Positions 1-64,000 of a DNA stretch of 64,000 nucleotides are shown here, piece by piece (the first letter of the stretch is position 1; every line of letters begins with the position of its first letter). Source of the DNA: Icerya purchasi (Eukaryota; Arthropoda; Insecta; Hemiptera; Monophlebidae); contig CM077115.1 in the NCBI GenBank assembly GCA_039619475.1, positions 413,362,557 to 413,426,556 of the forward strand, read 5' to 3'. Position numbers and translations under genes: made by a program. Below the pieces are notes generated by a model. It worked only from the letters and a program-made list of their open reading frames with translations, searched no databases and had not been told where the DNA came from.

Positions 1-1054
1 TGGTATACGCCGTGTAAAAAGAAATAAATTTTTAATAACTCATGTCCAATAATTTAATTCAGGGCTGCATTTGAGACAGGATTTTGGCAGAAATTTATAT
101 CAAAAATAGTGTCTGTTTGTAACAAATGGACCGAAGTTCAAAACAAGTTTATTCGATAACGTTAATCGAAGTCTTCTCAGTTTTAGATATAAAAAAAGAG
201 AAAGAAAAATTTGAAAACGCAAAGCGATCTTTAAATAATTAGTTTAGCAATGGTTTTATTTATTTATTTATTTATTGTATTTTCAATGGTTTTAATTTAA
301 CTAGTGCTCGCCCATTGGTCGTGAAATTCGACCATACTTGTTATTAAAAATTTGAAGAAAACATATATGAATTTGCATATTTCCAAAAAATTTTTTTCTA
401 CTTTTAAACATAATCGTTCATTGTCTATCTGAGAACATACACTTTTATATGTACTTGCAATACAAAACAGTTCAGTACCATTATAACTGAAAAAAAAGTA
501 AATTCAATAAAATAACAGTTTAAAAACCCCCATTTATGTATTGATATTAAATGACACCTTAAGATTTAGTACTTGGTAAAAAATCCAATAATGACGATAA
601 TTCAGAGTAGGAACAGATTTACTGGCTACGGCGATTTAATTTTCATATTAATTTTTTTTTAAAATAAGAAAACAAAAATAATTGTTTCTTAAATTTTGCG
701 TACTGATAATACTAAAGAACGGCAATTGAAGAGAAAAAAAAAAAAGAAAATCAGTTAATAAACAGAGGAGAAAAAGGTACTGATTTATCTTTGATATTTA
801 TATATAGATTTTAATAGTAGTATGTTTTATATATTAGTTGTATTAATTCTTTAGTTGATCAGTGGCTTAATAAATACATAAATAAATAAATAAATAAACA
901 AATAAACAAATAAATAAATGAAATATGACTGAATTCTACAGGAACGAATCCTTTCATTGTTTATATTTCTAGGTAGAGTAAAGAGCCGTTATACATATTA
1001 TACATTTCTGTTTAATTTTATATGTCCCTCACGCGTTTAGTTAAAAAAAATGGC
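1..1054. other. AT-rich intergenic DNA without a gene
   Basis: No coding region is supported; the short ORFs here are low-complexity. Tracts of ATTT (about 255-276) and of AAAT/AAAC units (about 872-919) resemble the A-rich tails that LINEs leave behind, but no LINE body is recognisable beside them. Confidence 0.6.
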
Positions 1055-2609
1055 AAATTTACAGTTACACGGCATCAGTTCATTTTCCGTCTTTACAGTT
1101 CATTTAGTTCATCTCGATAATTTATTGTTTTTAAAATATTTCACTCTTTCTTTTTTTTTTTTTTTGATTTACAGGTTTGGTTTGAGGTTTATTTTCGTTT
1201 TACTTTATTTTTATTTACTTTGTTTGGTGGCTTGTTTATTTATTTTTTTAACTTCTTTTTATTATTTTTATTTACTGGCTGCCATTTTCTACTACTCTTG
1301 TCTGACCATTGGTTTGGTGGATTGTTTATTTCCTTTTTAATTATATTTTTATATACTGGCTGCCACTTTCTAATGCTCTCGTCTAACTGCTTTTATATTC
1401 TTTCATTTCAATTTACGTTCCAGTAGGAAAATCAAGGTATGTAATTTTTCATATTTAACATTTCTCCATTTTATTCAAATATAATTTAATTTCCATAACG
1501 GTTTAGCTTTATTGCCCAATGGAGATCAAATTATATGACGCGGTCTGTAAGCTGGTCTACTGCGATCTGATGGCATTTACGGAAGGATGTCATCAAATTT
1601 TACATTTTTCCTATTTTTTCTATATTCACATGAAAAAAGTACGCAGATTAAAAATCAATTCTGGGTAAGCGTTCGGATAGGCGGCACCAGTTCATTTTTG
1701 GTCATAATTTTAGTTCGTTTGTTTAGTTCATTTTTGGTCAATTTCAGTTCGTTCATTTCCGTTGTTATTCACGGTGGGTTAGTTCACCCACCGTGAATAA
1801 CAACGGAAATGAATGAACTGAAATTACGAATATGACGTGGAAAGAAGGGAAGTAACGTAACGATCACACGAGAAATAGAGCGAAAAATGAAATAAATTTA
1901 AAAAAAATGCCGCAAAAGTAGACAGGAAAAATGATACTTCGTGAAGGAAAAAAAAAGGAATAAAGTGTAAAAACCTGAAAAAAGGAAGAACCCGATGTTT
2001 AATGTAAAATTTGATGGCATCTTCTTCCACAAATGCCATCAAATCGAAGTAAACCGGCTTACAGACCACGTCACATAATTCGATCTCCATTGGGCAATAA
2101 AGCTAGAACGTTACGGAAATTAAATTATATTTGAATAAAATGGAGAAATGTTAAATATGAAAAATTACATTAATATGAAAAATATTAAATATGAAAAATG
2201 TTAAATATGAAAAATTACATACCTTGATTTTCTTACTGGAATGTAAATTGAAATGAAAGAATATAAAAGCAGTTAGACGAGAGCAGTAGAAAGTGGCAGC
2301 CAGTAAATAAAAATAAATAAACAAGCCACCAAACAAAGTAAATAAAAATAAATTAAAATGAATTAAAATGAAAATAAACCTCAAACCAAACCTGTAATAC
2401 CGAAATATAATTAAAAAGATCAAAAAAAAAAACCGAAATATAACTAAAAAGAAAATAAACCTCAAGCCAAACCTGTAATACCGAAATATAATTAAAAAGA
2501 TCAAAAAGAAAAAGAAAGAGTGAAATATTTTAAAAACAATAAATTATTGAGATGAACTAAATGAACTGTAAAGACGGAAAATGAACTGGTGCCGTGTAAC
2601 TGTAAATTT
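1055..2609. repeat. Fold-back (long inverted repeat) element
   Basis: The two halves are reverse complements. The outer end begins AAATTTACAGTTACACGGCA at 1055 and its complement ends at 2609. The centre is a tight hairpin around 1765-1800 made of TTCACGGTGGGTT and its complement. Further matching blocks sit at about 1440-1600 and 2000-2240. The right arm carries an extra 81-bp tandem duplication (2370-2510) and a short AT-rich triplication near 2160-2220. The hydrophobic ORFs on both strands are products of the T-rich and A-rich arms, not genes. A shorter relative with the same GGCACCAGTTCA start lies at 56058-57039, so this is a repeat family. No transposase is seen, so it is probably non-autonomous. 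Confidence 0.8.
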
Positions 2610-4489
2610 ACCCAATTCTGTAGCCACTGTAGACCCGGTTATAAAAATTTTCTAATTTTTGTTTCTCAACTTGTATATTTTTCTTCCTTTTTTTTTTTTT
2701 TCTTTTATGGGATTGCCAACCAAGGACCTTTATTCAATAACAAATAGAATGGAAAGAAGTTAATCTGAACAGAAATCTTTGACAAAAAAGACTAAGAATT
2801 TATAATTAGGAACTCCTTTATCTATTCTGTAACCTGTGGTTATGTGGTGCATATCCTATTTAAATATAAATATAAGAAAAATTAATTAGCGCATCTCTAA
2901 CTTTTATTTGTTCTTTTATATTCTTTTATTTCATTGATTTATTTGATACTTTTTAAACAGGAAAATAACATTTTTAAAACTAATTTTAAATATTATTGAA
3001 AAGTGATTAAAATGTTAAACTTCAAACAAAATAGTAAATTAATATAATCCGATAGGTTTTATACTCAAAAAGATGACTAAATAAAACTACTATTCGCGGG
3101 AATTTGAAAAAAACGTACTAAAATATATATATATACGCTTTTGAAGATTTCTGTTAGTTAATAGAAACTGTTGTTGGAAGAAAAACCCTGTTCACTTTGA
3201 ATACTCTTAAGAGGAAGATGGTAAGTTTTTTTTTTTTTTTCGTTTTGATCTCTTTTGTTTTTACTGTAGTTTGTTCAAATTTTGTATATGCAAAAATTCG
3301 CCGTAAGGATTTAGTGTATTATTTGCAAATAAATAAATGTTATAATAATACATATATATATGTAATTGCCATTAATAGCCTCATTCATTCTAGTCCGTAA
3401 TTATCGAATACAGATATTTGTGCATATATAGGAAATATGTAGACAGCATAAAACTTGTTTTTAAACTTTTACAATAACTTACACTTTAGTTATTTATTTC
3501 TGTTTTTATGCGATTACTGTATATTCTACTGATCATGTAAATAAACCCTGGAAATAACGATGGTAGAAAAAACTCGATGAAAGTCAATAGAATTTGAACT
3601 TTTTCTTTACTTAATTTTTATATGGCATTGTTATAAAGTATTTCAGATTTTTGTTTACATTCGCTAGAATTTTTTCGAATCACGTAAAAAGTTTCATATT
3701 TTTCTTTACTAAGATAAAATACATAATATAAAGAGTAGTGGCGTCGTCAAGGAGAAGGTTTAAAGGATTTTGATATATACATATATATATACATATATGT
3801 GTGAATTTAGAAAATCAACTACTTTCGTAAAAATTTGAAAGTTTTTTTTTTGTTTTTTTTCTTCTTACCGGCCTACTCTTGATTCATTTGGTCGCTATAT
3901 ATTGTGATGAAGAAGTGGAAAATTTGTATTTATTTTATTATTTTTTATTGATAGCGCGGATTATTTCAACAAATAACACTGAAAACGTTGACAAAAAAAT
4001 TTAAAGTTCATTAAATAAATTTTTAAACGCAAACAATTTGAAAAAATAGCATTAGACCGGCGGAATCTAAATAGTTAAAGAAAACCTTTGCTCTTTACAG
4101 GCTTAAGAAGTTTAATTCACTGCATTTTTGTTTTCTTTATTGTTGTATAGATACACGTAGTTTTTTCCCCAATAAAGGTGTATACCGCAATAATTAATTT
4201 TCTTTGTGAACTCTATAATTTTAAATAGCTTATACATAGATTATATACAAAAATCTTTTGAGTATGTGAAATATATACTGTTTTAAAAGTTAATATAAGT
4301 TTTTTTTTTTAATTATACAACTGTAGTTATATTTTACACATAAGTTTTTTAATGGAAAATACAAATTTACTGCAGTTCGTTTTCGGATTAATAGAAAGAT
4401 ATATAATATTTTTACTGTACTTATGGAATTCACGAAATGTATTCTGAAATGATTTAATATTTTTGTTGAAACCAATACTCAATAAATTA
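2610..4489. other. No gene recognised
   Basis: AT-rich sequence with short TA runs (about 3126-3137, 3350-3362, 3774-3800). A T-rich tract at 2687-2705 followed by a CCAACCAAGGACC-like stretch resembles the 3' end of the LINE tails seen elsewhere in the window, on the minus strand. Nothing coding is supported. Confidence 0.5.
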
Positions 4490-4497
4490 GTGTAAAC

Positions 4498-4747
4498 CAG
4501 GGGTGACCAACCCGCGGCCCGCCTTGAACATTTTTTCGGCCCGCGAGATGGCCAAAGTAGTAAAAGATTATGTTCTGCGAAATCATAATGCGCATGCATG
4601 TTGAAACATTTAATATAAAAAGTTTTATGTTTCACTCTGAAGTGTGTCTAAATCTAAATAAGGATATATGATTTTATATGCGGCGCGCGGAGTTATTATG
4701 AATTTCCAAAGTGTGACCCGCAAGATCATTTGGATTGGCCAACCTTG
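4498..4747. mobile_element. hAT-type MITE, 250 bp, with 8-bp target duplication
   Basis: The element starts CAGGGGTGACCAACCC, and the reverse complement of its right end reads CAAGGTTGGCCAATCC, giving imperfect 16-bp terminal inverted repeats. It is flanked by a perfect 8-bp direct repeat GTGTAAAC at 4490-4497 and 4748-4755. An 8-bp duplication with CA-starting ends is the known signature of hAT elements. The inside holds GC-rich GCGGCCCGC words near the left end. There is no transposase, so it is non-autonomous. Confidence 0.88.
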
Positions 4748-4755
4748 GTGTAAAC

Positions 4756-5215
4756 GTTGCGTAAAAATAAGTAAAAAATGTTTATAGATGAGTTAAGCAT
4801 AATGTATGTATAACTGTTGTACTTCGTCAATAATTTCCACTTTTAAGGCGATAAAAAAAAAAAAATATATATATGTTAAAATAACTATTGTAACATTTTT
4901 ACGGTATTTCCTAATTTGTCATTATCTCAACATGTATTAAAAATGTGTTAATTTTACTGAAATGTTGAAACCCCTCGGCCGCTCTTTTCCGTTGATTGGT
5001 TCTCTGTTAATTAAGTTTTACTCGATTGGTGGATTGAAAACAAAAAAACACGATTTCTTAAAATGGTTCCCGATAAAAAAAAAAAAAGAAAAGGAAACGT
5101 ATTGCAACAGATAAAGTTAAAATTTTCCCTAATAAAGAATATTTTATTTCCCGGAATGATAAATTTATATTTCTAAAAACTTCTTGCTCCATCTGATTTA
5201 ACTATTGGGTTTTTT
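4756..5215. other. No gene recognised
   Basis: AT-rich filler with poly-A runs (about 4853-4865, 5078-5090). It ends at the T-rich tail of the LINE remnant that follows on the minus strand. Confidence 0.5.
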
Positions 5216-6962
5216 CTTCTTTTTTTTTTTTTTTTTGTTTTTTTATTTTGTTTTTGGGCTCGCCCTTGGCTTTGACCCAATCACTTGAATGTATTAATAT
5301 GATTGTTACTTTTTAAGAATTCATCTATTTTACACGAAAGATTTTATAATTCATTCTCATTTGATAGTAATTTGTATGTTACTCGGTAGGCCATGCGGCG
5401 TCCGGAACGTGGCGAACTTTGGACAAGTGAAAAGTACGTGTGGGTCGGTATACTAGCCTGGCCGCAGAAGTGGCATATAGTCATAGGCGAAGATTTACTA
5501 ATTATATGTTTGTTAGAGACAGTGACATGGCCGATTCGCACTAAAATCGTGCCAGGATATTCCCTCCGGTGGCCACCATGGTTCGACTGTGGGCTTAATG
5601 TTTTTTAGGAATATTGTAGTAGCTACTCAATCCGTTTTCCACTGGTTCCCGCACTTACTTAAAAAAAATATGCATCATTGAAGATGGTAGGTCTGCGTCC
5701 TATGGCATTGGCGTGAACAAAGCTGAGCGTGCTACCATATCTACTCTCTCATTACTGGGCACCCCAATGTGTCTAGGGATCTAAATGAACATCAATTGAC
5801 TGTCCGATTGGTTTAACTGATTTAGATAGTGGTTTATCTTTGATATAGCGGGCTGCATTTTTGTTTCCCAGCATATATAACGTCTGTAGGGAATCGGTGA
5901 CTATGAGGACTTTTATAGCTTTGTTGTAAACTGTGACTAGGTGATGTAGACAGTAAGAAATTCCGTGCAGTTCAGCATCCAAGGCCTCATAGGCGCCAAT
6001 GTGAGATGCCCTACTCTACGAAGGCTCCGGCTGCCGGCAGTGGTCCTGCTCCTACTCTGGCTGCTATTTCCCTGTACATGGGAGATTTATTGCCTTGGAT
6101 TCCATTTCAGCGATATGTCGATGTTTATTTGTTCGGCACTCCAAGGGGGGATCATATTCATTAGGCTGGATATTGGCCTGTGTAGGACCGTGATCCCGTA
6201 TTCTTGCAAAGCAGTCATTACTTCTGGCAGGGAGTCGCCTAAAAAACCTGACTCGAGGGAACGCTTACCCAAGTGTCAAGGAAAGTTTTGTGTGTGGAAT
6301 GTTGAGGTAGCGGTACATGTTTTGCTGTATGAAATAGTTCCGGTAGTAAGAGAGTGAGAGGCAACCGGATAGAGTGCACATACTGATTGCCGGAGAGGTC
6401 CGATGCGCCCCCAGGATGGTTCTCAGAGCGGCATGGTGAACGGAACCGAGGTATTTCAATAGTGATTTACTTGCAGAGGAGTACACCTGGCACCCATAGT
6501 TGATTTTTGACATGATAAGCGATCTATATATGTTATGGAGTAATTTAGGACTGATGTTGCAACTGGAACACGGCAGATATTTCAAAATAGGGATAGCTTT
6601 GGCGCATCTCAGTTTTAACTAAGAAATATGAGGCTTCCACGTAAACCTGGAATCGAAGGATAATCCAAGGAATGTTACAGTCGTTTTTTGAGGAAGAGGA
6701 AAATTGTTTAATTTTATGGATAAACTAGCCCTGTAGAAATGGGCATATACAGTTTTATTTGCTGAGATGGCTAGTCCGTTATTTTTAGACCAGCTTTGAA
6801 TTTGGTTTATTGCTTTCTGGAGAATTGATTGAGCACTATAAGGAAGATGAGACGATAAGGAGATGTTAAGATCATCGATAAACAGCTGGGCGGAAATGGG
6901 TGGCGAGATACTATATGCTACGTCGTTAATGTAAATCATAAATAAGGTTTCACTAAGGGCAC

Positions 6963-6963
<1 letters not shown>

Positions 6964-7005
<42 letters not shown>

Positions 7006-7267
7006 GGTTCGTCTACAAGGACATTGGCCCAAGAACAGAGGAAAAAGGACGAAGAAACTTAGATCTTTATACGATCAGAGATAGCCGACAAAAAGGAATC
7101 AAGAGCCTGAACAACAGAAGGAGAAGAAAGGGAGAGAATGAACGAAGCACTGTATGGAGTGGGAATACCAATTTGTAAAAGGGAGGAGTAGAAAGCAGCT
7201 TGATCGGTTGAAAGAGATGCACACTCGAACATTACGTGATCGGGATCACACACAAATTGGATATCGT
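6964..7267 (-). mobile_element. 5'-truncated LINE tail nested in the older LINE
   Basis: On the minus strand this carries the end of a LINE ORF2: FVCDPDHVMFECASLS, a Cys/His C-terminal motif, then a block ending in LSAISDRIKI, a short 3' UTR and a poly-A tail (poly-T at about 6966-7003 on the plus strand). The word GGCACA lies on both sides (6958-6963 and 7268-7273) and is the likely target-site duplication. The insertion splits the RT palm of the host LINE between ENDVP and LSETLF. Confidence 0.8.
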
Positions 7268-7564
7268 GGCACATCATTCTCAGTTGCAGTAGGTGCTGCT
7301 ATTGATGAACTGATCTTTACCCCGATCGTACGATTGTTTAAAAAGTTGGTTATATATCTGCCCATTCGGCCGCTTATTTCGGCCGTTTTGAGTTTTTGTA
7401 ATAGTCCATGCCGCCATACGCGATCGAAAGCCTTTTCCAAATCAAAAAAGCCCGCATACGTATGACGGTGGCGCTGGAAGCATTTTAGTATCTGCCGTTG
7501 CAGGCTTATTAAGTAATTGCCTATTAATCTCGCTGTTCGGTTTGAATAGAGGTAAAGACATTAT

Positions 7565-7828
7565 TATTATTATTATTATTTTTTTTGGGGGGGGGGGGGG
7601 GTCGCAACTAGGGACCTTACCCAGTAACTAATTAAAACTTAATTCGATCGGAAATGGCAGAAATAAAGGAACTAATGACAGGAACAAAGACTGAGACGGA
7701 ATGGACAGGATATAGGAAGCACATAAAAGGAGGAACGTTCCGCAGAAAGAGCAGAGCACTCAAAGAAAATGTGATTAGCATTACAAACAACAGCTTCATT
7801 AGGATCAAGGACATACAAGAATGGGAAT
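7565..7828 (-). mobile_element. 5'-truncated LINE tail
   Basis: Same family as the neighbouring nested copy. The minus strand encodes VVCNANHIFFECSALSAER and continues to a 3' UTR that crosses TGGGTAAGGTCCCTAGTTG. It ends in a long C/G run and (AAT)n (about 7560-7600 on the plus strand). It interrupts the RT of the older LINE, which resumes on both sides. Confidence 0.7.
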
Positions 7829-8105
7829 AATGTACGTCATTTTCCAGAATTGAGGGATATTACCGGATGACCATATTTGGTTATAGATTTTTAGGAGAAA
7901 CTCTTTTGCCTGTAGTGGTGTAGGTGTTTAACTGTGTATGGGTGAATGGAATCGGGGCCAGGTGCAGCGTCGCGGGTATGGTATTTAATTTGGAAGTTTA
8001 ACTCAGACATAATAAAATTGCTATTATAGGCTTCTCTTTTTTCGCAATGAACTCGGGTTGAATAGATTAGGGAAGAGAACTTTTTGTGGTAATGTTTGAG
8101 CGTTT

Positions 8106-8864
8106 TTCTAATATTTTGTATTAAATGTTTAGTTTGTACTTCTTTAAAGTCTGCTCTGTATTTTCAGTTAGTTCATTAATATTGTAATGTTAAATTTTTA
8201 TTTATTCATGTTTATGTAATAGTTTGTTTATGTAATTTTAATACATATAAATCAAAATGGTAAAAATTACTAATGGTATAGGTAGTAGTAAATAAATGTA
8301 TTTTACTTTTCCATTTTCCCCGTTTCATTGAAAAAAAAAGTGATCGAATCACACACGGGACAGAGAGACACATTTTTCGACGTTCATTTATGCATACGTA
8401 TACATCTTGTTCGATGAAGTGGATAGAATTTCCTTAACGTTCGATATTTTGTAAATATCCATTAAAGCGCTTGAAGCTAATTCCATGAAACCCTTTCCGA
8501 GCATGCGAGTACAATATTACTTAGAAAAGGATTTATTTCCCCAACTTATTAATTATCCCTATTCATTATTCGGTTGATATATTGAGGTCCCTAATTCCTG
8601 ACTAACTCCGCGAATCAGCGCTGGAATATCGTTAATTTTATTGGCGGCGGTAAACGTATTTTCGCCTTGTTGTTCAAATTTTCGTTACCGCAAATATGTC
8701 ATCATCATAAATTGCACATTACAATTCTAGTCGCTATGCGACACGTTTCCAAGAAAATGTATATCAGTTAAGCGATAATTTGGTATCACCGATTTTTTGT
8801 TTTTTTTTTCTCTTATCACAAGTAAATTTTCCAAATTAATATGTTAGAGTCTTAATTATTGTGC
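8106..8864. other. No gene recognised
   Basis: AT-rich sequence up to the left target-site duplication of the MAEL element. No coding region or known repeat end is supported here. Confidence 0.5.
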
Positions 8865-8870
8865 ACCAAG

Positions 8871-9236
8871 AGTAGTGTCTTTTTATTGCTTGTCAACCAG
8901 TGGGTGGGAGGGGGTGTTGTTATGAGGGGGGAAATATGCATTCGGTACCGCGATTCGGTTAGTTAATTAGGGTGGCGCGGTTCGCGGGGTTGAATTCCAG
9001 GCATTTTTTCGATGTTTTATTTTTATTTTTATTTGTTAACGGAAATATTTGAACGTTCCAGAACCGAACGAACCGTGATTATTATAATTATAATTATAAT
9101 TATAATTATAATTATTAATTATTATTATTATTATTTTTAACGGAAATATTTGAACGTTCCAGCAACAGGTTGCTAGCGGCGCGGCGTGCAGTGCCTTCTA
9201 CCATTATGTGTATGTATTATACAGGAGTCTATTTGT
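8871..9236 (+). repeat. Left terminal inverted repeat of the MAEL element
   Basis: Matches the reverse complement of 14147-14513 almost perfectly. It starts AGTAGTGTC and ends at ATTTGT, after which the two arms diverge. It contains an (ATTATA)/(ATT) stretch (about 9078-9135) and two copies of the word GGAAATATTTGAACGTTCCA. Near identity of the arms means a recent insertion or gene conversion between them. The 6-bp duplication lies just outside, at 8865-8870. Confidence 0.92.
9051..9063 (+). promoter_or_regulatory. Heat-shock-element-like site in the left inverted repeat
   Basis: GAACGTTCCAGAA fits the trimeric heat-shock factor site (GAA, two bases, TTC, two bases, GAA) exactly. It is mirrored in the right repeat at 14320-14332, and a further copy is at 9617-9629. 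Dimeric GAACGTTC forms recur near 9150. Binding or induction is inferred, not shown. Confidence 0.45.
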
Positions 9237-11340
9237 AATAATTGTAGCGTAATTTTTAATTTTAATTTTCGGGGTTTGGGAGGGGTAAAATTTTGGCGGA
9301 GTGTTAAAAACGTTCGAAACTCAACACTTAGAACCCAAATTTTGAAGGAATTTTCCGTTTCGTGCTCCGTTCCGGCATTTTTTTTTTTAAAAAATTTAAT
9401 TTTTAAGAAGAATATCTGATCGTTTCATCAATCGAATGAGGGCAGGCGGGTGTGCTGCTACGAGGGTGTAATATAAACGCGAGCGCACGGTTGTAACGGA
9501 AAAATATTTGAATGTTCCAGCAACTGGTTACGAGCTGCGCGGGGTGCAGGGTGAATTCTAGACGTTCATTCGATGTTTTTATTATTATTATTATTATTAT
9601 TTTAACGGAAATTTTTGAACGTTCCAGAACCGAATGAACCGTGATTTTTCGATGTTTTTGTTTATTTCTATTTTTAACGGAAATATTTGAATGTTCCAGC
9701 AACCGGTTGATGGCGGCGCGGATGCAGGGGGTGAAGTCTAGACGTTCGTTCGAAATTAACTACCCGATCATCTTCGCACACCCTGACACACCACCGATGG
9801 ATTCCTGATCGCGTTCGCTACGCTTTCACACACACACACACACACACGTCTAATATTTTTATTTCCAACGAATATTTTTAAATGCCACCCCCGAGAAATG
9901 GCGACTTTTAAGTGATGGTCAATTGCATCATCCAGACGGAAGATAGTTACATCGATCGTTTGTTCACGGCCAAATCTAGACGTGTATTATTTCAACCTGT
10001 TCGACTATCTCATTCATTTATACCCCTCGTTTTGTTCGGAGCGGCTGTGTTTGAGCGACATTGCTAAATACATTGTGATAGCAGGTGTTCGAGAGCCATT
10101 TTGAACATTATGTCTGAGAAAGTCTATATTCCCGCGATGTATAACGCTAATCACTATCATTAACTTTTTTTGTTATTTTCGAGAGTTTACATCAAAGAAT
10201 AGAATACTAGCTGTGCACTACACCACCGCATTTAATTTAGATTCAAACATCGTTCATGCTACATCGTTTTTCAAATTCGAAGCCTAAGTATAGAAATTTC
10301 AAAAATTACCCTAAGTATAATATTTAAACGCCTGAATCTAACCTAAGCACCGTTCACAACCTACACCTATAGACGATCCTGCATACATTTAAATCGACAC
10401 CGCGGCGATAGAGTACAAGTCGTTCCATTGCACACATCTTCTGCCATTAGTTTCCATATCATTCATAATATTATTTTCCACGTCTAAGTATTATAGAATT
10501 AGCTTAAGTATTTTTATATTTTTCCGTATTCTCCGATCCCATTGCAAAAGTGCACTGTCCATTCCTACACTTATATTTAATATAACGTTAGCCACCGTGA
10601 AAGCGCACGCACCGTTCCCGCGCACGACTCATTTGTTTAAACTACCATGTTTTTTCTTTCTTTCTTTTTTTTTTAATATTTAGAAGTCTAAGTATAATAT
10701 TTAAAGCTTGAATCTAACATAAGTCTCCGCTCGTCCTTTCCCACCTATAGTTGGATCCCACACATATATCCAACATAGCGTTAGCATCCGTGAAAACGCA
10801 CGCATCGTTCATTCGCGCTACCGCGATTTTTTTTTTTTTTTTTTTAAATATTTCGAAGCCTAAGTCTAATTATTTTAAAGCCAGCAACCTAAGTACATAT
10901 TTTACACTTCCAAACATTTCTTCCAACCGTTCATAATTTTTTATTTATTTTTTTCTGACTCTAAAAATAAATCTGTTGAAGTCTTCACCGCTATGAATGC
11001 ACACAGCATGTTGCCGCATACTCGTCTGCTGACGATAGTTTTCCTATCCATTCGTAATCATTTTTCAAGTCTAAGTATTATAGAATTAGCCTAAGTATAT
11101 TTTTATTTTCTTTCGTTATACAAACATTTTTTTCGAGATCTTTCGTGCTATATTTTTTCTCAGATATATTTACACACATGCAGGCAAATTGCCTTGCCGT
11201 TGATTTCGATCGTGCAACGCTGTCATTACGTCTGCTGGGATCTTACCCTTCGCATCTTCTTTTTGTAGAATCCATTTCGCATGTACACACTTACACAATC
11301 ATACTTAAGTCAAAGAACACCTGATACGTCATTTATCTGT
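9237..11340. repeat. Non-coding interior of the MAEL element, left part
   Basis: No coding ORF. From 9237 to about 9760 the sequence repeats a module built on GGAAATATTTGAANGTTCCA followed by CAACNGGTT and a GC-rich word (9490, 9604, 9677). From about 10270 on, a second module with CTAAGTATAATATTTAAA and ATTATAGAATTAGC recurs (10300, 10495, 10690, 11075). A (CA)n tract lies at about 9828-9847. The same modules in a different order occur at 60300-62460 in the second copy, so they are part of the element. Purpose unknown. Confidence 0.65.
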
Positions 11341-11666
11341 ATATATAACCAACTATCACCGAAGGAATGTGGTTTTTCTAGTGCACCCCTCGCATTTCAA
11401 AGGTCTCCATCGAGCTAGAAAATCGAACGGATCTGTTCAGGCAGTCAGTATTAGTGTTATGTTAAACGTGTGGAATTTGTTGAAGCTGTGCGCTTCACGC
11501 GTTATTAAAAAATTGACAAGAACGTTAAAGTCAATAATTTCATACGTTTTTTCTCTTTTTCTTTCTTTCTTTATTTTTTGTCTTTTTTCTCTCATTTTCA
11601 TCTTTATTTTTTTCTCTCTTTTTTTCGCTCTTTTTTTTAGTAAAAATATTAAAATAATAATCAAAT
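11341..11666 (+). promoter_or_regulatory. Conserved leader / probable promoter of the MAEL gene
   Basis: This block is well conserved upstream of the second MAEL gene (62466-62704), while the DNA around it is more diverged. The best-kept part reads GATCTGTTCAGGCAGTCAGT. It contains TCAGT (11445-11449), which matches the insect initiator consensus. A long pyrimidine tract then ends in TTTTTTTTAG at about 11640, 27 bases before the start codon, and looks like a 3' splice site. A 5'-UTR intron is therefore possible; I could not fix its donor. Confidence 0.5.
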
Positions 11667-12668
11667 ATGAATAACAATACCGAATCGATTGATATTAAAG
11701 CCGACGAATTTATTCAGAATTCATTTTCGAGTGATAGTGGCTCGCATACGATTTCGTCACCTCCGACACCGCAATATGATGGTTATACATCAGAAGAATC
11801 CACATCTTTTGTGCGTAAAGTCGTTGGTCCTGTATTATTATCAGAACAAGTGGATATAACGGAATATTTTTTAGATATCAGCATCCATATAGATTGTGAT
11901 TATAGTTTTCCAGTAACCGAACTAGCAATGATTGATATGTCTGGCGGGAAGTGTTTGCATACACTGTATAAGCCAAGCAGAGCATGGCATGCATCAAAAA
12001 TGCCACATTTGCGATGTTCTTCGGTGAGGCATTACTTGAAAAACCCTTCATTATTTCCCTGTCGGGAAGAAATATTCGTGGCACGCGATATATTCACGAT
12101 ATTATCTCAAAAACCGAGAGCTCGCATATATATTTTAACAGTATATGCTAAACTTACACTAATGGAACTTAACGAAAAGTCTGAATTGTTGCATGACTTG
12201 GACTATGAAATCGTTAATATGGATCAAGTTTTTCGAGTACCTAGTGTTGATGATCTACATGAAGAATACTTTGGTATAAGCAATTTGATAACCTGTAAAC
12301 ATCATAATGAGAATGAAAGTTTTCATTGTGCAGCGAAAAACGTTATGATGATGAAGGCCTGGTACGATCATGTTATCCATCCGCTGAAGCTTATGAATAA
12401 TCTCAATATAAATGATTTAAGACAGTTGTTCATTACGGCCACCAAAGAAATGATAATTACATTATTTCCCAGTTGCGTTGGAGACATTTATGCATTTCTA
12501 CCAGATAGATTAAAACAGAATGATACGATAAAACCACTTCTACCATGTTACGAGCATGAGTATGATGAAGAATATTATATCGATGATGGTACATTGCGAC
12601 AGAGTACTCGAAATTGTATAAAAGTAAAAGATTGTATCGATTGTCAATGTAAAATTATCACAGATTAG
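11667..12668 (+). CDS. MAEL (Maelstrom)-domain protein, transposon cargo, copy 1
   Basis: An intact 333-residue ORF from ATG. Residues 1-65 are Ser/Thr/acid-rich and probably disordered. Residues about 66-280 fit the Maelstrom domain, an RNase H-like fold. Glu85 lies in VTELAMIDMSGG, where MAEL proteins have an E in a PAE-hydrophobic strand. Cys210, His213 and Cys221 form C-x2-H-x7-C in CKHHNENESFHCAA, the zinc-binding part of the animal ECHC signature. KPSRAWHASKMP follows the first strand as the PG-like turn region does in the family. The tail (294-333) is acidic, then Cys-rich (C317, C323, C326, C328). Animal Maelstrom is a germline piRNA-pathway factor with an N-terminal HMG box; that box is absent here. 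The gene sits alone inside a Polinton-like element. Function in this setting is unknown; suppression or diversion of piRNA silencing is a hypothesis. I assigned the family from motif and order, without a search. Confidence 0.8.
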   Translation: MNNNTESIDIKADEFIQNSFSSDSGSHTISSPPTPQYDGYTSEESTSFVRKVVGPVLLSEQVDITEYFLDISIHIDCDYSFPVTELAMIDMSGGKCLHTLYKPSRAWHASKMPHLRCSSVRHYLKNPSLFPCREEIFVARDIFTILSQKPRARIYILTVYAKLTLMELNEKSELLHDLDYEIVNMDQVFRVPSVDDLHEEYFGISNLITCKHHNENESFHCAAKNVMMMKAWYDHVIHPLKLMNNLNINDLRQLFITATKEMIITLFPSCVGDIYAFLPDRLKQNDTIKPLLPCYEHEYDEEYYIDDGTLRQSTRNCIKVKDCIDCQCKIITD

Positions 12669-14146
12669 AAATTCATTATTTCGATCGTTTAACAATTTTG
12701 CGTATATATTTTGTATATTAATGTATATATTTTTCCCCAATCATCCGCTCGTTCGTTTTTTATGTTTTATTAATCATTTGTAAATATATTTTTATACATA
12801 TGAAAATTTTGTTTGTATATATTTGTGTATATTTTTTTCCCTCGATATGTTTCGTTCTATTATATATATTTTTTTCTTAATTATTTTTCATCTTTTTCCA
12901 CTCCTTTTCAATTCCGTTTATTTAATTATTTCTCTATCTCTCTTTCCCCCTCTTAACTTAAAGTACTGGTAATGATGAATATTACAAAAATCTGAACCAG
13001 TTGTGTAAAGTGTACATATAATTATTGTCTAATTTTCGAATATAATCCCACATAATTTGTTCATATCTTTTTAGATTAAAACATTATATTTTTTATTCTT
13101 TCTATAACAAACGAATCTAACTGTTCAACTTTTTCAGGTACATCACGTACATCAAGTATTTTCCGCAACTGCGTGAATTTTCATTAATTTGTAAGATACA
13201 GCTTCAGATCCTGAGTGTTCTCTCAAAATTTTTAAAATTAAATATTTTTCGCATTATATATGAGTTCGTCTATGAGGTGTTGGTCACTGTATAGAGAGAG
13301 AAGGAGAAAACCTGGTAGTTCACAAGGCATAGCATGTTCGAAGAAAAAACGCGATAGCAGGAGCAGATCAGGAATTGCATCCACCGACACTAGAGTCCCT
13401 ATAGTTCACAATATTTTTCTCTCTGTATTATAAAATTAGCTCAAGTATATTTTTATTATTTCGTTACGCAAAAATTTTTCAAATCTTTTGTAATATGCAT
13501 TGCACACAAATGTACTCTGCAGACAGCTGTTGCTTCATTACCACGAATATATCTCACAGTTTTTCTGGAAATTGTAGAGAAATTCTCTTCGCTCAATTCT
13601 TCCAAGGTGATCTATTTTCAAAATTCAAATCGTGCGTAATTATTTTTTCCAAAATTAATCATCACTTTACAAATTATTAACGCATTTTTCCGATCGTACA
13701 TAATATTTTTTATTATTATTTTATTATGTTTCCGTAAAAATTCTGGATATTATTTGCATTAATCATTGAATTTCACATTATACCATATATCCCCCATCAA
13801 ACAATTTATTTTTAATCTATCATACCTATTACGTTATCACTTAAATTTTCCTCAATTTGCAAATGTATTATTCTATACATGTAATACGACTCCACTCCTT
13901 ATAAGTACATTATTAAATAATTTTTCTTTATTTCCCATACATGGCAAAGACAATGAAATTACAGCATCTATAAATGTGTACTCTGTACGCCTCCACTAAC
14001 CTATCACGAATTTTTTAAATTAGCCCAAACGTACTATTTTTCAATATCAAAAATTATCTATTCACTTTTACCACTTTCCCGATCATCTCTATAATTTATT
14101 TTCTATATAATAACTAACCGACGAAAACGCTTCATTCGTTTTTTAC
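12669..14146. other. 3' flank and non-coding right interior of the MAEL element
   Basis: The first ~300 bases after the stop match the 3' flank of the second copy (shared CATTATTTCGATCGTTTA and repeated TGTATATAT words), probably the 3' UTR. The rest has no gene. A module with ATTATAAAATTAGCTCAAGTA recurs at about 13430. The short ORFs at 13495 and 13766 have no family features. Confidence 0.6.
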
Positions 14147-14513
14147 ACAAATAGACTCCTGTATAATACATACACATAATGGTAGAAGGCACTGCACGCC
14201 GCGCCGCTAGCAACCTGTTGCTGGAACGTTCAAATATTTCCGTTAAAAATAATAATAATAATAATTAATAATTATAATTATAATTATAATTATAATTATA
14301 ATAATCACGGTTCGTTCGGTTCTGGAACGTTCAAATATTTCCGTTAACAAATAAAAATAAAAATAAAACATCGAAAAAATGCCTGGAATTCAACCCCGCG
14401 AACCGCGCCACCCTAATTAACTAACCGAATCGCGGTACCGAATGCATATTTCCCCCCCTCATAACAACACCCCCTCCCACCCACTGGCTGACAAGCAATA
14501 AAAAGACACTACT
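14147..14513 (-). repeat. Right terminal inverted repeat of the MAEL element
   Basis: Reverse complement of 8871-9236 with a one-base length change in a C run and a substitution near the tip. The outermost bases read AGACACTACT, followed at once by the second copy of the ACCAAG duplication (14514-14519). The heat-shock-like site is at 14320-14332. Confidence 0.92.
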
Positions 14514-14519
14514 ACCAAG

Positions 14520-15320
14520 CGCTTATGTGAATTTCAAAAAAAAAAAAAAAGAAGAAGAATAAAAAACAAGCCTTTAAACACATCTTAAATTTTCCGTGAT
14601 TACACTTTGTTATTCCGATTTAAAATTAAATTTTTCCTCGACCACCGCGTATTTCGTGTATTAAACTATTTTAATCATTCGCGCAGATCTTAATAGTCAG
14701 GGTTTTCTCGACACTCGATGACAGAAATTTCGAATATGTTACATTCATTAGGTTACATTCGCTTTAAACCGATATGGGTATGTAGTTCTTTTAAGAAGCA
14801 GCAACGGAATATTTCTATTAGATTTAAAGTCCGAGTTATGTGGGATATGGTAGAATCTTCTTCATAGCAGAATGGGGGTTGCTACTAATTTTTCAGTAAA
14901 CCTAATTTGATCAAAATCGTTATTAGCTTTTGGAACGAAGTTCTTTTACGCAGCTTGTCGGTAGAAGTAAACTCGCAGAAAAGGCGAGATAACGAAAATC
15001 GCGTTATGCGTCGTCCAGCCGGCGACCTTCACTCTCGTTCTCTATCGCTCTGTCTCTTTCTATTAGATACGTGTGTGTGTGTGTGTGTGCGTTCGTGCGA
15101 GTATCGAGATCCGAGCAGCAAGCATCGTACGCGGTCAGCTGTATAAGCTCAATTCTAAACACGTGTAAATTTTATTGAATTTGAAAATTTGCGCGGTATT
15201 TTTGTGCGACGTTAGCACACTTCAACGAGTCTAATGATTTATTTATTGTTTTTCTTTTAATTCATACGGGATTTATATATTGTGTCATTTTTTATTGTAT
15301 ACTTTATGAATGAATTTATA
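14520..15320. other. No gene recognised
   Basis: Unassigned AT-rich DNA with a poly-A run (about 14538-14552) and a (GT)n tract (about 15069-15088). The ORF across the GT tract is low-complexity and not supported. Confidence 0.5.
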
Positions 15321-15328
15321 CTTGTATA

Positions 15329-15670
15329 CATGGGCGTCGCCAACGAGGGGCAGGGGAGCAGCTACCCCTCCGCCCTCTGGTGCATTGAAACTTTTTAATC
15401 AACTGGTCATGATGAGTATTCATGAGCACGTAATCATGGACAATTTGGAAGACTTTTATAATAAAGTAGTAGAGCAATTTGCCAGAAACCCACGAAAATT
15501 ATGTTTTAATTAAGATTTTATTCTTGTTTAATAAAATATTAAGCCTTTACAACTTATAAATTTTATTTTTCCTATAACTCATATCGTTTTTCTATCATCT
15601 TGCCTCCTCCCCCTGACGGCTGTAACTTATCCCCCCCCCCACCATGGCTCACCGGCTGGCGACGTCCTTG
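15329..15670. mobile_element. hAT-type MITE, 342 bp, with 8-bp target duplication
   Basis: The left end reads CATGGGCGTCGCCAACGA and the reverse complement of the right end reads CAAGGACGTCGCCAGCCG. The perfect 8-bp repeat CTTGTATA flanks it (15321-15328 and 15671-15678). A relative in opposite orientation, missing one end, lies at about 56352-56640. No transposase is present. Confidence 0.88.
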
Positions 15671-15737
15671 CTTGTATATCTACCAAAAAGTGAAACTTCG
15701 TTCCTATCGAGTGTCCTCCTCTAGACATCACTTCTCT

Positions 15738-16105
15738 TCTTTTTTTTTTCTTTTCTTTGAGCTCGGGCGGTACGAGACACTTATTTTGAATTATTTGGCA
15801 GTCATGTAGATTTTGATTCTATTAGATATTAAATATACTTGTATAAAGGAAGCAAGGATATGCATAATATGAGGATTAGAAAATGTAAGGATAGATGAAA
15901 TACTATGAGAAGTAGGAATATTGTGAAGGAGTTTGGAATAGAGAGTGTGTTCGTAAGATACCGAAAGGTATTCAAAGAGCAGGTGAATAGCATCGCATAC
16001 AAAATTGTGATCCGGCGAATAGAGCGGACAGAATAGAGATAGAGTGGGAGAGAAATAACATTGTGAAACAGGGAGTAATGAATGGTTGAATTTATTACTC
16101 ATTGC
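15738..16105 (-). mobile_element. 5'-truncated LINE tail
   Basis: The minus strand encodes NFVCDAIHLLFEYLSVSYE and a C-terminal block of the same LINE family as the copies at 6964, 7565, 23565, 41525, 43525 and 57050. It then reads through a 3' UTR to a poly-A tract (T-rich at 15738-15755 on the plus strand). A Cys-to-Tyr change in the FECS position shows decay. Confidence 0.7.
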
Positions 16106-16109
16106 CCTT

Positions 16110-16698
16110 ATGTTTTCGTTTTTTTCTTTTAAACAAAATATGCGACTTGTAGATTACATTTGTATTCTCACATAATAAAATAATCTTTCAATTTAAAAAG
16201 TTCACGAAAAAAGTTATTCGATTAAAAGTATTTCTGCTAAATTATTATTATCTCTTTTGGCCCGTTAACCAGTCAGACTCCTTTAGTATTATATATTCAC
16301 TTCTATATTTAGGTTGAACTGAAAATCAAATATTCAGCTTCACTTTTAATAACACTGTTTTTGATTTCTTTTTTCCTGAAAAATCGGTTTGTTTCCTAAA
16401 AATATAGTATCGAAATTTGTCTTTTAATTAATTTCTTTCCCATTTTCAAATACTAACGACAGGAAATTCCCCGGGAAACATGTCTCTAGAATATTAATTT
16501 AATATATTCGGTCTTAAAATGTTTTTGTTATGTGTTAATAACCGTTAGTTAAAAAACATTTGAAACCGCTAACTAAAAACGTCGCAACGAAAAAACAGAA
16601 AGCAATTAAATAGTGCATAACAAACGTTAGAAAACTCAAGTGGAAATCTGTACATCTCCTAGCATTTCAATTAGTACCGGACGGATAAATTTCACCGA
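16110..16698. other. No gene recognised
   Basis: AT-rich DNA up to the outer edge of the large inverted duplication. No coding or repeat evidence. Confidence 0.5.
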
Positions 16699-17648
16699 AA
16701 ATGATTTTACAGCGACATCAAAAATATCAATAAATTCATAATCGTCATCGGGTAATTTCAGAAAAAAAAAACAGTTGTTAACTTACAATTTTACTTGTAC
16801 TACTGCCGACAACTGTTTGTTTTTTTCCCCCTTGTTTTGGTTTTCCCGTGGGATTGTCATGCAGCAACAGATGATTTTACCCACTAACATAGTAATTATT
16901 ACAAGGAATGTAATCTGACTAAGTATAATTCCAAGGATGCAGAAACAATGGCAATCAACGTCGATAAATGCAAAACGTATGCATCCTAAAAAGAGGCGGA
17001 ACGACATTGCCGAAGGTAAGAACAAAAGAAGTTAACAGCCCACCACCATGGCCACATCTTCAATTACACAGAGTACCGACGGACAAAGGAATCAGCCTAC
17101 AATTAAGATATAAGAAGAAACACGACGGGATGTTTGAAAAGCAGTTAGAGTCATCAAGCACCAAAGCGATGTATGTAAAACGTAGCGCTTAGCGTGCTGT
17201 AAAGAGTGATCCGAAAGTTCGACAATTTTCTCCACCACTATAAAGCATATAATTCTTAATTATGACAAAAATGATTATGGCGACGACTGCGAAAACAGCG
17301 CATCCTGTTAAGAAAAAACGAACAGAATTCACGCCCAACGCTACGGCCATACTGGAACAGCAGCGCCCACGGTGTGACCGGGGGAGTTCACTATCTAACA
17401 TTAGGGCCGCAAATGTACCGACACTGTTGTTAATAGTTAAACTGCAGTTCGTTGAATCGGTTTGGTTTCCGTTCGGTAGTGTCTAGATTTCTGTGATTAT
17501 TGATAAGCAGATTTGTTTTGACTTTCAACTGAATATGGGGCGGTGCGAGTTACACGTGTGATAACAGTACCACTTGTTCTTATCGTTACTTCTCACGCTT
17601 TAAGCTTCACTCATTTATTTCTCGTTACCGCGTATTTCGTTTCTGTTT
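16699..17648 (-). repeat. Left arm of a ~950-bp inverted duplication
   Basis: Reverse complement of 21563-22514 with only scattered substitutions and small length changes in A/T and C runs. It contains an antisense copy of the exon-like membrane-protein ORF (start at 17007 on the minus strand) and of the ORF at 17401-17189, plus the first bases of the following intron with its GTAAGT donor. It lacks exon 2, so this arm looks like the duplicate and the right arm the source locus. Confidence 0.88.
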
Positions 17649-17727
17649 ATTAATATTATTTTTTTTGTTTTTATTAGTAGAAACAGTCCTTATTAAAATT
17701 TGGTTAGTTTTTTCTAGGTTACATTAA

Positions 17728-19308
17728 CCCTCAATTAGTCTCGCGCGGATGCCATATGTCATCCTCTGTTTTTTTTTCTAGTTATAACTTTCAATATATA
17801 GAAAATTGAACATTACCCGTTCAGGTATCTTCTATGTAAACCTTAGCAATCACATTGCAATAATCAGTTAAATCATCGTAGTGTGTATACTTTTAATAAA
17901 GTGCATTAAACATGCTTGTATGGCGATTGTCATCTTTGCGCGAGCAACCAGAAAAGTATTTTTTTCCAGACTGAATTTTTTCGCTGACTTTAACTTCTTT
18001 CTTATTTCGGTTATTTATTGCGTAATAAGAAAGACGTTTTGTGTTCTGTTTATATATGTTATTTATGCGTAAGTAAAAATCGCTTTAGATTTTTACTGCG
18101 ATGTACATATGAGATTTGATAATATCCATGACGGAGATTGCCGAAAAGCTATAGATAAACTAGCTGCAATAAGAGAAATACACGAATCTGATTCGTGAAT
18201 AATTTTCGCGAATACTTTACTCCGTCAGAGTACTTAACGGTAGATGAATGGTTATTGGCATTTTATGGAAACTGTCCATTTCAACAATATATACCCAGCA
18301 AGCCAGCAAAATATCGCCTGAAGGTGTTTGCTTGAGCCGATGTAAATACAGCTTACACGCTAAGTTTAGAGCTGTATGTTGAAAAGCTGCCTAGTGGACG
18401 TTATTTTGTGAGCAATTCTGCTCAAGATATTGTAACTAGGCTGGTTCAGCCAGTTGAAGGAACAAATAGAAATCGTATTACTGGCGATAACTGGTTCTCT
18501 AGTTTGTCATTAGTGAAGATACTAAAAGATAATGAAATACTGACTTATGTTGGAACCGTATGTAAAAACCAAGGTGAAATTCCTAAAGAGTTTTTGCCGA
18601 GTAAAAGCAGAACAGAAAACTCTCGGATATTCGGATTTCAAGAAGATTGTGTACGTTGGTATCTTATTGCTTAAAAAAAATAAATAAGGTGGTTCTGTTA
18701 CTACTATTCTCAATGCACTTTGATGACACCATAGATGAAGCAACTGGTAGTGCTATAAAATATGAAATTGTTACATTTTACAACATATTATTAGTTTATG
18801 GAAAAGAATCTTCGACAGAAATTCAAAAACCCTCCGGATCACGCGGAAGATGCTATATTTGCGGTCATAAACCGAATAAAACCACATAGAACTAGTGCAT
18901 AAAATGTAAAAATTGGGTTTGTCCGGATCAGTTAAAACACATTTGTTTGAATTGTTTAGAAAACTAGTTCATTTTAGAGTAAGTCTTTGTAGTACCGTGT
19001 TAGTCATCTGAAAAGACGAAATACATCCTTAACTGCTAATTTAAAACTAAAATGTTCTAAAAAGACCTAATAAAATAACATATAAGAAAGTTATGAAATT
19101 ACATTAGAATTATGATTATACTTTTTTCTACACTGTTTCTTCTAAGGAATATTTTGATAATTTAAAATTTTAATACAGCATAAATATATTGTAGAAGAAA
19201 TTTTTAAAGAGTAAAATTTTGAAGATACAAATCTATTTGTAAAAATGGATGACATATGTCATCCGCGCGACTAACGATTAAACTATTTTGTGCGCGACTA
19301 ATGGAGGG
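17728..19308 (+). mobile_element. Decayed piggyBac-type DNA transposon
   Basis: The left end is TTAA (17724-17727) followed by CCCTCAATTAGTC. The right end is GACTAATGGAGGG (to 19308) followed by TTGA, a probable one-base decay of the second TTAA. CCC...GGG tips on TTAA targets are the piggyBac signature. Both ends carry a subterminal palindrome, GGATGACATATGTCATCC at 19247-19264 and a one-base variant at 17747-17764. The left end lacks about 25 bases present at the right. The element lies in the loop between the two arms of the inverted duplication. Confidence 0.85.
18100..18965 (+). pseudogene. piggyBac transposase remnant
   Basis: Plus-strand fragments follow the DDE_Tnp_1_7 order. A TVDEWLLAFYGNCPFQQYIP block (about 18238-18300) is followed by SKPAKYRLKVFA, a stop, and ADVNTAYTLSLELYVEK. 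Then NRITGDNWFSSLSLVKIL and TYVGTVCKNQGEIPKEFLP lie in an open stretch (18408-18674). The C-terminal zinc-binding end has GRCYICGHKPNKTT and later CPDQL and CLNCLEN (to 18965). Several stops and frame shifts are present and the N-terminal third is missing, so the protein cannot be made as is. It accounts for the two short ORFs at 18408 and 18647. Confidence 0.85.
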
Positions 19309-21562
19309 TTGAACAACAATAATTCCGTTTCTTCAACGAAGCACATTCGCGCAAATGACACACATATTGCATATTGTTAATGTATCGGCGCTTGTAATGA
19401 CAGTTTTTACATCGTTTCAGGTACAGCTGCTAAAATGAGTCGTGCCCATTCCGTGCATATTTTACACGTTGACTGAATTATTTCCTTAAATTTCATCGCT
19501 TAATTTCGCTACAATTAGCCGTCATCGGCGGTTCACCGAATGAAATCATTTAACGCATTTTACTTGATTGTAAATAAATGCGATCTGAAATTCACTACCG
19601 AGACCAACCTCGAAGAAAAATAACCGATTATTGTTTTGCATTTTTGAAATAACGGCTACGTTTAAAAATCCTGTTTAACTTGACAGGCACAAAAACCGGA
19701 ACTTGTTGCCAGATCAACGATACCTCGGCGCGGTTCAACACGGTAAAAAGAATATCGATTTTTTTAAATTATAGAAAGACAATGCTAGTGGAAACATCCG
19801 CGAAAATATAAGAAATATCGATGTTCGAAATATCGTTCGTAACCGCGAAACGTATCATTCTACCGAATGCGGCTGCTCGAAATTTTAGTGCCTATTCTTC
19901 TACTAGAACGAACCGGGCGATTCGCTTAAATAAAACTCTCTTACCGTGCACGCTTTTGTCGTGCTATTTTCAGTTTTGTAATCCGGCGATCCGTTACAGT
20001 TCTAGAAAGGGAAAAAGCTATATACACGTCTGTCACAGGTGTAAAAATGACTCTGCCTATTGTAAAATAAATTTGTCAGAGTTGCCGAAAAATTTTTAAA
20101 ATGGCCCCACGCGCGTCTACGGACGCGGGAATAACATCTTCAGCTGCGCTTTCGGATGAAGCGCTAATTCATTTGTTGAAGGCGAGTTCGGATGTTTCCG
20201 ACGCAAAACAGCAGAGATGAACTAGGGGCTGAATAGAGACTACAAGAAATCCGGAAAGTCGTGAACGATAAGAACAGATGAATTTTACGATATCCGCCGT
20301 GAGCGGAAAGAGAAATAATTAAGATAATTCTCGGAGGGGAGAACGGAGTTCGTGCATCGGTTGAACTTCATCTTCTACTAACTCATTCGCTCTTCCGTAC
20401 TAGCTTGAAACGGACGACGGACGCAGTTGGGCCGAAGAGCTCGCTGTATCTGCGAACGGTAGCGCCTGGCACTCTAGACGGAGTAGTTGCCGACATGCTC
20501 GCACTATAACGAGAAATCTCCGTAATTACCAACGGTTTAAGATGTTAAAAGTTGATATACGAGCGCCGTTATAAACTCTGCCATGTCGCGAATTGTCAAC
20601 TTTGTCGACAACAATACGCATTAGTAACATGTTACGCAATCAACTTTCCTACGGCGCAGATCATTATATCCTCGCGGTATTAATCTGTGAGCCTTTATCC
20701 TTGCTCTTAAAAGGTATACTCTACCGAGCTGTGTTATCGGAAAATTCGAAATTACAAAGACGCGTCGAGTTGCATTTGAAAATTGCGAAGAATTACGCCA
20801 ATCGTCGAACAAGACTACTGCACGCACGGGGCTAATTCGCTGCTACACACGGTTTGGCTGCATCAGTTTGTTACACCCGTTTGGAAGTACAGCGCTAACA
20901 ATTATAAAAGCGAACGTACCTAACGATTTTCTTCGTACATATGTAATATCCGTTTCAGCATATTTGTCTTTCGTCTAATCAATTATAACTGCAAGTTGAA
21001 ATTCGAATTTTTCGGGCCCTGTAAGCGGTTCAAACGTGTAATTTAATTAATGAAAGTCAGTAATGCAAAGATAATTTCTCTGTCTCTTCTATCTACATCA
21101 ATAACAAAAAAAATTTAAATGCTCGAACGAAATTACAGTTGCCGGAGATTTATAGTTAACTTTTTTCGCAGAAAGCCATGTCAAAATTATAAAACAGATC
21201 TGTGTATTGTCCATTTAATACTAAAATGTAGACACATATATACGCCTATTTAATGACTGTAACCATTTATACGATAACAATGAACTACCGTTTAACGCTT
21301 TTGAACCGAACACGTTTTTTTTTTTTTTCTTGAACACTTGAGCCCTTAATGGACCCAGACTCTAGATCTTTATTAGTTATAGTCTCTACGAGTATAAATC
21401 GTTATCTATAGCGAATTATAATTTATTTATGAGATTACCTGATCTGTGGAAATAGATTGTGTTTATTTTGATTGTTTAGCTTCTCTTATGATGATGCTGG
21501 GAGACCGCTACGATATGCGGCATAACTCCGACATTCTTGCAGAATGTCTGGTACCGATAGTG
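19309..21562. other. No gene recognised
   Basis: Loop DNA between the piggyBac element and the right arm. It is less AT-biased than its surroundings at about 20100-20900. ORFs at 19821 and 20593 show no known domain or conserved pattern. A T-run with a LINE-tail-like follow-on (TTGAACACTTGAGCCC) is at about 21315-21345. Confidence 0.45.
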
Positions 21563-22514
21563 AAACAGAAACGAAATACGCGGTAACGAGAAATAAATGA
21601 GTGAAGCTTAAAGCGTGAGAAGTAACGATAAAAACAAGTGGTACTGTTATCACACGCGTAACTCGCACCGCCCCATATTCAGTTGAAAGTCAAAACAAAT
21701 CTGCTTATCAATAATCACAGAAATCTAGACACTACCGAACGGAAACCAAACCGATTCAACGAACTGCAGTTTAACTATTAACAACAGTGTCGGTACATTT
21801 GCGGCCCTAATGTTAGATAGTGAACTCCCCCGGTCACACCGTGGGCGCTGCTGTTCCAGTATGGCCGTAGCGTTGGGCGTGAATTCTGTTCGTTTTTTCT
21901 TAACAGGATGCGCTGTTTTCGCAGTCGTCGCCATAATCATTTTTGTCATAATTAAGAATTATATGCTTTATAGTGGTGGAGAAAATTGTCGAACTTTCGG
22001 ATCACTCTTTACAGCACGCTAAGCGCTACGTTTTACATACATCGCTTTGGTGCTTGATGACTCTAACTGCTTTTCAAACATCCCGTCGTGTTTCTTCTTA
22101 TATCTTAATTGTAGGCTGATTCATTTGTCCGTCGGTACTCTGTGTAATTGAAGATGTGGCCATGGTGGGGTGGGCTGTTAACTTCTTTTGTTCTTACCTT
22201 CGGCAATGTCGTTCCGCCTCTTTTTAGGATGCATACGTTTTGCATTTATCGACGTTGATTGCCATTGTTTCTGCATCCTTGGAATTATACTTAGTCAGAT
22301 TACATTCCTTGTAATAATTACTATGTTAGTGGGTAAAATCATCTGTTGCTGCATGACAATCCCACGGGAAACCCAAAACAAGGGGGAAAAAAACAAACAG
22401 TTGTCGGCAGTAGTACAAGTAAAATTGTAAGTTAACAACAATTTTTTTTTTTCTAAAATTACCCGATGATGATTATGAATTTATTGAGATTTTTGATGTC
22501 GCTGTAAAATCATC
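21563..22514 (+). repeat. Right arm of the ~950-bp inverted duplication
   Basis: Mirror of 16699-17648 across a ~3.9-kb spacer. The plus strand carries a 70-residue ORF with one membrane segment (21810-22022) and the exon of the partial gene described next. Only this arm continues into sequence with an acceptor and a second exon. Confidence 0.88.
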
Positions 22515-22655
22515 GCTGTAATGTTGGCAAATTATTAACAGAATTATAATTTATTTACTTAATTTGTTTCTTTATTTAATATTATTTTCTTTTTTTGCAG
22601 TTACAACGGTAAGAAAATAGTAGCTGCTAAAGTCCGGAAAAAGAAACTAGGCGAG
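22206..22655 (+). CDS. Partial spliced gene for a small membrane protein, family unknown
   Basis: Exon 1 (22206-22426) starts at an ATG and encodes about 73 residues: MSFRLFLGC, a Cys-rich hydrophobic stretch, a strongly hydrophobic segment ILGIILSQITFLVIITML, then CCC and a basic/polar region. It ends in a GTAAGT donor after two bases of a codon. After a 174-base intron with a pyrimidine tract and TTTGCAG, exon 2 (22601-22655) completes that codon and continues YNGKKIVAAKVRKKKLGE in frame, followed by a GTAAAT donor. Matching phase, donor and acceptor make a real spliced gene likely. Upstream and downstream exons were not found. I do not recognise the family; a basic cytosolic tail after one or two membrane spans is all that can be said. 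An antisense duplicate of exon 1 is at 16786-17007. Confidence 0.45.
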
Positions 22656-23560
22656 GTAAATACTTTATAATTAATACCTATATATTTCTTTTTACTAAAC
22701 TTATTTTAACCCATAAACAAGAAGCAAAATTTAAAATTTAGAAGTAAGCGTACGTAACCGGTGTCTATTTCTGTATAAAGCACTCTTCCTGTTTAACCTA
22801 CTGGTGACCACCTGTAGTTGTGTTAACTGCGTGCAGTTTCCTTAGTTGACTTCAGTGTAGATTTGCCTCACATTAGCATGTAGTTTACAACTTAATCCTT
22901 TGCTTTTTATATTTAAATTTCTTCTATAATACTTTTTTAGCTTCTGATTATTTTCCAAACTCATATTTCGCCATCTAAACGTGGGTATAGGAGATTGTTA
23001 TTTTCCGGTCTCTGTTTAATTTTCCAAATAACTCGATCACTTTTTTAGACCGTTTTGTATGCTACAAAACTATCTGGAACGGGTATGATTTGAAATTAAT
23101 AAAAAAGCTGTTCGTTAAAGCGATCGTCGAAGCAGTTCATTCAGCTGACTATGAGGTCAGAGAACGTTTGTTTTTAATGGCAGTTCTGCGGCAAATTAAA
23201 CGATGGCTCTAGCCATGAATTTTTTATTTTCTTCACCCGTTGCTAAGTGGTGCACTATTAATAGATGCTACTGTTATTGTAAATGACAAGAGGTGGCTTG
23301 TCCGTTGCTCTATTGTCTTTATTAGTTTATAAAAGAATTGTCGAATTTCCGTTTTTCTGCGGAAATCCTGAAACTTTCGGTCGTTTACTGTCAGGTTCTG
23401 ATTAATAATTCTAATTCAAAAACTCAAAAACACAATTCGAAAAGACTTCAAATCATGGTCGGAAACCTCTTCCCTCATCACGGTCTTGTATTGATAATTT
23501 TCCTACTGTCAATCATTTCATTATTTGCTCGATAACAACCCGTTTTCGTTTTAATCACAG
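22656..23560. other. No gene recognised (possible intron)
   Basis: Follows the second donor of the partial gene, so it may be its intron. No further exon was recognised. The ORF at 23338 has no domain features. Confidence 0.4.
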
Positions 23561-23564
23561 TTGT

Positions 23565-23880
23565 CTCCTTTCGTGTTTTTTTTTGTTTTTTTATTGTTTC
23601 TCTCCACATTGTATTCTTCATCCTTCAGATCAATATTGCATTTGTGATACGGATCATATTTTCTTTGAATGTTCTTTTCTTATGCAGGAGCGTTCTCTTC
23701 TTTATACTAAGTTCTTGTATCTTAAGTTATTTCCACTCCTTTTTGTGCATCCTACATGCTGTCCTTTTTTTCACCAGATGTTGTTCCACCTTGAGCAGAG
23801 TAAATTTCCTCTATTTTCCTATATATTAAAATTTAATCAAATCAAATAGCGTTTATTATTATTATTATTATAACATATAT
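23565..23880 (+). mobile_element. 5'-truncated LINE tail
   Basis: The plus strand encodes YCICDTDHIFFECSFLMQER, the C-terminal Cys/His end of the window's common LINE family, then a short block and a tail of (ATT)n at about 23845-23870. The LTR retrotransposon begins directly after it. Confidence 0.75.
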
Positions 23881-23885
23881 ATATA

Positions 23886-24188
23886 TATAAACGTTTTTTA
23901 TATGAATTAACTTCCACTCGATTTAACTATAAAAGTAAATTGTTTATTTATTAATGATACAATACAATACAATTAAAATAAAGGTAATATTATTTTAACA
24001 ATTCTTAAACTTACCTATAAAAGTAAAATCGATTTTGAAAGTGTTTAGTTTGTAATTTAAATCAATAATATAAAATCATGAAGTAACAAACCAAATAGTT
24101 TTATTTACTAATGATTTTTCTTTTTTAGCTTTTTACTGTTTACTGTTTATTATGTTAAACAAAATGGAAGCAGTGCAACCATTTTACA
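23886..24188 (-). repeat. 3' LTR of the gypsy element
   Basis: 303 bp. On the minus strand it begins TGTAAAATGG right after the polypurine tract and ends ...CGTTTATA. It matches the other LTR except for one ATT unit. Confidence 0.93.
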
Positions 24189-24205
24189 TCTCCCCTCCCC
24201 CCCCA
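24189..24205 (-). promoter_or_regulatory. Polypurine tract
   Basis: On the minus strand a G/A run (GGGGGGGGAGGGGAGA) directly abuts the 3' LTR start TGTAAAATGG. This is the expected place and composition for the plus-strand primer. Confidence 0.85.
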
Positions 24206-24264
24206 AAATTGAAATCTTCTTCAATCAATAAACGATTGAAATATAGTACTAATAAATAACTAAC

Positions 24265-27264
24265 TTAATTTTCAATATCATTATGAGGAATTAGTTTACT
24301 ACTATGAAAAAAATTTGCTTCCTTGCGACTCTTTCCACAGTCAACTTCATATATTGTGTTTGAAATCTGACGAATGATCCTAAATGGACCACTACGAATT
24401 TCATCTAGTTTGTTACGGTTTAATTTATTTCCTTTCTCAATGAAGACTAATTCTCCTTCCTTAAAGTTGTATTTTTTTCTATTTTTATCGATTCGTCTCT
24501 TATTGATTTCAAAATTTTTTATTGAATTTATAATTGCTTGTTCTCTATCATGTTTTAAATTTCGAATTTCTCTAAATTCATTTGGGACTATTGTTGATTC
24601 TTCACCATAAAGTAAATATGATGGTGAAAATCTTGTTACACTGTGCGTTGTTTGATTATATTCATTGGTACATTCAGCTGCTATCTTTGACCAAGCTCTT
24701 TTCTTTCCGCTGTTCATTTTGCATCGTATCCTGTTTAGTAATGTTTGATTTAAACGCTCATTTAATCCATTAGATTCTGGATTATCTACAGATGTAAACA
24801 TAAGTGTTATATTCCTTTTTTCTAAATAGTTTTTAAGTTCTTTTGAATTAATACCGGCATACTGATCGGACAAAATTGTACCTATTTGGTGTTCTTTAGG
24901 CAGTTGATCAATTAATTTTATGTAATCTTTTGCACTTTGACCTTTTGAGGTGGATATAAAGGCATATCTTGAGAAATGATCAACAAGAATATGCAAATAT
25001 TTTTTTGAAGACCGATTACTTCCAAACCCTCCAACTGAATCCATAGACATAATTTCGTAAGGTTCTTTTGCTGGACCCAGTTTTGACAATAAACCAATTT
25101 TCTGGCACCTTCGGGATTTATTTTTTAGACAAATTTCGCAATTGCTGCAAAATTGTTTAATGCTATTATCCATATTCTTGAAATAATAGTATGGTCTAAT
25201 TTTTTCAATTAGATGATTAACACCGATGTGACCATAGTATTCATGTATCTGTTTTATTAATTGTAATCCAAATTGTTGTGATATGAAGATTCGTTGTCTA
25301 TTTTTAAGATATTTAAAAGAAATCTCTCCTTTTTTCACTATTTTTTTTGAATTTTGGATTTCTTCTCTATTAAATTCCTGATCTTGAATGATTTGTTCCA
25401 TTTTTACCATATTTATAACTGGTAGTACGTCTTTTGTATTTTCAAAATATTCTAAGACTGGATTTCTTGATAAGGAATCAGCTTCCACATTTTCTTTTCC
25501 TGGTGCATATGTGATCTTAAAATTATATTGCGAGAGATAGTATACTAAATCTCCTAGCTCCTCATCTGTTCGTGCTTTTACTTTCAATGTTTCAAGTGGT
25601 TTATGATCCGTTATAACACTAAACGGTCGACCTATTAGCCAATGTTGCCAATAAATAATAGCTTCACGGATTGCTAGACATTCTAAATATATTGGTTTTT
25701 TCTTTTTTTGCACAGGAGTTAATTTTTTTGAAAAATAAGCAACTGGATGTAACATCCCATCCTCTTGAGGTTGTTTAAAGATTGCTCCTACTCCTTGAAT
25801 ACTAGCATCAGTATAAATATAAACTTCACTATCAGGATTATAGATCGCTAATATTGGACTTGAACATAAATAATTTTTAACAGTGCTAAATGCCTGTTCA
25901 CAATCTTCAGTCCAATCAAATTTTACATTGTTACGCAATAAATTATGCAATGGTTCTAATTGTTTTGCTGCATTTTCTAGATATTTATAATAAAAATTAA
26001 TTTTTCCAAGAAATTGTCTTACATTTTTTTTTGTTTTAGGTCTTTGAAATTCATGAATAGCTCGAAGATTATCCTTATAAGGCCGTATTTTATTCTTTTC
26101 AATAATATGTCCTAAATATTTTATTGAATTTTTTGCAAAGTCACATTTCATTAATTTTAATCGGAAACCCTCTTTAATGATTGCGTTTAATAATAACTCA
26201 AGGTGTAGTAAATGTTCTTTAAATGTTTTTGAAAAAATTAGGATATCGTCAATATAATTTATACAGAAATCATTTAATTTATGTTTTCTAATTATATTTG
26301 CTAAAATTCGTTGAAATATCGATGGCGATATCTTTAATCCAAATGGCAGGCATATCCATTGCCAATGACCATTTTGTGTAACAAATGCTGTTTTTTTTCT
26401 GTCTTTTTTTCTAATTGGAATTGACCAAAATGCTGAATTTATATCTAGAGCTGAAAACCAATTACAGTTTCCTGCCTTCACCATAATATCTTCAATTCGA
26501 GGAAAAGGATAAGGTTCTGGGACAACTAATTTATTTAAGTCCCTAAAATCGACACATAAACGTGACCTACAGTTCTCCTCTTTTTTATATGCCAATGTTA
26601 CTGGCGATGCAAACGGTGAACTTGTATCTTCTATTAGTCCAGCTTCTAACAGTTTTGTTATTTGTGATTCAATCTCTTTTTGATCTGGGATTGAGCATCT
26701 GTAAGGTTTTTTTGCAATATATTTTTCTTCTATTAATTTTATTTGTGCTTCCTCGTTTCTTACCATTCCAACATCATATTTATTTTTAGCGAATATTGAT
26801 TCATATTTAATTATAAGTTCATTAATTTTGTTTTTTTTCTCTACATCTAAATGATCAAGATATGCATAAAAGCTTTCAACATTTATATATTCGTTAAAGT
26901 TTACAGTTTTTATTATTTTTATGTCTTCTTTTAATCCTGAAATTTGTTCCATCTTTTTTTCATCTAATTTTTGAAAAATCTTTAAATTTTCATTTTGAAT
27001 TAACTGAAATTTCTTTATAGCATCCAAACCGAGTAATAGATCAAATGAAAATTTGTCATTTTTAATTATATAAACATCTAAAACATCTTCGATTTTATTG
27101 ATTCTTAAATGTAAACGTGCCCGGCCATTCGTGAAATTTACACCACTAATTGTTTTAAAGATATCTGGGCTCCGAATTATTTTCGTTTTTAGGTCATTCA
27201 TGACTTTTTGATTTATTAACGTTATGTTTGAGCCACTATCATAAACACCTTTAACTTTCTTCAT
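24265..27264 (-). CDS. pol: Gypsy-type Pol polyprotein (protease, RT, RNase H, integrase)
   Basis: 999 residues from the first Met, though translation probably enters upstream by frameshift from gag. Aspartic protease: YDSGSN (D9). RT: D274 in ALDINSAFW, LPFGL at 306, and YIDD at 337-340. RNase H: D486 in YTDAS, E528, D553 in ITDHK, and D596. Integrase zinc domain: H674, H679, C706, C709. Integrase core: D742, D800, E836, giving D-D-35-E. The C-terminal part, with KYNFKEGELVFIEKG and SGPFRIIRQI, is the usual SH3-like GPY/F region. All catalytic residues are present and there are no internal stops. It makes cDNA in cytoplasmic particles and inserts it into the genome. The pol order with IN last and the lack of env fit a non-errantivirus Ty3/gypsy lineage. 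Confidence 0.97.
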   Translation of the reverse strand: MKKVKGVYDSGSNITLINQKVMNDLKTKIIRSPDIFKTISGVNFTNGRARLHLRINKIEDVLDVYIIKNDKFSFDLLLGLDAIKKFQLIQNENLKIFQKLDEKKMEQISGLKEDIKIIKTVNFNEYINVESFYAYLDHLDVEKKNKINELIIKYESIFAKNKYDVGMVRNEEAQIKLIEEKYIAKKPYRCSIPDQKEIESQITKLLEAGLIEDTSSPFASPVTLAYKKEENCRSRLCVDFRDLNKLVVPEPYPFPRIEDIMVKAGNCNWFSALDINSAFWSIPIRKKDRKKTAFVTQNGHWQWICLPFGLKISPSIFQRILANIIRKHKLNDFCINYIDDILIFSKTFKEHLLHLELLLNAIIKEGFRLKLMKCDFAKNSIKYLGHIIEKNKIRPYKDNLRAIHEFQRPKTKKNVRQFLGKINFYYKYLENAAKQLEPLHNLLRNNVKFDWTEDCEQAFSTVKNYLCSSPILAIYNPDSEVYIYTDASIQGVGAIFKQPQEDGMLHPVAYFSKKLTPVQKKKKPIYLECLAIREAIIYWQHWLIGRPFSVITDHKPLETLKVKARTDEELGDLVYYLSQYNFKITYAPGKENVEADSLSRNPVLEYFENTKDVLPVINMVKMEQIIQDQEFNREEIQNSKKIVKKGEISFKYLKNRQRIFISQQFGLQLIKQIHEYYGHIGVNHLIEKIRPYYYFKNMDNSIKQFCSNCEICLKNKSRRCQKIGLLSKLGPAKEPYEIMSMDSVGGFGSNRSSKKYLHILVDHFSRYAFISTSKGQSAKDYIKLIDQLPKEHQIGTILSDQYAGINSKELKNYLEKRNITLMFTSVDNPESNGLNERLNQTLLNRIRCKMNSGKKRAWSKIAAECTNEYNQTTHSVTRFSPSYLLYGEESTIVPNEFREIRNLKHDREQAIINSIKNFEINKRRIDKNRKKYNFKEGELVFIEKGNKLNRNKLDEIRSGPFRIIRQISNTIYEVDCGKSRKEANFFHSSKLIPHNDIEN

Positions 27265-27303
27265 CTTATTTATTAATACATTTAATGTTATAAGTGGGGT
27301 AAA

Positions 27304-27327
27304 TTTCTCCGGGCGGACTAGTTTTTT
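27304..27327 (-). promoter_or_regulatory. Programmed -1 frameshift site joining gag and pol
   Basis: The last gag codons on the minus strand are CAA AAA AAC followed at once by the TAG stop. This places the heptamer A AAA AAC in the zero frame exactly as the X XXY YYZ rule requires. A one-base backward slip opens a frame that runs without a stop through the 50-odd bases between the ORFs into pol. The stop directly after the slip site is a common arrangement. A downstream structure was not modelled. Confidence 0.85.
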
Positions 27328-28484
27328 TGATTATCTAGTTCAATTTTCATTAATTCATCGATTTCCGTTAAATTAACGTTTTTTGTTTCCACATATCGTT
27401 GTTTATTACGGCATAACTCCAGTGGATGATATCGATTTGGTTTTCCTAGTCCTTCACACATATAGCATGGTTTTTTTAATGATACTTTGTAGTTTTGTTG
27501 CACTTGTACCATATTTTTTTTTTCCTCTAAGTTCATTTTATCACATTTAAATTTATTCTCCTTCTGTTTTATATACATTGTATCATATCGTCTTAGTTCG
27601 TTCATCAATTGTTCTGTTGTTTGTATTTCTTCTTTATCTAATTTATCTTGTATATTTAATGGTAAACCTATAACAATATGATTTATTCTAGAAGTGTTTG
27701 ATATGTCACATTCATTTTCCAGTAACAATCTTTCTTTCTTTAAGGCATAATCTATTAATGAACCATTTATAAATTTGAAATTGTATGCAAACCTAATATT
27801 TGCCCAACTTTTATCAGCATATACTTGTAAAAATGAATCACACCATGCTGCCCAATTTTTAAATGATAGCTTTTTTAATGTTGAGCCGTACCATTCATTA
27901 GCGTTTTCTTCGACAAATAATTTTAAACATTGAATTTTTTTTTCGTCATTAATTATTTTATATCGTTCGCATTCTTTTTCAAAATCCTCAAGCCATCTTT
28001 TTGCGTTCTGTTGTTTCCCCCGAAATTTCTCAATGCTAAATTTTCTTTCAACATCTGATAATGTAACTTCTTTAATATTCAGTTGTGCTTGAAGACTTTC
28101 AACCAGTTTTATTAATTTATACTGACTGTATTCAACATTAGTTGTTGATAACTCCATACCTTGTTCTTCCTTTTGTTCTTCTTCGAGATATATTTCATTG
28201 AAAACAAAGTTTTCATCACTATCCAAATATAATGCCGCTATTTCTTTTGGTAATGTTACTGTTAAATTACGGAATTGGCCATGTTTTTTCATGCTTTTAC
28301 ACGCATTTTTTACTGTGTTAATATTAAATAAGGTAGTATGAATTGACTCACTTTGCATTTCTTCTGGAAATTTATATACTATTTCGTTCGTTAACATTTT
28401 TATAGTTTTTACTGCATTTATAACTTTTAAATCCTGTTCTTCTCGTTCAATTCTGATTTTTACTTGAATTGATGCCATTTTCAA
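27318..28484 (-). CDS. gag: Gypsy-type Gag protein
   Basis: 388 residues. The middle (about 150-300) has the helical, Trp-containing character of a retrotransposon capsid, with RWLEDFEKECERY and NEWYGSTLKKL matching the retrotrans_gag pattern. Near the C-terminus C340, C343, H353, C358 make a C-x2-C-x9-H-x4-C knuckle, a variant with wider spacing than the standard CCHC of nucleocapsids. It would form the particle and bind the RNA. The start codon lies only about 12 bases inside the 5' LTR, leaving almost no leader. Confidence 0.92.
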   Translation of the reverse strand: MKMASIQVKIRIEREEQDLKVINAVKTIKMLTNEIVYKFPEEMQSESIHTTLFNINTVKNACKSMKKHGQFRNLTVTLPKEIAALYLDSDENFVFNEIYLEEEQKEEQGMELSTTNVEYSQYKLIKLVESLQAQLNIKEVTLSDVERKFSIEKFRGKQQNAKRWLEDFEKECERYKIINDEKKIQCLKLFVEENANEWYGSTLKKLSFKNWAAWCDSFLQVYADKSWANIRFAYNFKFINGSLIDYALKKERLLLENECDISNTSRINHIVIGLPLNIQDKLDKEEIQTTEQLMNELRRYDTMYIKQKENKFKCDKMNLEEKKNMVQVQQNYKVSLKKPCYMCEGLGKPNRYHPLELCRNKQRYVETKNVNLTEIDELMKIELDNQKN

Positions 28485-28496
28485 TCAAAATCGATT

Positions 28497-28796
28497 TATA
28501 AACGTTTTTTATATGAATTAACTTCCACTCGATTTAACTATAAAAGTAAATTGTTTATTTATTAATGATACAATACAATACAATTAAAATAAAGGTAATA
28601 TTTTAACAATTCTTAAACTTACCTATAAAAGTAAAATCGATTTTGAAAGTGTTTAGTTTGTAATTTAAATCAATAATATAAAATCATGAAGTAACAAACC
28701 AAATAGTTTTATTTACTAATGATTTTTCTTTTTTAGCTTTTTACTGTTTACTGTTTATTATGTTAAACAAAATGGAAGCAGTGCAACCATTTTACA
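28497..28796 (-). repeat. 5' LTR of the gypsy element
   Basis: 300 bp, equal to 23886-24188 minus one ATT unit. Between its inner end and the gag start codon there are about 12 bases, and no tRNA-complementary primer site of the usual form is visible there. Confidence 0.93.
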
Positions 28797-29310
28797 TATA
28801 TATTTCATCTATGCGCAATGATACACGAGCGATGGACCATTCAGGTAAATTATCCAAATCTAACACCTATAACTATTTACAAAATAAAAAGCAACGATTT
28901 TATATGCCGATTCAGGCCATTTGTTCTCCTCTTCCTGATCATTCCTGTGATTTTATCATACTCCGCATAAGCTCACTTATCCACGTTCTTTCTTCCCTTC
29001 ATTCCATTTATATTGATATTTACTACGGGTTCCTGGTCATTCGGGCATTTTCGGTAATGAAGTGGCGGACTCCTTGGCTCTTGGGTTGCCGCCTCTTTTT
29101 ACTTCTTCATTTAAAAAGTTCCACCGTCTAATCTCCTTCCGCTGTGCAAAGGTTTTCATCTCAGACTTTGGTATCGGATGTATACGTTTCCTCTTTCTCT
29201 AATAATTGTTATTTTTATCTGTTTGTTCAACCTGGCCTTCCTGCCAATCCGTGGTTCTCTTCGTTTCTTTCACTTCGTCGTCCTGCGTTTGAATCGTGCT
29301 AAAAAGCCGA
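28797..29310 (+). pseudogene. LINE fragment with end of RNase H domain
   Basis: The plus strand encodes RVPGHSGIFGNEVADSLAL (about 29025-29082), the end of a LINE RNase H (the VPGHSG-N-ADxLA motif), then FKKFHRLI and a further piece NPWFSSFLSLRRPAFES to about 29300. The frame shifts several times. Only this middle piece is present, with no RT and no tail. The gypsy element lies directly upstream and may have inserted into or beside it. Confidence 0.7.
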
Positions 29311-32300
29311 GCTGTCGAAGTAAAGGTAAATTACCTGAATGAAATGGTACTTCAATGCCGCGTTAGAGAACTAATCGAAGACGGTAAGGACGGAATAAAG
29401 CGAAATACTAATTTTTAGAATAAAATCATACAATGATTAAAAATTAGTCATCGGAAAAGTGAAAATAACGGAGTGAAATGTTCAATAAATGAACCTAAAT
29501 CTTGAATTTTTCGCGGAAAAACAAAAAGTAGCTTTCGATTAGACGTGTCGTGGTGATTTGTGATTTCGTGGGATCATCTGTGAGCTGGTAAGTATTTCAC
29601 CAAACGGAATCAGATTACTTTGCTGCATTTCTATTGTTTTTTTATTTGCCTTTAAACTAAGTAAAGCAAGCCCCGTGGATATCCTTGATAAGGTATCGTA
29701 GTGAAGTTAAGCTTTCCATAATGGTACTAAGCTCAACGGCATTAATGAGAGTAGGGATGGTCAGTTCTTTGGCCTTAGCGCGTTGATTTGAATTTACGAT
29801 TAGTTAACTTAATAACACCCATTCGAATAATTAATTAGAACAAATACGGCAGACGATTTATTAGCAAACAGTACAAATTTTCCGGTTAATCTGCGTTGTC
29901 TTTGGTCTAAATTTAACGTTCGGAAATTATAATTGAAAACAACGATAGTCCTGCCGTCATTTTCTGTTTACGATTGATGTTAATCCATTTTCGTTTTTTT
30001 CCCCTTCTTTACCTTTTTAACGCTTAAATAGTTGTTGGTAATTTCAGTTGATATTGTCGTCATTTTTTCGAATTAGATATTAATCCGATTTCTAGCAATC
30101 CCAGAAGAAAAGATTATCTATTACTGAAAACCATCTTGCATCACTTTAGCGGTTAACCGATTTATTCGGGGAAATTATGTAAATAATTTAATACTATTTT
30201 CCAATGACCGAACTTGCATCTTGTAAGATACACGCGTACAATTGTCGATGTTTACAATTAACCGAAAAAGGATCGCTCTTGTAAACAACACGGATTACTC
30301 TCCGCTAAACCGTTATCCTTTCTTCCGTGTTTATGCTAGGGCAAGTTAAATGAAGTGTCCCAGCTTTGCCTATCGTCAGACCCGACGAAATAGAGAACGT
30401 AGTGTTTGCCAATTGGAATAGCTATTTTCTCGTTAAAGTCTAAGATTGCTGAGGATATAAACAATTACTGCTAAATTAATTTCCCTCTCTGGCATTTAAA
30501 GCGTGTAACATAAGTAAACGTCACACGATCATTTCGAAATGAATCTTATTCAGTTGTCGATGAAGAAAGTATACATTATAGGCGATATGTAAATGGTTCT
30601 ACGTTGCTTAACTTCAAAAAGAGAAAAATGTCCTTAATTACTAAGAGTAAAAATGCATATTTCTCGGGGTGACAACGGAATGGAAAGGTGTTTAGCTTCT
30701 TCCGTTTTCTAGACAGGCATTGGTCGTTTTGTAGTTTTTCTCTCTTTTTTCGTCATACATACATCGACGGGCTAATTGGTTATTATTTTTATTTTCCATT
30801 TATCCATCATTCTTTAAACACAATGACGCTGTTATTTCCTTAAACTACTGCCACACGAGTAATCTGTCCAGCATTGTCTGTTTATAGTGTACGTTTAACA
30901 TCAGTTTCGGTCCATATACGTTTAATAAATATACATATGGTAGCCGACAGTTTGGAAGACGTGGTTTTTGTTGTCGATTGTGGAGAAGCGTAAACATTTT
31001 TAAATTGTTATATGAAAACGCTCACCGCTTTGATTTGATCGTCACGTTGTAGACTGCACTGACATTTTGTATTCGATGTCGAATAAATTTTTAATTTATT
31101 TTTCCTAGACTTTGGAATATCCTTATAAAAATATATATCGCGATGATCGACGAATGTAAGAGCACGCAGTACTTGAGATACAAAAGTCCAAGTAAAATTA
31201 AATTTTGGATAAATCTATTCTGAAAATTCGTTTATTTTGAATATCCGAAAAAAAAAAAAAAAAAATACATGTTGCTATATCTGAAAAGCCTACGCGAGCA
31301 GTAGACAAAGTTACAGACTCCGGTAATTGATATTTTTGCGAACAAACTAAGAATCACGGGATTTATAAGAAAAATTCGCCGGAATTTTTCCGACAGCAAC
31401 AACGAGAAGTGCTTGCCGATGGGAAAGGAATACATAGCTGAATACTAGGATGAAGTAATCGAATAGCTTTTTCGATCATCCGGATTTTCTCTCTAGAACT
31501 ATCGCCCACTTAAAGACTAGGAAACTCTGACATTTGGCGTAGGAACGACGTGTATTGCACCTGATACTGCATTCGTTGCAGCATGCAAAAATAGTCTCCG
31601 TATCACTAATTAACAAAATTTATCTACGCCAAAGAGAGTAACCGACCGATTTCAGTTGGAAAGTTTCATAATGTTCACTTCCATTATGATTTTAGAAAAA
31701 GTTATTTTATAGTTTTTGACGAAGATGGTAGAACTGGTTCCGTTCGCAGTGGTACCACCAATTTTTTGAACACCTGTCCGAGAAATTAATTATTCGCAGT
31801 AAATCGAGTGTGTAAATCATCGGCTCAATAGAACGTAGTTGGCAGTTTTTGAGGATTTTTTACAATAATTAGAAAAATAGCCAGAAATTATCGTAACACT
31901 TTCAACGGCGCTATTACCGCTACTATGATGATAAGCGGTTATTGATACATTTCGCTCAAAGATTGTGTTATAACAGTATTTAACAGAAGTTGCGGACTAT
32001 ATATAATAATAATTTCTCTGCTTGTTACTACGAATGCGGTCTTGTATAGAATTCTTATTGTGGGAGTTTTTCTTTCTTTCTTTCTTTTTTCTTTTTCCGT
32101 CGACCGAACGAATCAAATATATATATATATATATATAGTGGAAAGGAAATTTAATTAAAAAGTGACAAATTAAAAATGTCATTACTACTACGTCTTGAAA
32201 TTTCAATACCGCTTATTTTGTAACGAAAATTGTCCCGTATCGAGCGTCAGGTAAAAAAGGCTCTAGAGTTATCGTGTTTTTAAGGGCATTTATTTACACA

Positions 32301-33290
32301 ATGACCGGCGATTTCAATCAGATAGTAGTTTGCCCCGCGCCACCCACCTGGCACTCGTTAAATCGTTAATTTCTCGCAATTTAATTTTCACTCAGAAGCC
32401 TATTAAAAGTCAACCGGGCACTATTTTAATTCGCTGCTCTCACCTCCACCGCCACTCTGCATTTAGTAATTGATTGCATCGGAGTAAATGTAGAACGGTG
32501 CAATTTTTAAACTGCTCAGCTCTCCTAAGAGAAATAAATTCTGATTTTATCGTTAAATAATTTCCCGAAAGTGGGTACGCACGCTGAGCGGCTGATTCTC
32601 GCGCGGCTAATAATTTAGAGTTTGAAAAAATACACCAGTCTTACAGAAAAACCCAGAATTCAAATAATAATAAATAATAGTAATAATAATAAAAGAAAAC
32701 GGGAAAATTTTCGCTCGATATTTTCGAATAGGTAATTAATTACGATTTTTTCAGTCATTTTTTATTCGCAACTACATTAAAAAAGAAAGAAAAAAAAAAG
32801 CAACTGTTGCAAAACGCGTCAACCAAAATTGTTACCGGTTGATATTGTTCGTTCGTAATTACCACGTGTCGAAATCCAGCCCCACGAGGGGCTGTAGATG
32901 CGGATAAAATGTATATTAAATACCTTGCGTGATCAACCAACTGACCTTGCGACGAATATTTTTTTTTGGGTTTCTACAAATTAAACGTGTGAACAAATTT
33001 TATATTTTATTAAGGCACTATATAAAATTGTAGAAGTTCGCTCATTTTATTTTCGATTTCATTGGTAAAAATCACGGTTGTAGATGTAAACATCTTATTA
33101 AGGGGTGCAAAAAATTGATTTAGAAAAAAAAAAAAAAAAAAATAGTCGAAAGAAAATCGACTCAATTCTTTTTCCCTACGGCAATAGTTCGAATCAAATC
33201 GTTATATTAACATCGAGCGGCGTACGAAATTGTGACAAAAATCTGTTCAAAAGTTTACAGAGATATCCGTGTTTGCTAAAATTATAAACT
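29311..33290. other. No gene recognised, ~4 kb
   Basis: Moderately AT-rich unique-looking sequence. ORFs are short and without domain features. A (TA)n run lies at about 32117-32138, a short (AAT)n at about 32662-32690, and A-runs at 31251-31264 and 33123-33141. I see no repeat end or exon I could defend. Confidence 0.4.
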
Positions 33291-33345
33291 ACGAAAATAG
33301 GTATAATTGCAAGTACAACAAATGATAGCGCCTGTATAAAACGAT

Positions 33346-33389
33346 TATCTTTAGAAACGTTTTCAGGTCGAGCTCATCATCAGCTACGA
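33346..33389 (-). ncRNA. Hammerhead-ribozyme-like motif, single copy
   Basis: The minus strand has the core CTGATGA (33383-33377), a short and weak stem II segment, then GAAAACGTTTC (33364-33354). The bases before the core end in TAG and those after the cleavage position start CTA, so a 3-bp stem I can form. The palindromic AACGTT would be a two-strand stem III. Such short hammerheads with palindromic stem III are known from Penelope-like elements and work as dimers. Activity is not shown, and stem II is poor here. Confidence 0.4.
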
Positions 33390-34157
33390 TTAAAGAACAC
33401 GGTGTAATTGCAAATATAGAGCAGAATGATAGTAATTTAAGAAGTTGTAGCACCATCAGGTTCTCCGGCATGCATTATAACTTGTTCTGAAGGATCTCTT
33501 TTCCAGCAGAACGACAGATTCTGGATCCGGATGGTCAGTTACAAATGATGGTGAAATATCATCGTCACTAAAAATGTCCGTATTGAGTGAGGAAATATCC
33601 ATCGTTTGAAAACCACTCATGATACTTGTGTCTAACCAAAGGGCGGTTAATCTGCAACAATGTTTGTTATGTTGTAGATAGTTACCGTCTTTCCCGGCTT
33701 AATTTGTAGCCGATTATCTTGTGAAGAAGCTCAATACTTCTGTTCGCATCTTAAAATAACAGAAAAACACATATTAGTTTCGTCTCAAAATCCGTGGGGT
33801 TAGTTGAGTAAGCAACAACCAGCCCCAACCGAAACATTTGAAAAACAGTGAGGCTAGGAAAAAATCGTTTGAATAAGAACCAAGTCGTTTCTAGAAATCG
33901 TAAAAATACAGTAAGTTTAATACTTACGCGACGGAAAACGGATAATTGTTAAAGCGTACCGAAGAAAAACGAACCGAAACTAATCTTTTACTTTTTCGTC
34001 ACAAAATTGGAAGTTTCAATGTGCGACAATAGGATATCAAGCCCTACCTGAAGGAAATACCACTGTCTAACCAACTACGCCACTGTAGTTGGTATATATA
34101 TATATATATATATAAATATATAAATATATATATATATATATGTATACATATATATAT
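33390..34157. other. No gene; TA microsatellite at the end
   Basis: A weak direct repeat (GGTATAATTGCAAGTA at 33299 and GGTGTAATTGCAAATA at 33401) brackets the ribozyme-like motif. The remainder is unassigned. A (TA)n/(TAA)n tract occupies about 34092-34157. Confidence 0.45.
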
Positions 34158-34801
34158 CAGTGGCGGATTCCGGGAGGGGGATGATAAACATCGTCCCATA
34201 AAAAAGAACCAAAACCTCGATGAAAAAATTTGTTACAACAGAGAAACTTAATTTATACCACAAAAAAATTTGTATAAATGTTATATCTATGAATTTAATA
34301 TTTAATACTGTTTTCTAGTAAAACTCTTAATGTTACGTTTTTATATTGTTTTAAACGCAACTGTCATCAATCTTTTGCCTTTTTTATTTCTCCTTAGTTT
34401 TTATTTTGTAATTTTAATTAAAAATAGTTCAATGTGAAATGTATATATATGTATATATATATATATATTTAAACTTGCTCAGGGACAAACAATTCGGATC
34501 GGATTACTAACTAAAATAAAAAAGAAGTAAAGTCTAATAAAATACTGTCGTTCCATTCTTTCTTGTAATTTACTATTCAAATTCTAAACTAACATTTTTT
34601 AGCTAGAATTTTATAATTTCGTTTTATTTTTTACCTAAGAAGAAGAAGAAGAAAACACATTTTTAAATTTCTAAAGAGGTGGTCGCTATTTGATTTTCTT
34701 TAAGCAACAAGGTACTTCTCAAATCTCTACTGTCTACTATATAAGATATTATGTAATTATATAATTTCTCTCCCCAAAATGTATCTCTGGATTCGCCCCT
34801 G
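34158..34801. mobile_element. MITE, ~644 bp, hAT-like ends
   Basis: The left end is CAGTGGCGGATTCCGGGAGG and the reverse complement of the right end is CAGGGGCGAATCCAGAGATA. A second copy in the opposite orientation is at 55229-55803 with long stretches of similarity. Both flanks are TA repeats, so the target duplication cannot be read. Internal A/T-rich sequence has no ORF. Confidence 0.75.
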
Positions 34802-34805
34802 TATG

Positions 34806-34836
<31 letters not shown>

Positions 34837-35357
34837 AGCGTATACACGTTATTAGTTTTTTTTCGGCCAATCTGAAATTTGTTTAATATAATTACAATAA
34901 TAGTTTAACTTCGAAACATTTAAATGTATGTGCAACAAAGTTTTTTTTAAATTTTGTCCACGGCAGCGGTCTGAAATAATCCTTCATCATAGTATGTCAG
35001 TATCATAAAGGTAACACTTGAAAAGTTAATAAACTCTAATTAATATTATCGAATAATTAGTGGAGTTACATAAAATTCGATAAATGAAAAGGTATAGTGT
35101 AATTTAAATTGAAACGAGCATAGATTAAGTAAATAAGTATTGCCAGAAAAGAGCGATTTTAAAAAATTTCCTTGTACAACGAAAAATATTATTATACTGT
35201 TTCTCTTCGGATGTTTCGTTTAAAACGATCGCAGACTTTATGAATTCCAAAATATATGGCAAGCGGACGCGTAAAAAATAATCAGAAATTTATAACTGAT
35301 CTGAAATTTATGGATTTACTTCTGCAATAAGACGTATTATACATTCGGGTGTTTTCT
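34802..35357. other. No gene recognised
   Basis: A (TA)n tract (about 34802-34838) followed by unassigned AT-rich sequence. Confidence 0.5.
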
Positions 35358-35781
35358 TTAAGGGGGGAAATAGAGATGTAGAGGCTTCAAAAAATTCAAT
35401 TTTTTTCTTCTTCCATAAATTGCTTGTAAAACTATTCAAAAATATACTCCTGAAATTTCAAAACAAAATTCCAATTCGTTCAAAAGTTATAACCGATTAA
35501 GTGAGTGTCCCAAAAGGTCGGAGCGCGTGGCATGTAATACGGAGTGGTCGAGCAGGTAGTCATTCATGTACTACCGGAAATGTATTTGAAAGGGAAAAGA
35601 ACATTAGCGGATGTTCTTTTGATTCTTTTCACAATAGAGACCTTGGATGGGACTGAAATGTTAAGGAAAAGAAAAAATTGGAAGCAAGAGGAAAACTGAC
35701 AGTAGAGGCTTTAGTGAAAAAATTATAGCTTGGCTATTAGAAGAAATGTTAATAGCGTCGAAGACATGAAAAAAGACCATA

Positions 35782-36334
35782 ATGACAACTTATAACTACA
35801 TCATATCAACGGACGACGATCCGAAATATGACGTTTGCCCAGCGGGTGTAGAGACAGCTGGCGTAAATCAAAACAAGCAGAAGCTCTTGGAACAATTGCA
35901 TCCTGAAGTTCAAAAAGGAATTCTCCCAATTTATGAGAATTTATCGAGAGATGATTCACTGGAGAGATGTTTCATATCCAAAACGCGAATGAAAGTTTCA
36001 ACTGAATGGTTTAGCGATTATTGGCTTTGAAAACTTACATTCCGACTTGAAAATCGTTGAAGTCGCTGCATATTTGGCTGCTAGCTTGTTCAATGAAGGT
36101 AGTACAAGTATTTTATCAATTACGAACGAGCTGAATATTATAGTCGGTAATCGTAGCTTCAATCACTCCCAAGAAGTAGATAATCGACGCGTAATCTGAC
36201 AAAATCGGCGCAGCTCCTTAGACAGTAAGGAAGCTGGAAAAGCCCGAAAAGAAAAGTTGTAAGCTGAAAATGAAGCATACGATGCTGAAGAAGGATTGAA
36301 ATATACGGTGCTGGAATCGCTGATTAACCAGTAA
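35782..36334 (+). pseudogene. Mutator-like transposase C-terminal remnant
   Basis: An open piece (35782-36030) has DDPKYDVCPAGVE, then LHPEVQKGILPIYENLS and LERCFISKTRMK. This is the pattern seen in animal Mutator-like transposase proteins, where a CP-G-W segment is followed by PxYxxLS and a LERCxxGxTQNxNES box. The NES box is mutated here. In another frame follow ENLHSDLKIVEVAAYLAAS and FNEGSTSILSITNELNI, then NEAYDAEEGLKYTVLE before a stop at about 36334. At least one frameshift and several stops are present. The catalytic N-terminal part is not visible. Confidence 0.6.
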
Positions 36335-36771
36335 TTTGGTTAAATTGATTCATCATTGCTTTAAATTAACCTTTTCTGCCACTTTTGTTTTCAATCGCGT
36401 TTTTCTCGAAACGACTTTTTTCCAATTTGTGTACACTCTAGTTTAAAAAGGTTTTAATCAATTAATTTACTATTTGGCATACGGTTTCTTTACATAAATA
36501 CACTCTAGTTGAACTTAAATCCTAAACAATATCTTTATTTAAAGTATTTTTTTTTTTTATTGTTAAAAAAAGTATGAAAAAATAATAATGCTTTATGTTC
36601 ACACACCTTTTAAAATAATTAATTTTCAATTTTTTCGAGGGGAGTTCACGTAGAAGAGACATAAAAAAAGTATATTCTTTAAATGTAGGTGAATACATCC
36701 TGTTTGTTAAAATGGTATAATAAAATAAACTTTAATAACAAACAATATAGATCAATAAATTAGATAAATAC

Positions 36772-36816
36772 CTATTTAGAAACGTTTTCGGGCATAACCC
36801 ATCATCAGCTAACACT
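36772..36816 (-). ncRNA. Hammerhead-ribozyme-like motif, minus-strand arm
   Basis: Mirror image of the plus-strand motif in the right arm of the palindrome, with core TCATCAG at 36802-36808 as read on the plus strand. Both transcripts of this locus would carry a ribozyme in one orientation and its complement in the other. Confidence 0.55.
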
Positions 36817-36860
36817 AACTTAAAGGGAAATTAAGACATGTTTTAATTTCCCTTTAAGTT

Positions 36861-36905
36861 AGTGTTAGCTGATGATGGGTTATGCCCGAAAACGTTTCTA
36901 AATAG
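36861..36905 (+). ncRNA. Hammerhead-ribozyme-like motif, plus-strand arm
   Basis: TTAG (36865-36868), core CTGATGA (36869-36875), a stem II hairpin GGG TTATG CCC after one extra T, GAA (36888-36890), palindromic AACGTT (36891-36896), T at the cleavage position (36897), then CTAA (36898-36901), which pairs with TTAG as stem I. All conserved core bases of a type I hammerhead are present. Stem III is too short for a monomer and would need a dimer, as described for Penelope-associated hammerheads. Confidence 0.6.
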
Positions 36906-37236
36906 GTATTTATCTAATTTATTGATCTATATTGTTTGTTATTAAAGTTTATTTTATTATAGTATATTCTTTGTGCAATTGATTTCGGATGGAAATTGCG
37001 ACCTCCAAGATGTGTACACAAACTGCTCAGTCGGATGGCGACCTACAATGTGCGGCAGTTGATATCTCCGTTAATTTTAGAGGAGAATTTTTGAAAATTT
37101 CAGAATATATAATCTTAAATATATGTATAAAATGACCTCACAATATCAATAAATTATATGAATTCTTTATGTGCTAAAAAAAAATTCATGAGAATCACTA
37201 CAAAAACGCCGTCCTACACCTATTTCCCCCCTTAAA

Positions 37237-40200
37237 AGCTGTAGTGAATTCGTAATAAATGCCATCATTATCAATGAATAATATTCTCTATACGTTTAAC
37301 CACTAACTTGTGTCATATTTTGAATAATTGTATTACTATAAGTGTTTTGTTAAAAATTCTACATTTCGGAAAATGCTTGCGATTAATTTAAAATTGTATT
37401 TTTAGGTATTTATTTTCAAATGTTATTTTGCGACGATGCTATTCTCAAACTTATGTACAACTCGTTGTAGTACGTTTCGTAACAGTGATCGCAATAGACA
37501 GTACTTTTTTTTTTTTTTTAAGGTGTGTCTGGTGACTTTGCAATTGACAGAAAAATGTCGTATTAAAAAAACAAAATTAACACTTCAAGAACGTTCCTCA
37601 GAGTTCGTTGCTAATTGTAAAAAAAAAAAAAAAAAAAAAAAAAAGCGCACTGACTTAGAAAATACGCGGGCATGAAAAAAACAAAAAAAAAGTTGGTGCG
37701 GCCCTCATTAACGGGACCAAATAGGGAAAGTTAATTATGATTTTTTTTATAATGTTTCTTTCAATTTGTTCACATTTTAAATGTGCAAAAATGTGATTAT
37801 TGGCAGTTGTTTCTTTTTCTGTTTTTATTTATTTCTGCAAAACACAAAAATAAGGGAGTACTCTTTATGATTTTTCAGGCGGATTTTCTCCGTCTTCGTG
37901 TGATGAATTTAATTCTAGTTCGAAGCTTCATATTAGTAGGTTGGGTTTGAATTCGGTTTAACACGAAAAAAGTAATCGGTACTTTAAAGATTCTTCGCAA
38001 TGAATTACGGAAAAATGAAAATATTGTTCTCAACTGCGACAGTTGTAAAACAATTACGGATTAAAAAATGTACATCACCATAATCTTCTTCCGTTCTAGT
38101 ATTAAAGTTGCATTTTTATTTCGGAATTTGATGAATTTAAAATTACCGTTCTCGAATTTATATTTAAACTTCAAAATTAGTATTTTCACACCTTTTCGAA
38201 ATATCTACGCGTACATATTCAATTTGTTAAAAGTAGCTATTAAAATAATAAAATTATATAAATACCTATAAAACATCGTAAGATGGAATATTAGTTTTTC
38301 ACAAGGGAATTTCCCATCTTTAGTCGTGCGAAACGGAAAAAAGAACAGATACATTAATGAAGATAAATTTATTAGTACGCATTATTCGAATATCTGAAGC
38401 AGGTGACTAAATAGTTTACCTTCAGTTAGAAACGCAGTGTTTTCCGATAATCTAACAATATACGCATCAACGGCATCTGTACCGAAATAATTTTCCATCG
38501 TATTATTATTAGCATTAATATTTTCACTTTTATTACTATAGTTTTTTTGTTGGTTTTTTTTTGGCGGTTTTTCGAATTAAAATTAAATATTTAGCTAAAG
38601 AAATGATGTACTACTAATAAGGATGAATTTAGATCAGGTATTATTTGCATTCCTGAAGGAGTGGTCTAAATACCCGTAGTTTACCTTTAGCTCGAAACAT
38701 AGTGTTTTTTGAAAATTCGATAATACAGAGGTACATTTTAATTTCTCTCTTTACCAAGAGATAATTCAATCGTCTCACTAACATTAATATTTTCACATAT
38801 TTCATTCTTATTTTTTTTTTTCAAATTAAAATCAAATATTTAGATTAATTTTTACTAATATTCTTCGTTTTCTTCCCTAAATGAAAACAAATCATTTAAG
38901 TTTCTTTTGGATATTTAAATAATATACTAATAAGTTTATTTTTATTAGTATCTTTTTTCTGTTACTAAAGACGCAGGAAATTCCCGAAAAAAAAGATGTT
39001 TCTTGAATATTTTTGAATTCTCATTTTTAAGATGTTTCTTACCATTAATAATTTCATTCCATTTTCTTTTCTTTCATTTCATCATTAATTCCTCTTTTGT
39101 CAAAAATCGTACACATGTATAAAATACTTTCGTATTTTTTGATTATTTAAGTTTTCTACTGGAATTTTGATTTTGGCGACTGTAATTAATTATAACTGTT
39201 TCGTGTCACGGACTATTCATTTTTTCGTTAATTTCAAAAAACTGGTGTTCCAACAAAGATTGTGTCTCTGTCTTTCGCTCTCGCTACAGGAAAAATACCA
39301 ATTTCAGTTTTCGTTTCAATGTCGTTCTTTTCGCTGCGCTCATTTCTCTATTTCTTTATTTCGGTTTTCTATATATTCACCTATTCTATTAAACTGTAAT
39401 GTTTAAGCAGTTTTGTTGAGGCAACGGTAGCGGCCGTTATTCAAACCATGCGGCTGTTTGGAATACGTTGTAATTCCATGTTTCCATGTTGTAATTCGTA
39501 TTTTTTTTCTTTCTTCACATTTCGTTGTTTACTTACAATTTTTTCCCGTCATTTCTTTATTTTGTTTACTCGCTTCATTTTAATTATCTTCCACGTCTAT
39601 TTTTCCGTTGTTTTCCTTATTATTCGTTACTCTTTGTGTTAGAAAGCGGCCTTTTCAAAAGGCTACTTTTACGTGTTAATTCTTTTCGCAACTTTTGCGC
39701 AAAGTTTTTTTCAAATACGTTTTACGATCCCCTTCGAGAGAACCCATTTTTTTGGTCCGTAATTGCTTTTTAATGCAAACAGGTGGTAAGAGTTTGCGTG
39801 AAAAAAATGACAATGTCGACTTGTTTACCGCAGTCCACTATTGTAAAATGTTTTAAGAGTCTAGATTAACGTAAAAACACAAATACGTTTCAAATATCCA
39901 CTGATCGCGTCTGTATGTATTTTGCGTCATGTTTCAAAGAGGCACCTGCGAAAGCTTTACAATTTTGGGATTTTGCAGAAGAGGATATTTTATTTATTAA
40001 GAACAAAAGTTTCGTCAAGCATTTTTTCTATTTTTTGGTAAATTATTATTTTTGTTATCATTATATGTTCCGTAATTTACAGAGTTATTTCTTTAAATTA
40101 AGGACGGATTACAGTTACAGTACGTACTCAAATAGTCATTTTAGTCTGCTATGGCCGCAATTAACAAAGATGTTTTTTTAAAAAAAAATATATAATTTAT

Positions 40201-40513
40201 TATAAAAATTTAATAAAAATAAGTAAAAATAATTATTTGATAAATATATTTTGGAGTGATATATAAGTTAAGGTGATATTATCGTAACTTTTCGGAGTCG
40301 GCGTCAAATTCACATTGCAATAATAATTACAAAAAAATACATTAATATTCATTAAATTGCTCCTAGGTATTTTAATTTGGTGCCTACTGTTATAAGCATT
40401 AATGTTGTATAATAATTACAATAATATCACTTTAAAGTATATCACTCTGAAGTATATTTTTTATCGAATAATTACTTTTTACTGTTTAGTGCATTTTTAT
40501 TAAATTTTTATAA
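37237..40513. other. No gene recognised; one diverged tandem duplication
   Basis: AT-rich. Two adjacent units of about 265 bp (about 38345-38600 and 38610-38850) share CTGAAG, AGTTTACCTT, AACATAGTGTTTT-like and ATTAATATTTTCAC words and are an old tandem duplication. Long A-runs at 37619-37643 (24 A) and T-runs at 37506-37519. ORFs at 39167-39773 and 39915 are hydrophobic products of T-rich sequence, with no domain. Confidence 0.4.
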
Positions 40514-40584
40514 TAAACTAGCCATTACCCACGAACCGCCCGTGTATTAATAGCCGTTTAAATTTCTGTACTTGGATATTCATA

Positions 40585-40700
40585 AAAAAACGTTTTTATT
40601 TATATTTATTTATTGTATTTACAAGTCGCTTTTGGACTACAACGTCATTAGCGACTACGGTTTTACAGAGAATTATAACATTTTATGTTGAATATTGTTT
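40585..40700 (-). mobile_element. LINE 3' end fragment
   Basis: Reverse complement of the 3' UTR at about 59650-59735 (GTAGTCGCTAATGAC, AGTCCAAAAGCGACTTGTAA and an AAAT tail). Only the last ~100 bases are present. Confidence 0.7.
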
Positions 40701-41524
40701 TATCTGAAATTATATTTACGTAAAGATTAAATGAAATTATAAGATTTCAAAAAAAAGCTTTTAAAAAACGGTTAAATTCGGTTACATACGTTATATTTTT
40801 TTTATTATTACACGAACATACAATTTACAGGAAATATATAACGTAAATTATAAAACATATTACACGTAATAAAACATTAAAAATTAAAAAATTTTAAAAA
40901 TAAAATTAGTCCGACCGGCATCATCTTCGACATATTCATGTCCTATTTTATGTAAATTGAACGTATTTATGTTCGTGTAATGATAAAAAAATATAACGTA
41001 TGTAACTGAATTTAACAGCTTTTTTAAAAGCTTTTTTTTGAAATATTATCATTTCATTTACAGGTGCGATTACGGAAAGAAAAAACAAATATAATACGTA
41101 AAGATTCCGTCATTCTTTCTTTTGGGGGAAACATGTTTATCACCATCAAACAAAAAATGGTCTTCACGCTTCACGTTTAGCTGAAGATTATCGGTCTTTA
41201 TATGTATAACCTGTCTGTCGTGATTTAACAAGAAGTGTTCGCTCAACTAAATAACATACATAGCCATCAAGTTTGAAGGGCCCGAGATATATTTACACGG
41301 TGATCTTCCGTAATTACACATTTAAGAGAACATCTTCACATATCTTTCAACTTATTTGATTAAAATTAATCTATAACCGTAAAAGCAAACTACAATAGTT
41401 GAGTAAGGATTTCAAATTTGAGCGTTAATAAAATTCCCTGTAGCAAATATCAAAAATTCCATTGCAGCATTTTATATTTCTCCTTAAAGTAATAGAAAAT
41501 ACTATATTTTTTTAACTCTCCGCA

Positions 41525-41870
41525 ATAAGTACAGCAGCTAGGCTAGGACCGTTTCTCCTGCACTGTCCCCTCCATCCTGATGATGCAGTTATTTGCGACG
41601 CCGATCATTTGTTCTTCTAGTGTTCACCTCTTTCTGTGCAGCGTTTTGCTTTGTATTCCTATTTGTCGAGGCTCGGGATTCCTGCTGCTCATTGTGCTTC
41701 GTATATCCTGTCCTTTCCTTTTCCACTAGTTATTCCTGCTATTTGTTACTTTTTAAGCAATGATTTCTGATGATCGGATTAAAATATAACCGACTTCTTG
41801 CCTTACTATTTGTTTCTGGGTGAAGGTCCTTGGTTGACGAGCCCAAGCAAAAAAAAAAAGAAAAAAGGAC
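41525..41870 (+). mobile_element. 5'-truncated LINE tail
   Basis: The plus strand encodes VICDADHLFF, a stop, CSPLSVQRFALYSYLSRLG and YILSFPFPLVIPAICYFL, the C-terminal end of the common LINE family. It is followed by the 3' UTR with GGTGAAGGTCCTTGGTTGAC and an A-rich tail near 41850. The in-frame stop in the Cys motif shows it is dead. Confidence 0.78.
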
Positions 41871-42582
41871 CGCGACTTATATGTTTAGATAACGTCATGG
41901 AGGTTTGAGTAACTTAAAAAGTGAAGTAACGGAACGCGGTATATTTACCTACGTCAGAAATTAAAATTTTTTATCCAGAGTTTAACATTTACCATGGTAA
42001 TCATTTTATTTAAAATTTTATAAAAGTGATTTTATTTTTTTTTTATTCGTTCCGTATGCATTTCTGTACTGCTGGTCTCATCTCAAACTACTTAAAATTT
42101 CATATTTCGTGAAGGAAAGGGGGTGGAAAACTCAGCCATACCTTAAAACTTTCGTTTGGACAACACGAATACACCTTAAAAATTTCAGCATGATCCGTCC
42201 AGCGGTACAGGAATGCATACGGGACAATCAAACAAACATAGAAACAAATAAACATTCATTTTTATATATATACAGATTTTGAAGTCGGTATTTTTGTTAA
42301 AGAACATGTAATTCTAAAATGTTTAGCATTACACTTAAATTTGTTGTCATTTATTTGCACGGTAAAAACATTAAAATATATAATCGCTTTCCTCATTTAA
42401 AGCTACATTTCCATGGTAATTTGGCAAATTGATAGTATTTTAAGTCATTCGCCTCTGTTATACTAGTTAGAAATTATCTAAAGGAGCGCATTTTTTCGCG
42501 TTTCTTGATCAATACTCAGTTTATGTTCACCAATTTTCATTAATAAAATCGGCCCACATGAATATTAGTTACGCGCGAACAA

Positions 42583-43013
42583 TTGATTAGTTGTCATTAA
42601 ATGTAAATAAGTCCATATCTGTTTGTTAATATTTGTAAAATTAAATAAATAAATACCCCATATTAATAAAAAAAAATTAATATTAAATAATCTATATTTA
42701 AATAAATTAAAATAAAGATCTCAATGTAAGGAAACGTTTTCAGGCGCAATAGCCCATCATCAATTAACAATAAATAGAGTACACTGAGATAAAACTAAAA
42801 TCAAACATCTCAGTGTATTCTATTTATTGTTAATTGATGATGGGCTATTGCGCCTGAAAACGTTTCCTTACATTGAGATATTTATTTTAATTTATTTAAA
42901 TATAGATTATTTAATATTAATTTTTTAAATTAATATGGGGTATTTATTTATTTGATTTTATAAATATTAACAAACAGGTATGGACTTATTTACATTTAAT
43001 AACACAAGTAATC
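42583..43013. repeat. ~430-bp palindrome with paired hammerhead-like motifs
   Basis: Reverse-complementary arms meet at about 42793-42798. Outer words are TTAAATGTAAATAAGTCCAT on the left and the mirror on the right. Each arm holds a motif like that of the 36.8-kb palindrome: TTGATGA then GAAAACGTTTC on the plus strand (42834-42866), and its mirror at 42731-42766. The core C is changed to T, which should impair cleavage. No target duplication was found. It is a relative of the 36.8-kb palindrome by its GAAACGTTTTC...CCCATCATCA words. Confidence 0.65.
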
Positions 43014-43524
43014 AGTATAAAGGCAAGATGTAAATGAAGTCTCAAAAAATTTGCACTGCAGAGCAGAGCGCTCAAGATAAAAGCATTTAATAAACACGTG
43101 CTAATCCTTTCACGACAAATCGTTTACAATGTTCGAGGGCAGGAAGCTGATATAAAGCAAAAACGAGAAGACAGCTGAAACGAATGGAGGTGAACGATAG
43201 AGACAACAAAAGGAAACGAGAGAAACCGCGGATGAAAGGGAAGGATGGATTGAACGGATGAAATGAATAATAATTAGAAAAAATAAGAAGCGGAAATCTC
43301 CGGCTGAAATCTGAAATGGTAACATAGATTGAAAAATGTGATTTTTTGTTAAGAAAGAAAACGAGAAGAAGGTATCCACGCTTCATTGCTAGAGATATCT
43401 AGACGGCTAGGAACGCAGGTACGAATCGAATGGAGAGTGTATATGATTGAATGCGTACGGAAAATAATAAAGTGCCGAAAGAACGATTAGAAGAAGAATT
43501 AATGAAGGCGTTCATTTTTTTTAA

Positions 43525-43870
43525 AAATTATTTTGAGCATGTCGGCTAAGGACGTTACCCAATCCAAATGTATGACAGTATTAATGATTATAAAGGAAAA
43601 ATATTACAAATAGAACATATGAATGAAGCTAACAAAGGAATATCCAAGGGAGAAGGAAAAGAAAGGATGTTGCGAGCGCTGTAAGGTGTAGGGAGGCCAT
43701 GAAGCAAAATACCGGAATACAGTATCGCGCGTTCTGAAGAAATGAAAGGACATTCAAGTAAAATGTGATTCGCATCACAAATGAAGTTTGCTTTTGACGG
43801 ATCAAATAGGCAAAGAGGAGACTGGGTAATGGAGAAACGGAAGAACGAAGCAGGAAGCAAGCTGCGATTT
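43525..43870 (-). mobile_element. 5'-truncated LINE tail
   Basis: The minus strand encodes FICDANHILLECPFISSERA, then LHGLPTPYSARNILSFPSPL, a close match to the other copies, and reads into a 3' UTR with GGGTAACGTCCTTAGCCGAC and an A-rich tail (about 43518-43535 on the plus strand). Confidence 0.8.
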
Positions 43871-43984
43871 TACCAAAAATAAATTAATAGTAACCAGTAA
43901 ATGGATAGAGAATCGAATAAAATAAAACTAGCCGACTACGTAAACAAAATATTAAACTATTAAGAATGAGGGAAAAACAATTTT

Positions 43985-46900
43985 TTTAAGTAAAACAAAA
44001 ATTAAATAATAATATTGTTTCCTTCAATAAACTTAAAAAGAAAAAAGAAAATCTTATTACTAGAGCAAAGAAGACAAAAAATGCACAGTGGAGGATAAAT
44101 ACTGTACGACATCAGATCTTTAGAAAACACAAGTCTCTTGTTGTCAAATTGGACGCAATTAAATAACAGGTGGTTAATGTCTTCTTTAAAATTTTGTCGA
44201 CAAAAAGTGTTACGACCCGTGCAATGTCTTGTGTTTGAAAAACTTAAACCCAATCGGCAATGGCCGGAGCGGAGCCTACACACAACGGTCACAAATCTAC
44301 GGGTTAAACTAACTGAATAGGATTAAACCAAGGTGTGAATGGCAGAGATGGTTGGACCATATGGGGAAATATTTACCAGGGCGTTGTGCACTGGAAATAA
44401 GACTCACCCAATCCGCATGATTATCTCTTTTAGCGTTGTTTAGAAGATCGAAGGATGGGATGAGTCGAAACTTAATACCTGATCTAAACCCTTCTTTAGC
44501 AATCGAATCAACTCGGTCACTAAGTAATAGCCCACAGTGACTTGGAATCCAGAAAATTTAATGACTCTTCTCAGTTCTGAAATATTAAGATGTATTTTCT
44601 TAAATTCATAAATGAGTGAATGGCAATTATATTCAAAGTTACCGCTCTGAAGCGACAAGAGCGAACTAAGGCTGTCCAAAAATGCCACAAACCCCCCTTG
44701 GACTGCAACACTTTTTTCGCAAACTCTTAATGCTTTTTGAATAGCAAAGAGCTCGGCCGTAAAAAATCGAAGCCTCCGGAGGTAACTTAAATTTCTGTTC
44801 AGCGATTATAATAAGCCCTGCTCCTACACTTTCATTAAATTCACGGAATTTAGTACCATCGATAAAGATCAACCGGTAACTACGATATAATTCTTTCACA
44901 ATACCTAGAAAAACAGAATTCGCAATGTTACTAGACAATCATGCATATTCTCTGGCTTTTAAAGGTGTTAATATTAATGTCTAATTTGATAAAATTAAGT
45001 TCATAACTTAAATTAAAACAGTTCGAGGGAGAAGATAGCACAAGAGCTGGACTGTCTCTATAATATATATGCTAGTTCTTTTGAGCGAGAGCGGCGTTCT
45101 ATGATGAACAAATCTCCAATTACTACTTAAATGCATTATCTTGCTTATGAGCTGCGGATATTTATATTTACAATACTTAAGCGCAAATTTATCGGTTAAA
45201 TAATTTCTTCTAATATGCAGAGGAGTAATTTTGGTCTCCATTTGAAGACCGATAATAGGGGACGACGTGATATTTCCCGTGATTAATCTGAAGCCAAGAT
45301 TCTGTAATTAATCTAGCTTCGTGAGCTGGGACTTCAAAGCTGATCCATAAAAAATCGCTCCATAATCTAATTTCGATCTAATAAAGCTTTTATATAACCG
45401 ACTTAAGGTGATTGCATCACCTCCCCGACGTGAATTACTTATAGACCTTAAAGGTGCTATACGAATTAATTACAAGTTCAACTAGTGTCTGAATGTGAAA
45501 AGTCCATGTAAATTTAGGAACTAAGAACAAACCGCTTTTCTTTTTTTTTTTTTTAACACGTATATTTCAGTACAATCTTATTAAAGTGAAAATAAATTAG
45601 CAGTTCTTTTAAAACGGTGTTACAACTTAGTCGAAATAATATTATATACAGTTGCATAACTCCTAATGTATAGGTATATAAATATTCATACGCGCATATA
45701 AATACTCACACGCACGCATACCAACTATATGCACATACCCACAAAATACATACATACAAGTATATTATAGATTAAATTAGGTGACTAGCTCATAAGGTTT
45801 CGCGCGCTTAAGGCACCTTAAGTCATCATCGGAAAGTAGCAGTTCTGAGGCCTCTAGATTTAGGTGTGGAGTCGATGTTGGTGCGCTTCTGAAATATAGC
45901 GTATGACTTCATCAACCCATGGAATGTTTTAAATCCCAATGTATATCTTCGTTGCGTTCGTAGCAGAAAGCTTCAGTGATGCTTCGGAGATACTTGTTTT
46001 GAGTGCGTTGAATAATCAACCGATTTTGGATTTCTTTGCACAGCCCCAGAGTTAAATACCATATATCCGTATCGATCTGATCATTTGACAATAAATTATA
46101 CGTTTACTAGACAGATTGAGCTTATAGTAACGCCCAATCAGCCAATAAATCTGTCTTAATTTATGTATAGGTTGTTCTTTTTTCATCTTGACATGCGTCT
46201 TCCAATTCAGTCTCGAATTTAAATGCATACCCAGGTATTTAGCGAAGTCCGATCTTGGCATAGAAAAAACGATCAACTGTTATATACGAGTAGGACAGGT
46301 GTTAGATTTACGAAGCGTAAACATAACGTGCGCCGATTTTTCTTGATTAATCTTGCTCTTCCAATCACACGTCCATTTGCTAATTTTTTCTACTGCATAT
46401 TGCAAGTTAAGCGTAGTCAATTCTGGTGAGTCACTAATTAACAGGATGGCTGTATCATCTGCAAAGGTAGCAGTCATCGTCTCGGCTGCTGTTGGAATGT
46501 CAGCTGTATACAATAAATACACAGTAGGTCCTAAGACACTACCCTGTGGGGCGTGTATTGGATAAAATTTGGACTTGGCTTTTTCATAAGAAACTCTGAG
46601 GGATCTATCAGAGATATATGATTCAAAAAGTTGGTACATATTTTCCGGTAGTAGGCTGCTCATTTTATGAATCGGCCCTTCGTGCCGGACTCAACACACC
46701 TAAATACCTAACAGGTCTGGTAAACTTAGTGAGTCACTTTTGAATTAGAACACGGATTTGTTGTTAGTCAAGTGGTCTGAGTCGAAAGACAGATATCGAG
46801 AATTTGGTATGGGATACTTCAAAATGTATTTTCTCAAAGGAATTGAAACAAATATCAATGGATGTTTGATTTGCCTGAAGACATTTAGTGGGGCAATTAT

Positions 46901-49900
46901 GTTTGGAACATATTAAGAAGTCGTCCACGTATGGCTGAATTCGAGAAAAAGTTGGTAGTTGAATATTAAAGAGAGGTAATATATATATATATATATATAT
47001 ATTAAAAATAAGCGGACTCAAAACGGAACCTTGTGCAAGACCTTTATAAGTTGTACGAACTTCAACCTGTTTGTACAACGGGTTAAGAAAAATGATCTAC
47101 ATAAAAATAAACCACACAAAATTTTTGCCATGAGAAAAGGAAACAGTCATTAATAGATTGAAAAGGATGGGGATTGAAACATTATCGAATGCCCCCTGAA
47201 TATCAAGGAACGTTGCCACCAAAAAACCCTTGGTCTTGGATAGTAGAATAAACATCCCCTAAGAACGGTGCTACACAATCTTGAGTATCCAAACGTGAAC
47301 GGAACCCAAGCATTCCCTCCGGAAGTATACTACGTCTTTCAATCCATCACATCGTTCTTAATTACAATCTCGAAAACTTCCCTAAATAGCAGGAGGCTAA
47401 GGAAATAGGTTGAAATGATGACGCCTGGTTGAGAGATTTACCAGGTTTAGGTATCGGAATGACTAGGAATCGCGTCTAGTAAGAAGGAATTAAACCAGAG
47501 GCCAATAAATTGTTATATATATCTAATAGTATATTTTTAGCGTAATTACTTAAGTTCTTTATAACTGAGTAAGTAACACCGTCTAGACTGGGGGAAGAGT
47601 TACGTTTCTTTTGTGAAGGAATAAAAACTTCTTCATACGTGATTGGACGGAGCAGGAAATGAGGTACCATAGCTACAATATTTCTTTCCCCGGCCAACTC
47701 TTTCCTTACTGGAACATAAGGAGGAGAAACTGAGTTTGAGAAGTCAGTAAACCAGCTGTCATCTTGAATGACTTGGCCGTGGGAACGTCAATTTTTAAAA
47801 CGTTTAGTCAGATTCCAAATTTCTTTTAAAGGAGTGTTTCTGTTAAGCTTCCTACAAAAAACCATACAAGAATTCATTTTGGTTCTTTTGAAGAATTTTC
47901 GCGTCTCCCCTGCAATTTTCCTATGCGTAAGATAAGCTTCATTGAGCCAGCTGCCCTAAAAATGCGCAAAGCATCATTAATTTTGGACTCGCATTCTCCA
48001 TTCCACAAAGAAATAGGGGGTTTATTCCTTTTGCACAAAGACGCTTTAGGCATGGAGCTCTGTAACGTTGAAAGAACACAATCGTAAAATGCGTAATATT
48101 TGTCTAAAAAGGGTTTGCTCACAGAATTAATTATTACAAGATTTTGATCAACTAACTCACGAAATTTATTCCAGTTCTCTTCCATAAATGTCCAACGCAA
48201 CATATTATTTTCAGATCGATCTTGCTATGTCGGTTGGATGACGTTGAGTTGTTTGTATTTATAGTGATTATGATGGGGAAGTGATCACTAAGGAGGTTGA
48301 TAGAACATTCCATGAACAATCGAGCGCCATTAAGGACGATGCCAAGTTAAATCAACAAGGTTATTAACATGAAGTGGATTTCCATAGATCTGAGTTAATG
48401 ATGACGTCGAGTACAGATTGTTATGGTCACAACCCCAGCACCTACTCAAAGCGTTGAAATATCCGCCCACTAAAATAGGAATATTATTATAACCCTCCAA
48501 TGCATCCAGAAATGTCACGGAGTTTATGGAATGATTTTGGGGGGAGAGTAGTACGAAACAAATATACTGGAAAATTGACCAATAGTAACAAGAACGCTGA
48601 CAGCATTTGATTTGGTACCATTGTTACTAGTTGATAAATCGAGATTAATCACTTGATGCTTGATTCCAAACTTAACCGAAATGACCGTATCCCCGTAACC
48701 ATCTTCTCTGTCGTCTCGAAAACAGTGATAGTTGGAAATATTAAAAGATCTATTATTGGATAGCCAAGTTTCGGAAAGTAGGACAATATCAATATCGTCC
48801 GGAGACAGAAAGATATCTAGGTCACCCCTTTATTCCGAATCATATCGAAAAGAGCAAGTTAAGAATGAATTTGAATTACGTCTGTTTATAGATCTACTCG
48901 TATTTTGCTATATATATATATATATATATATAAATCCTAATGGAGAACTCATACTCGGATTCCAGTGAGATTAGATGATGATATAATATATATAAATATA
49001 CAACCATTAAATGCATCAAATACATTAATAAATAGTAAAAACAAAAATATAATTAAATATGTAAAGCAGAAAAATTAATTACCGCTGAATTAGACTTACT
49101 AGCTTTTCTATTATTAGGAAGAGACTTAAACCCTTTAGAATTAACCATGTTGGAGATTTTGGGATCCAAGCCATTTTTGCTTATGTTATTCGTACTACTT
49201 TTCAATATTGATTGAACTGGTTTCGGACCAACATTGGTTAAGGTTGTGCTATTGGTTAGTTTGGACGAATTCGATTGTCTGTCGTAAGTTTTTTTGGCCA
49301 GAACGATTTGTTTTTTTCTTCCTCGTCAGAAAACACAAACGATACAGTACGTTTAAGACGGAAATCTGAAATGAGAATTAATTGATTTGAATCAATATAT
49401 ACGCAGTGTTTTTTAAAGGTTTAGGTTTAAAAATGTGAGGTTCATTCTCTTGATTACTTTGTGAAATAGGCGGAAAATTACTTTCTTCAAATAGGAGAGA
49501 AAAACGGTTTCTTCTAATCATATCGGAGTAGAAATTTTCTTGTCCATATAGAGGGCGTACTTCTAATGAGGCCTCTATTTAAGCTGATATTATGTGACGC
49601 CATAAGTTCATTTGTATTTGCCTCTTCCTTTCGGGACACGAGGTATCCGTAGCTCTATGCTGGTATTTGCAAAACATATAGATTGTTAGTGGACTAGTAT
49701 AGGCTTCTTCCGAATGTTCCATTCCTCCACAACGCAGACAGCTGGAAATATCGGAGGCTTCTGTACGCGTACGACGAACAAACGGTTCGCAAGGAAACCT
49801 GACGTTATTTAAAAAATAACATGCACTGGTAAGGATTGGCCTTTAAACGAGATCGGAACAGAAGAACTCGGAATATATGTAACTTCGCCATTAACCTCGT

Positions 49901-50060
49901 CTACCCAATCGTCTGATGTTATTAACTACAAATGGATAGGAGCAAATCATTTCCATAATTTGATCCTCGGAATACTCGATATCCACTCCCTTGAGAACAC
50001 CAAATCGTGAAACCAGATGCGCCAGAATATAGAGGGCCTATACCTGCTTGTAGGAAAGCA
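43985..50060 (-). pseudogene. Degenerate ~6-kb LINE with ORF1 and ORF2, host of a nested jockey element
   Basis: Read on the minus strand. ORF1 remnants have a CCHC-type knuckle CLRCGGMEH and a second Cys/His piece (about 49760-49620). Then comes an APE endonuclease with DIVLLSETWLSNN and RDDREDGYG (about 48790-48670) and VGGYFNALSRCWGCDHN (about 48460, D of GDFN changed to Y). Next an RT start PSLDGVTYSVIKNL, LAQGSVLSPLIFNIY and a YVDD box (about 46940), and RYLGVL at about 46690. After the nested insertion it resumes with FLVPKFTWTFHI. RNase H follows, with FIDGTKF and VGAGLIIIA (about 44860-44800), and a C-terminal piece with RLRSGHCRL and INHLLFNC. The 3' end is near 43985. Frameshifts and stops are many. 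An (AT)n microsatellite has expanded inside the RT (46978-47001), giving an IYIYIYI insertion. Confidence 0.82.
45541..46690 (-). mobile_element. Jockey-like LINE, 5'-truncated, nested in the larger LINE
   Basis: The minus strand opens at about 46690 with an RT piece: [34 protein letters not shown], and [10 protein letters not shown] (the FADD active site). It continues with KYLGMHLNSRLNWKTHVKMK and IDRYGIW-type sequence, then a 3' UTR and a poly-A tail (T-run at 45541-45554 on the plus strand). PQGSVLGP plus FADD fits the jockey clade. One frameshift separates the two ORFs at about 46278. It splits the host LINE between RYLGVL and FLVPKFTW. Confidence 0.83.
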
Positions 50061-53000
50061 AGAACAAGAAATTAAATTATTAGCGGAATGTGGTGACGAA
50101 AATTAAATAATCACTCTATTCCGGCTCACTTTCTTAATTTCAATAATATCCTTTCATATATTATTTCTTTTTAATATTTCCGCGATTTTTAATGCATTTA
50201 TGGAGCTCTAGCCTGTTCGATTCTGGTTGATAGTATTTTTCAATAAAAACTTTAAAACCTTTATCACTATGATTTTGGATTTGTATCAGTAGCATAAAAA
50301 TTAGAAAAATAATTACGGGTAAGTACCGAGATGTCCGATGTAATATTATTAGAAAAACATTATTATGATGACCACTGCAATTGTTATAACTGGCTAGATA
50401 TGAATTCTTTAGACTCACACTTAACTGAGGCTTCACTATCGTTGTCGTTAATAGCAGTTGTAAAATTACTGGTGCCCTGCTTACTGTTACCTGTTTTACT
50501 TAAGTTGCCCCCCCCCATCGTCATCAACGTACGATGTTAACCTCGTGCAACACCGGAAAAACTTAACAACCGACTAAAAGGAAGAAAGAGAAAAGAAAGA
50601 AAAAAAACAAAAAGAGATTCTACGAATTCGTTGAGAAATAATAAACGCTTTTATCAACACGAACGCGATAGAACTCACTAAAAAAAATGGAGACGTTCTT
50701 CGTGGAGTCGGAAGTAATTAAACCATTGTAAGGAATGCGAGATCTACCACTAACCGAACGTGTTTTCATTCAATCGGAAAGGGGAAAAAAATTGTAAAAT
50801 CTCCGTTTGTATCACATCGAATTTTCTTATGAACAATTGACGACCCTCTCTGAATTAATTCGAGAATATTGGTCGAATAATGCGTGTTGCTTATAGAATA
50901 ATCCCATCCTGGACGCGACTACCTTTGATCGCGGATTGGAAACAAAACGACGCTCCAGTCTCGCGTCCAACTAAACATTAATAACGGAAATAATTAGACA
51001 GCTTTATAGTCTCGTTGAAAGTTCTACTCGCAGTTAACAAAGACGTACAGAGCTCTGGTGCGCAGGCAGGGCTACAAAGTTATTCGCTAATTATTATTAT
51101 TAATTGTTTGCTTCCGTGTAGCGCTCTCGTTGCGTACCGTCTATTCTTTATAAATAATATGCCGGTAATCAGCGTAGTTAGTGTTGTTAGCTGCCTCGTT
51201 AATTATCGGATAACTCGGCGTTACCCTATCGCCCCTTCCTATTTTGATTTTAACGTTACTACGGCTCGCTGGTGTGCTTGTCGATATTTGTAGTAACAAA
51301 CAATCTTGACAAACTGCTCGCTAGTTACCTCTTCACGGTGTCGCTCAGATTACGCCGAAAAAAAAAAACCGTTCTATCTAGCTTTTTACGTTGCTTTCCA
51401 AACGCGTCAACGACGAGTCTGTTCAAATGGCATTTCTCCTTTAAAAAAATGGCTTTCCTGTACACGCGCAGTGCACAATTGCAGAAACGTTTTAGATAAG
51501 AGTTGCATTAAACGACCAATGGGGGGGGGGGGGGTTAAATAAATAAATATTTGTTCGTTGCATTTTCCGTCGAAGACGTTACTGAAAATCGTTACAGAAA
51601 TAACCGTTTCGATTTTCCGATTTTCATGTTTACGGTAAGAATAGGGGGATTCCTAAAACTGCATTACGTGAACTCACACAGACGCTTTTATACATATATA
51701 TAGATGTAACGATATAAAATTGCTAATTGAAAATCTAGCGATAGTCTTATCCCCCCCCCACCTTGGTTAAAGGAAAAAATATCGAAAGCACCTCTAATAA
51801 TATACGCTGGCTGCACAATTTCTATTTATCTTTCAGCGGCGGGAAAAGAAGAGATGATAATCAGTGATTCATTTTATCGCGTACGAATTTAAACAGGAGA
51901 AATCCATTAAATGAGGATTGTCAGTGTCGTCAACTTAAGCAGCCTAAAAGTTAAGCTGTTTTTCTTCTTTTTTCTGTTTATTTAGGTTTAATCTTCAACG
52001 GGCGTTGACCCAGAACCGATGATAATTATTAGGGGGCGACCGGATTCTATCCAAGTTGCACTTTGACGGAACAAATTAACCAACTTCGCTGCGATACTAA
52101 CTGGTCAAATGGGAATATTTTTTTTTTTTTGTTTCAACGCTTTCACAATAAAAATTCGCATGAAATGTACAAAATTAATGTAAATTTATGCGTACCGAAA
52201 AAATTTTCTCGTCTATCGATATTAATATGTTACGATGAAACGATGATTAATTTACCACACGATAATATTACACCGACAGCTTTTACGGGAAAAGTTTAGA
52301 TTCGTAAATGGAAACGAACGGGCATGGCATTTCATAAATATTAAATCGACATAACAATCGGTCTGATTTTAATAGTTCTGTTTTTTTTTTCAGTTCGTCG
52401 CCGATGCATTTTTGTACCGCGGGTCGTTATTGGTGGTCGCATACGAGTACACCGATAAGTATCGGTGGTCTATCTGTTTTGTGAAATTTTTATTAAATGG
52501 TAATAAACGCCATTAATCAATTTATGAATTATTTTTATCCTCTGTCCTTAAGCGCATAAGAATATAACTTTATTTCCTCCTCCTTTCGATTTCTTAGGCT
52601 AATGTCCTTACTGACAAACCTAAAAAAAAAAAAAAAACGTTACCAATGTTGGTTAGGATGATCTCGAATTGAAAAGAGAACGTATTTTTGAATATAGTCT
52701 CGGACGAAAATTAAAGAATTTTTCAAAAAAAGTCCGTGGCCCGTTCTAAAGCAGCTAGAGTTTCTTTTATAATCGACATCTTTTATTAACAAAAATAGGA
52801 GGAAAAATGTAAACCGCTAAACTTTAAAACTTAAGAGTTTTTAAATAGGTTCGACTTTGAAATATTGTAAATGTTAGTTCATTCGAATAAAGGTGACGAA
52901 ACTGAAAATGGTGCCACATTTCTCGTTGCCGGCGTGGAAATATTACGTTTGAACACTAATAACTGGATTTGCTCCCGTTATCATCAAGATATAATTGTTT

Positions 53001-54870
53001 CCTTCTCTTTCTAATTATTTCAGCGTACAGGTTTCTGATCGACAAGAGCCCAAAAATGAAAAACCAAAAAAAAAAAAAAAACGAAATTTTAGGATGTCTA
53101 TCTTCGTAATACATATCATTTGAAAATTTTGTGTAAAAGACTCTGAATAATGTGTCTTTTCAAATAAAAAAAAGTTCTGCCTTCACGAAGTTTGTTCAAA
53201 AAATTATAACGAAAATGAGCTAAAAAGTGAAAAATATAATTATTCGGTAAAAGTTAGAGTAACATATTTGAAGGAGGAGGGGAGATATTGTGCTGATTAT
53301 CCTCTTAAAGAAATGAATAATTTTTGAAATATGGCAACAACTAAAAAATATCAGTACGGCAATATCATCACTCGTTTCTCATCGAGTATATTAGAAATAT
53401 TTAACGCGGATTCCGATTACTGTTATTGCCATTTGAATTCTCGAATAATCCCCCTGTTAAGTATATATTACTCCAAGTTATCTCCTTTTACTGAATAATT
53501 TTATTTTTTACTTTTTATTTATTACATGAATATAGAGGAAATTTTGAATTCGAGTATTTTTTAACAATTGTCGCATTTTTTTTTATATTAATTTTAAAAA
53601 AAAACAAAAAACCATCATTAACTCAGCGTTATTTATTTTTCTGTATGTTTATTTCGACACTACTGACTTTAGGAGACGTAAACCATATTCGGTAGCTTAT
53701 AAAAATATATTTGTAGAAATGAAATATCTTTATTAATATTGGAGATTTTAGGTTTCATTAATTCCGGTAATATTAATCGCATAAAAGTTACAAAGCGTTT
53801 ATCGAAAATTATTTTAGCATTCCATAAAAAAAACTTCGGGACTTTTATAATAGCAGTTTTTGTTTCTGACGAAATAACCGACATAATTTATTGCCTATCG
53901 TCTTGTATTTAGACTTACTATTAAAGTTTTTCATTATTTCTTTGATCATTAAAGTAGTAGTAAAAAAAAAGTACAACTAAATATTCCATCATTAAAAGAA
54001 ATTTAAATAATTTCGAAACACAGGCGGAGGACCGTAGATTGTTTTCAACAAAAAATTATTTCGAATTTAGCGAATTTTAATACTTTTTTTTTGTTGTTTC
54101 CTTTTTGTTTTTCTACTCACGATTGAGATTGAAACTTTTTCAGACAGAAAATTTCGATAACAGCCAGAGGTGGTGTTCGCGATGAGCAGCTTTTCAGAAG
54201 AATCCGTAGATATTATGCTATTTTTAATTTTTCGATTATTCAAATATCAGTAGCACCAAAACCAAATTTCGTAGATAGCGTGTATTGGGAAACCGTACAC
54301 AATTACCCTTTTTAAGGGTTTTTTTTTAACAATGTTTCTAAAACTACTTAACGAAATAATATAATCCCGAAATTACCGAAAAGAAATGCAAGGGGATAAG
54401 AAAATTGTTCAACGTTTTCATTTATATTAAATAATGGAATATTATTATTTCTTAGGAAAAAAGTTCAGAAGAGTTTTTGAGGGAATTATTTTTATCATTT
54501 CGAGCATAAAAGAACGAAATGATTAAAACATACGGAAATCAGCGAAAAATTTTATGCTACTAGTTGTTGCCTCAGTAGAATACGAAGTTTCACCATAACA
54601 CGGTATCGTGCAACTATCAACCTTTTTTCCTCTCTTCCATAATTATATTTATCTATTTTCTTCATTTAAAAACGCTCGATTGCGCGCTCTTTTTGGGGTC
54701 TTTTATGTAATTACGTATGCTAATTATTACAGAGTATTATAAAGTTTAGTTAATTTTAAAAAAGTAAATAAATTATTAACATTATTAATATCGTCATTTA
54801 AGATAATATCCAAAGTAGCATTTCCCCAAAGCACATTAGTTGTTCCATACCAATATTCCGGCATTTGGTC
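50061..54870. other. No gene recognised, ~4.8 kb
   Basis: AT-rich unassigned DNA. Poly-C/G tracts are at about 50507-50515, 51521-51534 and 51753-51761. LINE-tail-like 3' ends on the plus strand are suggested at about 52600-52637 (TTAGGCTAATGTCCTTACTG plus poly-A) and 53040-53082. ORFs at 51015, 51272 and 52063 show no domain or motif. Confidence 0.4.
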
Positions 54871-54871
54871 A

Positions 54872-54943
<72 letters not shown>
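54871..54943. repeat. TA microsatellite
   Basis: A nearly uninterrupted (TA)n of about 70 bases, broken once by ACACAC. It is the longest TA tract in the window. Confidence 0.95.
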
Positions 54944-55228
54944 TATGTGGATAGCTGAGACGTATGTAATATTTTTTTGTTGTCTTTTTTTTTTTTGCGA
55001 AGGCATTTTCTAATTATTAATGTTCTTTAAATTAGTGATTTTTTATAAAAAAGAAAACAAAAACAGATTGAATATTATTCCCCGTCTATAAAAAATTTCC
55101 TGAAATTTTCGATAGGGATTTTAACAAAAACTACGACAGTTAAATATAACAAAAAATTTGTACAATCGCTAAATGTATATGAAATTACATTTTTAATTTT
55201 TTAAAATCATCTCTAAATCTAGACGGAC
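54944..55228. other. No gene recognised
   Basis: Unassigned AT-rich sequence before the MITE. Confidence 0.5.
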
Positions 55229-55803
55229 CAGGGTCGGATCCAGAGACACCTTTAGGGAAATTATACACGACGGTAGACAGTAGATTTGATTGTGTTTCAT
55301 AAAGAAAATCAAATAGCGAGGTCTTTAAAAATGTAAACATTTTTTAAAAGTACATAATTATTACAATTTAATATAAATTTTGTTTTATTTTTAGGTGAAA
55401 AATTAAACGAAATTATAAAATTATACCTAAAAAATGATAGTTTAGAATTTAAATAGTAAATTACAAGAAAGAATAGAACGATAGTTTTTTTTATTAGACT
55501 TTACTTCTTTTTTATTTTAGTTAGTAATCCGATCCGAATTGTTTGTCCGTAAGCAAGTTTAAATATACACATATATATACATTTCTCATTGCAATATTTT
55601 TAATTAAAATTACAAAATAAAAATTAAAAAGAAATAAAAAAGGCAAAAGATCGACGACAGTTGCGTTTAAAACAGAATAAAAACATAACATTTACTTTAG
55701 AAAACAGTATAAAATATTAGTTATTAAATCCATAGGTGTAGCATTTATACAAATTTTTTTGTAGTATAAATTAAGTTTCTCTGTTGTAACAACTTTTTTC
55801 ATT
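55229..55803. mobile_element. MITE, second copy of the 34.2-kb family, inverted and right-truncated
   Basis: It starts CAGGGTCGGATCCAGAGACA and follows the reverse complement of 34158-34801, sharing TAGTAATCCGATCCGAATTG and GGCAAAAGATCGACGACAGT-type blocks. The expected far end is replaced by a T-run (about 55806-55824) with a LINE-tail-like follow-on. Confidence 0.75.
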
Positions 55804-56057
55804 GGTTTTTTTTTTTTTTTTTTTGGTTGGAATGCCCTGTATTTTTTTCCTTGTGGACTCGCCATTGAGAGACGGACGTAATTATCCCGCTTTTAAATGT
55901 TCTCAACATTTTTTAAAATAAACAAAGCTATAATTATGTCGTAACTATCATGTAAAAATTTAGATCGCCCGAACTCTAATGATAATTTTAATCAATTTTA
56001 AAAAACATCAACTAGTTTCGGATTGAAAGGTTCACGGTGTAGTTATGCTTGATCAGA

Positions 56058-57039
56058 TATATTCAGGGCACCAGTTCATTTTTGGTCGTAATTTTAGTTC
56101 GTTCATTTTCGCTATTATTCACGGTGTGTGAACTAACACACATCATGAATAACAGCGAAAATGAACGAACTAAAATTACGACCAAAAATCAACATCATGG
56201 CGAAGTAACGTAATTACGAAAAATAGCGCGAAAAATGAAACTTGCCGGAAAAATAATCAGTTAGTAACGGACATATTTAAAATGGCGGCGCGGAAAAAGC
56301 GAAATACTTTAAAGAGAGGGAATATTTTAAAAGTAACGAAACGAACATACACAAGGGCGTCGCCAGCTGATGAGCCAAGGAGGGGCAAGATATGTAGCCA
56401 GCCGTCGGGGGGGGGGCAAGATGATAGAAAGAGGATATGAGTTATAGGAAAATTAAAATTTATAAGTTGTAAAGGCTTAATATTTTATCAAGCAAGAATA
56501 AAATCTTAATTAAAACAGAAGTTTTCCGAAGTGTCTATGATTACGCGCCTATTAATACTCATCAATGCCAGTTGATTAAAAAGTTTCAAAGCTCCAGGGA
56601 GGGCAGCTGCCCTTCCCTGCCCCCCGCTATACACCGTAAATGATGTAAAAACAAGTCGCAAAAAGGAAATATTAAAAACAAATCGTATAAAATACTATAT
56701 AGAATGAATATCGTAGTAATTGTAAAAAAGGCGATATATTTAATATATAAAATTACATACCTTAATAGGCTGGATACATCTCAGCGGCGGTGTTAAAGAA
56801 TTCGACGTGAAATGCAAATGAGAGAATATAAAAGCGGTCAGACGAGAACAGTAGAAAGTGGCAGCCAGTAAATAAAAGTAAATAAAAAACAATTAATTTG
56901 AATTATTTTGGAATAAATTAATATTTTTCTTTAATTTGCAATGAAATATGAAATAAGCTGAAATGAACTAAAAGGTAGTGACAACGTACGTATCCATATG
57001 AACTATAACAGCGCAAAACGAACTGGTGCCCTGAATATA
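56058..57039. repeat. Fold-back element with a nested hAT-type MITE
   Basis: The outer inverted repeat reads TATATTCAGGGCACCAGTT at 56058 and its complement ends at 57039. The left part contains a tight hairpin at about 56080-56190. Sequence such as AGTAGAAAGTGGCAGCCAGT is shared with 2284-2310, so it is related to the 1.0-2.6 kb fold-back. A MITE fragment (about 56352-56640, start CAAGGGCGTCGCCAGC) of the 15329 family lies inside, with its far end missing. Confidence 0.75.
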
Positions 57040-57049
57040 ACAGTTTACC

Positions 57050-57525
57050 TTTTTTTTTTTTTTGGCTTGGCCGACTAAGGGCAGCTACCCAGGACAATTG
57101 AACTAAATTAGAGATTAAATTCTAATCCGGTCAGAAATCGATGACAGAAAAGAGGCAAGAGTAGCAACCACATTGGATGACGGCAAAGCTAAGATATAGG
57201 AAGCACTATATGGAGTAGGAAAATTCAGCTTTAACAGCGATATTACGTTCGGAGGAAAGACTGGAACATTCAAATAGCACGTGGTCAGGATCACAAACGA
57301 AGGAATAGTCGCCAGGGTGCAAAGGACAGTAAGGGGACGGGAAAAGAGCAAAACGATACCGTGAGGATGGGAGCAAAATATGATTGAACCGCAGACGGCA
57401 GATGGCAATGTTGAAAAAATGTTTAAGAGTAGGGAAATGATAGAACGATGAACAAGAAGGGGGTCTAGGCTGAATAGAAAGGTAAAATGAGTTAGGATTG
57501 GAAAAGGAGCAAGGATACACATCCG
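57050..57525 (-). mobile_element. 5'-truncated LINE tail, longest copy
   Basis: On the minus strand two overlapping frames give the C-terminal LINE region: RPPSCSSFYHFPTLKHFFNI, HPGDYSFVCDPDHVLFECS, SSERN, then NFPTPYSASYILALPSSNVV and FLSSISDRIRI. A 3' UTR (GGTAGCTGCCCTTAGTCGGC) and poly-A (T-run 57049-57063) follow. One frameshift near 57235 separates the frames. It is the most complete of the seven tails in this window. Confidence 0.82.
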
Positions 57526-57529
57526 GCTT

Positions 57530-58769
57530 GATCAGAATCTGGTCGTTGTTTTTGAAAATTATTACAGTTACCCGCGCGGTTAGAATTTATTATTATCATT
57601 TTTATTCGAATTCTATATTAGAGATTAAAAATTACATTACAGGCTACACCGCATTCAATCATCCGGTCGCAAGATTTGGCAGGTGTGATTTTCGGTGTCT
57701 TTATTATTACGGAACACCTTGCGTGTAGGTTTTCTTCTGTTCCTCAGTAACACAAATCGGGACAGAATTTCTTTGAAATAAAAAAAAGTAGAATTATTCA
57801 ATACTAGAGAGATTTATTTAGAAGTAAAAAAGCAAACTTTTCAAAGTTATTCAGTTGGGCCAGAATGTTAAATAGTGCGGAGGTAAAATATGTATCATGA
57901 AAGAGAATCCATATTTAAATAATAATCGGTTGCGCTTGCCTACGAATAATTTTCATACTATTTCAAAAAGTAAATAAAAAATCGAAATAATTATCGAATA
58001 AAAATTTTGTTGTTTACGGGGGATTATTGAACAGCTAAAATTTGCGTTAACGTTCGATGTTAACGAGGTTCGGAAATAGAAACATATAACGGTAATGAAA
58101 TTTGAATTGCGGTAGTAGCGTTTCAACCGTTATGGTTCGTTACGGTGTTACAACATAATATTTCGGAGTAGTGTGTTTCGCTAATTAATACCTTTTTCCA
58201 ATTCCCGATATTCAGAAATATCTCCCCGAAAAGAATATTCTATTCACACTCGTTTTTCAGAATATATTCAAAAGCTCGTGCGGTCTTGGAAAGTGGTGAC
58301 GGTCGTACAGCCGAAACTATGACAGTTGACGCCTAGTCACTCGGTTGAATTTTTGACGTGAAATTTCTTTAGGTTCGCCTTATATATAAATAAAAATTTT
58401 ATGCAGTGTTAACACGAAAAACGAGCGAGCGAACGTATGTTATGAATAACTCTATAATAGAGTTCTAAAAATTCGTAATAGACACGTAGCCGGTAATATA
58501 TTGAATTAAAATGTATGTTGCATGTTATTGCATTTTATACCACTTTGGGAGATGAATATATATAAAAAAAAAAGAAAAAAAAGAAACATAACTTGAAATA
58601 TCAAAAATGAATCAAACATAAAAAATGGATATAAAGAATCGGAAAAAGAAGGTTATGAACGTATAGAGAGATAGAGAGAGAGAAAAAAAAAAATGAAAAT
58701 GGAAATGAAAATTCTTAAAGCGGATATAAAGAATTGAAATAAAAAAAGTAAAAAAAAACTTTTCAAAAA
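57530..58769. other. No gene recognised
   Basis: AT-rich sequence with an A/G-rich low-complexity stretch at about 58565-58760. No coding evidence. Confidence 0.45.
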
Positions 58770-59121
58770 TAGCCTTTTATTTATGCACTAAAAAGTACAA
58801 AATAACTTTATCAAAGTTCGACTACCGGATACGCATCTTAACATTAAAATCTGAAACTACAAAATATTCTGAAAAATAAAAGCGGGGCCGCAGTTACAAA
58901 AATATTCGATATGTGTGGTATTGTGATGCACAACAATGGAACAACATAATAATGGTGATTGCAGTTTTGGTTTAGGATGTATTATAATATTAATATTTAA
59001 TTATTAATCTGCGGCCCGCGCTTTTATTTGTCAGAATATTTTGTAGTTTCAGATTTTAATGTTAACATGTGTATCTGGTAGTCGCACAATTTTTACTTTT
59101 TAGTGCATAAATAAAAGGCTA
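58770..59121. mobile_element. MITE, ~352 bp, with ~115-bp inverted ends
   Basis: The left end TAGCCTTTTATTTATGCACT and the mirrored right end continue as inverted repeats through AACATTAAAATCTGAAACTA and an AAAAGCG(G/C)GGCCGCAG word, with a ~120-base unmatched centre. No ORF. The flanks are A-rich and the target duplication is unclear. Confidence 0.78.
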
Positions 59122-59192
59122 AAACGTTTTTTTTTGATTTTTTAGTCTGGACTTTTTACTATGTATTTCAATAAAAAATAATAAACTTAGAA

Positions 59193-59735
59193 TTGTACTT
59201 TATTTTGCTTTATTTTATTCAATATCTTGATTATAAAACATTTACACCGAGCAAACTGCACGAGTTTAGAAAAGATAGCTACGAAAACATGCCAACTCTC
59301 AGTAGACACGAGCAGTGTGTCCTAACTCGTATCCGCATTGGACACACAAACTTGACCCATTCGTTCCTCATATCTAAAAAACCGCCCAACCTGTGTCAAC
59401 GCTGCAACGTGCCTATATCGGTAATGCATCTTTTGATCGAGTGTAATCACTACCAGCAGGCCAGAAAACAAGCGGGTATTACCAACGGCCTTCCAGAGAT
59501 GTTTTCGGACGCCGAGAAGTGTAAAAAAATCGTAGCCTTCCTCAAAGACATCTCTGTATTCCAACTGATCTAACTTCCACAGCCTTCAGCTAATTTTTTG
59601 ATTTTTTTTTTTTTTTTGTTCCGCTCATTTTCAAATATTCAATATAAAATTTTATAATTATCTGTAAAACCGTAGTCGCTAATGACCTTGTAGTCCAAAA
59701 GCGACTTGTAAATATAATAAATAAATAAATAAAAT
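59193..59735 (+). pseudogene. 3' end of a jockey/R1-like LINE
   Basis: An open 126-residue piece ends a LINE ORF2: TLSRHEQCVLTRIRIGHTNL, TH, then NLCQRCNVPISVMHLLIEC, the usual C-terminal RIGH...C-x2-C...H-x4-C zinc motif, and a short tail to the stop at 59573. The 3' UTR continues to an (AAAT)n tail at about 59715-59738. RT is absent: a 5'-truncated insertion whose surviving frame is still open, so it is fairly young. The same 3' UTR is at 40585-40700. Confidence 0.85.
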
Positions 59736-59739
59736 AAAA

Positions 59740-60300
59740 CATTTACAGAAATTTGTGTTACATTTCATTAAATAATGGATCGCATTCTTTCAATTATATT
59801 GTCTTTTGTTTTTCATACAATACATACAGAATCCAAACACAATATTTGACTAACAGCGATCTTTCCATTGATATATCACATGACCGAAAAAAAAAAAAAA
59901 AAAATTTTGAAACTTTCGAGCATTCGGCGCCCCAAGGGTTCGGTTTTAAAGCTGAAAACCCAAATGTTCCAAAGTAAAGAAATACACAAGGATGCGCATT
60001 TTTTTAACCTTTTTCAAAATTTTTAGCTATAAAGCTGAGCTACGAGTGGAGGCTACACGAGTAGTCTATAAATCTTCGTTCTGGACGGTGTGACGTCATA
60101 AACCCCAGAACTGTGTGCAGAGGTCAAAAAGTAACCAAATTTCTTGCACGGGCGCTGAAAATTCACCCAAGTTTCCCTAATTTTCCTCAATTTTCTGCAA
60201 ATTTCCCCAAATTTTCGCCAATTTTCCTCAATTTTTCACAATTTTTTGCAAATTTTCCACAAATTTCCTCCAAATTCCTCCGTACAGGTTCCGCGCATTT
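59740..60300. other. No gene; degenerate AATTTTCC tandem repeat
   Basis: Unassigned AT-rich DNA, then a run of about twelve imperfect CAAATTTTCC-like units (about 60165-60285). The ORF over them is an artefact of the repeat. Confidence 0.5.
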
Positions 60301-62465
60301 CCGATAGTTCGAACCAATTAAAAACTAACCCAAGTATATTATTTAATACCTGAAACTAACCCAAGTCCCCGCCCACCCCTCCTGTCTACAACATTACCGC
60401 AATTTTTCAAAATTTAGGGCCTAAGTATGGAAATTCCAAATTTAACCCAAGTATACTATTTAAAACCCTGTATTTAACCCAAGTCTCCGCTCGCCCTTCC
60501 CACGATCCCGCGCATATATCCAAACATTGCGATAGCCGCCGCGAAAGCGTACGTTCCTTTCCCATGCACCCGTCGTTCGTTCCCGATACTGCGATCTTTT
60601 TTTTTTTTTTAAATATTTCGAAGCCTAAGTATAAAAAATTCCAAAATTATCCTAAATATATTTTTTTCATTATCACATTTCCCCGTTTGTACAGGTAAAT
60701 GTGGAAACACACACGCCGTCCCCGCGCATATATCCATCATAACATTAACCACAGTGAAAGTGCACACCCATTCCCACACATCGCGCCCTTTACTATCATG
60801 TGTATGTATTACACACATGCCTTTGCGTGTAATATATGTAGCATACTTTTTAATTTTCATTTTTCGAGGTTGGGAGGGGTAAAATTTTGCCGGAGTGATA
60901 AAAACGTTTGAATCTCAACACTTAGAACCCAAAATTTAAAGGAATTTTCCGAGTCGTGCTCCGTTCCGGCATTTTTTTTTTAAATTTTATTTTTAAAGAA
61001 AATATTTGAACGTTCCATCAGTCGAATGAAAGCGGGCGAGTGTGCTGCTACGAGATGTATTATGTAAGCGCGACCGCGGCTGTACTAGAAATATTTAAAT
61101 GTTCCAGCAACTAGTTGAAACTGTCACCAGGTGAGGTGAATTCCAGTCGTTCGTTTTGAAATTAACCAGCCGATCATCTATGCACACTCTCACACGCCAC
61201 CGTTAGAAACCTGTTCGCGATCGCTACAAGTTCATACACACGCACGTACACACCACCACTTGATAAATATTTTTTCGTCTTTTTCCGCTTCCGATCTTAT
61301 TTGTAATCCGTTGATTCTTTTTTTATTATTTTTCCGTATTCTCCGTTCATTGCAAAAGCACACCATCCATTCATGCACACATATCAAGCATTATGTTAAC
61401 CTCTACAAAGCTACACTGTACTATTCCACACACGCTCCGGTCGCCGTCGAAATAAACGCCGCGATATCACTCCCACACACACACATACACACAACCACTT
61501 CATATATATTTTATTTTCGAGTCAAATTATTATAGAATTAGCCTAAGTATAATTTTCTTTTACATTTCTGTTTACTTCTTCCGAACGTTCATAATTTTTA
61601 TATTTTTTTGTTTCTCCGATTCTAAAAATAAATCTGTCAATGTATTAGCCACTCTCTCCCGCGCACAGGATGTTCCCTCGCACTCATCTGCTACCTATCG
61701 TTCTTATTAATTTTTTTCGAGTCTAATATTATAGAATTAGCCTAATTATATTTTTTTTTTCGCTTCCAATCATTTCCTCCGACCGTTGATAATTTTCTTA
61801 TTTTATTTTTTCTCAGGTTCTAAAAATAAATCCATTGTCATCTTCACTAGTATGATTGCGCACATATCTTCTGCCGGTATTTCTCATATTGTTCATAATA
61901 ATTTTTCATGTCTATGTATTATGGAATTAGTCTAAAATATATTTTTTCCCCTCTAAAGACTTTTTCCGAACGTAAGTATTCAAACATTAATTCGAGTATA
62001 TTTTTATTTAACGCTGTTTCATAATTTCCCTCTCCCTTATCCACCCTACACAAATTTCAATTATTTTCTATTATTTTTCATGAGTACATCCCCCTGAAAC
62101 TACAGTGAAACCACACCAAACATTCCCACGCACCATATAGATTTTAACATCATTCGTAATAATTCTTTTCGAGTCTATTAGTTTAAGATTATTCTATTTT
62201 TTCAAACTCTAAATATTTTTTTTTTCAATATCTTTCATATTATATTTTTTTCCTCAATATGTCCGCGTACCCTCATAGTGCAAAGGTACTCTGCTTATAT
62301 CCTTGCATGCATGTTGCCATGTCGTTGATTTCGATCATGTGTCAAGGTCATCGAGTCTGCCCGAATCTTCCATGTCATATCTTTTGTAGAAAAACGGTTC
62401 ATATGTTCACACCTACACACAAACACCCATAACCGAAAGAACACCTCTCAACTTCGTTCATCTGC
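60301..62465. repeat. Non-coding interior of the second MAEL element copy
   Basis: Carries the same modules as 9237-11340 in a partly different order. CTAACCCAAGTATA blocks are at 60340-60480 and an AAATATTTCGAAGCCTAAGT block at about 60612. A stretch at 60790-61130 matches 9195-9545 (GGGAGGGGTAAAATTTTG, CAACACTTAGAACCCAAA). ATTATAGAATTAGCCTAA modules are at 61530, 61730 and 61918. The terminal inverted repeat of the first copy was not found to the left, so this copy is rearranged or its end is diverged. Confidence 0.65.
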
Positions 62466-62704
62466 GTATGTAACCAGCTTTCACCAAAGGAATGTGGTTT
62501 ATCTGATACGACTCAACATCTTCAAAGACTTGCATCGAGCTAGAATCTCGAAAGGATCTGTTCAGGCAGTCAGTATTAGTGCTATGTCGAACGTGTAGAA
62601 TTTGTTGAAGCAGTGTTCTTCACGCATTAATAAAAGTTTGCTCTAACGTTAAAAGTAATAATTTTCTACATTTTTTAGTAAAAAGTTAAAAATATTATTC
62701 AAAC
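62466..62704 (+). promoter_or_regulatory. Conserved leader / probable promoter of MAEL gene copy 2
   Basis: Matches 11341-11666, with GGATCTGTTCAGGCAGTCAG and GTATTAGTGCTATG kept, including the TCAGT initiator-like word (about 62567-62571). It lacks the long pyrimidine tract of copy 1 but still ends in TTTTTTAG before the start codon. Confidence 0.5.
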
Positions 62705-63700
62705 ATGAATAACAACATTGTTTCGAAAGTCGACGAATTTATTCAGAATTCATTTTCGAGTGATAGTGTCACGCATACAACTTCATCACCTCCATCACAG
62801 CAATCAGATGATGGTTATACAGCAGAAGGATCAAAATCTTTTGTACATAATATCATTGGTCCTGTATTATTAACAGAACAAGCAGATATAGCGGAATATT
62901 TTGTAGATATCAGCATCCATGTAGATTGTGATTATGGTTTTCGAGTAACTGAACTAGCAATGATTGATATGTCCGGTGGAAAGTGTTTGCATACGCTGTA
63001 TAAGCCAAGCAGAGCATGGCATGCATCAAAAATGCCACATTTACAATGTTCTTCGATGAGTCATTACTTGAAAAATCCTTCATTATTTCCCTGTCGGGAA
63101 GAAATATTTATGGCACGCGATATATTCACGATATTATCTCAAAAACCGAGAGCTCGCATATATATTTTAACAGTATATGCTAAACTTACACTAATGGAAC
63201 TTAATGAAAAGTCTGAATTGTTGAGTGATTTAGACTATGAAATCGTTAATATGGATCAAGTCTTTCGACTACATAGTATTGACAATCTACATGAAGAGTA
63301 TTTTGGTATAAGCAATTTGATAACCTGTAAACATCATAATGAGATTGATAGTTTTCATTGTGCAGCGAAAAACGTTATGGTGATGAAGGCCTGGTACGAT
63401 CATGTTATCCATCCGCTGAAGCTTATGAATAATCTCAATATAAATGATTTAAGTCAGTTGTTCATTACAGCCACCAAAGAAATGATAATTACATTATTTC
63501 CAAGTTGTGTTGGTGACATTTATGCATTTCTACCAGATAGATTAAAACAGGATGATACGATAAAATCACTTCTACCATGTTACGAGCATGAGCATGATGA
63601 AGAATATTATATCGATGATGATATATTGCGACAGAGTACTCGAAATTGTATGAAAGTAAAAGATTGTATCGATTGTCAATGTAAAATTCGCACGGATTAA
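62705..63700 (+). CDS. MAEL (Maelstrom)-domain protein, copy 2
   Basis: An intact 331-residue ORF, about 85% identical to copy 1 by eye. Differences cluster in residues 1-80 (Ser/Thr-rich, with a 3-residue gap and a 1-residue insertion). The domain core is nearly unchanged. Glu83, Cys208, His211 and Cys219 keep the MAEL signature, and the C-terminal Cys-rich tail is conserved. As in copy 1 there is no HMG box. Both copies are open although the surrounding DNA has diverged more, which suggests selection on the protein. The right end of its element lies beyond the window. Confidence 0.8.
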   Translation: MNNNIVSKVDEFIQNSFSSDSVTHTTSSPPSQQSDDGYTAEGSKSFVHNIIGPVLLTEQADIAEYFVDISIHVDCDYGFRVTELAMIDMSGGKCLHTLYKPSRAWHASKMPHLQCSSMSHYLKNPSLFPCREEIFMARDIFTILSQKPRARIYILTVYAKLTLMELNEKSELLSDLDYEIVNMDQVFRLHSIDNLHEEYFGISNLITCKHHNEIDSFHCAAKNVMVMKAWYDHVIHPLKLMNNLNINDLSQLFITATKEMIITLFPSCVGDIYAFLPDRLKQDDTIKSLLPCYEHEHDEEYYIDDDILRQSTRNCMKVKDCIDCQCKIRTD

Positions 63701-64000
63701 CTATTCATTATTTCGATCGTTTATCAATTTTGTGTATATTTGTATATATTTTTGTATATTAATGTATATATTTTTTTCCCTAATCGACAGTCCGTTCGTT
63801 TTTTGTGTTTTGTTAATCATTTTGTAAATATATTTTTATACATATTTAAATTTTATTTCTATATATTTACATATATTTTTTCTTTGCCTTCAATTCCCTC
63901 CATATCTTTCATTCTATTGTATATATTTTTTCCTAATTAATTTTAATCTTTTTTCGCTCCTTTTCAATTCAGTTTATTTAACTATTTAACTATTTCTCTA
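63701..64000. other. 3' flank of MAEL copy 2
   Basis: Follows the 3' flank of copy 1 (CATTATTTCGATCGTTTA, repeated TGTATATAT words, CCGTTCGTTTTTTGTG) to the window edge. The ORF at 63740 is a TA-rich artefact. Confidence 0.6.

Follow-up and report, generated by a model that had tools for sequence, protein, structure and literature searches.

In elements with terminal repeats and a single gene, that gene is usually the transposase. A 5.6-kb unit in the genome of Icerya purchasi has this layout, and an earlier note, made from the letters of the DNA, proposed that it is a Maverick/Polinton-like element whose only gene encodes a Maelstrom-domain protein, and that a mobile element had captured or evolved a domain of the silencing pathway. 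The locus raises the questions of what kind of element this is, where its gene came from, and what the gene product might do. They were addressed within the 64-kb stretch of DNA that contains the unit (64,000 nucleotides, here called the window) and by comparison with the rest of the genome.

Architecture and ends of the element

Recomputation from the sequence confirmed the repeats, the ACCAAG duplication, the AG tips and the one intact ORF that had been reported for positions 8865-14519. The terminal inverted repeats are 366 and 367 bp long and are 99.455% identical over 367 aligned columns, and the tips read AGTAGTGTC and GACACTACT, i.e. AGTAGT...ACTACT. Two instances of the 25-base tip are present in the 64-kb window, and none was seen in 100 shuffles. 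The features of the window are the following:

8865-8870, no strand: left 6-bp target duplication ACCAAG, a perfect copy (sequence)
8871-9236, plus strand: left terminal inverted repeat with tip AGTAGTGTC (repeat comparison, genome matches)
9036-9721, plus strand: sub-terminal repeats around TTAACGGAAATATTTGAACGTTCCAG, two within the terminal repeat and more past it
10267-11110, plus strand: non-coding leader with degenerate CTAAGTAT-type repeats (repeat analysis)
11667-12668, plus strand: intact, Maelstrom-like ORF of 333 aa (ORF list, selection and family comparisons)
11919-11921, plus strand: codon of E85, aligned to the Maelstrom zinc ligand E (alignment)
12294-12329, plus strand: codons of C210-x2-H213-x7-C221, aligned to the Maelstrom ligands C, H, C (alignment, motif)
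14146-14147, no strand: junction of the arm interior with the terminal repeat of the opposite side, the putative deletion point
14147-14513, minus strand: right terminal inverted repeat, ending in ACTACT (repeat comparison)
14514-14519, no strand: right 6-bp target duplication ACCAAG, a perfect copy (sequence)
60320-64000, plus strand: second, older copy that has no left terminal repeat and continues beyond the window
62705-63700, plus strand: ORF of 331 aa in the second copy, its protein 87% identical to that of the 333-aa ORF

The sub-terminal repeats around TTAACGGAAATATTTGAACGTTCCAG are possible protein-binding sites. The second copy, at about 60.3-64.0 kb, had been overlooked in the first reading of the window. 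Neither Rfam (at the gathering threshold) nor a tRNA scan gave a match in the window. Besides the 333-aa ORF, no ORF of at least 120 aa with an ATG, GTG or TTG start was found at 8865-14519, and genes for PolB, integrase, ATPase and capsid are all absent from the 5.6-kb element. Because it lacks these Maverick core genes, the element is non-autonomous.

A search of the genome with the terminal repeat, in which 40 long matches (87-100% identity) out of 299 candidates were scored, revealed further copies with 6-bp duplications. The duplications were perfect in 10 of the 13 end pairings tested, which represented 12 elements. The three imperfect pairings were those at C1:441.77 Mb and C1:538.03 Mb and the inner pairing at C1:474.18 Mb; in the latter two, the flanks were reverse complements of one another, and the outer pairing at C1:474.18 Mb had a perfect duplication. 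Larger elements were found to share the repeat. One stretch (L015) ends in a repeat of the window type (97.5%) and contains a PolB-like ORF, and the adjoining stretch (L021) contains integrase (rve), ATPase and capsid genes as well as a homologue of the window ORF; the left end of this Maverick lies outside of the stretch compared. This homologue is also carried by a second element that is bounded by both repeats. The element at C1:441.77 Mb has paired repeats, capsid and protease-like ORFs, a duplication matching at 5 of 6 positions and one stop codon within the capsid match. The PolB and protease matches in these larger elements are below the Pfam cut-offs. The claim of a single gene thus holds for the 5.6-kb copy, but not for its larger relatives with the same repeats.

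These results sustain the assignment to the Mavericks/Polintons. According to an excerpt of the published description (PMC8097293), Mavericks have (AGT)2//(ACT)2 tips, 6-bp duplications and repeats of hundreds of bases, all of which match the unit, and its repeat is shared by elements that carry integrase, ATPase and capsid genes and a PolB-like ORF. The unit differs from them in its length of 5.6 kb, its single gene and the absence of the core genes. Its relatives have arms of at least 8 kb, whereas at most 1447 bp has been reported for vertebrate Mavericks. Because its repeats bound larger elements, most of the pairings have perfect duplications, and a gene-bearing Maverick ends in the same repeat, the unit at 8865-14519 is a non-autonomous, internally deleted Maverick/Polinton.

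A gene family linked to the Maverick capsid gene

The origin of the 333-aa gene was clarified by its relatives in the genome. In 83 of 101 scored capsid copies, a homologue was present 121-328 bp (about 155 bp) downstream on the same strand, compared with 0.015 at random. The window ORF is 25% identical to this capsid-linked Maverick gene. A close version of the window ORF was found in palindromic elements, one per arm and mostly open; in all 48 pairs, the gene was retained in both arms. No stop codon was present in 100 of 121 scored window-type copies. The copies scored were the best 121 of 3519 (window-type), 123 of 3015 (P0121-like) and 101 of 810 (capsid) candidates, so that open frames are over-represented among them and the counts are lower bounds. 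The P0121-like copies include many at 62-74%.

The dN/dS values of the window-type ORF were 0.27-0.48, with dS between copies of up to 0.25, and the coding part was conserved for longer than the leader, which shows selection on the ORF. Four ORFs from two elements were identical to one another. An ungapped comparison of 3-4 kb around the ORFs gave 449-1046 base differences in 5 of 12 pairs, which are probably due to indels.

Judged by these sequence comparisons, the 333-aa gene is a diverged copy of a resident Maverick gene located beside the capsid gene, and no fresh capture. The proposal that a silencing domain was captured is therefore not supported as it stood; the gene would rather have been retained while the remainder of the element was lost.

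The likeness to Maelstrom

The claim of a Maelstrom domain was only partly upheld. The Maelstrom family PF13017 was not found by Pfam at E<=10 with either the whole ORF or pieces of it, an outcome that the note had named as refuting its proposal and that nominally does so, and no HMG box was matched in the ORF. The identity to 31 animal Maelstroms is 12-17%, and pairwise alignments to three Maelstroms were weak, about 1-3 standard deviations over shuffles. A Maelstrom HMM ranked the window copies first, at just 6.7 bits, and did not report P0121. In a profile comparison, only the CHC stretch matched Maelstrom (P 0.013 and 0.023).

The likeness lies in the zinc ligands. E85, C210, H213 and C221 occur in the order and commonest spacing of the Maelstrom ligands; this spacing is shared by 84 of the 111 motif-bearing proteins among the 119 Maelstroms examined. 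All 30 copies retrieved have the ECHC motif; in the L016 copy, C210 is replaced by F. With three MAFFT modes, ECHC was co-aligned with the Maelstrom ligand columns, and CHC was co-aligned in 1 of 60 controls. The extended pattern E...S...G...P...CHC, which was composed after viewing the ORF and is no independent test, was present in 71 of the 119 Maelstroms; among 50000 shuffles each, it arose 8 times for the window ORF and never for P0121. The CHC part by itself occurred in 2985 of 50000 shuffles.

The predicted model has a DnaQ/Maelstrom fold, with Maelstrom 9nhc_F as the best Foldseek match (E 5e-4, TM-scores of only 0.31-0.39); the model is partly circular, as 31 of 37 alignment rows are Maelstroms, and a prediction from the two own copies alone reached a pLDDT of 31. 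Because of the zinc ligands, their spacing, the co-alignment and the modelled fold, these results point to a distant domain of the Maelstrom/DnaQ type. The catalytic residues look replaced, and therefore an RNA-binding pseudonuclease is predicted.

No other relatives emerged. A homologue search with the window ORF gave 408 candidates, none at E<=0.01, and a profile of both window copies gave 1588 candidates, none at E<=10. No relative was found in IMG/VR with the window ORF and P0121 as queries or in GTDB contigs with the window ORF, no related chain in a sequence search of the PDB, and no match in NCBIfam. Among the open-licence papers listed in literature searches, none was seen to describe Mavericks with a Maelstrom-like gene.

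The protein resembles metazoan Maelstrom in the order and spacing of E, C, H and C and the apparent replacement of catalytic residues, may resemble it in the modelled DnaQ fold, and differs from it in the missing PF13017 match and HMG box, the low identity and its location on mobile elements. Two further systems are comparable, as far as excerpts of the respective papers describe them. ORF3 of bdelloid rotifer LTR retrotransposons is DnaQ-like, and a Maelstrom-like Cys-His-Cys motif was noted in it (PMC5408684); it, too, is encoded by a mobile element and falls into the exonuclease superfamily, but it belongs to retrotransposons, is of the DEDDy type with intact residues and is not linked to a capsid gene. 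The exonuclease domain of the arenavirus nucleoprotein also has an ECHC zinc site on a DnaQ fold and is tied to the suppression of innate immune signalling, but it is an active DEDD nuclease of RNA viruses (PMC7968707).

Possible roles of the protein

The explanation that we consider probable is a non-autonomous Maverick that has kept its ends and a Maelstrom-type gene, the product of which would bind RNA and act on the element's behalf in the germline. An internal deletion would have left both ends and one gene, a diverged member of the family sited directly downstream of the capsid gene, and Mavericks that share these ends would presumably supply the integrase that mobilises the element in trans. 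The product would be a zinc-stabilised protein with a Maelstrom-type DnaQ fold and apparently replaced catalytic residues, and RNA binding is its most likely activity by analogy to metazoan Maelstrom. In the germline it may blunt or divert small-RNA silencing, which we prefer, or act as an RNA- or virion-linked accessory. The predicted anti-silencing role is plausible.

The strongest competitor is an accessory function in the virion or in the replication of Mavericks: the protein would have a DnaQ-like fold but no part in silencing, and its likeness to Maelstrom would be confined to fold and zinc site. This may be so, but we regard it as doubtful, since the gene is kept in elements without capsid genes and the protein shares with Maelstrom both the ECHC ligands and the distances between them. 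It is unlikely that the ORF is a passenger of no use to the small element, with selection acting only in an autonomous Maverick lineage that has escaped notice and with non-autonomous copies too young for decay. Recent spread is clear from several near-identical copies, including the four identical ORFs, and scoring the best of 3519 candidates favours young copies. However, the dS values among window-type copies at the given dN/dS, the longer survival of the coding part than of the leader and the presence of the gene in both arms of every pair argue against a passenger, as does the gene of the examined PolB-bearing elements, which is only 25% identical. A recent capture of the host's own Maelstrom gene would account for the zinc-ligand motif and the likeness in fold, but was rejected as very improbable in view of the low identity to animal Maelstroms, the HMG box that was not found and the broad presence of the gene in Mavericks with divergence steps of 62-100%. 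Least probable, and also rejected, is that the unit is a DNA transposon with 6-bp duplications and the ORF, as its one gene, encodes the transposase. Although a C(2)H motif and an RNase-H-like fold would fit, no Pfam transposase family matched at E<=10, the ends are Maverick ends, a larger element with the same repeat has an rve integrase, and the homologue sits beside a capsid gene.

Returning to the favoured explanation, a bolder version, which we put forward tentatively and think rather unlikely, is that Mavericks of this insect encode a capsid-adjacent mimic of Maelstrom, which would bind silencing RNAs or partners in the Piwi pathway and so weaken silencing in the germline, and that a non-autonomous, palindromic cheater lineage has specialised in amplifying the gene, at two copies per element, and thereby has the anti-silencing function at its own disposal. 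Palindromic Mavericks with identical genes in each arm offer a handle on replication and on the equalisation of repeats. Should the protein interfere with silencing by small RNAs, this would be a case of an animal DNA transposon that codes for a look-alike of its own silencing machinery, and virus-like Mavericks as well as the derivatives that arose from them by deletion would have retained it. The arms race suspected between transposons and the piRNA pathway could then be tested with one defined protein.

Ends and gene content of the window element

The inverted repeats, the 6-bp duplication at both ends and the single intact reading frame described for the unit in the earlier note were all confirmed. 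No ORF of at least 120 aa with a start codon was found inside the unit besides the 333-aa ORF.

Features of the window element and its older relative
8865-14519: window element, 5655 bp, including the target duplication ACCAAG at both ends
Left terminal repeat: 366 bp, starting with AGTAGTGTC
Right inverted repeat: 367 bp, stopping at GACACTACT, 99.5% identical to the left repeat
11667-12668: window ORF, 333 aa
About 60.3-64.0 kb: second copy, without a repeat on the left, extending beyond the window

The window has two occurrences of the 25-base tip, and 100 shuffles had none. The ends of the window element, AGTAGT at the start and ACTACT at the finish, are Maverick ends: for vertebrate Mavericks, PMC8097293 gives tips of the form (AGT)2//(ACT)2, target duplications of 6 bp and repeats 46-1447 bp long.

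The genome (1,103,370,081 bases in 41 contigs, of which C1, 601.7 Mb long, contains the window) was searched for further copies of the repeat. Of 299 candidates, 40 long matches were scored, with identities of 87-100%. They included 11 inverted pairs spaced 15-24 kb and one spaced 40 kb; among the matches listed, the window pair alone was as short as 5.6 kb. The earlier note had proposed to look for copies with 6-bp duplications; these were perfect at 10 of 13 end pairings (12 elements) and matched at 5/6 positions in one further pairing. At the other two, L080/L081 (C1:538.03 Mb) and L072/L073 (C1:474.18 Mb), the flanks were reverse-complementary to each other, and therefore the inverted duplications extend into the adjacent DNA.

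Other repeats are also present in the window. A retrotransposon at 23883-28797 (minus strand), named Gypsy-like from the look of its frames, has direct repeats of about 305 bp that enclose two open frames (999 and 388 aa); because the repeats are 98.7% identical and the frames are open, it is probably a young insertion. At 16701-22513, inverted repeats of 950 bp (98.7% identical) flank a 112-aa frame (18336-18674), which looks like a piece of a piggyBac transposase. Short MITE-like palindromes, 74-99% self-complementary, lie at 36716-36961, 40728-41060, 42584-43014 and 58742-59143.

A resident gene of capsid-bearing Mavericks

Gene-bearing Mavericks with the same ends, which the earlier note had proposed to look for, were found. 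The stretch L015 terminates in the repeat of the window element (97.5% identity) and contains a 1245-aa ORF. We call this ORF PolB-like from its look and from matches of its pieces to two Pfam families, Endonuclease_7 at E 8e-5 and DNA_pol_B_2 at E 3e-4, each below the Pfam cut-off. L021 adjoins L015, the repeat being recorded at one end of this element; an element at C1:441.77 Mb has the repeats at both ends.

Genes of the gene-bearing Mavericks
L021: rve integrase (E 4.5e-12), with a chromodomain match below cut-off
L021: Pox_A32 ATPase (E 7.6e-9)
L021: phospholipase A2-like ORF
L021: double-jelly-roll capsid protein (E 3.9e-77)
L021, 1524-2504, minus strand: coiled ORF with a YadA-stalk match
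L021: P0121, 324-aa ORF
C1:441.77 Mb: fibre-like ORF, similar by eye to that of L021
C1:441.77 Mb: adenovirus-protease-like ORF (E 0.0013, below cut-off)
C1:441.77 Mb: capsid match with one stop
C1:441.77 Mb: P0121-like ORF (97%)

Coiled ORFs were also seen in L028, and those of both stretches may encode fibre proteins.

The window ORF is 25.5% identical to P0121 (E 1.6e-22). The best 123 of 3015 first-look candidates for P0121 and the best 101 of 810 for the capsid protein were scored. The P0121-like copies were 62-100% identical, and 83 of them, out of 123, followed a capsid copy downstream in the same orientation, at a distance of 121-328 bp (median 155); this applies to 83 of the 101 capsid copies. 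Over 200 trials with random placement, the mean was 0.015 and the maximum 1 such linkage. The P0121-type gene is a standing Maverick gene, and the capture of a silencing domain considered in the earlier note is not supported in that form.

The window-type gene is a second branch of this family. The best 121 of 3519 candidates were 86-100% identical, and 100 of them had no internal stop. Among distinct copies dN/dS was 0.27-0.48, with bootstrap upper bounds below 1 except for the window ORF versus the L011-type copies. The ORF of the second copy (331 aa) encodes a protein 87% identical to that of the window ORF; between these two dN/dS was 0.39 (bootstrap 0.24-0.67), and in 200-bp steps the coding part was 90-96% identical versus 47-66% for the leader (9791-11390). 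The window ORF behaves as a real gene. An unseen autonomous lineage carrying this branch could also account for the dN/dS of window-type copies.

The second copy (60320-64000) represents an older subtype. Across 4.5 kb its downstream part (L018) shares 93% identity with the L014 element, which has the young repeat at its own left end and an interrupted ORF, and looks like a mosaic.

Palindromic relatives and a proposed origin of the window element

Among the 121 scored window-type ORFs, 96 formed 48 inward-facing neighbour pairs with a median spacing of 12.5 kb. In all 48 pairs a stop was present or absent alike in both members. The ORFs were identical in 11 of 12 compared pairs and differed by one base in the twelfth; two of the identical pairs shared a stop.

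Near-perfect palindromes
L011/L012: arms of 7959 bp, 99.99% identical
L019/L020: arms of about 9.6 kb, 99.4% identical

Both arms of each palindrome contain a window-type gene, all four ORFs being identical, and a 329-aa ORF similar by eye to the L021 ORF adjoining the integrase. The equality of the arms suggests that one was copied from the other during replication, possibly through a linear, protein-primed genome folding back on itself. The window element matches one arm (93.6%) as far as about 14146, beyond which it matches the final 366 bp of the opposite arm. The simplest reading of this pattern is that the element arose from such a palindrome by internal deletion.

Likeness to Maelstrom and possible roles

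The MAELSTROM domain claimed for the window ORF was not matched in a Pfam search, while the zinc ligands and their spacing were recovered. Animal Maelstroms hold zinc by E, C, H and C, according to the part of PMC4408791 on this site. The window ORF has E85 and C210-x2-H213-x7-C221, a spacing shared by 84 of 111 motif-bearing Maelstroms (119 examined). With a Maelstrom HMM both window copies outranked 1000 shuffles and one reversed sequence, the match falling exactly on this motif, but at only 6.7 and 6.4 bits; P0121 was not reported in this test. Using hhalign, the motif region alone was aligned (P 0.013 and 0.023, probability 2-3%). An HMM of the element proteins placed real Maelstroms at all of ranks 1-25 and none of 600 shuffled ones, at no more than 6.3 bits. 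In all three MAFFT modes E85, C210, H213 and C221 fell in the Maelstrom ligand columns, the E of P0121 being missed in one; when 60 controls with shuffled columns were aligned in one mode, CHC was co-aligned once and E ten times. E85, H213, C221, H238 and P239 were invariant in a 37-row alignment, and C210 was absent from one row. An open-frame copy in L016 (2722-3714) has F instead of C210, perhaps an early step of decay. A Maelstrom-like Cys-His-Cys motif has also been noted in DnaQ-like ORFs of bdelloid retrotransposons, as described in a section of PMC5408684.

Non-autonomous Mavericks are to be expected, and the integrase and polymerase of Mavericks would act in trans on DNA with these ends. 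Among the papers listed in a literature search, none was found to report insect Mavericks with a capsid-linked gene resembling Maelstrom, or Maverick deletion derivatives with such a gene as their only one. The window-type protein would be produced in germ cells and may bind RNA. It could serve as an accessory tied to RNA or the virion, a use favoured by the linkage of the gene to the capsid gene, or as a decoy or blocker against small-RNA silencing, a use favoured because the gene was kept and doubled in elements without capsid genes.
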